Part shown: in pieces, positions 1-41,522 of the stretch
Numbering within the stretch: the first letter of the stretch is position 1
Layout: each line of letters starts with the position of its first letter
Source of the DNA: Desulfobacula sp.
GTDB lineage: Bacteria > Desulfobacterota > Desulfobacteria > Desulfobacterales > Desulfobacteraceae
Length of the DNA stretch: 41,522 bases
Reading direction: 5' to 3'
Assembly: GCA_021647625.1 (NCBI GenBank)
Contig: JAKIUJ010000012.1
Location: forward strand, 1 to 41,522
Notes under the pieces: model-generated
Seen by the model: the letters and a program-made list of their open reading frames with translations, nothing else
What the model was told of the DNA's origin: nothing
The model's database searches: none
Translations under genes and position numbers: made by a program

Positions 1-673
1 CGCCTAAAGATATTTGAAGGGTTGTTCCGTCATCAATAAGACGGGAGATATGTTTTGCAATAGTGTTGGCAGCTTCAATTTCAGGCAGAGGTTGAATGGT
101 TAATAATTTTTCTTCATGCTCCACAATGTGATCCACATCGTTGACATGAATGAAACTTCTGCCCAGCACTCTGGGCATATTAGGATTGACCTGACAGATA
201 ACAATATCTGCAGATTCACAGGCCGCAAGCGTGATGTCCACAGAAACTCCCAGGCTCATCCAGCCAAAATCATCAGGTGGCGAGGCCTGGATCATTGCTG
301 CATTAACCGGCATCATTCTGGACTTAAACAGATGGGGAATCTGGGAGAGATTTATAGGCGTGATGAATCTTTTGTTGCGGCTGATATTATTTGGTGATGC
401 AGAACCTAGGTAAAAAGCACGGATATTGAAATGCTGTGAGTGAGATCTGTTTGCGATCAGGGTAAGTGGACCTGATTCCACGCTTAACAATCTTACTATT
501 TCAAGATCGGTAAACCGAATAGATGTTTCTGATAATTCATTAACCAGGTGCTGGGGTTCACCGCAGGAAGATCCGATAAAGACTCTTTGTCCGGGTTGAA
601 TATGTTGCATAGCTTTTTTGGCGCTGGTCAATTTTTGGACGTAACTATCAGCCCAATATGTTGTTTTTGGCAT
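1..673 (-). CDS. Acetyl-CoA hydrolase/CoA-transferase, N-terminal part (cut by window edge)
   Basis: The reading frame runs from an ATG at 673 to the left edge without a stop, giving about 224 residues of the N-terminal domain. Visible family motifs are VFIGSSCGEPQHLV (about residues 32-45), SFIHVNDVDHIVEHEE, and DDGTTLQISLG near the edge, which match the acetyl-CoA hydrolase / 4-hydroxybutyrate CoA-transferase family. Members move CoA between acetate, succinate, butyrate or similar acids in the cytoplasm. The catalytic glutamate lies in the C-terminal domain, outside this window, so the substrate cannot be told. A GGAG ribosome binding site precedes the start by about 8 bases. It is divergent from a TetR-family gene, which may control it (inference). 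The family is confident; the exact reaction is not. Confidence 0.85.
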   Translation of the reverse strand, partial: MPKTTYWADSYVQKLTSAKKAMQHIQPGQRVFIGSSCGEPQHLVNELSETSIRFTDLEIVRLLSVESGPLTLIANRSHSQHFNIRAFYLGSASPNNISRNKRFITPINLSQIPHLFKSRMMPVNAAMIQASPPDDFGWMSLGVSVDITLAACESADIVICQVNPNMPRVLGRSFIHVNDVDHIVEHEEKLLTIQPLPEIEAANTIAKHISRLIDDGTTLQISLG

Positions 674-945
674 ATGTTGTTCTCCATCACCTTAAATTTT
701 TTATATACTTTGTATAATAACACGAAATAAGTCGTCAGCGTATAAATTTTTTTTGTCTAAGCAGGTGAGGTCGGCTATGGTGAAAATATCGAAAAAAACA
801 GTATGAATATACAATCTATTTAATCAAAAATCTGATTAAATTTTTCATTAAATAAATCTTTTACTTGCGATTTCTGTTTGTTTTTTGTAATTTACAGTCG
901 CTTATATAGTTTATGAATCATATTCAATAAATGATGGAGGATACA
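674..945. promoter_or_regulatory. Divergent intergenic region with two palindromes (candidate TetR operators)
   Basis: This 272-base AT-rich region separates the CoA-transferase gene from the TetR gene and should hold both promoters. Two inverted repeats are visible. One is TATAC-TTT-GTATA at 704-716, close to the CoA-transferase start. The other has 9-base arms ATTTAATCA/TGATTAAAT at 818-826 and 833-841 with a 6-base spacer. Either could be the operator of the adjacent TetR regulator. No binding evidence is available, and AT-rich palindromes arise easily by chance. Confidence 0.4.
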
Positions 946-1575
946 ATGGGCATACATGAACGCAAACAAAGAGAAAAGGAACAAAGGCGACAGGAAATTA
1001 TAGTCGCTGCAAGAAAGATTTTTTCACAAAAAGGATTTAACACAGCCACAATGGAAGAAATTGCTTCGGAAGCTGAGTTGAGTCCCGGAACCTTATATCT
1101 ATATTTTAAAAACAAAGAAGAGCTTCATACTTCACTTTCCATCGAAATTTTGAAAAGATTGACCGTTGAAATACAAAAAGTTGTTAAACAGGATATTTCT
1201 GTTGAGGAAAAGATTGATCGCTTTCGAGATGTTTTTGTAGAAATTTATGATTACGATTCCAATATTTTAATCAATCTTTTTCATCTACAGTCCGGTGAGA
1301 CGCTTAAGAATCTATCAGAGGATGTTCTGCATCAGATCAAAGAGCACTCAGCACTTGCTCATGGCGCTATAATTGATGTGGTAAAAGAAGGCATTGAACT
1401 GGGTATTTTTATTGATGAACATCCTGTAGCCCTTGCAGATGTATTATGGGCTTCCTATGCAGGAATTGTATTATGGGTAGATTCTAAAAGATTGTTAAAT
1501 GATGAAAAGGATTTTGTAAAATCAACATTAACAACTGCCTTTAAGCTTATTAGCAGGGGGCTCAAAAAAGACTAA
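946..1575 (+). CDS. TetR/AcrR-family transcriptional regulator
   Basis: A 209-residue protein with an N-terminal TetR helix-turn-helix at about residues 10-56: AARKIFSQKGF, then TMEEIASEAELSPGTLYLYF and KNKEEL, the standard TetR_N pattern. The C-terminal 150 residues are the divergent ligand-binding half, so the ligand is unknown. I chose the ATG at 946 because GGAGG lies at 936-940 directly before it; the upstream in-frame ATG at 931 overlaps that ribosome binding site. It is transcribed away from the CoA-transferase gene, the usual arrangement for a local repressor that also represses itself. TetR regulators next to acyl-CoA or CoA-transferase genes often sense acyl-CoAs (family knowledge), but that role here is inference. 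Confidence 0.9.
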   Translation: MGIHERKQREKEQRRQEIIVAARKIFSQKGFNTATMEEIASEAELSPGTLYLYFKNKEELHTSLSIEILKRLTVEIQKVVKQDISVEEKIDRFRDVFVEIYDYDSNILINLFHLQSGETLKNLSEDVLHQIKEHSALAHGAIIDVVKEGIELGIFIDEHPVALADVLWASYAGIVLWVDSKRLLNDEKDFVKSTLTTAFKLISRGLKKD

Positions 1576-1582
1576 ACTTATT

Positions 1583-1730
1583 TAGTGCCTGACCGAAAAC
1601 CCGTGTTTGGGCGAAAAGTTGCCCATATGCAAGGCGCAAGAAATCCTGAAACCGAAGTGTACTATAGTACATGAGGATTTCAGGATTTTGCAGCAATAAA
1701 GCAGATGGGTGGGTTTTCGTTCAAACACTA
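1583..1730. repeat. Long imperfect palindromic repeat (REP/MITE-like element)
   Basis: Nearly all of this intergenic stretch folds on itself. The outer arms are GTGTTTGGGCGAAAA at 1603-1617 and TTTTCGTTCAAACAC at 1714-1728, with mismatches; inner arms are AAATCCTGAAA near 1641-1651 and TTTCAGGATTT near 1678-1688; the centre is the perfect palindrome GTACTATAGTAC at 1659-1670. Nested arms and a position between convergent genes suit a palindromic intergenic repeat or small non-autonomous element. It is the only copy in the window. Its right edge supplies the stop codon of the gene ending at 1728. Confidence 0.65.
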
Positions 1731-2267
1731 TTTACATAAACGATGAATCGTTTGGGCATGCCAATCGCCTCTACCTGAAAATGTGGGTATGCCCTTATCT
1801 CTCAAATATTCGGCAATGATGGCAAATGTAGTACCACTACTTCTCATATCCCGTATAATCGTCAAGATATCATCTTTGGTATAGTGTGTTCCGGATGCAT
1901 AGCTTGTTGTTGCTTTTGTTTTCCTGCCGGATGTATGAGGTATAGGTACTTCGCTGAAAAGCTTGTTCAGATTATCGAAAAAATCAGCAATTGCATTGTG
2001 TTGGCGAATCTTTGCCTCAAGCAGATTAGGATCTTTGGCTTTTCTCGTTTGAATGTGTTGTATCAGCTGGGTTGTATTATCGGTTAGCTCGGGTAAAATA
2101 TCGTTCAGGCAGCTCCACAAAATTTCAAGGCCTTCAGAATGATTAGACCTCCTGTCAGACATGTGCCTTCTTTCTTTTTGTGGATAATAGTTACCACCCT
2201 GATTCCGTCTTGGAATAGATTGTTCTTTTTTATGAGAACTTCTCAGGTTCCTTAAAAAATCGCTCAT
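1728..2267 (-). CDS. Hypothetical protein with a recombinase-like C-terminal motif
   Basis: A 179-residue protein with a good GGAGG site before the ATG at 2267. The N-terminal 60 residues are basic and low in complexity (ERRHMSDRRS). A central helical part (about residues 48-110) follows. The C-terminal 45 residues, including TIIRDMRSSGTTFAIIAEYL and GIPTFSGRGDWHAQTIHRL, resemble the helix-turn-helix found after the catalytic domain of large serine recombinases, where IA..L...GIPT....W....V is typical. No resolvase catalytic domain is present. It may bind DNA, but I do not recognise a named family. Its TAG stop lies in the edge of the neighbouring palindromic repeat. Confidence 0.65.
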   Translation of the reverse strand: MSDFLRNLRSSHKKEQSIPRRNQGGNYYPQKERRHMSDRRSNHSEGLEILWSCLNDILPELTDNTTQLIQHIQTRKAKDPNLLEAKIRQHNAIADFFDNLNKLFSEVPIPHTSGRKTKATTSYASGTHYTKDDILTIIRDMRSSGTTFAIIAEYLRDKGIPTFSGRGDWHAQTIHRLCK

Positions 2268-2566
2268 ACCGGCACCTCCAGAAATATGAATATAGTATTA
2301 TATTTAAGTGAAAGTATACGTAAACTGAACTAAGGATCGGCTCCAAAATCAGTTGATCTTTTGTTTTCATAATACCCAGTCTTTTAAGGGGCTTTGGAAA
2401 CAATTTAGATCAAGTTGTTTTGTAACGATTCCTAAGCGAAAAAATAATTTTCAAGAATTGAATATGATTTATATTATTAATTATAATAATATAGTTTTAA
2501 TCTCTAAGTCAACCCGGCAGTGGAAAATAAAAAAAATATCAGATTAATAGGTTTAAAAAAAAGCGA
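2268..2566. other. AT-rich intergenic region, nothing recognised
   Basis: This 299-base stretch lies between the 5' end of the recombinase-like gene and the 3' end of the AMIN-porin gene. It should contain the promoter of the former. I see no convincing reading frame, terminator hairpin or repeat in it. Confidence 0.5.
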
Positions 2567-4537
2567 TTAAAAATAGTATTTCAGGTCGATGAAAATTTGA
2601 TCATTCCTGGTATATTGCCCAAAAATGCTATCATCAGATCCTTCGAATAAATGAACGCCGAAAATTGCTTCAAAGTTTTTGATATATGTGTAAAGCAAAC
2701 GTGGCGAAAGATAATAGGACCCATCATTAATCATTGTTGTGCCCTGAATTGAAACATTTAGCCAGTCGGCGATAAGATTTTTATTGATTTCACCAATGAG
2801 CGAATAGTTGTCTTGATCATAAAATAATATGTCGGACTCAAAATTTTTAATGTATTGGTGGGCAAATTGTAAGTTGAAATACCAATTGTTTTCGCTGGTG
2901 TAATCTATGCCTACAATCCAGGAAAGTGTGGGTTTCCTGACAGAGGTTAAAGACGAGGTTAAAAGGGATACATTTTCTTTGAAAGCTGCTTCTCCTCGAA
3001 TACCCATTGATGAAAGAATCGTTTCGAACTCTAAACCAAATATATGAGTTCTCAGATACTTGGCCCGAATTGATTCGTTTGTTAACGTCAAGCTACCCAG
3101 ATTGGAGAGAATATCCTGAATGGATCCTGAATTTCTCAACGACAAGTTTTTCACCGGAAAACTTTCAAAAGTCGGCTGGTCTTCAGTTGCATAATGATAG
3201 GTAAAACCAAAATCAAATTGTTCGATAGATCCTCCGATTCTTAGTGCATATTCAAAACTGTCTTCATCTTTTGGTTTTATCTCTTGAACACCTATGGATG
3301 CGAAATAAGCTTTTTGAGTCGGGGAAAGAGGGGAGTCTTCAATATCGTCTTTTAGATGTGTAAAAGTAGCCCAATCCGTGCCAAAATAATCAAATTTGTC
3401 TGATTCAAAAAATGGGATAAAAACACCTTCGATAAAAAAACTATTTCTCCGATATATAAAGTCAGCCATCCAGACCGGAATTTTTTTTTCTTCATACGAG
3501 GGAATGATAAATTCCGTATTGTTGACAGGATTTAAGGTATCTATGAGACTAATCTGATCAGTCTTTCCCCACCGCTTGATCTGTTTTCCGAGCGTTACGG
3601 TGAAGTATCCCCGGCTATGCCGCAGATATGTCTCAAACAAATCAATGTCATAGCTGTCTGTTTCATTTTTGCTGCCAAAATAAAGGTAGTCAGACAGTAC
3701 GGAAAGAACAAGATCATTTTTATATTTAATTTTTAAAATGGATCTGTTTTTAAAACTGAATTTGTTTTCATTAGTATTGTCATGATCAGTATCTATGGAT
3801 ATGCGTGTTTGGATGGATGCAGATACACGCATATCTTTAGGTGTATTCTTCTGGGAATATGAAAGATCTGTTTGATCGAATATAGCCTCATCAAACGATG
3901 ATTGATTAAAAGCGGTTAATGTCTGATTTTCGGATGAAACTATCTGTAAGGATGGCTCCTGTTTGGCGGGGGGTGCAATCTTATTGGATGGGGAGGTGTT
4001 TAAAACCTGGGTTTTTGCTTTTAATATGCTTGATGCGGGTTCATGAGGTATATTCGAACCAATTTGGGCTAACAGAACGGGTTGGAGCAGGGCATTTTTT
4101 TTTATTGCAGCGGTTTTCTTCGCATTTGGAAATGAAATAGTTGTAAGGTAAATATTTTTTGACAGCTTTGTTTTATGCGTTAAATAACTTTTGTCTTTTA
4201 GTACATCAAGAACCAGCCGGGTACTGTTTTTTGTATTTTGTGATATTCGTACCTTTAATATATTTCTGCCGTCGACTGTTTGGTTCTGATGGACTTTGGA
4301 GAAAAAAGTATTTGATAAGGTACACACAATTCTTTGGGGAGAAGAGAGTTGGAATATATGCAGGTTTGGATTGCCAAAGGTTTTTATTTGAATTGTTTCA
4401 ATATTATTTGAGATATGATGAGTAGCGGATATCAGACGATTTGAAGGTAGTGCATATGCAGGGCTGTATATCTGGCAATATATCGATAAAACCAGACTCC
4501 ATTTAAACAGATTTTCTTTTTTGAATAGATCCACCAT
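2567..4537 (-). CDS. Outer-membrane porin-like protein with N-terminal AMIN domain (DUF1302-like barrel)
   Basis: A 656-residue exported protein. Residues 1-30 form a hydrophobic signal peptide ending near YALPS. Residues about 35-145 match the AMIN pattern found in PilQ and AmiC: an L..PQRIVCTLSN strand, then ILKVRISQN and TRLVLDVLKDKSYL. AMIN domains bind peptidoglycan or localise proteins in the envelope. After a linker rich in Q, S and T, residues about 235-656 look like a DUF1302-type barrel, with alternating hydrophobic strands, the motif LGKQIKRWGKTDQISLIDTLNP and an aromatic C-terminus (DLKYYF) typical of outer-membrane barrels. It is the last gene of a three-gene set with a LolA-like protein and a TPR lipoprotein. 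DUF1302 proteins often accompany LolA-like proteins and RND exporters; no RND gene is here. Cargo unknown. Confidence 0.75.
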   Translation of the reverse strand: MVDLFKKENLFKWSLVLSIYCQIYSPAYALPSNRLISATHHISNNIETIQIKTFGNPNLHIFQLSSPQRIVCTLSNTFFSKVHQNQTVDGRNILKVRISQNTKNSTRLVLDVLKDKSYLTHKTKLSKNIYLTTISFPNAKKTAAIKKNALLQPVLLAQIGSNIPHEPASSILKAKTQVLNTSPSNKIAPPAKQEPSLQIVSSENQTLTAFNQSSFDEAIFDQTDLSYSQKNTPKDMRVSASIQTRISIDTDHDNTNENKFSFKNRSILKIKYKNDLVLSVLSDYLYFGSKNETDSYDIDLFETYLRHSRGYFTVTLGKQIKRWGKTDQISLIDTLNPVNNTEFIIPSYEEKKIPVWMADFIYRRNSFFIEGVFIPFFESDKFDYFGTDWATFTHLKDDIEDSPLSPTQKAYFASIGVQEIKPKDEDSFEYALRIGGSIEQFDFGFTYHYATEDQPTFESFPVKNLSLRNSGSIQDILSNLGSLTLTNESIRAKYLRTHIFGLEFETILSSMGIRGEAAFKENVSLLTSSLTSVRKPTLSWIVGIDYTSENNWYFNLQFAHQYIKNFESDILFYDQDNYSLIGEINKNLIADWLNVSIQGTTMINDGSYYLSPRLLYTYIKNFEAIFGVHLFEGSDDSIFGQYTRNDQIFIDLKYYF

Positions 4538-4632
4538 ACAAAGTTTCCAATTAATAGTTAAATTAGAACAATCATATTAGAAAATAAGCAACAATAATGC
4601 CAGGGTAACGAATCTAAAAGAAAAAGTTTAAA

Positions 4633-5427
4633 TCAATAATTTTCAAGGGCGGATTTCGAAAGTCGTTCCGGGTCAATTTTTATATTGTATTCAATGTGTT
4701 GTGTCTTTATTAGAGTCTGGTGTTTTCTGTCAAAATCTTCCATCTTTACAATAATTTCCGTCCAGATATTTTGTTTGTTTTCAAGTTTTAGAACGGTGTA
4801 TGTTTTTGTATGCTTCCCTTTTTGGTCAAAATATTCCGCAAGAATTGGCACAAATCCGGTTGTTGTAATAAATGATTTGGTCAATGAGTACTGAGACTTG
4901 ACAGATGGTTTGGGTCGGGTCTCAAGAACATAACAGTCGATATTTGATATTGTTTTTTTACCTTTTAGTTTATAAAGGTAGTTCTCTACTGGTTGTCTTT
5001 CCATATCTTCGTATGTAAAGTCGGTTTGTACGAAACGATGGTGTTTTTGTGAAGAAACAATGCGTCTTGTACGCCTTAAAGCGGACAAATAAATGAATTG
5101 GTCGGTTTTATAACCTTCTTTTTCAACAGTAAGAAAGCCGGTTCCTTCTATATCATTGGGCGATAGAAACCGGATCAATTGTTTTTCAAGACCTTTATTG
5201 AGAATACGCAGGCTTGAAAAAGTTCGTGATACTTTATAACCGGTTTTATCGATCAGAACCATAATTGCAGTTGAATTCGATGTGTTGCCGCGATCTCTGT
5301 CAAAAACTTGTCGCGCAATCTGTTCCCCTGTCAATTTTTCCTGCGCATATAATGTAGTTTGCCAATCGGAGGCTCCCCAAAAACACAAAGAAAAAATAAG
5401 TCCGAGCCCTAACCACCGTTTAGGCAT
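4633..5427 (-). CDS. Outer-membrane lipoprotein-sorting-like periplasmic protein (LolA fold)
   Basis: A 264-residue protein with a signal peptide ending near LYAQEK. The mature part follows the COG2834-type outer membrane lipoprotein-sorting pattern: GEQIARQVFDRDRG at the start, then FLSPNDIEGTGFLTVE, YLSALRRTRRIVSSQKHHRFVQTDFTYEDM, YKLKGKKTISNIDCYVLET and late strands ending in DRKHQTLIKTQHIEYNIKID. Such proteins have a LolA/LolB-like half-barrel that carries lipidic cargo across the periplasm and usually sit beside DUF1302-type porins, as here. The start lies 4 bases after the stop of the TPR lipoprotein gene, and its AAGGAA site is inside that gene's end, so the two are probably translationally coupled. 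Cargo is unknown. Confidence 0.8.
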   Translation of the reverse strand: MPKRWLGLGLIFSLCFWGASDWQTTLYAQEKLTGEQIARQVFDRDRGNTSNSTAIMVLIDKTGYKVSRTFSSLRILNKGLEKQLIRFLSPNDIEGTGFLTVEKEGYKTDQFIYLSALRRTRRIVSSQKHHRFVQTDFTYEDMERQPVENYLYKLKGKKTISNIDCYVLETRPKPSVKSQYSLTKSFITTTGFVPILAEYFDQKGKHTKTYTVLKLENKQNIWTEIIVKMEDFDRKHQTLIKTQHIEYNIKIDPERLSKSALENY

Positions 5428-5431
5428 GCAA

Positions 5432-7717
5432 TTATTCCTTTTTTATTTTAGCAAGTAATTCTTTAGCTTGCGCAGCTTGCTCAAATTTGTCGTTCAATTG
5501 AAGTGCTTTTTTCAATGCTTTTGTTGCTTCTTTTTTCTGGCCTTTTTCATAGTATGCCATCCCTAAATGATAATTAGTAGTAGGGTTTTTTGGAATTTTT
5601 TTCAAGCTGTCTAAAAATTCATTTGCTGCGTTTCCAAATAGGCCTTTTTTAAGATATGCCATCCCAAGGGTATCCATAACACCGGGATCTTCGGGCAGTT
5701 TTTCTTTAGCAATTCTTGCCAATCGCAATGCTTCATCAAATTGAATTGTACGTTCGAGCAAATGGTAGGCCAGATTGTTTGCTGCAGGTGCAAATTTCGG
5801 GTTGATCTCAAGAGCTTTCTTGTAATGAACGGCAGCTTTATCGTATTCTTTATTATTATCGTAAATGGTGCCTATCATCATATGCGGCATGGGCAAGTTT
5901 GGATTTCTTGTTAAGATTTCTTCATAATGCTCAATGGCTTTTTTCCAATTTTTTTCAGCCAGCGAAATTTTAGCCAGAGTGCCGTAGGGCGGTATATATT
6001 CAGGATAGGTTGAAATTGATTTATTAAGTGAAATTTTAGCATTTTCAATATCTTTTTGTGTTAAAAATATGCCGGCTTGAATATTGTGTACAATGGCAAT
6101 GAGTGGTTTTATACCACCATACAGCTGTATTTGTTGTTTGCAAAGTTGATGTGCTCTATCGATGCGACCTTTAATTACATTTATTCTTACAATCTGTGTA
6201 AAAACATCAATTAATTTATTGTTTAAAGCATATGCTTTGTTCAAGTAATCTAAAGCTGTATCATACTCTTTAAAGGCAGATTTTAAGACACCGAGTCGAA
6301 AATATCCCGTTGGATTATCCGGGGTCGTTTCGATAAGTGATAATAGATCTTGTTCAGCAGCTTTAAATTTTCTAAGTCCAATAAATGCCTTGGCCCTTAT
6401 AAGTCTTGCACGATAATTGTTAGAACTGATTTTTAATGCCGATGTTGCCTGTTTTTCAGCCAATTCAAAAGATCGTTCCTTAAGATAGATTTCAGCAAAC
6501 AGGGTTCGCGCCTTTAAATGAGTGGGGCTAAATTCAACCGCTTTTGAGATGGATGCTTTCGCCTGGTCGTATTTACCTGTACCTATGAAACACAGAGCTT
6601 TAAAATATTGAACGCGTGCGGCTTTTGGTTCTTCTTTTTCTATTTCTGATAAAAGAGGCAAGGCATTGTTAAATTCTTTTCTGGTAATGAAAATTTCGCT
6701 TTTAAGCATTTTAGCAGGCAAATAATTACTTCTCTCGGTCAGAATGTCGGATACCAGTTGGTCGGCTTCTTTAATGTCTTTGTGTTTATAATGAAAACGG
6801 GCAATCGTATTTTTCAAGCCCATGTTATCGGGTTTTAAAGCCAATGCCTTCTGATATATTTCCAATGCTTTTGTTTTGTTTTTGTTTTTATCATAGAATG
6901 CCGCTACAATTAAATAAGGTCTTAAAACAGAAGGTGTGACTTTAATGGCTTTTAAATAATTTGCTTCAGCCGATGCATTTTTTTTCTGATTAAAATAAAG
7001 ATTGCCAAGCAATATATAGGGTTCAGGAGTATCAGAGGATTTTTCTATTGCAAGTTTTAATTGGTCCTCAACCTTGTCCATTCTTTTTTGTCTTACATAA
7101 AAACCGATAAGAATCATTCTGACAGTCAAGTTTCCAGGTTTTAAATCAACCGTTCGAAATAATAATTTTTCTGCTGCTTCAAAATCCTTTTCAATGGTGT
7201 AAACTTTTGCCATATTTTGCATGGCAGAAATGTTTTCAGCGTCAATGGTAAGAATTTTTTCATAAATATTAAAAGCCTTTTTATAGAATTTTCCTTGCAT
7301 AAAAATCTGGCCTTTTACAAGCAATGCTTCAATATTCTCAGGTTTTTTTTCAAGAACAAAAACAATTTTTTCCATTGCCTGTTCCGTTTTTTTGCCCAAA
7401 AGTAAAAATTCTGCGATTTTTAAATTGGCCTGAATATCATTTTCATCAAAACGGAGGATTTTATTATAGATTCGAAAAGCGGCTTTCAGATTGCCCAAGC
7501 GAAACATGTTTTTAGCAAGAAGATGATATGCCTCAATATAATTGGGATCTAACTGTAGTGCGTTTTTTAATTCAATGTCCGCCTTTTTGTATTCTTTAGC
7601 ATCAAAATATGTTGATGCTTTTTCAAAAAAGGCTTCTTTTTTTTCAGTGTCAGACTGACACCCTGAAAAAGAACCCACCATCACTGCAATACAGATTAAT
7701 TTAACCAGAAATTTCAT
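5432..7717 (-). CDS. Large TPR-repeat lipoprotein (PrsT-like)
   Basis: A 761-residue lipoprotein. I chose the ATG at 7717 because a GGGGG-rich ribosome binding site precedes it and the protein then begins with a lipoprotein signal, FSGC with the cysteine at residue 20 followed by Q, suggesting outer-membrane sorting. From about residue 30 to the end it is almost wholly tetratricopeptide repeats of about 34 residues (for example YKKALEINPKFAPAANNLAY and LGMAYYEKGQKKEATKALKK). The architecture resembles PEP-CTERM-system TPR lipoproteins (PrsT), which act in envelope assembly or polysaccharide export. It starts a minus-strand operon with the LolA-like and AMIN-porin genes and is divergent from a set holding a second TPR lipoprotein of similar size. 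Likely a periplasm-facing scaffold (inference). Confidence 0.85.
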   Translation of the reverse strand: MKFLVKLICIAVMVGSFSGCQSDTEKKEAFFEKASTYFDAKEYKKADIELKNALQLDPNYIEAYHLLAKNMFRLGNLKAAFRIYNKILRFDENDIQANLKIAEFLLLGKKTEQAMEKIVFVLEKKPENIEALLVKGQIFMQGKFYKKAFNIYEKILTIDAENISAMQNMAKVYTIEKDFEAAEKLLFRTVDLKPGNLTVRMILIGFYVRQKRMDKVEDQLKLAIEKSSDTPEPYILLGNLYFNQKKNASAEANYLKAIKVTPSVLRPYLIVAAFYDKNKNKTKALEIYQKALALKPDNMGLKNTIARFHYKHKDIKEADQLVSDILTERSNYLPAKMLKSEIFITRKEFNNALPLLSEIEKEEPKAARVQYFKALCFIGTGKYDQAKASISKAVEFSPTHLKARTLFAEIYLKERSFELAEKQATSALKISSNNYRARLIRAKAFIGLRKFKAAEQDLLSLIETTPDNPTGYFRLGVLKSAFKEYDTALDYLNKAYALNNKLIDVFTQIVRINVIKGRIDRAHQLCKQQIQLYGGIKPLIAIVHNIQAGIFLTQKDIENAKISLNKSISTYPEYIPPYGTLAKISLAEKNWKKAIEHYEEILTRNPNLPMPHMMIGTIYDNNKEYDKAAVHYKKALEINPKFAPAANNLAYHLLERTIQFDEALRLARIAKEKLPEDPGVMDTLGMAYLKKGLFGNAANEFLDSLKKIPKNPTTNYHLGMAYYEKGQKKEATKALKKALQLNDKFEQAAQAKELLAKIKKE

Positions 7718-7816
7718 TCGTCCCCCATATTGATATTCAAGTGCTTGTATAAGCATTTATCATGTGTTAAATATTTGTCAAACAAAAAACATAATCTCAT
7801 GTCAGGTGTCAATTTG

Positions 7817-8650
7817 GTGCGTAAGCTTCTTTTTCTATTCTTTATTATATTATTTGGACATTTCAAATCCGGCTATGCGTTCTACCAAACTTACGAGAAC
7901 ACGGAAGAATTACGGATTGAACATACAACAAAAGAAGCCGCAACTCAAGACAATATTGGGTATCACCTTTATGATAACCTGGTTTCAAAAACCTCATCTT
8001 TTTTTCTTTCAAAAAAAATAGATAAGTTTATTTCTTTTGATCAAATAGAAATAAATATTCCGCTAAGATTTTTGTCTAAGAACTTAATCACAGCCGAAGA
8101 CTCCATGGATCGAATGCTGACATCTAACCTTAGAATTCGGCAGATTTTATTTGAATATCAAAAAATCAAAAACAGGGCGGAGTCCTTATTGAGAAACAGG
8201 GACGTGATTCATGCTGAGACAAAGAATAAAAAACCGCTAAAAAGTTCTGAAACCACTGCTAACTCAATCGAGGATCAAATTACAAAATTAGAAAATATAA
8301 TCATAAATATAAATAGATCCGGTCTTGTTCCAAGTGGTGGCTTTGATACTGATGGAATCCTCTCTTTTGATTTCAATGCAAGTCTTGGGCAAAATGTTAG
8401 TGATGCTCAATATCGAAATTTCTATCCCCTAAGCTCACAAGGAGGGCAAAAACAATTTAATACTATTGAATCTGAGTTCAGAGTCGAGTCAAGAACACTG
8501 TCAAATCAAGATGCTGGTCAACTGCCTTGGATTTTTGATGTCTTTTTAAAGCTGATTAATTATATGATGAGCAATCGGGTTGAGATAATGCTTTATGCTA
8601 TGTTCTTAGTGCTGATCGGATTGTTGGTTTCACTCAAGGTTCGGAAATGA
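7817..8650 (+). CDS. Exported protein of unknown function with C-terminal membrane helix
   Basis: About 277 residues. The start is uncertain: GTG at 7817 has an AGGTG site 8 bases upstream and opens directly into a signal peptide (RKLLFLFFIILF, cleavage near GYAFYQ), while the ATG at 7799 lacks a site. The body has charged helical parts, then a Gly/Asp/Phe-rich stretch (about residues 175-235). It ends in one hydrophobic helix (EIMLYAMFLVLIGLLVSL) with a short basic tail KVRK. I do not recognise a family. The C-terminal helix plus basic tail recalls sorting tails, but no PEP-type motif precedes it. Its stop overlaps the start of the next gene (ATGA), so the two are co-translated. It heads the plus-strand half of the envelope locus. 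Confidence 0.7.
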   Translation: MRKLLFLFFIILFGHFKSGYAFYQTYENTEELRIEHTTKEAATQDNIGYHLYDNLVSKTSSFFLSKKIDKFISFDQIEINIPLRFLSKNLITAEDSMDRMLTSNLRIRQILFEYQKIKNRAESLLRNRDVIHAETKNKKPLKSSETTANSIEDQITKLENIIININRSGLVPSGGFDTDGILSFDFNASLGQNVSDAQYRNFYPLSSQGGQKQFNTIESEFRVESRTLSNQDAGQLPWIFDVFLKLINYMMSNRVEIMLYAMFLVLIGLLVSLKVRK

Positions 8651-10914
8651 AATTTTTTTTAATCGTCTTATTGTCAATTATGATTATGTCTGGGTGTAGC
8701 GATGGAATTGATGATATTTCTCTTATTGAAAAAGGGGATCTTGCATTTGCCAGAAGAGATTATGCCATAGCTGCGACTATCTGGAATAATGCCTATAGGA
8801 AAGATCCAAATAATTCAAACCTAATGGAAAAACTTGCTGAATGTTATATAAGGTTGGGTAGATTAGAAAGAGCTAAGCTTGTTTTGCAAAAAGCTATAGA
8901 GACCTTCCCAGGCAAGGTTGACATCCAAGTTCGTTTGGCTCAGTTGTTTGTTCTCACTTTGGATTTTTCTTCGGCTCAAGAAATAAGTGAAAAATTAGAA
9001 AAACAAGGGTTTAACAGCCCTGAATTTTTAATTTTAAAGGCAGATTTAAGCCTGATGAAAGATAACCGGGAGGCGGCCGAAAAATTCTACAGGAAAGCTG
9101 TTATCGTATCAAAAGATTCATTTCGAGCGCTCATGAAACTGGCCATTTTTCTTAAATCTGCAAATCGAGAAGAAGAATCGTTCGAAATTTTTTCAATTGT
9201 TCAAAGAAATAAGGTTCTTGACCCTAAAATTTTTCTGCTGACAGCAGATTATTATTTGTTGGGTAATGATTACCAAAATGCAGAGGCCTCCATAAAAAAT
9301 GCGATCAGGATAGAGCCCGAAGAAATCGGATTACAATACTATTTGCTCAATTTTTATATATCTATCGGCCAAAATGATAAGGCTGAGTCGCTTTTAAAAA
9401 GGATGCTTGAAATTCAGGATGATATGTATCTATGGATGACGCTTGCAGATCTTTATTTAATCAATGGTCGGTACGATAAAGCTGAAGGGATAATCCTGAA
9501 ACTCAAAAAGATCCGGCAAGCAAAAACTGCAGGATTTGAATTGTTGCAAGGTAAATTTTGGTTATATTCCGGCCAGCCGGTATTTGCTACCTCTCACTTT
9601 AAATCGGCGCTTTCCTTAAAACCCGGATTAGTAAATACGCGATATTATCTTGGGCTTACGCATTTAATTAATGGAAAAATTAAGTTGTCAGAGAATAGCC
9701 TTTCCCAGACACTTCTAATTCAACCAAGTCACCATCATGCCCAGCTTCTTATTTCCGAGCTTCTTTATAAAAAAAAAGAATATGAACTGTCATTAAGTTA
9801 TCTTACTCAATTTTTAGCTAAATATCCCGAGGATTTTACAGGGCTTGTACTCAAAGGGCTTAATCTGCTTGGACAAAACAAATATTTAAGAGCAAAAAAA
9901 CAATTTCAAAAAGCCCAGACTTTAAGCCATGATAAGCAATATATAGCCCACTATTACACAGGACTCTCAAATGAAAAATTAAAAAATTTTAAAGAGGCAT
10001 TAAAAAATTATTCTTCTATTTTAAAAACGCATCCTCATTTAATTGATGTTTCATATCGATATTGCTTGATGCTTTTAAAAAATGGGAAACAAAAAAATGT
10101 TCAAGACTTCATTGCTCAAAGACTGGCATCCGGAAGCCAATCTCCTGAATTTTATTATATATTTGCAAAAGTGGCTGCTAAAATGGGCGCCATACCCGAA
10201 CAAGAAAAATTGTTAAAAAAAGCAATTGAACTGGACGACAGTGCAAGCTTTTTATTTTTGGAGCTTTCGACTCTTTATAAAAACAGTAAAAAATTTAAAG
10301 ACTCAAAAATGATTTTGGAAAAATGTACTCAGTTAAATCCATATTATGAAGAGGCCTGGCTTGCTCTAAGTCAAAGCTATCTTGAAAGTCGGGATATACA
10401 AACAGCTTTAAAAATTTTAGAGAACGGGTTTGAGAAATTTAAGGACTCGCCTCTGTATCAGAGCAACATTGCCTGGTTATATTTAGAAAATGAAAAAGAG
10501 ATGAATAAAGCATTGGATTTGGCTCAAAAGGCCTATGAAAAAATGCCGGACAACCTTGCTGTTGCTGATACACTAGGGTGGGCCTATTATCACAAGAGAA
10601 TATTTTCCCAAGCCACTTGGTTATTATCAGATATTGAAAAAAAAGCACCCGATAATGGGTATATACAGTATCACCTTGGGATGACATACTATCAGCAGGG
10701 TAACTTTGAAAAGGCCACTGTACATCTCAATAAAGCGAAAATTTCCAAGGTGTTCAATTCTTTTTCAATGGAAATTGACAATGCATTATCCGATTTAAAA
10801 AATAAGGAAAACCTGTCAACGGATAAACCATCGATTGAGCAAAATTCTATCATTGAATTTCCAAAATCCAATGATACGGAAAATGATCTGCTTGAGCCCC
10901 AGTGGATGCAATAA
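8647..10914 (+). CDS. Second large TPR-repeat lipoprotein (PrsT-like)
   Basis: A 755-residue lipoprotein with signal sequence and lipobox MSGC (cysteine at residue 17, followed by S), then serial tetratricopeptide repeats to about residue 710 (for example AIETFPGKVDIQVRLAQLF, YYLGLTHLINGKIKLSENSL and YHLGMTYYQQGNFEKATVHL) and a short low-complexity tail. Size and repeat layout mirror the divergent TPR lipoprotein at 5432-7717, so the two are likely paralogs. The start overlaps the previous stop by four bases. Such proteins in PEP-CTERM and exopolysaccharide loci are thought to scaffold envelope complexes. Here it probably works with the ExeA-OmpA ATPase downstream (inference). Confidence 0.87.
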   Translation: MKFFLIVLLSIMIMSGCSDGIDDISLIEKGDLAFARRDYAIAATIWNNAYRKDPNNSNLMEKLAECYIRLGRLERAKLVLQKAIETFPGKVDIQVRLAQLFVLTLDFSSAQEISEKLEKQGFNSPEFLILKADLSLMKDNREAAEKFYRKAVIVSKDSFRALMKLAIFLKSANREEESFEIFSIVQRNKVLDPKIFLLTADYYLLGNDYQNAEASIKNAIRIEPEEIGLQYYLLNFYISIGQNDKAESLLKRMLEIQDDMYLWMTLADLYLINGRYDKAEGIILKLKKIRQAKTAGFELLQGKFWLYSGQPVFATSHFKSALSLKPGLVNTRYYLGLTHLINGKIKLSENSLSQTLLIQPSHHHAQLLISELLYKKKEYELSLSYLTQFLAKYPEDFTGLVLKGLNLLGQNKYLRAKKQFQKAQTLSHDKQYIAHYYTGLSNEKLKNFKEALKNYSSILKTHPHLIDVSYRYCLMLLKNGKQKNVQDFIAQRLASGSQSPEFYYIFAKVAAKMGAIPEQEKLLKKAIELDDSASFLFLELSTLYKNSKKFKDSKMILEKCTQLNPYYEEAWLALSQSYLESRDIQTALKILENGFEKFKDSPLYQSNIAWLYLENEKEMNKALDLAQKAYEKMPDNLAVADTLGWAYYHKRIFSQATWLLSDIEKKAPDNGYIQYHLGMTYYQQGNFEKATVHLNKAKISKVFNSFSMEIDNALSDLKNKENLSTDKPSIEQNSIIEFPKSNDTENDLLEPQWMQ

Positions 10915-11027
10915 AAACACAAAATAAAATTATCTTGAGATTTTTATTGTTAGAAGGTAAGTTTTATATATTCGTATCGCCTTGAATCAATTTTAATATT
11001 GCTGTTTCATTTACCGGAGATAGAAAT

Positions 11028-11606
11028 ATGAACAAAAATATACAGAATCCGTTATTCAAAAAAGGCATCTGGATTAAAGAGCAACAGGGACGTCTTACGA
11101 TGGGATCTTTGGAAGGAAATGACAATGGCCCCATGGTTCTGCCGGATGATTTATGTTCACGTATTTTTGAATTCGAAAATGATATGATTGAAGCGCTTTA
11201 TGGTGATCAAAAAATTCCATTTAATCCCGAGATCATTGACATTGAAAAAATGTTGGCCGATATCAAAACAAAATTTAGCAAATACAATTTACGTATTTCA
11301 TTTTCCGGATCGCCTGATTATATTTTTAAAGGGGATTATTATGATATATTTAATATATTTGAAAAATTGGTGTTAAGCTCATTGTCAGGTGCTTCAAAAA
11401 AAGATACCGAGCCCTTGATCTATATTAACGCTTCTGTATTGGAAAACCATCTTTGTATTATCTACAGGGATGCTGAATCCTGCTCCAACCCTTCCTCGCT
11501 AAAAGAGGAAATCGATTTTATTAAAATACATTTAAAAGGTGAAATCAGTTATAAAGCCCCTGCTTTAAAAAAAGCATACTATGATATTATGATACCGTCG
11601 AAATAG
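11028..11606 (+). CDS. Hypothetical protein with degenerate HATPase-like C-terminal half
   Basis: A 192-residue soluble protein with a GGAG site before the ATG. The C-terminal half (about residues 100-190) follows the outline of a histidine-kinase ATPase domain: a helix at the N-box position (DIFNIFEKLVLSSL), a strand PLIYINASVLENHLCIIYRDAE at the G1 position, then IDFIKIHLKGEISYKA and a final strand YYDIMIPSK like the usual F.I.LP ending. The N-box asparagine and the DxGxG glycines are absent, so ATP binding looks unlikely. It may be a structural or binding relic of a sensor kinase. This is fold-level inference and could be wrong. It lies inside the envelope gene set, 113 bases after the TPR gene and 286 before the coiled-coil gene. 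Confidence 0.65.
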   Translation: MNKNIQNPLFKKGIWIKEQQGRLTMGSLEGNDNGPMVLPDDLCSRIFEFENDMIEALYGDQKIPFNPEIIDIEKMLADIKTKFSKYNLRISFSGSPDYIFKGDYYDIFNIFEKLVLSSLSGASKKDTEPLIYINASVLENHLCIIYRDAESCSNPSSLKEEIDFIKIHLKGEISYKAPALKKAYYDIMIPSK

Positions 11607-11892
11607 TTGCGGATACCGCAAAAACAGGGCTAACACAGGTAAATTTTTTATATTTATGATTTCAGGTAGTTGCGGTTTGAAGGTAAATCCAAATGAAATT
11701 ATCGTTTTGCATAAGTTCCGTAAAACATTTGTACCAAATGCATTACGGTATCTGTAAAACAAAAAATTGAAAATCATGCCGGGGTTACATGCGTTTACCC
11801 TGCGCAAAAGTACTGAATTACTTGATTGATACAAGGTTATAAGATATGGTTTGCTTCAGAATTTTAACTAACTGATGTGAAATTGTAGAGCC

Positions 11893-13050
11893 ATGAAATT
11901 TTTTCCATTAAAAATAGCCATCACCTGTTTGCTGTTAACACCAATTCTTTATGTATTAACACTCTCCATTTGTGAAAATCAATTTGATAAAAGATATTCC
12001 GATCAAATTCAAAATATCTTGATTGGAGATACAAAACCCTTATTGGACGGATCTGTCCATCTCGAAGAACAGATCGCAATGAATATTGATAGATTTCTTA
12101 GAAATGATTTTAAGGTTGAAAAAGCCGGGTTAGCTATTAAAGTCAGGGTAATCACACAGTCAGGCAAGATAATTTATCCAATATTCCTTGATGTTGATTC
12201 TCTTGAAAAAAATTTAGATCATGGTTTTGATTCAGATATTATTGGCAAAAAAAATTTTGACATTCTAAATAATGGTCTCGAGATAAAAATTGAAACCAAT
12301 TTAAATCACGGCTCGCTTATAAGTAATGCAATCTTAATATTTTATTGCGGTATTTCATTCGGCATTTTTTTTATTTTTTATAGTATCGGCAGTTCCAAAG
12401 CAGAGAAGGAAACAGAAAAGAAAACTCAGATTATTACTGATTTAATGAAGGAAGAGGAATCTTACAAACAAATATTAAAGGATCTAAAAAAAGATCGCCA
12501 AGGGTTGTTTGAAAATATTAAAATTCTCAATTCAAAGTATCAAAACGATATTACAAAGGCAAAGGTAAATGAAGATGAACTTTTTGAAGAGATTATTTCT
12601 TTAGAGGCGCAGCTCAAATCATTTATTGACTTAAAACGAAGCCGGGAAACTGAGATATCCGAACTAAAATCAAAGGTCCAAAAATTTGAGCGCCGAAAAA
12701 GTCCTAAACACAAACGTCATGAATTTGAATTTTACGAAAAACGATTCACAGCACTTTATCGAAGTATCAAGATGGACCGTAAGGCTCTATCCGGTTTCTT
12801 AAAGTTAAATGAAGATCAACAAATAAAAGCAGAAGAGCTCATTCATCTGCTTGATAGAAACATTGATAAGATTGTTATCAAACGAAAGGTTTTTTCTGGT
12901 AAAAAACATAGAACAGCTTGTTTTGAAGTCTTGTTCGCATACAATGGACGCTTGTATTTTAGAAAGAATAAAAATAATAAGACAGATGTTTTGGTAATTG
13001 GTACGAAAAACACACAATCAAAAGATATGGAATTTTTACACCACCTATAA
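11893..13050 (+). CDS. Membrane-anchored coiled-coil protein with RelE-like C-terminal domain
   Basis: A 385-residue protein with a clear layout. A first membrane helix is at about residues 8-27 (ITCLLLTPILYVLTLSI), a periplasmic part of about 115 residues follows, and a second membrane helix is at about 143-166 (ILIFYCGISFGIFFIFYSI). Then comes a charged coiled coil at about 170-270 in the cytoplasm. The C-terminal domain (about 325-385) reads IVIKRKVFSGKKHRTACFEV, LYFRKN, VLVIGTKNTQ, which resembles the strands of RelE/ParE-fold proteins (FE..F...GRLYFR...VLVIGTK). I do not recognise a named family. The next gene starts 4 bases after its stop. The topology suits a signal-transmitting or docking partner of the following ATPase (inference). 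Confidence 0.7.
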   Translation: MKFFPLKIAITCLLLTPILYVLTLSICENQFDKRYSDQIQNILIGDTKPLLDGSVHLEEQIAMNIDRFLRNDFKVEKAGLAIKVRVITQSGKIIYPIFLDVDSLEKNLDHGFDSDIIGKKNFDILNNGLEIKIETNLNHGSLISNAILIFYCGISFGIFFIFYSIGSSKAEKETEKKTQIITDLMKEEESYKQILKDLKKDRQGLFENIKILNSKYQNDITKAKVNEDELFEEIISLEAQLKSFIDLKRSRETEISELKSKVQKFERRKSPKHKRHEFEFYEKRFTALYRSIKMDRKALSGFLKLNEDQQIKAEELIHLLDRNIDKIVIKRKVFSGKKHRTACFEVLFAYNGRLYFRKNKNNKTDVLVIGTKNTQSKDMEFLHHL

Positions 13051-13054
13051 TTTT

Positions 13055-14905
13055 ATGTATACTTCATTTTATAATTTAAAAAGAAAACCGTTTCAAATCA
13101 GCTCAGACCCTGACTTTATGTGGTTTGGCGAGAAGCATAAAGAAGCCCTTGCAACGCTTAAATACGGAATATTGGATAATAAAGGGTTCTTATTGTTAAC
13201 AGGAGATGTTGGAACCGGTAAAACCACCTTGATTAATTCACTTATCCAAAGTCTGAGCAATGATGTTATATGCACTTCCGTTCCGGACCCAGGATTGGAA
13301 AAAATGGATTTTTTTAACTATATTGCCGAAGCATTTGGCATGGAACAGGAATTTTCAACAAAAGGGAAATTTATAGTTCATTTCAGGAAATTTCTACTCC
13401 AGGCCAATGAAAACAATAAAAAAGTGTTGCTGATAATCGATGAAGCTCAATTGTTAACCCAGGAAATGCTCGAAGAGATTCGCTTGTTGTCTAATATAGA
13501 AAAGGTAGATGCCAAATTAATTAATATCTTTTTTGTAGGACAAAATGAGTTTAACGAAATTTTGAACAGAGAGCAAAACCGTGCCGTCCGCCAAAGACTT
13601 ACTTTAAACTATAATATTGATCCATTAACGCCTGACGAAACAGCCGAGTATATAAAACATCGTTTAGCTGTTGCCGGTACTACCCATATGATTTTTGATG
13701 AATCCGCAACCCAGGAAGTTTTTATGTACTCGGGTGGCTTTCCAAGACGAATCAATGTTATCTGTGACCATTCTTTATTGTCCGGATATGTAAATGATCA
13801 TAAGATTATTAATAATTCCATTGTGAGCGAATGTGCAATAGAATTAAAAATACCAGCCCATATTCAAAATAGAGATCTCAATGGTTTTGCAGCGTACCAT
13901 GAAAGAAAACCACCACCAAAAATACCAAGCCGGCAAACCATTATACCGCCAAAACAATATATTGAGAAAACACAACAATATGTAGAAGAACCACATCGAA
14001 AAAAGGATTCCAAAGTTCTGGGCAGGGTCATTTTGTTTTTGTTTTTGATTTTGACCCTTTTCGCATGGTTTTTTCTTTTTCCGCAAGACCTGCGTTATTC
14101 AACGGATATATTAAACAAGAATTTTAGCACATTAAAATATAATATTAGTCGATTAATTCCAGAACCCTATTTATCTTTTTTTTCAAAGAAATCTGATGAG
14201 GTTCCCCCCCGGGACGAAGTGCCGAACCTACCAAATAACAAAATAGAACAAATAGTAACACAGGGTGGAAATCCCGCTGGAGAAATATTTGATAAAAAAA
14301 AAACAACCAATAAGATTATTAACACTGACTCAGTGACTGATGCAGTCACTGAAATACATCCAATACAGGATGATTTTCTTAAAAAGACGATTAAAACCAA
14401 AATACGTGACTCAGAAGATACAAACAAATCTGTATCGGTACTGGAAAATGAAGAGCAAACACAGTCAAAATCAAATTTGCAATTTCATCAAATAAATGAA
14501 GCTGCCTCACCCCAGGCAATAACCAATACACTAAAAATAGAACCTCAAATAAAAAAAATTCTTCCGCTACCTGACGATAAAGTGATTATACGATTTCAAT
14601 ACAATACCAATGATTTTACTGAAGAAGGATTTAAAAAATTGGCCTTATATTCTGATATTTTAGCGATGCATCCGGAAGCAAGCATTCTGGTTTCAGGGTA
14701 TACCGATTCTGCTGGATATCAAAAATATAATCGAAAGCTTTCTGAATTCAGAGCAAATATTGTAAAAAGTTTTTTAATGGGGAGGGGTATCAAAAACGAA
14801 CAGGTTGAAATTCGGGGATTAGGGAGTAAAAATCCTATTGAGAGTAACGATACCGCCTGGGGCCGAACAATGAACCGCCGGGTCGAAATAGAGGGTAAAC
14901 AATAG
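13055..14905 (+). CDS. ExeA/GspA-type AAA ATPase fused to membrane helix and OmpA peptidoglycan-binding domain
   Basis: A 616-residue protein starting at ATG 13055 (MYTSFYNLKRKPFQISSDPD, the normal ExeA / XrtA-associated ATPase start); the in-frame extension to 12998 only overlaps the previous gene. Residues 1-275 are the AAA domain with Walker A GDVGTGKTTL (about 49-58), Walker B LLIIDEAQLL (about 127-136) and PRRINVICD. A membrane helix is at about 325-345 (VILFLFLILTLFAWFFLFP), followed by a low-complexity periplasmic linker. Residues about 505-615 are an OmpA C-terminal domain with SGYTDSAG and NRKLSEFRANIVKSFL, keeping the Asp and Arg that bind diaminopimelate. So a cytoplasmic ATPase is tied across the inner membrane to peptidoglycan. 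It ends the plus-strand operon. Homologs serve type II secretion (ExeA) or PEP-CTERM/exopolysaccharide loci. Confidence 0.88.
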   Translation: MYTSFYNLKRKPFQISSDPDFMWFGEKHKEALATLKYGILDNKGFLLLTGDVGTGKTTLINSLIQSLSNDVICTSVPDPGLEKMDFFNYIAEAFGMEQEFSTKGKFIVHFRKFLLQANENNKKVLLIIDEAQLLTQEMLEEIRLLSNIEKVDAKLINIFFVGQNEFNEILNREQNRAVRQRLTLNYNIDPLTPDETAEYIKHRLAVAGTTHMIFDESATQEVFMYSGGFPRRINVICDHSLLSGYVNDHKIINNSIVSECAIELKIPAHIQNRDLNGFAAYHERKPPPKIPSRQTIIPPKQYIEKTQQYVEEPHRKKDSKVLGRVILFLFLILTLFAWFFLFPQDLRYSTDILNKNFSTLKYNISRLIPEPYLSFFSKKSDEVPPRDEVPNLPNNKIEQIVTQGGNPAGEIFDKKKTTNKIINTDSVTDAVTEIHPIQDDFLKKTIKTKIRDSEDTNKSVSVLENEEQTQSKSNLQFHQINEAASPQAITNTLKIEPQIKKILPLPDDKVIIRFQYNTNDFTEEGFKKLALYSDILAMHPEASILVSGYTDSAGYQKYNRKLSEFRANIVKSFLMGRGIKNEQVEIRGLGSKNPIESNDTAWGRTMNRRVEIEGKQ

Positions 14906-14953
14906 CAAAATTCCGTGAAAATTCCCTTAGTTTGGCTTAGTTTGGTGGGATTC

Positions 14954-14999
14954 AAAAAAAGGCTGATAAGCAAAAATTGTCTATCAGCCTTGTGTTTTA
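14954..14999. terminator. Hairpin terminator after the ExeA-OmpA gene / tRNA remnant
   Basis: Arms AGGCTGATA (14960-14968) and TATCAGCCT (14982-14990) are perfectly complementary. On the minus strand the hairpin is followed by a run of seven T, so it would end transcription coming from the tRNA-Lys fragment. On the plus strand a weaker TTGTGTTTT follows and could end the envelope operon. Confidence 0.7.
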
Positions 15000-15045
15000 T
15001 GGTGGTCCGTCAGGGAGTCGAACCCGGGACCTACTGATTAAGAGT
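14986..15045 (-). repeat. 3' half of tRNA-Lys(CTT): island attachment-site copy
   Basis: These 60 bases match 17334-17393 at 59 positions; the one difference is at 15006 (T against G at 17354). The repeat covers the 3' flank, encoded CCA, acceptor strand, T arm, variable loop and anticodon loop, then homology ends abruptly at the anticodon stem. A tRNA 3' half duplicated at the far end of an insert is the classic product of integration at a tRNA gene. It cannot make a tRNA because the 5' half is missing. Confidence 0.8.
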
Positions 15046-15180
15046 TGGTTGTTTGATTCTTTATTAATATGTGTTTGTGGCTTTTTCGGTGTAAAACTCG
15101 GTGCTGTTTTATCAAATATTTTCAAGTCTTATTGTATCCTTATATCAACCCTTTTTTTCTAAATTGAAATAGATTCAGTA

Positions 15181-15525
15181 TTATAATTTGGTGGACTGAA
15201 CCCGCTGGATCATGTTCGCCACTTCATTGCTTTCATGAATAATTCCCAACCGGACCTCGGGGTGTTTATTTCGAAAGACTCTAAAGATTTGATCGGCGAA
15301 TGCTTGCCCGATTTGTTTGACACCTACAAAATCTAAAACAACCTCAGTAAATTTGTCAAACCGAGTGATGAGCCGTTTAGCCTGGGATTTTGATATTAAG
15401 GATTCCCCTTCATGCTCCATAAGCTTTACCGGGATAAGAGTTTTATGAAAACTTGGATCTTTATCAGGATCTGCATATTCATTAAAAATGTTGATTAGTT
15501 CTGTTTGAGAATTTTTTTTATTTCC
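15181..15525 (-). pseudogene. C-terminal remnant of a DUF4325 (STAS-like) ATP-binding protein
   Basis: The frame ends at 15181 and shows the DUF4325 signature: LISKSQAKRLITRFDKFTEV, VVLDFVGVKQIGQAFADQIF and VFRNKHPEVRLG. An ATG at 15420 would give a 79-residue protein, but the same frame continues upstream with recognisable family sequence (FNEYADPDKDPSFHKTLIPVKLM), so the true protein was longer. Full family members carry a helix-turn-helix and histidine-kinase-type ATPase domain before DUF4325; that part is missing and no start with a ribosome binding site is visible. I read it as a 5'-truncated gene inside the decayed island. A short functional product from 15420 is possible but unlikely. 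Confidence 0.6.
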
Positions 15526-15730
15526 CCAATATCTTAAGATAAAACAAATAACTATATTAATTTTTAAAAGTAAAGATAAGCCGTAACTTTAAGAATGTAA
15601 AGTGAAAATAAATGTCATTTTGGGAATAACAAATTTCAACATCTCACTAAACTATAAATTTAATCATCTGAGCACCTTCAGGACTCTTTACCTCTGAGAA
15701 GTTCCGTGACACTTTGAGCCCAGGATTTTA

Positions 15731-15955
15731 CTACCCAGGGCCTTTACCTGATAGTTCATAAACAAGGCGCATTTCCGTGCCGGGATATTTCATTTCAGCT
15801 TCATTCAGGTGGTTAAAAAGCTGTTTTATTTTCCTGTTTGCAGCAGGCCTTGATGCATTGTGGACCCTCACAAGCAATAAATCATTTTCCGGCTGTGGCA
15901 AAATATCAGCTTCTGTTACATAAAGATCCTGGAGTAGGCTACGGGCTGCTGCCAT
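15731..15955 (-). pseudogene. Possible C-terminal fragment of a transposase
   Basis: A 74-residue frame ending in TAG at 15731. Its sequence (YVTEADILPQPENDLLLVRV, then NRKIKQLFNHLNEAEMKYPG and MRLVYEL) resembles the tail of large transposase-like proteins, where a TLxVRxH strand and a FPGTxLRLVYEL end are typical. That resemblance is from memory and not secure. The ATG at 15955 has no ribosome binding site and abuts the group II intron remnant, which starts on the other strand at about 15954, so the gene was probably cut there. Alternatively it is an unknown small gene. Confidence 0.45.
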
Positions 15956-16186
15956 GTGTTACGGGAAGCACTGGCGCTATACCCGAACTAAAGTCCGCAA
16001 TCTTCTCAAATTAGGGACCTCCAAAAGACAGGCCATCATGACATCACTCAGCCGCAGGGGCCATGGCATCTTTCCAGAACCATGGCTGCACAATCCGGTA
16101 TGACCAACAAAAGGCTGGCTGAACAAGGGTTAATATCTGTCAAAGAACAGTGGGTGAAAATATATTACCCGGCTACGGCCCGGTAA
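15954..16186 (+). pseudogene. Group II intron reverse transcriptase/maturase, 3' fragment with a frameshift
   Basis: Translation from 15954 reads CYGKHWRYTRTKVRNLLKLG, then TSKRQAIMTSLSRRG, the maturase C-terminal pattern (WR..RT....LLKLG....A......G.W). At about 16062-16064 the frame breaks. One missing base in the CATGG stretch restores WHLSRTMAAQSGMTNKRLAE and then GLISVKEQWVKIYYPATAR up to the TAA at 16184-16186, also typical of these proteins. The first four fifths of the maturase is absent. It is therefore a dead fragment whose 5' side was replaced at the junction near 15955. The identification rests on recalled family motifs, but both frames match in register. Confidence 0.7.
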
Positions 16187-16260
16187 CTTTGGTGAACCGC
16201 CCTATGCGGACCCGCTTGTGGGGTGGGGGCTGGGGGATTAAAACCCCAGGCTACCCGATT
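16187..16260 (+). mobile_element. Group II intron 3' end (domains V-VI remnant)
   Basis: Directly after the maturase stop come GTGAACCGCC, TGCGGACCCGC and a GGGGTGGGGG stretch, matching the outline of bacterial group II intron domain V, then the domain VI-like hairpin CTGGGG-ATTAAAA-CCCCAG and an ending CTACCCGAT, the usual 3' terminus. The intron end lies within about three bases of the stop codon of the antitoxin gene on the opposite strand, which probably marks the original insertion site. Without its 5' domains the RNA cannot splice. Confidence 0.6.
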
Positions 16261-16479
16261 CTACCGTTCTCTTCCTTCACGAATGATATCTACAATTTCA
16301 TGTGAAGTAATATTGGCATTAATTGATGGTATGTCTAAAGGAGAAGAAGCTATTTTTTCTGGAATTAATGCAAAAGTTCGCCCATCTTTTCTTCGAATTA
16401 AAACTTTTCCAGTATTTTCAGCTTGTTCAAGGACAATGGCAAGTTTTTGTCGTGCTTCTGAGTATGTATATACTTGCAT
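16261..16479 (-). CDS. Phd/YefM-family antitoxin
   Basis: A 72-residue protein, MQVYTYSEARQKLAIVLEQA with VLIRRKDGRTFALIP, the standard Phd fold: an N-terminal DNA-binding strand-helix region and a C-terminal toxin-binding helix (ITSHEIVDIIREGRER). Its GGAGG site lies in the last codons of the toxin gene and the start is one base after the toxin's stop, so the two are coupled. Unusually it is second in the operon, after the toxin. It should neutralise the PIN toxin and may repress the promoter at 16901-16929. The stop codon touches the group II intron end, but the frame is complete. Confidence 0.85.
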   Translation of the reverse strand: MQVYTYSEARQKLAIVLEQAENTGKVLIRRKDGRTFALIPEKIASSPLDIPSINANITSHEIVDIIREGRER

Positions 16480-16480
16480 T

Positions 16481-16873
16481 TTAAACCTCCAGAGTTGTAA
16501 CGTTTAAACTTTGAGCCGCAATTTTAAGCTTTAGATCCAAAGTCAATAATGGTGATTTTTGCCTGATAGCACAATCAATAAAGTAAGCATCATATGCATA
16601 CATGTTGGTTTGCTTAGAAATTGTTACTGCATTTACAAAATCGGGCTTAATATAGCGAAGAGGAATACTGTCAAAAATTAAAAGCCCCTCTTTAGCGTCA
16701 TCCAGATTTAACCTATTCCGTTTAAACATGGCTGAAAATGCATTGCCTATTTCCCATGGAATTGACCCTGGGCCGATCAGAGTATTTCCGGTAGTTAATT
16801 CAAGTACTTTAGCGCGCTCAGGTTCATTAACAATTACTGCAATTAGCACGGAAGTATCAATGACAATGTCCAT
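16481..16873 (-). CDS. PIN-domain toxin ribonuclease (VapC-like)
   Basis: A 130-residue PIN protein. The acidic metal-binding residues are visible: Asp in VIDTSVLIAVI (residue 6), Glu in PWEIGNAF (about 41), Asp in AYDAYFIDCAIRQ (about 94) and Asp in LLTLDLKL (about 113). PIN toxins cleave RNA, often tRNA or rRNA, when freed from the antitoxin. An AGAGGAA site precedes the ATG at 16873. It is the first gene of the pair, with a strong promoter just upstream. All key residues are present, so it may be active even though the surrounding island is decayed; toxin-antitoxin pairs often outlast their mobile element. Confidence 0.87.
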   Translation of the reverse strand: MDIVIDTSVLIAVIVNEPERAKVLELTTGNTLIGPGSIPWEIGNAFSAMFKRNRLNLDDAKEGLLIFDSIPLRYIKPDFVNAVTISKQTNMYAYDAYFIDCAIRQKSPLLTLDLKLKIAAQSLNVTTLEV

Positions 16874-16898
16874 TTATTCCTCTAATTTTAGGTGTGGA

Positions 16899-16932
16899 CA
16901 ATTGTACAACAGTGGAAGTCTTTTGTCAATTG
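16899..16932 (-). promoter_or_regulatory. Sigma70 promoter and candidate operator of the toxin-antitoxin pair
   Basis: On the minus strand TTGACA (16929-16924) and TACAAT (16906-16901) are separated by 17 bases, a near-consensus promoter 28 bases before the toxin start. The -10 overlaps the palindrome TTGTACAA (16902-16909), and CAATTG occurs at 16899-16904 and again at 16927-16932. These repeats straddling the promoter are a plausible autoregulatory operator. Confidence 0.7.
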
Positions 16933-17004
16933 CAAAGAGGTAGAACGCCAGGGCCAACGCATATAAAATTTACAAAGTTCCTATAGCTTTGGTCAATTCA
17001 AAAT

Positions 17005-17235
17005 TCATCCGAAGACGACTTCCTCCATATATTTTGAATCCATAGCAGCATTCAGTCTTTTCGTTTTTACGCTCCCTTTTAATGTTTTATTTTTCTCAAC
17101 AGATTTAAAGCTATATGTCGGATAGCTGCAAAATTTTCTGATGAATATCCTTTTCTGACACGGCTTTCATCTTCACGGAATGCAATATCCAATACCCAGT
17201 GTAGTGAATTGCCAATATCCAACCAAATTTTTCAA
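17005..17235 (-). pseudogene. ISAs1-family transposase C-terminal remnant, frameshifted
   Basis: On the minus strand the frame reads [20 protein letters not shown] then [18 protein letters not shown], the highly characteristic C-terminal block of ISAs1-family DDE transposases. At about 17100 the frame shifts in an A-rich stretch, after which [20 protein letters not shown] and YMEEVVFG follow to the stop at 17005. In intact members these blocks are contiguous (NLLKQ....KGSLKRKR..A..D..YL). The first 250 or so residues and both inverted repeats are missing. Confidence 0.75.
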
Positions 17236-17307
17236 TTCCAGCCATAAAAATCTTTCCATCGACAAAAAAATGGGGACTATGTGGGGACAAAGTGCGTGAA
17301 AAAACAA

Positions 17308-17338
17308 AAAAGCTCTCAACGTAAAACGCTGAGAGCCT
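17308..17338 (-). terminator. Rho-independent terminator of tRNA-Lys
   Basis: On the minus strand, just after the tRNA 3' end, a stem GCTCTCAGCG/CGTTGAGAGC with a short loop is followed by TTTTTT. The hairpin differs in sequence from the one at 14960-14990, although the bases between each hairpin and the tRNA CCA are the same. Confidence 0.8.
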
Positions 17339-17347
17339 TGTGTTTTA

Positions 17348-17423
17348 TGGTGGGCCGTCAGGGAGTCGAACCCGGGACCTACTGATTAAGAGTCAGTTGC
17401 TCTACCAGTTGAGCTAACGGCCC
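17348..17423 (-). tRNA. tRNA-Lys (anticodon CTT)
   Basis: The minus strand reads GGGCCGTTAGCTCAACTGG at the 5' end, an anticodon arm ACTGA-CTCTTAA-TCAGT with anticodon CTT, a GGTTCGACTCC T arm, and an acceptor strand ACGGCCC followed by A and an encoded CCA. All stems pair and the length is 76 with CCA. Its 3' half is duplicated at 14986-15045, so the gene is a mobile-element attachment site that has stayed intact. Confidence 0.95.
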
Positions 17424-17512
17424 ATAAAAGAACCCGGCAAATTTAGCAACCCATTCTTTAAAAGTCAATGTTTTTTTGTTTTGCAGATAGTGAAAATAGT
17501 ATAAAAAAACGG

Positions 17513-17542
17513 TTGACCCAACAAATCCTAATTTGATATATT
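17513..17542 (+). promoter_or_regulatory. Candidate sigma70 promoter for hemL-mpl
   Basis: TTGACC at 17513-17518 and TATATT at 17537-17542 are 18 bases apart, about 50 bases before the hemL ATG. Each hexamer differs from consensus at one base. No other promoter-like pair in this intergenic region looked better. Confidence 0.5.
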
Positions 17543-17592
17543 TGAATGTTTAATGCAATGGAATTATAATTTTTTTGAACGAGGGGTAATAT

Positions 17593-18876
17593 ATGTCTTT
17601 TGCTAAATCGGAAAGTTTATTTTTAGAGGCTCAGAATGTCATACCAGGGGGGGTAAACTCTCCTGTAAGAGCCTGTGGTTCTGTGGGCGGACACCCGGTG
17701 TTTATTGAAAAAGGAGAGAAAAGCAAACTGTATGACGTTGATGGGAATGTTTATATTGATTATGTACTTTCCTGGGGCCCTTTGATTTTAGGCCATAGAC
17801 CTCCGATCGTAATTGATGCTTTAAAAAAGGTGCTTGAAACCGGTACCAGTTTCGGGGCACCGACTCAGTTGGAAACAACTCTGGCAACTCTGGTTATCGA
17901 TATGGTGCCCTCTGTTGAGATGGTAAGGATGGTCAACTCAGGTACTGAAGCGACCATGAGTGCTATTCGGCTTGCAAGGGGGTATACTGGCCGGGATATT
18001 ATTATTAAATTTGACGGATGTTATCATGGGCATGCAGACACCTTGCTTGTTGCTGCGGGATCAGGAGTGGCAACCCTTGGGATTCCTGGGAGTCCCGGAG
18101 TTCCGGATGCTGTGATTTCCAATACGCTTTCCATAAAGTACAATGATATTGACGGCTTTATTAAGGTGATGAAAGAGATGGGCGATAAGGTCGCCGGTAT
18201 TATTCTGGAGCCTGTGGCTGGGAATATGGGAATGGTACCACCTGTTGAAGGTTTTCTTGAAACCCTGCGTGAGGTGACAACCCAATACGGATCCGTTTTA
18301 ATATTTGATGAGGTAATGACAGGGTTCAGGGTTGCCAAAGGCTCTGCGCAAGGCTTGTTTGGCATTTCGCCTGATTTAAGCTGTTTCGGAAAGATTATCG
18401 GCGGCGGCCTTCCGGTTGGGGCATATGGCGGGCGTAAAAAAATTATGGATCATATTGCCCCTGTTGGCAGTGTATACCAGGCTGGAACCCTTTCCGGGAA
18501 TCCATTGGCTATGGCTGCCGGAATTGCCACGCTGACTCAATTGCAAGATGATGGCATTTATGATGCCCTTGAAGCAAAAACCCATAAACTGATGACCGGC
18601 TTTCAAGCCGTTGCCGACGAGGCAAACATTAGTTTCCAGACCGGGCATATTGGTTCAATGGCGGGTTTTTTTTTTACAAACCAGGTAGTTCGCAATTTTG
18701 ATGATGCAAAAACATGCAATTTAGACAGGTTTGCATCCTTCTACAGGCTGATGCTTGAACAAGGAGTTTATCTTGCACCGTCTCAATTTGAGGCCTGTTT
18801 TGTATCTGCTGTCCATACTGATGCGGATATTGAAAAAACAATTGCCGCAGCAAAACATGCAATGGCACAGCTTTAA
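17593..18876 (+). CDS. hemL: Glutamate-1-semialdehyde 2,1-aminomutase
   Basis: A 427-residue PLP enzyme that converts glutamate-1-semialdehyde to 5-aminolevulinate, the second step of the C5 pathway to heme, siroheme and corrinoids. The length is typical. Visible motifs include [14 protein letters not shown] at the N-terminus, [46 protein letters not shown] and [18 protein letters not shown], whose lysine (about residue 265) binds PLP. GAGGGG precedes the ATG. The stop overlaps the mpl start by one base, so the two are co-translated. The organism makes many hemes (see qrcA), consistent with the need for this enzyme. Confidence 0.97.
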
Positions 18877-20276
18877 TGAAATCCATTCAAAAAATACATC
18901 TGGTCGCTGCCTGTGGAACGGGAATGGGGACGCTCGCCTGTATTCTGAAAGAGATGGGCTATGATGTCACCGGATCTGATCAGGATGTGTACCCCCCCAT
19001 GAGCGATTTTTTACACGAAAAAGGCATTCGTCTTTTTAACGGGTTTGATGCATCCAATTTAGACCATGCACCGGATCTGGTTATTATCGGCAATGCGGTG
19101 ACAAAGCAAAATGTAGAAGCGCAGGCGGTTTTAAAAGGCGATTTTGAATATCTGTCCATGCCCCAGGCTGTTAATCGGTTTATAGCAAGGAACAAAAAGA
19201 TTATTCTTGTTACGGGAACACATGGTAAAACAACCACATCTTCTATTATGTCACATATCCTTTATACTGCAGGTTTTGACCCTTCCTTTATGATCGGTGG
19301 GATATTGAAAGATTATCTTTCAAGTTTCAGAATCGGCAGTGGCGAGTATATGGTGATAGAAGGGGATGAATATGATACGGCCTTTTTTGATAAAGGGCCC
19401 AAGTTTATGCATTATGATCCTGAAATTACCATTATGACCGGTATTGAATTTGACCATGCGGATATTTTCACGGATATTGAGCATATCAAATCCGTATTTT
19501 CATCTTTTGTTAATAAAACCAAAGAGAACAGTGATATTATTGCCTATGACGGGAGTGATAATTTAAAAGAGGTTCTGGCTCCCTTTGAATTGTCTGCTGC
19601 GTATTATGGTGAAAATTCACAATGGTCGTATTCGAACCATATTCAAGATGGCAACCATACCCTTTTTAATGTTGAAGGGCCAAAAGGATCGGCCATAAAA
19701 ATACCTATTCACACCAAAATGATGGGGCAGCACAATATTTTTAATATGCTGGCCTGTGTTGTGGCCGCAAGTAAGCTTGGTATTTCTGATGAAGATATCC
19801 AAAAGGCTTTAAAAACATTTTCAGGTATTAAACGGCGCCAGGAAATCCGGGGCATCAAAAATCAAATTACAATTATGGATGATTTTGCGCATCATCCAAC
19901 TGCGGTAAAAGAAACCATAAATGCGGTTAAGCCATTTTATAAAGACGGCAGGGTGATTGCAGTTTTTGAACCCAGAACCAATACAAGCATGAGAAATTTT
20001 TTCCAGAAAAGTTATCCGGATTCTTTTCTCGGAGCTGACATGGTTTGCATTTGTGAACCTGGTGTTAAAAAAAATATACAGGAACAAGAAAAATTTTCCA
20101 CAAAAAAACTGGTAGCTGATATTGAACAAAGGGGTACAAAAGCTGTATTCTACGAAAACAGCGAAGCCGTTTTAAAGGGATTGCTACCGCTTTTAAAACC
20201 CAAAGATCTTGTGCTAATCATGTCCAATGGTGGATTTGATAATATTCATACCAAACTGCTTGAGATGATTTCATGA
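18876..20276 (+). CDS. mpl: UDP-MurNAc:L-Ala-gamma-D-Glu-mDAP ligase
   Basis: A 466-residue Mur-ligase family protein. It starts HLVAACGTGMGTLACILKEM, with the Mpl form of the N-terminal domain (GIDVTGSD-like YDVTGSDQDVYPPMSDFL), and has the ATP-binding loop VTGTHGKTTTSS at about residues 108-119, MIEGDEYDTAFFDKGPKF and the central-domain MDDFAHHPTAVKETI. Mpl attaches recycled murein tripeptide directly to UDP-MurNAc, bypassing MurC, D and E. MurC is related but lacks the EYDTAFFDK stretch. The start overlaps the hemL stop. The AmgK-MurU-like fusion at 36231-37898 would supply UDP-MurNAc in the same recycling route (inference). Confidence 0.95.
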   Translation: MKSIQKIHLVAACGTGMGTLACILKEMGYDVTGSDQDVYPPMSDFLHEKGIRLFNGFDASNLDHAPDLVIIGNAVTKQNVEAQAVLKGDFEYLSMPQAVNRFIARNKKIILVTGTHGKTTTSSIMSHILYTAGFDPSFMIGGILKDYLSSFRIGSGEYMVIEGDEYDTAFFDKGPKFMHYDPEITIMTGIEFDHADIFTDIEHIKSVFSSFVNKTKENSDIIAYDGSDNLKEVLAPFELSAAYYGENSQWSYSNHIQDGNHTLFNVEGPKGSAIKIPIHTKMMGQHNIFNMLACVVAASKLGISDEDIQKALKTFSGIKRRQEIRGIKNQITIMDDFAHHPTAVKETINAVKPFYKDGRVIAVFEPRTNTSMRNFFQKSYPDSFLGADMVCICEPGVKKNIQEQEKFSTKKLVADIEQRGTKAVFYENSEAVLKGLLPLLKPKDLVLIMSNGGFDNIHTKLLEMIS

Positions 20277-20467
20277 AAAACAAGGCAATCTGGAGAATCC
20301 TTGGGATTGGGATTTTTCACACAATATTATATTTATATATTGTTCCTTTTATAATTTATCCAAGATTTGGAAAAATCGGGTTACAATTTGCTGTTTTTGT
20401 TGCAATAACAATTTCTATTGCTGTTTTAGGAACAATTTTTATCGAAAAGAAAAATAAAAGGAGATAG
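20273..20467 (+). CDS. Small two-helix membrane protein
   Basis: A 64-residue protein with two hydrophobic helices (about residues 8-28 and 36-56) and a basic tail KKNKRR. Its ATG overlaps the mpl stop by four bases (ATGA), and it is followed 2 bases later by the hemerythrin gene, so it is very likely translated. I do not recognise a family. The basic tail should face the cytoplasm. Confidence 0.7.
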   Translation: MKNKAIWRILGIGIFHTILYLYIVPFIIYPRFGKIGLQFAVFVAITISIAVLGTIFIEKKNKRR

Positions 20468-20469
20468 AT

Positions 20470-20898
20470 ATGAGCGATATAAAAAAAATAAAATGGTCAT
20501 CAAAATACAGCGTTGATATTGAAGAAGTCGATGCGTATCAGAAAAAGATGTTCGAGTTGTTTAATGAATTGATTGAAATCAAAGAAAATAAATTAGACAC
20601 CAAAGAGTGTACGAATAAAATTTCTGAGATCAATGACTATGCAAAAATATTTTTTGCTACTGAAGAAAAAATTCTAAGAAGAAAGGGGTATCCTGATTTT
20701 CAAAATCACACCAAAGCCCATCGCCAATTTATTAAAGATTCTATCAGTCTACGACGTGAGATTGCTGATGATATTGAAAATTTAAGCTACGAGGTGATTG
20801 CTGAGTTAAGAGATTGGTTGTTAAATCACATGCTTACCTTGGATCAACTTTTCGTTCCGTACATAAGAATAAACAATTATATCGAAACAGCAAAATAG
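20470..20898 (+). CDS. Bacteriohemerythrin-like protein with incomplete diiron site
   Basis: A 142-residue four-helix protein with GGAG before the ATG. The bacteriohemerythrin outline is clear: WSSKYSVDIEEVD, FATEEKILRRKGYPDFQNHT, KAH and LRDWLLNHMLTLDQLFVPYI. Canonical diiron ligands are five His, one Glu and one Asp. Here Glu65, His80, His84, His120 and Asp125 are present. The first His (usually in the D..H motif of helix 1) is Gln24, and the second (the HF before EE) is Phe61. In hemerythrins these two His bind the second iron, so one metal site is probably lost. The protein may bind one iron, another metal, or act as a sensor. It sits at the end of the hemL-mpl run. Confidence 0.85.
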   Translation: MSDIKKIKWSSKYSVDIEEVDAYQKKMFELFNELIEIKENKLDTKECTNKISEINDYAKIFFATEEKILRRKGYPDFQNHTKAHRQFIKDSISLRREIADDIENLSYEVIAELRDWLLNHMLTLDQLFVPYIRINNYIETAK

Positions 20899-20967
20899 AA
20901 AAATTAAAGTCTTTTATCTCCCTTGACGATGGCATGAACAGCTTAAATAAAAAAAAGGATCGGGTTA

Positions 20968-21020
20968 AGGCACAAAAACATAAATAAATTCTCCATTGAA
21001 ATTAAATGGTTTTTGTGCCT
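20968..21020. repeat. Inverted repeat with 12-base perfect arms
   Basis: AGGCACAAAAAC (20968-20979) and GTTTTTGTGCCT (21009-21020) are exact inverse complements around a 29-base loop. It lies 70 bases after the hemerythrin stop. The long loop and the absence of a T-run on the plus strand argue against a standard terminator; a regulatory RNA structure or protein site is possible. Confidence 0.5.
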
Positions 21021-21089
21021 GGTTTGAGCTTATATTGAGATCAGTTCAAATTTTGGATGGTTTTAATTTGATACCGGTCCTAAGGGAGA

Positions 21090-21347
21090 ATGGTGTTAGA
21101 GAAAAAGATGACTTTTGACTATAAAATAATACCTGTTAGAAATGAAACGATCGACTCATCGTATAGAATAGATGGGTTTTCCGAAAGAAGGAAAACAGTC
21201 AGTCGAAAATTCAAGCGAAACAGAAGAAAAAAAATAAAGGATCGAAGAAGCAGCATACGGGATGGAGTGATTGTAAGTCTATCTTTCAGGAGTAACCGGC
21301 GAAAAGGCAATGACAGAAGGACTCGACAGTTCTCAAGATTTGTTTGA
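21090..21347 (+). CDS. Small highly basic protein of unknown function
   Basis: Up to 85 residues, start uncertain: a GGGAG site at 21084-21088 is almost touching the ATG at 21090, so GTG 21093 or ATG 21108 may be used. The middle and end are rich in Arg and Lys, with two clusters of the form RRK...DRR (ERRKTVSRKFKRNRRKKIKD and SNRRKGNDRR). This suggests nucleic-acid or membrane-surface binding, but no family is recognised. The frame ends 5 bases before the stop of the convergent sigma54 activator gene. The composition is not that of an antisense shadow. Confidence 0.45.
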   Translation: MVLEKKMTFDYKIIPVRNETIDSSYRIDGFSERRKTVSRKFKRNRRKKIKDRRSSIRDGVIVSLSFRSNRRKGNDRRTRQFSRFV

Positions 21348-21352
21348 TGGTC

Positions 21353-22942
21353 TTAATTAGCTGAAATACCGTATTTTTTCATCTTATTTAACAGGGCTGT
21401 ATGTGAAATACTTAAAGCGGTCGCACACTTGCGGATGCTTGAATGGTGTATAAGCGTCGATTCAATAATTTCCTTTTCATAATTGCCCACGCTTGCTTTC
21501 AAAGAATTATTGCCAAACACCTTCAAGGGACTACTGCTCAATCCCTTTATCGTGCTCTCAATTTCATGTCCGAAAATGATAGATGCTTCATCAATCATCT
21601 GGTTATCAGACAAAATAGCTCCACGGTCAATGACGTTTTTCAGCTCCCGGATATTACCCGGCCAATTATGATTGCTTAGTTTATTTACGGCTCTTTCAGA
21701 TAGTTTTTTTGGGTGAGTTCCCAATTGTTTGGCAATCCTGGACAAAAAATGGCTTGTCAATAAAGGAATGTCCCCAAGGCGTTCTTTCAATGGCGGGACA
21801 TGTATGGGGAGGACATTGATCCTGTAGTAAAGATCTTCCCGAAATTCATTGTCTTTAATCATCTGTTCGATCAGTCGGCTTGTGGCAGTGATAATTCGTG
21901 TGGTCACCGGTATTTCTTTAACACCACCAATTCTTCTAACGCGCTTTTCCTGGATAACTCTTAAAATTTTAGCCTGGGCACCCATTGGCATGTCTGCAAT
22001 TTCATCCAAAAACAGGGTTCCGTCGTCCGCAATTTCAAACAGGCCTTGTTTCCCTTTTTTCCGGGCACCTGTAAAAGACCCTTTTTCATAGCCAAAAAGC
22101 TCGCTTTCTAAAAGTGATTCCGGTAAGGCCGCACAATTTACAGCCACAAATTCTCCTTTGACGCAGCTTTCGGTGTGGATGGCTTTTGCAAACATTTCCT
22201 TGCCTGTTCCACTATCTCCGCGTATGGAGACAATGGAAGAAGATACGGCAATTTTTTGTGCAAATGAAATGGCGTCCATAATGGCGGCACTTTTTCCAAT
22301 GATATCACTAAATGTGTGGTGAGTCGGATAAGCAACTTCTTCTGCCAGTTCTTTGATTTCTTTCATATCCCGCATGATTTCAATGGCACCGGTAATTTTC
22401 CCGGTGATATCTTTAATCGCAACCCCGGCTGAAAAAAATTGAAATCGGCCACTCGGTGTAATGATATTTCTTTTTTTATTTTGAAAGGTTTTATCGTTCA
22501 GGCAATCCAGCAGATCAAGATCTTCAAGGTGTAGAGAAGACAGTTTTTTGCCTAAAACATCAAGATCAATTAATCCCAATACACCTCTTGCCACGCGGTT
22601 AATGGTTGTAATGTAGCCTGATTTGTCAATGGAAATAATCCCATCACTGATACTGTCTAAGACGACCTTGAGTCTTTTTTCCCTGAGTTCCTGGGGCATT
22701 GAACTGATATTTGTGATCTCAATCAGATCGGGTATTTTTTTTAGATGTTGAATAATAATTTTATTGGAAGGTGAGAATATCGAACTTTTTGTTTCAAGGT
22801 AAATAAAGGTTTTTTTATCTTTAGTAACCACTTCCATGGATATGATATTCAAATCATTTGCACTTACAATTATAGTAATATCTTCAACGATCTGTTTTCG
22901 ATCTTTAAACAGGAGTTCTAATTTTAGTGTGGATTTATTCAT
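21353..22942 (-). CDS. TyrR-like sigma54 activator (ACT-PAS-AAA-HTH)
   Basis: A 529-residue regulator. Residues 1-75 look like an ACT domain (LELLFKDRKQIVEDITIIVS), which in TyrR binds aromatic amino acids. About 85-195 is a PAS domain (VLDSISDGIISIDKSGYITT). About 210-440 is the sigma54-interaction AAA domain with Walker A GDSGTGKE (about 240-247), GSFTGA at about 287-292 in place of the usual GAFTGA, Walker B GTLFLDEIADMP and FREDLYYRINVLPIHVPPL. The last 40 residues hold a Fis-type helix-turn-helix (SSIRKCATALSISHTALLNK). The order is that of TyrR. It activates sigma54-dependent genes, probably for amino-acid metabolism, but the target is unknown. It is divergent from recD across a region holding a strong hairpin. 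Confidence 0.9.
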   Translation of the reverse strand: MNKSTLKLELLFKDRKQIVEDITIIVSANDLNIISMEVVTKDKKTFIYLETKSSIFSPSNKIIIQHLKKIPDLIEITNISSMPQELREKRLKVVLDSISDGIISIDKSGYITTINRVARGVLGLIDLDVLGKKLSSLHLEDLDLLDCLNDKTFQNKKRNIITPSGRFQFFSAGVAIKDITGKITGAIEIMRDMKEIKELAEEVAYPTHHTFSDIIGKSAAIMDAISFAQKIAVSSSIVSIRGDSGTGKEMFAKAIHTESCVKGEFVAVNCAALPESLLESELFGYEKGSFTGARKKGKQGLFEIADDGTLFLDEIADMPMGAQAKILRVIQEKRVRRIGGVKEIPVTTRIITATSRLIEQMIKDNEFREDLYYRINVLPIHVPPLKERLGDIPLLTSHFLSRIAKQLGTHPKKLSERAVNKLSNHNWPGNIRELKNVIDRGAILSDNQMIDEASIIFGHEIESTIKGLSSSPLKVFGNNSLKASVGNYEKEIIESTLIHHSSIRKCATALSISHTALLNKMKKYGISAN

Positions 22943-23276
22943 CTTGAAAAACTCTTAGCAAAGTTATTTACCGATCCTGATCAATTAATTAATAATGGCA
23001 AAACTGTTGAACAGGGTATTAAAATATATCCTATCATTCAAGCACAATTGTTCAAAGGATATTCAAAGTACTTTCAAAGACACAGCAGGCTCAGGGAAAA
23101 ATTGCGATAACTATTTGTTTTTTTGTTTTAAGACTGTTACCAATAACAATTGCCATTAGCTTTATTTTTATAAGCTATAATGGCAATTGTTATAGAGAGT
23201 ATTAGAGTATGTTAAATGGCCGTTGAAGCCATTGGATTGATGATATTTGAAGGTATAAAAAAAAATCAATAAAAAT
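22943..23276. promoter_or_regulatory. Divergent intergenic region between the sigma54 activator and recD
   Basis: This 334-base AT-rich stretch holds no gene. It should contain promoters for both flanking genes, though I found no consensus sigma70 or -24/-12 pair I would defend. Its standout feature is the long inverted repeat at 23143-23193, listed separately. Confidence 0.5.
23143..23193. repeat. Strong inverted repeat / hairpin with 15-base perfect arms
   Basis: ATAACAATTGCCATT (23143-23157) is exactly complementary to AATGGCAATTGTTAT (23179-23193). After a two-base TA bulge on the right side the stem continues with AGCTT/AAGCT, closing on an AT loop. Flanking T-runs are absent, so it is not a simple terminator. 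It lies about 85 bases before recD and 200 before the sigma54 activator. It could be an operator for a dimeric regulator or a small mobile repeat. Confidence 0.65.
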
Positions 23277-24968
23277 ATGAATTTACATCTCCCATTTGAG
23301 TTAAAAACTTTGTACGAACAACAGTTTTTTTCGTCACTTGATTACTATTTTGCACAATCTATGGGCAAAATTTTTTTTGAGACAAACCCAATTGTGCTTG
23401 CATCCTGTGCATTGGTGTCAAAAATGCTCAACCAGGGGCATATTTGTGTTGATATTCATGAAATGGGAAAAATTAGTCAAGTCATTTCAACAAAAGATAA
23501 TATAGCGTTTACACTTCCGGATGCCAAAGTCTGGCGCTCATCCTTAATTGAATCAAAGATGGTTTCAAAGGACCCGAAAACACCCTTGGTGATTGATGAA
23601 GACGATAGGCTATATCTGGCCAAATATTATGATTTTCAACTTCGCTTGACTCATAATATCATCATACGAATCAAATCACAGTCTTTAGGCTTAGATCAGT
23701 CTGTTCTTGAAAAAATTATAGATCAGGTTATTCCGGCCAAAACCAAACCGGTCTTAAAACAACAAAAAGCAGTTAAAAATGCAATTTTAAAACCGTTGAC
23801 CATTATTTCAGGTGGTCCGGGCACAGGTAAGACATTTGTAACCAATGCGATTAAGCAGGCTTGTTTGCTGATGGCAAAACAACAAGGGATGCCTGCACTA
23901 AATATTATCTGCACAGCACCAACCGGAAAAGCCGCCTCTAAGATGGAAGAGGGCAGAACAATTCATTCCATATTAAAGCCATTGAGACATCGCCCGGGAT
24001 TTAATTTTAATAAGGACAATCTCTTGCAGGTCGATGTTATGATTATTGATGAGGCCTCCATGGTTGATATGAGCCTTTTAACACGGCTTTTGGAAGCAAT
24101 TCCCTTAACTGCAAAGGTTATTGTTTTAGGCGATAAGGATCAGCTTTCATCGGTCCAGGCAGGATCTGTTTTTGCAGATATATGTAGGGCGCAACAGATG
24201 ATGCCCTATATACATGCGTTAAACCATAACTTTAGATCGTCAGGTAAAAGCGGTATTCAGTCGCTTGCAGCAGCTATAAACAAAAATGATCCTGATAAGG
24301 TGGAACAGATATTGACGGATGATGATTATTCAGATGTTATTTTTGAAAAATTTGATAAAAACATAGGAATTGAAAAATTACTAAAACCCTATATTAAAAA
24401 AGGATATCACCCCATACAAAATGCCCGGAATGATGAAGTAGCATTAAGAAATCTGGATTCATTCAGGATCCTGTGCGCTCATAATTTTGGTGATACCGGA
24501 ACATTACAAATTAATCATGTTTGTGAAAAGATTTTGCGATCCCAGGGTAATTTTGGTATACAAAAAAAGTCGTTTAGAGGCATAATTATGGTAAACACCA
24601 ATGACTATCAAAAAGGATTATTTAATGGTGATACCGGCATTACTGCGGAACAGGATACGAAAAGAATGGTTTTGTTTTCGAGCTTTGACGGCAAAATTAA
24701 GCAGTTTAGATATAAGGATTTGCCCGGACATGACATGGCATTTGCCATAACGGTCCATAAAAGTCAGGGATCTGAGTTTGGAACGGTATTGTTGGTAATG
24801 CCTGAAAAAATGTCTCCGGTTATGACAAGACAGTTATTGTACACCGGAGTTACCCGGGCAAAAAACAAAGTGGTCGTTTTTGGCAGAATAGATGTTGTGA
24901 AAGCTGCAGTCGGGCTTGATACAAAAAGGAATTCTGGAATAGAAGGGCACTTAAAACAAGAATTATAA
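23277..24968 (+). CDS. recD: RecD-type exodeoxyribonuclease V alpha subunit (SF1B helicase)
   Basis: A 563-residue superfamily 1B helicase. Residues 1-160 resemble the RecD N-terminal domain that contacts RecB. Motif I is ISGGPGTGKTFVT (about residues 177-189), then GKAASKMEEG, the Walker B helicase motif VMIIDEASMVDMSLLTRLL, motif III VIVLGDKDQLSSVQAG, motif IV region LNHNFRSSGKSGIQ, motif V VHKSQGSEFGTVLLV and motif VI LLYTGVTRAKNKVVVFG. Length fits RecD of RecBCD (about 600) better than RecD2 (over 700). In RecBCD it is the 5'-3' motor in double-strand break repair. No recB or recC lies beside it, so the partners must be elsewhere. The start ATG has a poor ribosome binding site. Confidence 0.88.
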   Translation: MNLHLPFELKTLYEQQFFSSLDYYFAQSMGKIFFETNPIVLASCALVSKMLNQGHICVDIHEMGKISQVISTKDNIAFTLPDAKVWRSSLIESKMVSKDPKTPLVIDEDDRLYLAKYYDFQLRLTHNIIIRIKSQSLGLDQSVLEKIIDQVIPAKTKPVLKQQKAVKNAILKPLTIISGGPGTGKTFVTNAIKQACLLMAKQQGMPALNIICTAPTGKAASKMEEGRTIHSILKPLRHRPGFNFNKDNLLQVDVMIIDEASMVDMSLLTRLLEAIPLTAKVIVLGDKDQLSSVQAGSVFADICRAQQMMPYIHALNHNFRSSGKSGIQSLAAAINKNDPDKVEQILTDDDYSDVIFEKFDKNIGIEKLLKPYIKKGYHPIQNARNDEVALRNLDSFRILCAHNFGDTGTLQINHVCEKILRSQGNFGIQKKSFRGIIMVNTNDYQKGLFNGDTGITAEQDTKRMVLFSSFDGKIKQFRYKDLPGHDMAFAITVHKSQGSEFGTVLLVMPEKMSPVMTRQLLYTGVTRAKNKVVVFGRIDVVKAAVGLDTKRNSGIEGHLKQEL

Positions 24969-24999
24969 GAAAGATAACATTTTGAAAAAAAATCAGACA

Positions 25000-26343
25000 A
25001 TGTCCGATCATATCTGGCAGTTTTTTTGTTCTGTCAAGCTTGCTGTTTACACCCTGGTTGCCCTCACTGTAACCTCTATTATCGGAACTGTTATTCTCCA
25101 GAATGGTTCTGATCAGGAATATCTAAGGCTCTACGGCCAGACATGGACCAATTTGATAAAAGTATTTAATATCAATGATATGTATCATGCCTGGTGGTTT
25201 TTAGGGCTTATTGTGCTCTTGTGTATCAATATAGTTGTATGTTCAATTGAACGTTTGACCGTTACCTGGAAAATTATTTTTCCTAAAGCAGTCAGATTTA
25301 AACTGGCAAGATTTACAAAGCAAAAACAAACCGCTTCTTTTTTACTTGAAAAAAGTTCAGACACAGTGCTGCCTAAATATGAAACATTTCTTTCAAAGCA
25401 TGTTGGCAAAGTGGTCAGGGAAGAAACCCAGGCCGGTGTTGCTCTATTTGCGGAAAAAGGCAGATGGACAAGAATCGGTGTTTATATTATCCATTTTAGT
25501 ATTCTGCTGCTTTTAGTTGGTGCTCTAATCGGCACATTGTTTGGGTTTAAAGCCAATCTCAGGCTGGATGAAGGTGCCACATCGGATACTGCATTTCTTG
25601 CAAAAAAAAGGACGGCAATTAAGCTTGGGTTTGAAATCCGGTGCAATGATTTTGAAGTCCAGTTTTATGACACAGGTGCTCCAAAGGAATTTAAATCCAA
25701 TCTGACTATCATCGAAAATGGAAAAGAGACTTTTACAAAAGATATCCGGGTGAACCATCCACTTCGATACAAAGGGATCAATATTTTTCAATCCTTTTAT
25801 GGTACGGCACAACCTGATGCTGTTCTTCTTGAGATTGTCCGTCGTTCAGATAAAGAAACAACTCAGCATGAGATTAGAGTGGGTCAACAACTATCGCTGC
25901 CTGGTGAACAAGGTACGTTTAAGCTTGAAGGTTTTTTACCCAATTATGATTTTCAAGGCAATAATCTTGGTGAGGCCTTTATTCTAACTGTTACACCAAA
26001 AAAGGGAAGTGTTTTTCAAATTGGCCTGCCAACCAGGTTTCCAACATTTGATAAGATGCGTAAAGGCGATTTGGCTTTTGTTATCAAGAAATTTGAACAA
26101 AAACACTATACCGGATTACAGATTACAAAAGATCCAGGGGTCTTATATGTATATGCCGGATTCATATTTTTGATTCTCGGATGCTGGGTTACTTTTTTTA
26201 TGTCCCATCAATCGGTTTGTATTCAAATCGAATCTGATACACAAGCAACAAGTAAAGTTTTTGTTTTTGGAATAACTAATCGGAATAAACAGAGTCAAAA
26301 ACTTAAAATTAAAAAAATGGCAACAAAACTAAAGGATCTATAA
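25000..26343 (+). CDS. resB: ResB-like cytochrome c biogenesis protein (System II)
   Basis: About 447 residues. It has the ResB pattern: an N-terminal helix pair (SSVKLA-like SVKLAVYTLVALTVTSIIGT with the following NGSDQEYLRLYG loop), a second helix WWFLGLIVLLCINIVVCS, a third helix WTRIGVYIIHFSILLLLVGA at about residues 150-175, a large periplasmic domain (LRLDEG, IRVNHPLRYKGINIFQSFYG) and a C-terminal helix VYAGFIFLILGCWVTFFMSH. ResB and CcsA deliver heme across the membrane and attach it to CXXCH motifs. The start is uncertain: TTG at 24982 has a weak AAGAAAG site; I prefer ATG 25000 by length. ccsA begins 5 bases after the stop. Confidence 0.9.
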   Translation: MSDHIWQFFCSVKLAVYTLVALTVTSIIGTVILQNGSDQEYLRLYGQTWTNLIKVFNINDMYHAWWFLGLIVLLCINIVVCSIERLTVTWKIIFPKAVRFKLARFTKQKQTASFLLEKSSDTVLPKYETFLSKHVGKVVREETQAGVALFAEKGRWTRIGVYIIHFSILLLLVGALIGTLFGFKANLRLDEGATSDTAFLAKKRTAIKLGFEIRCNDFEVQFYDTGAPKEFKSNLTIIENGKETFTKDIRVNHPLRYKGINIFQSFYGTAQPDAVLLEIVRRSDKETTQHEIRVGQQLSLPGEQGTFKLEGFLPNYDFQGNNLGEAFILTVTPKKGSVFQIGLPTRFPTFDKMRKGDLAFVIKKFEQKHYTGLQITKDPGVLYVYAGFIFLILGCWVTFFMSHQSVCIQIESDTQATSKVFVFGITNRNKQSQKLKIKKMATKLKDL

Positions 26344-26348
26344 CGGTT

Positions 26349-27182
26349 ATGAACAGTTCATTTGCATTATCTTCAGCAACATTTATTTATGCTTTGGCAT
26401 CGGTTTTTTATATTGGATCATTTTCTTTTAAAAAACAGATTCTGGCGAAAATAGGATTGATTGTTCTCATAATTGGTTTTATGGACAACACTGCCGGTAT
26501 CATTTTAAGGTGGATTGAATCATACCAGATTGGATATGGTCATGCACCCTTTGCCAACATGTATGAATCTCTGGTTTTCTTTTCATGGACTGTTGCACTC
26601 TTGTATATTTTTGTAGAATTAAAATATAAGAAAGATGCAATTGGTGTATTTGCAACACCTTTGATTTTTCTTGCCATTGCCTATGCATCTTTTGATCCAA
26701 GTATGGGAAGTAAAATTTCTCCTCTTGTTCCCGCACTTAAAAGTAACTGGTTGATTGCCCATGTTATCACCTGTTTTCTGGGTTATGCTGGATTTGCTCT
26801 TGCCTTTGGTTTTGCTATTATGTATTTTTTTAAACCCGAAGACCCGAATTCAACATCGATCTTTACCAGGTTACCCTCATTGGACCTCATTGACGAACTC
26901 ACCTACCAGATGGTCGTTTTTGGCTTTTTATTTCTTACCATCGGAATAATTACAGGGGCGGTGTGGGCTAATTCCGCCTGGGGGAAATACTGGACCTGGG
27001 ACCCTAAAGAGACATGGTCGCTGGTCACCTGGTTTGTTTATGCCATTTTCATGCATTTACGGATGATGAGAGGGTGGGGTGGTAAACAACTTGCCTGGGT
27101 TTCCATTATCGGTTTTTTATGTGTTCTTTTTACTTATTTCGGTGTTAATTTTTTACTCAGCGGACTGCATTCTTACAGCTAA
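26349..27182 (+). CDS. ccsA: CcsA/CcsB-type heme exporter and cytochrome c synthase subunit
   Basis: A 277-residue membrane protein of about eight helices. It carries the tryptophan-rich heme-binding motif WANSAWGKYWTWDPKETWSL at about residues 207-226 and the histidines that ligate heme in this family (for example YGHAPFANMYESLVFFSWTV and the LHLR-like MHLRMMRG). With ResB it forms System II, which moves heme to the periplasm and ligates it to apocytochromes c. The position directly before the multiheme qrcA gene fits. An AAGGA site lies at the end of resB. Confidence 0.95.
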   Translation: MNSSFALSSATFIYALASVFYIGSFSFKKQILAKIGLIVLIIGFMDNTAGIILRWIESYQIGYGHAPFANMYESLVFFSWTVALLYIFVELKYKKDAIGVFATPLIFLAIAYASFDPSMGSKISPLVPALKSNWLIAHVITCFLGYAGFALAFGFAIMYFFKPEDPNSTSIFTRLPSLDLIDELTYQMVVFGFLFLTIGIITGAVWANSAWGKYWTWDPKETWSLVTWFVYAIFMHLRMMRGWGGKQLAWVSIIGFLCVLFTYFGVNFLLSGLHSYS

Positions 27183-27278
27183 CGGCGGTTAACAAAACTC
27201 CATTATTACGGATAACTGACGAACTACCAGCGGATTACCGTTTTTCCTTTGCACACACGCGTCTTTTCTTAATTTATC

Positions 27279-27307
27279 TTGACAAGAAATCAAGATATTA
27301 ATATAGA
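27279..27307 (+). promoter_or_regulatory. Sigma70 promoter of the qrc operon
   Basis: TTGACA at 27279-27284 is the full -35 consensus, and TATAGA at 27302-27307 follows after 17 bases. This would give a leader of about 135 bases before qrcA. The leader contains a small hairpin (AGACGGT/ACTGTCT, about 27334-27357) of unknown meaning. Confidence 0.65.
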
Positions 27308-27450
27308 ATAACGCAAATTACGGACGGTACTGCAAGACGGTTAAAGATTACTGTCTGCAAAGGAAATAGTCTTGGTTGAAGTTATCACTAAGTTTCGATC
27401 AGGACAAAATGGTTAACGTATCATCAACATTTTAAATTGATGGAGTTTTC

Positions 27451-28125
27451 ATGAGTGAAATAGAAAACAAAGCTGAAAATGGTTCCACGGAGAGTGCAGG
27501 GGAATGCACTACCGGAGACACAAAAGATGACAAGGGCCTCGGGCTCGGTGTCATCTTTTTTATTGTGGCATTTATTGTTTGCTTCTTATCCGGTACACTG
27601 TTGTTTCCCAAATTGCTCTATTCAAAAAAAGAGCAACCTTTTAATTTTGATCACGAGCTTCATGTCGGCGAGGCCGGCGATTGCGATGCATGCCATTCCT
27701 TAAGGGATGACGGCAGCTTCACTGGAATACCCAAATTGGAAACCTGTCTGGATTGCCATTCAGAAGAACCCATGGGTGAAACAGATGATGAAGCGATTTT
27801 TACTCAAGAGTATGTGGTAAAAGAAAAAGAAGTTCCCTGGCTTGTTTATTCAAGACAGCCAGACTGCGTTTATTTTTCGCATGCCGCACATCTTTTAGGT
27901 AAAGATGAAATGGATTGTGCGTCATGTCATGGTCCCATTGGAGAATCCACCTCATCAAGGCCCTATGAAGAAAACAGACTCACCGGTTACAGCCGTGATA
28001 TCTGGGGTAAAAATATCTTTGGAATCAAAAAAAATTCCTGGGATAGCATGAAGATGGATGATTGCGCAGAGTGTCACAAAGAAAAAAATGACCAAAAAGG
28101 TTATTGTTTTCAGTGTCACAAGTAA
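27451..28125 (+). CDS. qrcA: Quinone reductase complex, multiheme cytochrome c subunit QrcA
   Basis: A 224-residue protein with one N-terminal membrane helix (about 30-53) anchoring a periplasmic domain. It has five CXXCH heme motifs: CDACH, CLDCH, CASCH, CAECH and CFQCH, plus axial-ligand patterns FNFDHELH and FSHAAH. QrcA of Desulfovibrio is described as hexaheme; here only five canonical motifs are visible, and CVYFSHAAH might hold a sixth atypical site. QrcA takes electrons from periplasmic cytochrome c3 and passes them into the Qrc complex, which reduces menaquinone. TGGAG precedes the ATG. First gene of qrcABCD. Confidence 0.92.
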   Translation: MSEIENKAENGSTESAGECTTGDTKDDKGLGLGVIFFIVAFIVCFLSGTLLFPKLLYSKKEQPFNFDHELHVGEAGDCDACHSLRDDGSFTGIPKLETCLDCHSEEPMGETDDEAIFTQEYVVKEKEVPWLVYSRQPDCVYFSHAAHLLGKDEMDCASCHGPIGESTSSRPYEENRLTGYSRDIWGKNIFGIKKNSWDSMKMDDCAECHKEKNDQKGYCFQCHK

Positions 28126-28171
28126 GAAACCTGAAACACAAGAATTCAAAAACTTTATAGAGGAACAATTT

Positions 28172-30310
28172 ATGAAAGTTGACAGAAGAAGCTTCTTGGG
28201 ATTGGGACTTGGTGCAGTCGCCGGTGTAACGGTTTCACCCATGATGCTGAAATTAACAGACGATTCTTCCATTCTGTCGCAGACGACAAAGCTGTGGCCA
28301 TGGGCACTTGATCATCCTCCCCTTGATGGAGAATCCACTTATGAAAGTTCGGTCTGCAGTCTTTGCCCAGGCGCATGCGGTATCAGCGTCCGGAAAATTG
28401 ACAACAGGCCCATAAAAATAGAAGGGCTTGACGACTACCCTGTAAATGACGGCGGTGCCTGCCTTCATGGCATTGCAGGTCTTCAATACCTGTATGATCC
28501 GGCAAGGGTTAAGACTCCATTAAAAAGAAATGGTGACGGGTTTGAAGAGATTTCCTGGGATGATGCCATTGCGATTGTTTCAGGAAAACTTGGTGATATT
28601 AGAAAAAGTGGCGCACCGGAAAAACTGGCCTGTATCATCGATAAAGATCAGGGATCTGTTTCAGGTCTTTTTAAACGATTGCTTGAAACCTTTGGGTCCC
28701 CCAATTTTTATACAATGCCGTCTCTTGAATCCAATCTTGAATTAACTGCCGAGGCACTTCACGGCGAAGGCATGACCATCGGATTTGACCTGGCTAATGC
28801 TGATTTAGTCTTAAGCTTTGGTGCAGGGCTTATTGAAGGCTGGGGGTCACCTGTTGCCTGTTTTAAGGCAAATGCATCCAGAAAAGAGCGGCATGCAAAA
28901 CTTTACCAGATTGAACCCAGATTATCCAATACGGCAGCCAATGCGGATAAATGGATACCTGTGAAACCTGGAACTGAAGCTGATCTTGCTTTGGGCATCT
29001 GTGCCGTAATGCTTAAGAACAATCTGTTTAAAGGCTCGGCCACGTCTGCATTCACAGGCGGATTCAACAAACTTGCAGCACAGGTTCAACAGGATTATTC
29101 ACCAGTTAAGACAGCAGAAATTACAGGGGTAAAAGCCGCTGACATCGAAAAGCTGGCCACTAAGTTTGCCAAGGCTAAAATGCCGTTGGCGGTATTTGGC
29201 AAAGGTCGCGGTGATGGTGCACAGAGCCTTAAAGAGATGGCTGCCGTACAATTATTAAACTGCATGGTTGGTAATCTTAATAAAAAAGGTGGCACCTTTG
29301 TTATGCCAAAGGCCGAATACCTTGAATTTCCGGAAAGTTCACTTGACGGTATTGCCCAAAAAGGCATGTTAAAAGAAAAAACCGGAAAATATGTTAACCA
29401 GCTGTTTGAAAAAGTAAATCAGACATCTAAACCTGTGATTGAAGCATTGTTTGTCTACAATGCCAACCCCTGTTACAATATGCATAAACCCAAGACGGTG
29501 AAACAGGCATTTGAAAAAATTCCATTTATTGTCAGTTTTTCTTCCTTTCTTGATGAAACAGCCATGGAAGCAGATATTATCCTTCCAAGCCATACCTTCC
29601 TTGAAAGATTTGAGGATGTGGCAACAGGTGCAGGCCTTGCAAAAAGCGTGGTAGGGCTCACCAAACCCATGCTCGATCCTATTTTTGACACCCGGCATCC
29701 CGGAGATTCTGTTATTTCCATCGCCAAAGCCCTTGAAAGCGGTGTTGCCCAGAATTTTGAATGGGAAACGTATGAGGAGTGTCTCGAAGGCGTTACTGCC
29801 GGCATCTGGGATTCACTCTCAGAAGACGGGTTTGCGCTTCTTTCGGAGGAAGCACCTTCCACAGCAGCTATGGTTAATGTCTCTTACCTGGCAGCTGGTC
29901 CTGCAACGGTAAAGGCCCAGGGTGACTATAAACTGACACTGATTCCAATTGATAATATGCGATTGATCAGCGCAGGATACTCAGCGAGTCCATTTGCCAT
30001 TAAAACAGTTGCAGACACAGTCTTAAAGGGTAAAGACATTTTGGTGGAAATTAATCCTCTTACAGCCAATGGGTTGAAAGAAGGCGGATATGCCACCTTG
30101 GCAACCCCCATAGGTACTGCTCGTGTCAGGATTCATTTGAACGAAGGTATCATGCCGGGAGTGATTGGAATGGTTGAAGGGCTTGGACATACATTTGACA
30201 ATATATTTGTGTCCAACAAAGGGGTGAACGTAAATGATCTTATTGGCCCGGTAATTGAATCCGGTTCAGGACTGGATGCCGCCTTTGGAATTAAAGCTAA
30301 GCTGTCCTAA
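28172..30310 (+). CDS. qrcB: Quinone reductase complex, molybdopterin-oxidoreductase-like subunit QrcB
   Basis: A 712-residue periplasmic protein. I chose ATG 28172, which has AGAGGAA before it and gives a Tat signal DRRSFLGLGLG; the in-frame extension upstream overlaps qrcA. Motif CSLCPGACGISV plus the Cys of GGACLHGIAG (about residues 55-100) form a ferredoxin-like [4Fe-4S] site, and the body is a molybdopterin oxidoreductase fold (FGKGRGDGAQS, ILPSHTFLERFED and the C-terminal dinucleotide-binding domain). In characterised Qrc this subunit lacks molybdenum and serves structurally or in electron transfer (family knowledge). It lies 46 bases after qrcA. Confidence 0.93.
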   Translation: MKVDRRSFLGLGLGAVAGVTVSPMMLKLTDDSSILSQTTKLWPWALDHPPLDGESTYESSVCSLCPGACGISVRKIDNRPIKIEGLDDYPVNDGGACLHGIAGLQYLYDPARVKTPLKRNGDGFEEISWDDAIAIVSGKLGDIRKSGAPEKLACIIDKDQGSVSGLFKRLLETFGSPNFYTMPSLESNLELTAEALHGEGMTIGFDLANADLVLSFGAGLIEGWGSPVACFKANASRKERHAKLYQIEPRLSNTAANADKWIPVKPGTEADLALGICAVMLKNNLFKGSATSAFTGGFNKLAAQVQQDYSPVKTAEITGVKAADIEKLATKFAKAKMPLAVFGKGRGDGAQSLKEMAAVQLLNCMVGNLNKKGGTFVMPKAEYLEFPESSLDGIAQKGMLKEKTGKYVNQLFEKVNQTSKPVIEALFVYNANPCYNMHKPKTVKQAFEKIPFIVSFSSFLDETAMEADIILPSHTFLERFEDVATGAGLAKSVVGLTKPMLDPIFDTRHPGDSVISIAKALESGVAQNFEWETYEECLEGVTAGIWDSLSEDGFALLSEEAPSTAAMVNVSYLAAGPATVKAQGDYKLTLIPIDNMRLISAGYSASPFAIKTVADTVLKGKDILVEINPLTANGLKEGGYATLATPIGTARVRIHLNEGIMPGVIGMVEGLGHTFDNIFVSNKGVNVNDLIGPVIESGSGLDAAFGIKAKLS

Positions 30311-30369
30311 TTAACGCAAAGCCGCCCTGGGGCGGAAAATTCAAGGATATATTGCTAAAGAGGTTCTTA

Positions 30370-31236
30370 ATGAAACAAGAAAATACAAAAACACATAAGT
30401 TCGGAATGGTCATTGATCTGGACAAATGCACAGGCTGCGGTTCCTGTATGGTCTCGTGTATGTCGGAGAATAATGTTCCATTTAAGGACGATGAATCCGA
30501 TAAAAAGAAAAGTATCACCTGGATGCGTGTTTATAAATTAACCAATGGTAAATCTTTTCCTGATACTGAGATGGTATATCTGCCAAGGCCCTGCCAGCAT
30601 TGCGCCGGCAAAGGAGGCCACGGTCATTCACCCTGTGTTTCTGTTTGCCCTGCCACGGCCACTGACTATGGTTATGATACAGGAATTGTCAGCCAGATTT
30701 ATACACGCTGTTTTGGATGTCGATATTGCATGGGGGCCTGTCCGTATCATGCAAGATATTTTAACTGGTGGGATCCCAAATGGCCGGAAGGCATGGAAAA
30801 ATACCTGAGCCCAAGCGTTTCTCCTCGAATGAGGGGGGTCGTTGAAAAATGCAGTTTCTGTTATCACAGATACCAGGCTGCAAGGGACATTGCATATAGC
30901 CAAGGCGACAAGAATGAAATTCCGGAAGAGAATTATCAGACCGCCTGTACCACAGCATGCCCCGCAGGCGCCATTGTCTTCGGGGATTTGAATAATCCCG
31001 AGCACAAGGTACATAAGATAGTTAATCCTGATCCCCATCCTGATACATTCAATAAACATGTGGTGGGAAAATCAAGAAACCCCAATGTCTTCAGGCTTCT
31101 TGAAAGACTGGGGACCAACCCCAAGGTTTACTATCTTTCCGAACGGGAATGGGTCAGAAAAGCAGGAGATAACTATCGCGAAGGTGAATGGGATAAAATC
31201 AAGAATCACTATGGGGCAACATCAACCCATGGTTAA
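30370..31236 (+). CDS. qrcC: Quinone reductase complex, iron-sulfur subunit QrcC
   Basis: A 288-residue ferredoxin-like protein with four cysteine groups: CTGCGSCMVSC, CQHCAGKGGHG then CVSVCP, CFGCRYCMGACP, and CSFC with CTTACPAGAI, as in the NrfC/PsrB/DmsB family that binds several [4Fe-4S] clusters. It links QrcA and QrcB to the membrane subunit QrcD. The ATG at 30370 has AGAGGT before it; an upstream in-frame TTG at 30352 lacks a site. No export signal is visible, so it is likely carried out by the Tat signal of QrcB (inference). Confidence 0.93.
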   Translation: MKQENTKTHKFGMVIDLDKCTGCGSCMVSCMSENNVPFKDDESDKKKSITWMRVYKLTNGKSFPDTEMVYLPRPCQHCAGKGGHGHSPCVSVCPATATDYGYDTGIVSQIYTRCFGCRYCMGACPYHARYFNWWDPKWPEGMEKYLSPSVSPRMRGVVEKCSFCYHRYQAARDIAYSQGDKNEIPEENYQTACTTACPAGAIVFGDLNNPEHKVHKIVNPDPHPDTFNKHVVGKSRNPNVFRLLERLGTNPKVYYLSEREWVRKAGDNYREGEWDKIKNHYGATSTHG

Positions 31237-31270
31237 GACATCGAAAAATCTTATTTAGGAGTGAATAAAT

Positions 31271-32581
31271 ATGGATTCTGCATTAATACCTGAAGGTGCA
31301 AAACGCTGTTCTTTTCCAAAGTTTTATGCTGGAATAGCCCTCGTTGGCGCCGTTGTTCTTTGGGGCGTTTTTGCCTGGATACTCATCTATTGGAAAGGTC
31401 TGAACCAAACCAATATGAATGATTATTACGGGTTCGCCCTCTGGATCTGGGCTGACCTGGCAATTATCGCTGTCGGCGGCGGCGCATTTTTCACAGGTCT
31501 ATTAAAATATATTTTTAAAATAGATGAATTAAAAAATATCATTAACTTTGCCGTTATTATCGGCTTTATCTGCTATAGCTCAGCATTGTTGATCCTTGCC
31601 ATTGATATTGGACAGCCCCTTCGTGGCTGGTTTATTTTCTGGCATGCCAATGTTCATTCAATGTTGACTGAAGTGGCTTTTTGTCTGTCTGCTTATTTTG
31701 CGGTATTGACCATTGAATTTATACCCAATATTCTGGAAAACAGACAAGCCAATAAAGTGCCGTTCTTTCGTCATCTTGCGCATAACATGCATGGTGTAAT
31801 GGCAGTATTTGCAGCCGCTGGTGCTTTTCTTTCTTTTTTCCATCAGGGATCTCTGGGTGGGGTTGCAGGCGTCATGTTCGGTCGTCCTTTTGCCGTAAGG
31901 GAAGGATTGTTCATCTGGCCCTGGACCTTCTTTTTGTTTACATGGTCTGCCGCAGCATTCGGTCCTTGCTTCACCTTATTGGTCACAAAAATCACAGAGG
32001 TGATTACAGGAAAAAAACTGGTGAGTGATAAGACTGTTCATCTTCTGGCCAAAATTTCAGGCTGGATGATCTCAACCTATATTATCGCTAAAATTATCGA
32101 TACCATCTACTGGGCAACGGTTACTGTACCCAGTCTGGGATTTGAACTCAGCCATTTCTATTCCAACAACAGTTTTTATGGATACTCCATTCTGTTTATA
32201 GAAATTATTCTCTGTGGCGTTGTTCCCGGTGCGATTTTGATTATGAAATCCACACGGGAAAACCCGACTCTGCGCCTGGTTGCCATTATTCTTGGTACCA
32301 TCGGTGTTTGCCTGAACAGATGGGTCATGGTTCTTCAAGTCATGGCGGTTCCGGTAATGAGTTTTGATACCTGGGCATTGTACATCCCAAGCTGGCAGGA
32401 AGTGGCCACCACTATACTGCCTATTGCGTATGGTATTATCCTGATTGCAGTAACGTATCGGTATCTGCCGGTATTCCCCCAGGAACATGAATTAAACCAT
32501 GCCAATGAGGCTGATACTGTTAAAAAAGAAGTCCTAACGGAAGATGCAATAATAAAAGAAGCTGTGGCAGCAACCGAATAA
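31271..32581 (+). CDS. qrcD: Quinone reductase complex, membrane subunit QrcD (NrfD/PsrC family)
   Basis: A 436-residue protein with about ten hydrophobic helices in the NrfD/PsrC pattern (for example FYAGIALVGAVVLWGVFAWI, the FTGLLKYIF helix and SILFIEIILCGVVPGAILIM). NrfD-type subunits hold the menaquinone site; in Qrc it lies near the periplasmic side and the enzyme is electrogenic (family knowledge). GGAG precedes the ATG. Its stop is followed after 25 bases by a small membrane-protein gene, and then by a terminator, so that gene belongs to the same transcript. Confidence 0.93.
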   Translation: MDSALIPEGAKRCSFPKFYAGIALVGAVVLWGVFAWILIYWKGLNQTNMNDYYGFALWIWADLAIIAVGGGAFFTGLLKYIFKIDELKNIINFAVIIGFICYSSALLILAIDIGQPLRGWFIFWHANVHSMLTEVAFCLSAYFAVLTIEFIPNILENRQANKVPFFRHLAHNMHGVMAVFAAAGAFLSFFHQGSLGGVAGVMFGRPFAVREGLFIWPWTFFLFTWSAAAFGPCFTLLVTKITEVITGKKLVSDKTVHLLAKISGWMISTYIIAKIIDTIYWATVTVPSLGFELSHFYSNNSFYGYSILFIEIILCGVVPGAILIMKSTRENPTLRLVAIILGTIGVCLNRWVMVLQVMAVPVMSFDTWALYIPSWQEVATTILPIAYGIILIAVTYRYLPVFPQEHELNHANEADTVKKEVLTEDAIIKEAVAATE

Positions 32582-32605
32582 CCTTAGGTAAAGGAAAAAA
32601 TAATT

Positions 32606-32761
32606 ATGTTTCCATTTAGTTTTGAATGGGTATGGGATGCGGGGCACTTGATCTTCTTTGGTGGATTCTGGTATGCCGTTTCCATCCTGGGTGCCGGCAT
32701 GACATATGTCATACTGAAAGCAGCCTATGAAACCATGTGTGATGGTGAAGAACACCATTAA
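32606..32761 (+). CDS. Small membrane protein ending the qrc operon (51 residues)
   Basis: A short frame of 51 residues with a good AAGGA site 9 bases before its ATG. It begins MFPFSFEWVWDAGHLIFFGG, has a single hydrophobic helix (LIFFGGFWYAVSILGAGMTY, about residues 15-35) and ends in a polar, acidic tail with two His (CDGEEHH). It sits between qrcD and the operon's terminator. Small single-helix subunits are common in respiratory complexes, so an accessory or assembly role in Qrc is plausible (inference). I do not recognise a family name. Translation is not proven, but the start, length and place look genuine. Confidence 0.75.
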   Translation: MFPFSFEWVWDAGHLIFFGGFWYAVSILGAGMTYVILKAAYETMCDGEEHH

Positions 32762-32790
32762 GGTAATTAACTATCCTGTCATTATGAAAT

Positions 32791-32829
32791 AAAAAAGCCG
32801 GGGCTGATACATTCAGCCCCGGCTTTTTT
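32791..32829. terminator. Strong bidirectional terminator between qrc and hsp20
   Basis: AAAAAAGCCGGGGCTGA and TCAGCCCCGGCTTTTTT are perfect inverse complements around a 5-base loop. Both strands carry a T-run after the GC-rich stem, so it ends the qrc operon on the plus strand and the hsp20 gene on the minus strand. Confidence 0.95.
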
Positions 32830-32866
32830 GCTATGGTTGTGCTAAAAGAATGTTAAAATAAAAACT

Positions 32867-33289
32867 TCAATTAATTGTAATCTCTTTTACTTTTTCTTTT
32901 GTGGTGTCTTTTTTAAGGGTGAGTGTAAGGATACCATCTGCATAATCGGCTGAGACTTCATCGGTCAAAATGTCGTCAGAAAGGCTGAATGACCGTTTAA
33001 AGTTACCGTAAATGCGTTCTCTTTGATGAAAGGTATCGTCCTCATTTTCAAGCTTACGCTCCCCTTTAATGGTGAGCACCTTTTCTTCAATGTTCACACA
33101 GATGTCTTCTTTGTTTACCCCGGGTAACTCCACATTTAAAATGACAGTATCGTCTTTGCTGAGAATATCCACTACAGGCACCCATTCTTGAGGCCTTCTG
33201 CTTTTCGTAATAGGATCATTAAAGCAGCTGTTAAACGAATTACCCCAGAAATCGATCTCGTTAAAAGGATTGTATCTTACTAGTTTCAT
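32867..33289 (-). CDS. Small heat-shock protein (Hsp20/alpha-crystallin)
   Basis: A 140-residue chaperone. The alpha-crystallin domain spans about residues 38-138: WVPVVDILSKDDTVILNVEL, PGVNKEDI, VLTIKGERK, and YGNFKRSFSLSDDIL, then ADYADGILTLTLKK. These proteins form oligomers that hold unfolding proteins for refolding. An AGGAGG site precedes the ATG. It is a single gene ending at the bidirectional terminator. A weak promoter-like TTGACG lies at 33364-33369 (minus strand), but I found no clear heat-shock sigma factor or CIRCE site. Confidence 0.95.
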   Translation of the reverse strand: MKLVRYNPFNEIDFWGNSFNSCFNDPITKSRRPQEWVPVVDILSKDDTVILNVELPGVNKEDICVNIEEKVLTIKGERKLENEDDTFHQRERIYGNFKRSFSLSDDILTDEVSADYADGILTLTLKKDTTKEKVKEITIN

Positions 33290-33628
33290 GGTGTTTCCTC
33301 CTGTTTAGGTTTGTTATTTTGTTCTTGCTCATTTAAAACAGAAATTAATCATGAAATAAAATGCGTCAAGTAAAATAATTATATTTTTAGATTATATTAC
33401 TAAATTCATAGTTAATATTAAAGTAATGCAAAACGGCTGTAAAAACAAATATCAAAATTGAATCGGTAAAACAGCAGGGCTTAAGGGCTTGTTCCTTATG
33501 CAAACACGACTTATTTTGATATGCCTTAGTTTCCGCGCCTTACCGGCCAGGGGACTCACCTGACAACATTGGTAAATATTTTTTGAGTGAACCCTAAATG
33601 TTAAAAGAGGTTTGGCAAAGGGGAGGGA
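33290..33628. other. Intergenic region upstream of hsp20, no gene seen
   Basis: This 339-base stretch must contain the hsp20 promoter. The part near hsp20 is very AT-rich; the part at 33480-33560 is more GC-rich, with no hairpin or frame I would defend. It is bounded on the other side by the 3' end of a small membrane-protein gene. Confidence 0.5.
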
Positions 33629-33922
33629 TCAGTTTTTTTTACTACCAGATATCCAGATCATGGCCCAGACAATAAGAATCGGGAAAACCCCAAAAGAGAT
33701 GAAAGAAACCAGAGAACCATCCCATGGTCGCAGGTACAATGCCATGGCAACAGGATAAACAAGAGACAATACAATACCGATGCGTGCCTTTGTACCCAGT
33801 TTTTTAATCGTTATGGGCGAAGATCTTTTTTGATTCGGTTCATCCCCCTTAAACAGACGGGGTAGAATTAAAATGCAAACAATCAGCAGTACTAAAACAA
33901 GAATTTCACTTATACCGGTCAA
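33629..33922 (-). CDS. Small three-helix membrane protein
   Basis: About 97 residues. I prefer the TTG at 33922, which has AGGGAG six bases upstream; another TTG at 33949 extends the frame by nine residues but lacks a site. Hydrophobic helices are at about residues 5-22 (ISEILVLVLLIVCILIL), 46-62 (IGIVLSLVYPVAMALYL) and 70-88. A basic loop follows the first helix. No family recognised. It is on the same strand as the alpha/beta hydrolase but about 120 bases downstream, so it may or may not be co-transcribed. Confidence 0.6.
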   Translation of the reverse strand: MTGISEILVLVLLIVCILILPRLFKGDEPNQKRSSPITIKKLGTKARIGIVLSLVYPVAMALYLRPWDGSLVSFISFGVFPILIVWAMIWISGSKKN

Positions 33923-34045
33923 ATCTAACTCCCTGAAGATTTGGATCAAAAAGAAACTGCTGCTTTATTTCAAATATGGCCTATTTTGTCAATGAGTGAT
34001 TGAATTAGAAATGTGATCAATGCGGGCTTGCTTTATTGTTTAGAT

Positions 34046-34822
34046 TTAGTGTTTACCTACTTTTGAAATAAATCGAGCAATTAAATCAAGTGCAATCTTT
34101 GTTTGTTCCGAGTGCGGGGCGTGTTTGCAGTTGTCTAAAAGAAGGGTGCCGATATTGGCAACTTTAGTTTTGATTGATTCAAGCTGTTTTGGAGTGCCGT
34201 ATTGATCGTCTTTACCCTGGAGGGAGAGCATGGGGACCTGAATATGTTTTAAGTATTTTTCAATATTCCAGTGCATGAATTTTGGATTCAGCCAGGCATC
34301 ATTCCAGCCGCGAAAGGCATTTTCTGTATTTTTTTCGTGATATTTTTCTAGGCCCTGTTTCAGGTTGCCGTTTTCATAGTTTATTTTGGCCTGAAAAATA
34401 CTGTCCACGCTGATTTGTTCGCAAAAGACATGGGCTGCCAGGGTTATCAAACCTTTGAGGCCTGTCGCATGGGGACTGCCGGAAAATATAATGCCGATGG
34501 ACCCGCCGTCAGAATGACCAATGAGGATATAGTTTTTTATTTTTGCGGCTTTGATGATTTCCGGCAATAGCTTTAAGGCTTCTTTGTGCATGAAGTTGAG
34601 TTTCCAGGGCAGGGTAGACGCATCTGATTTGCCATATCCAAGCCGGGAAAAAACAAGGGCCGGACAATTGGTTTTTTGCGAAACAAGTCCAGGAAATTCT
34701 TTCCACATGGCTGTGCAGCCGAGACCTTCATGAAGAAAAATAAGACAAGGACGATTTTTAATTTCTTTATTGTGCCACTGAATCTCAATCTTTTTTGAAT
34801 GGATGGATAAAAAGTCAGTCAT
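34046..34822 (-). CDS. Alpha/beta hydrolase
   Basis: A 258-residue serine hydrolase of the alpha/beta fold. The oxyanion region is LIFLHEGLGCTAMW, the nucleophile elbow GHSDGGSIG places Ser at about residue 101, the acid is likely Asp in SLQGKDDQYG (about 205) and the base His in LLDNCKHAPHSEQ (about 233). Many such proteins are esterases or thioesterases; the substrate cannot be read. It follows the DUF1232-J-domain gene by 25 bases on the same strand, at the end of the plsB-dapB run. Confidence 0.88.
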   Translation of the reverse strand: MTDFLSIHSKKIEIQWHNKEIKNRPCLIFLHEGLGCTAMWKEFPGLVSQKTNCPALVFSRLGYGKSDASTLPWKLNFMHKEALKLLPEIIKAAKIKNYILIGHSDGGSIGIIFSGSPHATGLKGLITLAAHVFCEQISVDSIFQAKINYENGNLKQGLEKYHEKNTENAFRGWNDAWLNPKFMHWNIEKYLKHIQVPMLSLQGKDDQYGTPKQLESIKTKVANIGTLLLDNCKHAPHSEQTKIALDLIARFISKVGKH

Positions 34823-34847
34823 GTATCCGGGTCCGAAAGTGGATTTT

Positions 34848-35384
34848 TTAAAATTTCTTTATCAGGGTCTCGTAAGCTGTTTGAATTTCTAAAAACTTTT
34901 CATTGGCAAGTGTGGAAAACTCTTCGCCCAGATGGGATAATTTATCAGGATGGTATTTTTTAATGGCTTCTTTATAGCCGACCTGGATTTCTCTTTTGCT
35001 TGCATTCTCTTTAACACCCAATATCTCATAGAGTGTTTTTTGTTTTGGGGGAGGTGAGCTTTTTTTTGAATATTGGGAATTCGAGCCTGATTTTTGATCT
35101 GAATTTGACCCATAATTTGATCCGGCTTTTTGCCTGGCCTTATTGTTTGAATGGGGTGTGTTATTGGTTTTTGTTTTGTCTTTTGGGGGTTGAGAGGGAT
35201 TTTTTTTATTAAAAAGAAAATTAGGTAACCTGCCATAGCGTATCATATAGATGATCGTGGCAAACACAAGGCCATCATCAATCCATCCGATATAGGGCAG
35301 CAAAAGATCCGGAATAACATCCACCGGGCTGATAAAATAAGCCAGCCCGAAGATGACAAGAATGATTTTAAAATAAAGGCTCAT
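34848..35384 (-). CDS. DUF1232 membrane segment fused to C-terminal J domain
   Basis: A 178-residue protein. Residues 1-60 form a DUF1232 (YkvA-like) region: hydrophobic start with FISPVDVIPDLLLPYIGWIDDG, which is diagnostic. A Ser/Asn/Lys-rich linker runs to about residue 110. The last 65 residues are a J domain, TLYEILGVKENASKREIQVG, with the HPD triad at about 143-145 (KKYHPDKL). J domains stimulate DnaK ATPase activity, so this is a membrane-tethered Hsp70 partner. Its ATG overlaps the dapB stop by one base. The linker is low-complexity. Confidence 0.9.
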   Translation of the reverse strand: MSLYFKIILVIFGLAYFISPVDVIPDLLLPYIGWIDDGLVFATIIYMIRYGRLPNFLFNKKNPSQPPKDKTKTNNTPHSNNKARQKAGSNYGSNSDQKSGSNSQYSKKSSPPPKQKTLYEILGVKENASKREIQVGYKEAIKKYHPDKLSHLGEEFSTLANEKFLEIQTAYETLIKKF

Positions 35385-36217
35385 TATGTCCTGTTGAGAA
35401 CGTCGATCATGGTATACAGTTTTTTGGTATTCTCTTTGTCTGACAGCTTTTCATTTAAATAGCGTACTGCATCAAAGGTGCCGGATACATAGATATCACG
35501 GCCATTGATATTGTGTTTGAATTCAAAAAGTGCAGACCCGTCCGGTGCTGTCAAGGTGTAAGTATGCCATCCGTGACCGCCAAGGTGTTCTTTTGGAATG
35601 TTCAATTCCTTCTCCTGAACTTCCGGGTCTCTTATTTTTTTAATTTCACTGACATCAAAATTGACCCCAAGACCATTGAAACAGTCAACAATGGCTTTGG
35701 CAGTACCCGAGGTATCCGCCTTCATTTGCTGATGGCTTTCAACCACCGTGAGCTTGTATCCGGCAAAAAGATCGGGAAATGTTTGGGCGGCATATTCCAT
35801 CATGCCCTGGAAGCCCACGATCTGTTTTGCCATATTGGGTGCGATAACAGACGGTGTGTCACAATTTTGTACTGCCTTTTCCAGTGCATCTCGATCTCCG
35901 CCTGTGGTTCCCATTACAAATGGAATCCGGTTTTTGGTATAAAACTCAGCATTGGAATTAACTGCTGTGGGGTGGGTATAATCAATGACAATGAAGTTTG
36001 GAATTCGAGTTTTTATCTGATTGATTTTTTCATTACGGATATCGGGCCTGACAAGTTCAATGGTTGTCTTGTTTATGGTGATATCATTTTGTGTTATTTC
36101 CTGACCGGTTAATGAATAGGGTACAATGGTGTATTGATCGTTTGAAACAGCGAAGAGTGCCATTTTTTTGGCTACATTTCCGGGCAGTCCGTTGACCATG
36201 ACATTGATTTTTTCCAT
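35384..36217 (-). CDS. dapB: 4-hydroxy-tetrahydrodipicolinate reductase (plant-type DapB)
   Basis: A 277-residue enzyme of lysine and diaminopimelate synthesis. I chose ATG 36217 for its AAGGAG site; the upstream extension is not needed. The N-terminus INVMVNGLPGNVAKKMA is the nucleotide-binding region. FVMGTTGGDRDALE and VIAPNMAKQIVGFQGMMEYA match the variant form found in plants and some bacteria, and VESHQQMKADTSGTAKAIVD and FEFKHNINGRDIYVSGTFDA hold the substrate-binding region. The product feeds peptidoglycan (mDAP) and lysine. It starts 13 bases after the AmgK-MurU-like gene and overlaps the DUF1232-J-domain gene. Confidence 0.92.
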   Translation of the reverse strand: MEKINVMVNGLPGNVAKKMALFAVSNDQYTIVPYSLTGQEITQNDITINKTTIELVRPDIRNEKINQIKTRIPNFIVIDYTHPTAVNSNAEFYTKNRIPFVMGTTGGDRDALEKAVQNCDTPSVIAPNMAKQIVGFQGMMEYAAQTFPDLFAGYKLTVVESHQQMKADTSGTAKAIVDCFNGLGVNFDVSEIKKIRDPEVQEKELNIPKEHLGGHGWHTYTLTAPDGSALFEFKHNINGRDIYVSGTFDAVRYLNEKLSDKENTKKLYTMIDVLNRT

Positions 36218-36230
36218 TTTTTCTGACTCC

Positions 36231-37898
36231 TTATAGAGTATCAACAAGCTGTGACAGCTTTGGCAGTTTTATTTTCAATTCCAATTGACGGATGATGTTT
36301 TTTAAGGATATTACCGCATTCGGTATAAAAGTTTCAAATTGTTTTTTATTTTTCACCCGGCTCAAAAAACCAAATGCCCCTAAAAACTGTAGATTTCTTG
36401 TCAGGCAGCAAAAAGTGTAGCATGTTTTAAATTTTTTTTGTTCTTGGGAATCAAGCCGTAATTTATCCATGGTATATTGGAGCAACTCTTCTTTTATCGG
36501 TTCACTCAAGCCAACATAAGGGTCAATAAGCAAAGATGCTAGATCATATTGAAGGGGACCTGTGCGTGCCGATTGGAAATCGATAAAAAAAATTTCTTCA
36601 TTTTTAAACATGATGTTTTTTGACTGCATATCCCGATGCATAAGACCCGTTATACCATGTTTAAGTGCATAACCTGCGATAAACTCAAATTCCTGGATAT
36701 AATCATCCAATGAGAACTCTATATTCAAGAACCCTTTAATGAAAGCATCCATAAAGTATCGGCATTCGTATTTTAAAATCAGCTCTTTGGAATAGGTACG
36801 GGTCTGGCAGGTCCAGTCTTCATTAAAATTTTTATAGCCCTGTTGTGAAAAATCTATGAGTTTATCAATTACTTTTTTATATAAAGTCAAAGTATCGGTG
36901 TCTGAAGGGTTTTGTTTGATAAGGTTTGCAAGATGTGTATCCCCGAAATCCCCAACCAGAACAATACCGGATAATCGGTCAAAAGAAAGGATACGGGATG
37001 CAGGGATATTTTGGGTATCCAGATGCGTGCCTATATTTATAAATGCATTAAGCCGGCGTTCTTCTTCACTGTTTGGCATACAGATACCGTGATCAGAAAC
37101 AACAACGCTTTGGGATTTGTAAAATGCACGATACCAAAGGCGATCAGAACCGTCACCGGCAAGTTTGGTAATTGATATATCTTTGATATTTGCATCTGCA
37201 ACTTTAAAATAAGAGGCACAAAGCATGCGAATGGATGTCATGGCATAAGACCCGGATGTGCCGATATCGGACCAGAATATTTGTTTGTCTACAAATGCCT
37301 TTACCAGGGTTTCAGGGCAGAGTGTTTTGTAAAGATCAATACTGGAAAAGATTTTTTTGTCCGGCAGATAATCATAAATTTGGGGGGACAACACCTGGAT
37401 GCCGGTAAAGGCAAGGCCTCTTTCAGGAGAGTCAAAATCTATAATAAAATTGTTCTCATCAATACCCACCTTATTAAATTTTTTTTCATCATGTAACACA
37501 AGTGTGGCAACGAGGTCTGATTGCTGATGAAAGGCATATACTTTTTTAAAATCAATGGTTGAAACAACATCGGCATTGATTACAAAAAATGGTTCATCCT
37601 TAAAGTATGGTTTTGTATTCGCAATGGCACCGCCGGTATCAAGAATTTCCGGTTCAAAAATGGTTATAATATCAATGCTGATACCTGACTTGTTGCTCAA
37701 TTGATTAACAAAGGCTTCAATTTGAGGTGCCAAATGATGGGTGTTAATTATAATCTGGTCACAACCCGCATGGGTCAATTGAAGCACAGTATGTTCCAAT
37801 ATCGGAATTGAATTCAAGGTGAACATCGGTTTGGGAATACAATTGGTAAATGGCAAAAGCCGTGTGCCGAAACCTGCAGCAAGTATCAATGCTTTCAT
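36231..37898 (-). CDS. Fused sugar-1-phosphate nucleotidyltransferase and aminoglycoside-type kinase (MurU-AmgK-like)
   Basis: A 555-residue two-domain protein. Residues 1-235 are a nucleotidyltransferase (LILAAGFGTRLLPFTNCIPK, then FFVINADVV) close to MurU-type enzymes. Residues about 245-530 are an APH-type kinase with the catalytic loop HRDMQSKNIMF (about 419-429) and IDFQSARTGPLQYDLASLL. AmgK phosphorylates MurNAc at the anomeric position and MurU then makes UDP-MurNAc, bypassing early peptidoglycan synthesis; they are usually separate adjacent genes. Here one chain could do both steps (inference). An alternative is a GlcNAc or mannose-1-phosphate pathway. It lies between plsB and dapB, and mpl is elsewhere in the window. 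Confidence 0.85.
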   Translation of the reverse strand: MKALILAAGFGTRLLPFTNCIPKPMFTLNSIPILEHTVLQLTHAGCDQIIINTHHLAPQIEAFVNQLSNKSGISIDIITIFEPEILDTGGAIANTKPYFKDEPFFVINADVVSTIDFKKVYAFHQQSDLVATLVLHDEKKFNKVGIDENNFIIDFDSPERGLAFTGIQVLSPQIYDYLPDKKIFSSIDLYKTLCPETLVKAFVDKQIFWSDIGTSGSYAMTSIRMLCASYFKVADANIKDISITKLAGDGSDRLWYRAFYKSQSVVVSDHGICMPNSEEERRLNAFINIGTHLDTQNIPASRILSFDRLSGIVLVGDFGDTHLANLIKQNPSDTDTLTLYKKVIDKLIDFSQQGYKNFNEDWTCQTRTYSKELILKYECRYFMDAFIKGFLNIEFSLDDYIQEFEFIAGYALKHGITGLMHRDMQSKNIMFKNEEIFFIDFQSARTGPLQYDLASLLIDPYVGLSEPIKEELLQYTMDKLRLDSQEQKKFKTCYTFCCLTRNLQFLGAFGFLSRVKNKKQFETFIPNAVISLKNIIRQLELKIKLPKLSQLVDTL

Positions 37899-37926
37899 AT
37901 AAAATGTTTAGGGCTTTTCATTTGGA

Positions 37927-40572
37927 TTATGAACCGACTAAAACAACCAGTCGATCAAGAATGTTTTTATAGTATTCTATCTGGATATTATCCTGGGAAC
38001 CGGTTACACCGTTAAGCATAAAATAATTAGATGCATTCTTGTAATTGATTTGCGATAAGGACTCTTTATAAGTAATGATTTTGCTTTTATACAATTTGGT
38101 TCCGATTGAATGAATTTTTTTAACCCGGTCTTTTTGATCATGTTTATCTGCCTTGTATTTTTCAAAATAGAGCAATGTGGTTCTATAAGATTCAAAGAAT
38201 GGCTGCAAAAAGGCCGCAAACCATTTGATTTTTTTTAAACCCCGTGAGGTGACATGATAAATGTCCGGAGTTCGTGAATCCGGCACAATAATACCTTCAT
38301 TTGTGAATCCTTTGATGGCTGTAGAAATACTTTCTTCTATCGTGGTTTCTTCATCAAAAAAGAACTCATCGGTAAACATTTTTTCTAAAAATTTATAGCG
38401 CAGGGTAAGATCCGATGTGGAAAACTGGAATCTGTCAATTTCCAGTATAGCAATGGCAGTATATGCATACTCAATGAAAAAAGAGATCACCGAATTTTTG
38501 TAATAGTCTAAAATGGCTCGCTTGTTGGCTTTTACAATAAAAACGGTGTTTTCAGTAATATCATCGTCATCTTCATCGCCAAGCTCTATAAAGTTTCTGG
38601 AGATAAAATCATAAATAACTGAATTTAACGTATTGTCAGGGTCAATTAACAGGGAGTCGGAAAGTTCGGCATTCATGTAGTTGAGCATCCCCATGTACGT
38701 ATCGACCCTTGCCGTCATCTGTTTTTTTGTAAAAGAGTTTTTGGGACAATTTAAAACCGCACTGGCAATGATTCCGTGCGGAGTGGCTATTGAATTGTCA
38801 TTGATACTATTTATTAATTTATAGCCGAAACTTTTAATGAAGGTAATATATTCCTGGTTTGATGCCTTGGAAATATCAATATTTTTTTCCTTGACGTAAT
38901 CTTTAATGGAGATGGGTTCATTAAATTTCATGTAGACTTTGCCATACTTTTTCTTTAAGAATTTTCTGGCATTGATCAGCCCTTTAAGGGTTTCCGGTGA
39001 TTTTTTACCACCCTCGATCTCTTTTAAATATGAGTCTTCTTCAAGGACATGATCATACCCGATATACACGGGTACAAAATATAAATTTTCACATGCACCG
39101 GCGTGCCAGGCATTGACCAGCATGGCAAGACCACCGGGTTTAGGGGGGAGCAGTTTACCTGTGCGGCTTCTGCCGCCCTCAATAAAAATTTTTATATTGA
39201 ACCCCTCATAGAGCAGTTTTTCAAGATAAGCACCAAAAATTTTGGCATACAGTGGTGCACCTTTAAATGTTCGCCGTAAAAAAAAGGCACCTGCACCCCG
39301 AAATAATGGTCCCAACGGCCAGAAAGATAGATTTTTGCCGGCAGCAACGTGGGGACAGGGCATGTTGTTTCGATACATCAAATAGGGCAGCAACAGATAA
39401 TCCAAATGGCTTTTATGACAGGGAACAAGAATAAGTGGTGCCTCTGTTGATTTTTCTCTCATGCGATTGATTTCTTTTTGGTCCCAGACCAATCCGTCAA
39501 AAATATTGTTGAAAACCCAAGTTAACATCCAGTTGGCAAAATTAATGATTCTTAAGTTATAATTTGCAGCGATTTCATTGATATAACCGGCAGCTTTTTT
39601 ATGGGTCTTGCTCAGGGTCATATTGTTCTGTGAGGCGTACTCTGCTAAAAATTCGCGTAAAGATTTTCGGGTTAAAATGTCCTCTGTCATCTCCTGACGT
39701 GTTTTCAGCAGAGGGCCTGTGATGCTTCTTCTCTGGCGATTGAGAATATCCACCAGGTGCTTCCTGAGCCTGTGGGTCTGGAACTCGGTTTCCAATTGCT
39801 CTATTTTTTGACTGCTTAAAAATTCTTTTAAATTCACCGGGTGTGCCAACTCAATCCTGATCTTTTCCGGATACCGCAAAATTGTGTAAAGCCGTTTAAT
39901 TCTGCCTGGTTTTTCATGGGTACCAAAAAGGATATCAGCTAATCCGGGATTCTTCTGCATGGGTTTGGTGATATAGATGATATCCTCGGGGATAATCATG
40001 ACTGGCTTGTCAGTTGCTTTTTGAAGCTCAATTAATACATAAAGCGGATCAGGGGTGGCTTTGATAAATCGCTTGTGAAAATCATCTTCTTCAATCAGGC
40101 AGACAAACCCGGCTTTTCCATTTAACAGCTCTTTTGTGAAGTAACCGCTTGTATAGGCATCTTTAAAATGAAAATGATGGAAAAAATAATCAAGATGGCA
40201 AAGAATAATTTGAAACAATCGTTTGGCCGGTTGGAGCGAAAAAAAGATAAGATCAAAACCTATCTGAGGATAAGGCAGGTCAAGTGATTTGAGTTTGGTA
40301 TGGTAATAAATAAAATCAGTGATTCTCTTTGATTTACTGGCGTAAACAACGATACTGTCCGGATCAATCCGGTTTATTTTTTCTATATTATGATCATCAA
40401 AATTGGGTTTGTTAATTAACAGTTTAATGAACTTTTGGACAAAATACCCTGTATTGCCGGGGTAAAAGCACAAAAAGTAATCATAGGTGTTGCCCAAAAG
40501 GCAGTCGATCATGCTGCGCATTTTTTTACGCCATCCTGAAACAAGATCGTTAAGCTTTTGAAATAATAGCAT
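37927..40572 (-). CDS. plsB: Glycerol-3-phosphate acyltransferase (PlsB family)
   Basis: An 881-residue membrane-associated acyltransferase. The four conserved blocks are all present: I at HKSHLDYLLLPYL (about residue 386), II at GAGAFFLRRTF, III at IFIEGGRSRTGKLLPPKPGG (about 460) and IV at VPVYIGYDHVLE. It adds the first fatty acid to glycerol-3-phosphate in phospholipid synthesis. Length is near the E. coli enzyme (about 807 residues); the N-terminal 320 residues are a divergent extension typical of the family. It is first of the minus-strand run that includes the MurU-AmgK-like gene (28 bases away) and dapB. Confidence 0.93.
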   Translation of the reverse strand: MLLFQKLNDLVSGWRKKMRSMIDCLLGNTYDYFLCFYPGNTGYFVQKFIKLLINKPNFDDHNIEKINRIDPDSIVVYASKSKRITDFIYYHTKLKSLDLPYPQIGFDLIFFSLQPAKRLFQIILCHLDYFFHHFHFKDAYTSGYFTKELLNGKAGFVCLIEEDDFHKRFIKATPDPLYVLIELQKATDKPVMIIPEDIIYITKPMQKNPGLADILFGTHEKPGRIKRLYTILRYPEKIRIELAHPVNLKEFLSSQKIEQLETEFQTHRLRKHLVDILNRQRRSITGPLLKTRQEMTEDILTRKSLREFLAEYASQNNMTLSKTHKKAAGYINEIAANYNLRIINFANWMLTWVFNNIFDGLVWDQKEINRMREKSTEAPLILVPCHKSHLDYLLLPYLMYRNNMPCPHVAAGKNLSFWPLGPLFRGAGAFFLRRTFKGAPLYAKIFGAYLEKLLYEGFNIKIFIEGGRSRTGKLLPPKPGGLAMLVNAWHAGACENLYFVPVYIGYDHVLEEDSYLKEIEGGKKSPETLKGLINARKFLKKKYGKVYMKFNEPISIKDYVKEKNIDISKASNQEYITFIKSFGYKLINSINDNSIATPHGIIASAVLNCPKNSFTKKQMTARVDTYMGMLNYMNAELSDSLLIDPDNTLNSVIYDFISRNFIELGDEDDDDITENTVFIVKANKRAILDYYKNSVISFFIEYAYTAIAILEIDRFQFSTSDLTLRYKFLEKMFTDEFFFDEETTIEESISTAIKGFTNEGIIVPDSRTPDIYHVTSRGLKKIKWFAAFLQPFFESYRTTLLYFEKYKADKHDQKDRVKKIHSIGTKLYKSKIITYKESLSQINYKNASNYFMLNGVTGSQDNIQIEYYKNILDRLVVLVGS

Positions 40573-40778
40573 TAAAATGTCCTTTAAAGGATTTTCTTGT
40601 ATGGTATAAACTTTTAATAATTATCAAAGCTTTTATAGAATGGCAATCTTAAAATGGTCTTGAAAATATCAAAGGTGTATGTTATTTTCTTTTATCCTTA
40701 ATATTGACAATTTCCATATTTGTTTAATTGTAGAAGAATAATTTGTTTATGAATAAAAAATTTTAGGAGGATTTCTTT

Positions 40779-41045
40779 ATGAAAACTTTAATTGGTGGAG
40801 CGATTGCAGTACTTCTTGGTGTTGTTGGTTTGGCTGTTTTTTTTAGTGAGTTCGTAGCGCTTCTTGCAGGATGCATTCCTCCTGTATTACTTTTGGGCGG
40901 TGGCCTGGCACTTTATCTTGGATTTGATGAACTTAAAGATTCCTGGAAAAATGAAGAAGGTCAGGATGCTGTTGTTGTGGAAGATGACAAAGCCAAAATT
41001 GCAGAACTTGAAAAAGAACTCGGCGATCTTAAAAAAGAAAAATAG
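40779..41045 (+). CDS. Small two-helix membrane protein with charged coiled-coil tail
   Basis: An 88-residue protein with a strong AGGAGG site before the ATG. Two hydrophobic helices are at about residues 3-28 and 30-48, the second glycine-rich (PPVLLLGGGLALYLGF). The tail is acidic then coiled-coil-like (KIAELEKELGDLKKEK). No family is recognised. It is a single gene, closed by the terminator at 41076-41095 and transcribed convergently with the RNase H gene. Confidence 0.8.
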   Translation: MKTLIGGAIAVLLGVVGLAVFFSEFVALLAGCIPPVLLLGGGLALYLGFDELKDSWKNEEGQDAVVVEDDKAKIAELEKELGDLKKEK

Positions 41046-41070
41046 ACAAATAAAACATATAATTGAGAAA

Positions 41071-41100
41071 AAAAAGGCCCGAATTATTTCGGGTCTTTTT
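41071..41100. terminator. Bidirectional terminator overlapping the RNase H stop codon
   Basis: Stem GGCCCGAA (41076-41083) / TTCGGGTC (41088-41095) with one G-T pair and loop TTAT, flanked by A-run and T-run. On the minus strand the loop holds the TAA stop of the RNase H gene. Confidence 0.85.
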
Positions 41101-41522
41101 TTATGGCCGAGGTTGCCAGATAATCCGCAACTTCATTTTCTTTAATACCGCTATGTCCTTTTACTTTAATAAATTTTAGATCAGAAAATTGAGCGGTTAA
41201 TTGTTTTATTTCATAAATCAGTTCCTGGTTTGTTTTGGGTTTCCAACCCTTTGTGAGCAATCCAATGGCGTAACTTGAGTCTGAAAAGAGTCGAATCGGC
41301 AGGTCATTTCGTTTGAGTTTTTGCAAAGCAACTTTAATGGCGGTTAACTCTGCGATATTATTGGTTGTTTTGCCAATGTATTGTGATATTTCTTTTCTGC
41401 TTTTTTTATACATTAACAATGCACCAATCCCTGCTGGACCGGGGTTACCGGAGGATGCTCCATCGGTATAGATTTTAATGCAATTGTCAGGGATGTCATC
41501 CTTGGTTTTTTTTTGCTTTGTC
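41084..41522 (-). CDS. rnhA: Ribonuclease HI-type protein (5' end outside window)
   Basis: The frame is open to the right edge. Catalytic residues are all visible: Asp in IYTDGASSGNPGPAGIGA, Glu in NNIAELTAIKVAL, Asp in LFSDSSYAIGLL and Asp in KENEVADYLA. RNase HI cuts RNA in RNA-DNA hybrids. The ATG at 41419 would remove the first catalytic Asp (which lies upstream, near 41466), so the true start must be beyond 41466, perhaps outside the window. A lysine-rich stretch at the edge may be the linker of a longer N-terminal extension. The stop lies in the loop of a terminator shared with the convergent gene. Confidence 0.88.
   Translation of the reverse strand, partial: TKQKKTKDDIPDNCIKIYTDGASSGNPGPAGIGALLMYKKSRKEISQYIGKTTNNIAELTAIKVALQKLKRNDLPIRLFSDSSYAIGLLTKGWKPKTNQELIYEIKQLTAQFSDLKFIKVKGHSGIKENEVADYLATSAIKKDPK

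Follow-up and report, generated by a model that had tools for sequence, protein, structure and literature searches.

We suggest that eight genes in a 41,522-nucleotide stretch of Desulfobacula sp. DNA (the window, meaning the whole stretch analysed) encode the inner-to-outer-membrane part of a PEP-CTERM/exosortase (XrtA-like) system for exopolysaccharide and surface proteins, located apart here and coupled to a lipid-export arm. We put the probability of this reading at about 0.7. Because relatives continue the set into genes for a sugar coat and protein sorting and for the export of fatty molecules, we take it as the probable outer half of that biofilm system, split off from the rest. The function of the set is read from gene linkage, and a dispersed system with a lipid-export arm, rather than an isolated system, is the best reading of it.

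Gene content of the locus

All eight open reading frames of the original prediction are present (Table 1), with both TPR proteins at their predicted lengths and, by eye, a lipobox-like start in each. The two halves had been expected to share a promoter. They do diverge from the 81-bp gap; the sequence gives no support for a shared promoter in it, candidate sites being at chance level, without excess of sigma-70-like sites in positions 1500-16500 (57 against 54.9 expected) or of sigma-54-like sites in the entire window (175 against 176.8). No exosortase, glycosyltransferase or RND gene lies within the window.

Table 1. Features of the eight-gene locus in window coordinates
Feature	Position	Strand	Details
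AMIN + DUF1302-type outer-membrane barrel	2567..4537	-	656 aa; AMIN PF11741 E 2.7e-7
LolA-like periplasmic carrier	4633..5427	-	264 aa; PF17131 (LolA_like, Pfam) E 1.9e-50; N-terminal signal (by eye)
TPRa, PrsT-type TPR lipoprotein	5432..7717	-	761 aa; TIGR02917 332.5 bits
Divergent intergenic region	7718..7798	.	81 bp
D, unnamed family	7799..8650	+	283 aa (likely ATG); signal segment and C-terminal TM segment, basic tail (from hydropathy)
TPRb, second TPR lipoprotein	8647..10914	+	755 aa
F, stand-alone protein, predicted histidine-kinase CA domain fold	11028..11606	+	192 aa
CC, two-TM protein, predicted RelE/HigB-fold C-terminus	11893..13050	+	structure model and structure comparison
AAA+ ATPase with C-terminal OmpA domain	13055..14905	+	616 aa

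TPRa scores above the NCBIfam cut-off for TIGR02917 (PrsT), which is 312.2 bits; TPRb falls below it at 242.9 bits, and the two proteins are 23% identical across 748 columns. D has no match in Pfam or NCBIfam at E<=0.01.

Conservation in Desulfobacterales

The comparison sample comprised 58 genomes, the own genome included, with CC in 32 and absent from 26, and 42 CC loci taken with up to 10 kb on each side. The complete set of eight sits together in three genera from two families (the window, Desulfospira joergensenii and genome G054), and sub-blocks of the set recur in further Desulfobacterales. The conserved envelope-spanning set that had been claimed is therefore borne out. What had been named as refuting it, a lack of conservation or a scatter among unrelated partners, is for the most part not what is seen: the genes keep related company, and only single parts are also found apart. 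The term undescribed also stands, as no description of the set was found in the literature searched, among the matches listed. TPRa is present in 27 of the 42 CC loci. D has matches in 10 of the 58 genomes (own genome counted), where, window included, it adjoins TPRb in 10/10 and has TPRa as its divergent neighbour in 9/10, both more than chance.

Linkage to exosortase and PEP-CTERM genes

Direct linkage is seen in Desulfobacter latus (L143), where one same-strand run reads F, CC, ATPase, CPBP protease, TIGR03790, TIGR03007, TIGR03018, TIGR03013, TIGR03027, TIGR03016, EpsI, exosortase and TIGR03006, with TIGR03007, TIGR03018, TIGR03027 and TIGR03016 scoring below cut-off. PEP-CTERM genes, an exosortase-like gene, TPRa and CC are contiguous at a further locus (L057). 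In Desulfospira joergensenii the eight genes run on, from the TPRa-LolA-AMIN/DUF1302 side, into a PEP-CTERM gene, a thioester reductase, an acyl ligase, an MMPL/RND exporter and the exosortase-associated acyltransferase TIGR03694; G054 shows the same.

Co-occurrence was assessed by Fisher tests, which ignore phylogeny. Of the genomes with CC, 30 of 32 have PEP-CTERM hits; of those lacking it, 9 of 26 do (p 2e-6). Taking one genome per other genus gives 14/14 against 5/18 (p 3e-5); inside the own genus the association is marginal (counts 16/2/4/4, p 0.05). Short-frame exosortase also goes with CC (18/14/3/23, p 8e-4). Exosortase matches are missing from 8/32 CC genomes, and 9/26 genomes without CC do have one. 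Proximity to CC is weak for PEP-CTERM (at least 3 seen against 0.79 expected, p 0.045). The distance between CC and exosortase on a shared contig gave no significant result in a conservative test (p 0.09). Of the 42 CC loci only 2 have core XrtA/EPS genes, whether glycosyltransferase, exosortase or export genes, within the stretch of at most 10 kb taken on each side. The sole match is a sugar-nucleotide dehydrogenase in L029 and L062 and TIGR03790 in L040. CC neighbours also include genes resembling type II secretion parts (L051, by eye) and other, unrelated genes.

The own genome carries 17 PEP-CTERM matches above cut-off, all with E<=3.1e-4; in controls, E<=10 gave matches in 12/14 genomes, two of them with one above cut-off, and E<=0.001 gave 0/14. 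An XrtA-type glycosyltransferase (TIGR03013, 464.5 bits, cut-off 393.35) lies on contig C68. Its match ends 219 bp short of the contig end, and the remaining exopolysaccharide genes were not seen beside it on C68. Searches of this 92.9% complete genome with TIGR02602 and PF09721 gave 0 exosortase matches, and an assembly gap is the likely cause.

The original prediction took the set for a free-standing, exosortase-independent trans-envelope export machine. We consider this very unlikely: the partner genes missing from the window, the lack of an exosortase match in the own genome and its lack in 8 of the 32 CC genomes are compatible with such a machine, but exosortase/EPS and MMPL/TIGR03694 genes are contiguous with parts of the set in relatives, nearly all CC genomes have PEP-CTERM hits, and the own genome has TIGR03013 and an MMPL cluster. 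The absence of partners from the window stands; the independence drawn from it is not supported. Nor is a separation of the set from RND exporters and exosortase loci supported, since RND/MMPL, PEP-CTERM, TIGR03694 and TIGR03013 are all found elsewhere in the own genome.

The dispersed PEP-CTERM/exosortase reading can be compared with the described EpsH/XrtA system with PrsT (Haft 2006, PMC1569441). Both have a PrsT-type lipoprotein above cut-off and a TIGR03015-like ATPase; the own genome has PEP-CTERM proteins and an XrtA-type glycosyltransferase, and in Desulfobacter latus F-CC-ATPase is contiguous with an exosortase cluster. Unlike that system, exosortase was not found in the window or the genome, and the ATPase has an OmpA domain and falls in a clade of its own. 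Relative to the available excerpts of that paper, CC, F, D, TPRb, the LolA-like protein and the AMIN/DUF1302 barrel are additions. How PEP-CTERM proteins relate to exopolysaccharide is described in the accessible part of PMC9850573 as largely unknown.

Candidate lipid-export partners

Besides its main Pfam match, the LolA-like protein matches DUF1329 (E 3.9e-8). DUF1302 (PF06980) was detected above cut-off in 5/10 barrel copies scanned (L016, L019, L020, L029, L237; E 7e-12 to 5e-22), and had no match at E<=1 in those of the window, L161, L221, L222 and L239. An MMPL pump is near the LolA-barrel pair in G016, G008, G013, Desulfospira and G054; in G016 MMPL (PF03176, E 3e-35) and TIGR03694 (177 bits, cut-off 112) lie beside it. 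No RND/MMPL pump adjoins the eight genes of the window; in the same genome MMPL sits on contig C220 (PF03176 E 7e-35) with TIGR03694, FeeM and PEP-CTERM. Across genomes the barrel orthologue and TIGR03694 go together (both in 11, barrel only in 1, TIGR03694 only in 3, neither in 43; Fisher p 1.8e-8), in the own genus (p 5e-5) as well as in other genera (p 0.002).

There is a real possibility, though short of even odds, that two independent modules are neighbours and no more, with no joint machine: one a lipid exporter of LolA, DUF1302 and MMPL that works with TIGR03694, the other the PEP-CTERM module TPRa-CC-ATPase(-F). The LolA-barrel pair is located away from CC in G008, G009, G013 and G016 and was not seen in 38/42 CC loci, many of them on short contigs; it and D-TPRb are each found in a minority of CC genomes. 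AMIN distinguishes the barrels linked to TPRa (5/6: window, L016, L020, L029, L161; not L019) from those without TPRa (0/4: L221, L222, L237, L239), which also fits two modules. However, 11/12 barrel-bearing genomes are CC-positive and 12/12 PEP-CTERM-positive, and the LolA-barrel side is physically joined to the TPRa/CC side in the window, Desulfospira, G054, G002 and L029.

A cluster of DUF1302, LolA-superfamily and RND genes has been described for monoterpenes, AmeABCD of Castellaniella (PMC6394551). The likeness lies in the LolA-fold periplasmic protein and DUF1302-type barrel, with MMPL/RND elsewhere in our genome and adjacent in relatives. Here, in contrast, the barrel has AMIN, the pair is beside a PrsT-type gene, and the link is to TIGR03694/PEP-CTERM rather than terpene metabolism. 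N-acyl amino acid synthases have been linked to PEP-CTERM/exosortase (Craig 2011, as cited in the available portions of PMC7293339, PMC11072679 and PMC4897644), and mutation of an exosortase-associated one led to loss of the polysaccharide band (PMC11072679). As far as these portions go, such loci resemble ours in having TIGR03694/FeeM beside PEP-CTERM genes, and differ in the MMPL pump found here. In some relatives the LolA-like carrier and the barrel accompany this pump, and together they may provide a route of export. As for N-acyl amino acids themselves, the accessible text of PMC4897644 calls their role not clear.

ATPase

The ATPase combines AAA_22 (Pfam, E 3.4e-26), a TM segment near residue 318 and OmpA (PF00691, E 1.3e-17). 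It scores 273.7 bits against TIGR03015, below the cut-off of 324.5, which is exceeded in only 1/58 genomes. In a tree, window-type ATPases form a clade apart from XrtA/EPS-type and GspA-type ATPases.

ExeA/GspA proteins have an AAA+ domain, a TM segment and a peptidoglycan-binding C-terminus, and the window ATPase resembles this layout. With CC it might act as a pair of the ExeA/ExeB kind, opening the peptidoglycan for an outer-membrane secretin or export channel. Genes resembling type II secretion ATPase/platform genes lie near CC in L051 and L059 (by eye). We regard such a pair as rather improbable, because GspA-like ATPases of the other clade occur separately in relatives, most of them, judged by eye, next to a GspB-like gene. 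The window ATPase ends in an OmpA domain and no Pfam match to PG_binding_1, it has CC as its neighbour, unlike ExeA/GspA-GspB of type II secretion, and no secretin is among the eight proteins.

Proposed pathway

From gene content, linkage, co-occurrence and predicted folds we infer the following biochemical steps and their order for the dispersed system. An exosortase-associated N-acyltransferase (TIGR03694/FeeM type, encoded on C220) would produce an N-acyl amino acid or similar lipid, which the neighbouring MMPL/RND pump would raise into the periplasm. The LolA-like protein of the window could then ferry the lipid across the periplasm, and the peptidoglycan-held AMIN/DUF1302 barrel could pass it into or through the outer membrane, where the PrsT-type TPR lipoproteins would work on PEP-CTERM proteins and polysaccharide. 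Anchored to peptidoglycan, CC and the AAA+-OmpA ATPase may make up an inner-membrane unit that links envelope assembly to ATP or to a cytoplasmic signal, in the manner proposed for ExeA and its secretin. The continuity of the locus yields a concrete list of parts, each open to deletion, that reaches from the cytoplasm to the outer membrane, and Desulfospira joergensenii and Desulfobacter latus are close relatives among named isolates.

Predicted folds of CC and F

CC and F are unnamed families whose modelled folds were unexpected. CC had been called an inner-membrane coiled-coil protein. The model agrees as to membrane and coil, with two TM segments, a periplasmic alpha/beta domain and a long coiled coil, and adds a cytoplasmic RelE/HigB-fold domain (residues ~288-385) that had been overlooked. 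In the predicted model this domain aligns with RelK (VIA Z 10.7, rmsd 2.3, 80 aligned), and 45 of the 50 entries listed bear the title of a toxin or toxin-antitoxin protein. It shares its predicted fold with RelE/HigB/YoeB toxins and differs from them in being fused to a membrane anchor, periplasmic domain and coiled coil, with no antitoxin-like gene noticed beside CC. The model of F (AlphaFold mean pLDDT 81) suggests a histidine-kinase catalytic-domain fold in residues 66-192 (PhoQ CA domain, Foldseek E 2e-7; VIA Z 12.3, rmsd 3.0, 119 aligned). A HisKA/DHp phosphoacceptor domain was not found in F (Pfam E<=0.01) or its L034 orthologue (E<=1). Neither CC (Pfam, NCBIfam) nor F (Pfam at E<=0.01, NCBIfam) matched a named family.

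These models raise the question of whether CC and F serve mainly in signalling: the periplasmic domain would sense the state of envelope or polysaccharide, the coil would relay it, and the RelE-fold domain, held by F, would act on RNA or ribosomes and tune matrix synthesis. The architecture of both proteins is consistent with this, as is the RelE-fold part being the best conserved, with invariant K, R, E and Q residues (mean commonest-residue share 73%, against 53% for the coil and 46% for the periplasmic part; one alignment, n=39). We nevertheless find it doubtful, since activity cannot be read from a fold, RelE-fold domains might serve as adaptors without activity, no antitoxin gene was seen next to CC and F is near only 9/42 CC loci. 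More speculative still, and improbable as a whole, is that CC would be the first instance of a RelE/HigB-fold domain co-opted as the cytoplasmic output part of a TM protein in an exosortase/exopolysaccharide system, relaying the periplasmic assembly state along the coiled coil to a domain that acts on ribosomes or RNA and, with F and the AAA+ ATPase, tuning or powering matrix export, while the LolA-like carrier and peptidoglycan-bound DUF1302 barrel would give PEP-CTERM systems a dedicated lipid route. The window copy of the CC domain has no match to Gp49 (Pfam); 3 of 25 relatives' CC domains match it weakly (best E 4.8e-4).

Layout and spread of the eight-gene locus

The eight genes are best read as part of a dispersed PEP-CTERM/exosortase system that has a lipid-export arm. 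Their positions are borne out, and their domains, judged by Pfam and NCBIfam profile matches, are as the original prediction described. The AMIN barrel, the LolA-like protein and one TPR lipoprotein (TPRa) are on the minus strand, and D, the second TPR lipoprotein (TPRb), F, the coiled-coil protein (CC) and the AAA+ ATPase with an OmpA domain (ATPase-OmpA) are on the plus strand. An 81-bp gap lies between TPRa and D, measured from their likely starts, and scans for sigma-54 and sigma-70 promoters gave no promoter above chance. TPRa and TPRb share 23% identity over 748 columns, which for TPR proteins would be little evidence of a recent duplication.

Among 58 genomes compared, ten have a D homologue, including the window's own genome (G000). 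TPRb adjoins D in all ten and TPRa is its divergent neighbour in nine; D is frame-broken in genome G013, and TPRa is on a separate contig in G029. The window, Desulfospira joergensenii (locus L016) and genome G054 (locus L020) each have the complete set at a single locus. CC has matches in 32 of the 58 genomes, two of them short and partial (G019 and G055). A scan of 84,980 species with two short peptide patterns, which detects close relatives only, gave 42 CC loci, with titles that are of Desulfobacterota type or unspecifically proteobacterial. In a phylum-wide sample CC is found in 8 of 297 genomes, our own counted, and four of the 8 are outside the order. Across the 42 loci, many on short contigs, the OmpA-carrying ATPase occurs at 25, TPRa at 27, F at 9, and D, the LolA-like protein and the barrel at 4 each. 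Thus, CC, TPRa and the ATPase are the widespread core, and D-TPRb and LolA-barrel are additions in fewer lineages. A small gene and a TetR regulator, both also present in the window, accompany TPRa or CC at L012, L013, L038, L044 and L160.

Relatives carry three kinds of TIGR03015-like ATPase, which separate in a tree of 32 selected sequences. The short kind (~370-385 aa) closes exosortase/exopolysaccharide operons, the GspA-like kind (~580-650 aa) in most cases has, by eye, a GspB-like neighbour, and the OmpA kind adjoins CC. Fifteen of 16 CC-locus ATPases, including that of the window, are in one clade (support 0.94); the exception, a GspA-like neighbour at L058, falls in the GspA clade. Assignment of the window's ATPase to ExeA/GspA is rejected by its domain content and by the tree.

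Features with coordinates in the window and in related loci or contigs
Sequence	Positions	Strand	Feature
Window	931-1575		TetR regulator
Window	1728-2267		Small gene without Pfam match; C-terminus recombinase-like by eye
Window	2567-4537	minus	AMIN barrel; no DUF1302 match
Window	11893-13050	plus	CC
Window	16481-16873		Short ORF that by eye resembles PIN-domain proteins of VapC type
Window	17348-17423		tRNA-Lys gene
L020 (G054)	5755-6405		CPBP protease of or near TIGR03008
L143 (Desulfobacter latus)	12886-14106		TIGR03790-family protein
L236 (G054)	11522-12733		Relative of the L143 TIGR03790-family protein, 58% identical
G000 contig C184	5849-7815		Close-set pair of PEP-CTERM matches
G000 contig C162	7856-8695		Close-set pair of PEP-CTERM matches

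Association with exosortase and exopolysaccharide genes

In Desulfobacter latus (L143, taken as the same contig as L034), F, CC and the ATPase are followed on one strand by a CPBP protease, a TIGR03790 protein and a run of XrtA-type genes. These are, in order, a chain-length determinant, a tyrosine kinase, a glycosyltransferase (TIGR03013, 455 bits, cut-off 393), an export protein, an outer-membrane protein, EpsI (TIGR02914, 145 bits, cut-off 43), an exosortase (TIGR02602, 195 bits, cut-off 105.6) and a deacetylase (TIGR03006, 288 bits, cut-off 276); scores for TIGR03007, TIGR03016, TIGR03018 and TIGR03027 are all below cut-off. The CPBP protease clusters with relatives resembling TIGR03008 (cut-off 81), for which L020 and L044 score above (175 and 194 bits) and L036 below (68.6 bits). 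CPBP (CAAX-type) proteases of or near this family are found near CC at eight loci (L020, L034, L035, L036, L038, L040, L044 and L045), and the TIGR03790-family protein of L143 and its relative at L236 recur beside these clusters.

L057 has a contiguous group of PEP-CTERM genes, TPRa, CC and an exosortase-like gene that shares 27.7% identity with the Desulfobacter exosortase (E 4e-19). PEP-CTERM genes are also near the set at L029, L049, L217, L220 (the L023 locus) and L223 (the L045 locus). Those after the barrel at L016 and L020 exceed the PEP-CTERM domain cut-off and are PepA-like at 41.8 and 67.1 bits, below the PepA cut-off of 80. A regular-expression search found nine PEP-CTERM ORFs, spread over 5 of the 42 CC loci; by this search the window has no such ORF. 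Aligned D sequences show a recurring C-terminal tail (EI-transmembrane-basic), which could be a processing signal.

The same association is seen across genomes, in tests that ignore shared ancestry. PEP-CTERM matches are present in 30/32 CC genomes and 9/26 others (p 2e-6); within the window's own genus the counts are 16/18 and 4/8 (p 0.05), and with one genome for each other genus 14/14 and 5/18 (p 3e-5). An exosortase match of any kind is found in 24/32 CC genomes against 9/26 others (p 0.003), a total of 33/58 that takes in weak or partial matches, 32 being above cut-off. For short-frame exosortases, a type that we set from open-frame length, the counts are 18/32 and 3/26 (p 8e-4). PEP-CTERM matches within 10 kb number at least 3 for CC (0.79 expected, p 0.045) and at least 4 for the barrel (0.51 expected, p 0.002), both being lower bounds from the matches listed. 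The CC-exosortase distance test was not significant (p 0.09, with genomes lacking both on one contig set to p=1).

The original prediction was of a stand-alone export or assembly machine without exosortase, glycosyltransferase or RND genes. These are indeed absent from the stretch, but most of the parts exist, dispersed, elsewhere in G000, since this genome has PEP-CTERM genes, a TIGR03013 glycosyltransferase and an MMPL pump with TIGR03694. It has 17 PEP-CTERM matches above cut-off, all kept at E<=0.001; control genomes exceeded the cut-off in 2/14 cases at a lax E-value and in 0/14 at E<=0.001. Two contigs have close-set pairs of such matches (Table). The TIGR03013 match stops 219 bp short of the end of contig C68, on which no further XrtA gene was seen, and C296 has a weak TIGR03008-like gene (best piece 43 bits, below cut-off). 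Contig C220 has a row of genes for a PEP-CTERM protein, a ThiF/nitroreductase-like protein, MMPL, TIGR03694 and FeeM. No exosortase match was found in G000. The assembly consists of 332 contigs and reaches 92.9% completeness, so a gap is the likely reason. As the main reading, the stand-alone machine is rejected because exosortase and RND genes share the locus in relatives. The observation is confirmed and its interpretation is partly supported.

Association with lipid-export genes

In genomes G016 (L222) and G008 (L221), the LolA-barrel pair has as neighbours a TIGR03694 gene, scoring 177 and 171 bits against a cut-off of 112, and an MMPL pump gene (PF03176, E 3e-35 and 3e-33), with a PEP-CTERM gene within ~10 kb. 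G016 additionally has genes for an acyl ligase, a thioester reductase and FeeM (E 2e-32). The eight genes are followed in both Desulfospira (L016, L235) and G054 (L020, L236) by a PEP-CTERM gene and by genes for a thioester reductase, an acyl ligase, an MMPL pump and TIGR03694. When barrel orthologues are counted only at E < 1e-100 (12 of 28 matching genomes), barrel and TIGR03694 occur together in 11 genomes and are both absent from 43, while the barrel stands alone in 1 and TIGR03694 in 3 (p 1.8e-8; p 5e-5 within the window's own genus and p 0.002 among other genera). The barrel copies differ in their domains: AMIN is on 5/6 TPRa-linked copies (L019 is without it) and on 0/4 copies at loci without TPRa (L221, L222, L237 and L239), and DUF1302 is recognised in 5 of the 10 scanned.

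We suggest that the lipid-export arm would comprise the TIGR03694 product, MMPL, the LolA-like carrier and a DUF1302-type barrel held by peptidoglycan. The TPR lipoproteins would be placed at the outer membrane, and the AAA+-OmpA ATPase with CC could form a peptidoglycan-anchored inner-membrane motor or sensor. Earlier reports lend experimental support from other organisms. PrsT, PrsK and PrsR are defined in PMC1569441, and prsT is required for floc formation in Aquincola (PMC9850573). Castellaniella has a DUF1302/LolA-superfamily/RND cluster (PMC6394551). N-acyl amino acid synthase genes adjoin PEP-CTERM/exosortase genes (PMC7293339, citing Craig 2011), and in strain LW13 the exosortase-associated N-acyl amino acid synthase is required for a polysaccharide band and for growth in gradient culture (PMC11072679). 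In open-licence PubMed Central, we found no paper linking exosortase to LolA, DUF1302, MMPL, TIGR03694 or TIGR03015, and none combining any two of exosortase, DUF1302, MMPL, TIGR03694 and TIGR03015.

Predicted folds of CC and F

CC had been labelled a coiled-coil protein. A long coil is indeed modelled, but the label omits a predicted RelE/HigB-fold C-terminal domain behind the membrane anchor and periplasmic domain. The model (mean pLDDT 84, pTM 0.42, 39 sequences, i.e., the window and 38/42 loci, with L042, L043, L046 and L055 left out as partial) has a transmembrane segment, a periplasmic alpha/beta domain, a second transmembrane segment, the coil and the C-terminal domain, whose topology is beta-alpha-alpha-beta-beta-beta-beta-alpha. 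For this domain each of the first 27 Foldseek matches bears a toxin or toxin-antitoxin title, with weak E-values (best 1.7e-3). VIA aligned 80 residues with Z 10.7 and an rmsd of 2.3 A. Toxin or toxin-antitoxin proteins make up 45 of the 50 entries listed, and two others represent Cami1, a RelE-like effector, in one case bound to the ribosome. Sequence support for the fold is weak. In an alignment of the window and 24/42 loci (L061 left out), Pfam Gp49, which we take to be HigB-like, matches 3/25 C-terminal domains (best E 4.8e-4) and not the window copy, whose sole match is THSD1_N (E 0.0069), found in 6/25 members. Among matches listed for RelE with exosortase, a term that also catches 'release', no paper on such a link was seen by title or abstract start.

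In the model of F (pLDDT 81, 10 sequences), the fold is that of a histidine-kinase catalytic domain (VIA Z 12.3). Profile searches of F gave neither a Pfam match nor a phosphoacceptor domain, and at the N-box position Ser seems, by eye, to replace Asn. When profiles of CC and F were searched against PDB sequences, the matches were coiled coils and weak or chance ones, with no RelE and no clear kinase; for F, PhoQ appears at E 0.73. Both folds are read from models only, and the absence of other families from the PDB-sequence lists proves nothing. As modelled, CC and F are two protein families without a name and with unexpected folds. Within CC, conservation is highest in the putative RelE-fold domain (73%), which has invariant K, R and E residues, followed by the coil (53%) and the periplasmic part (46%).
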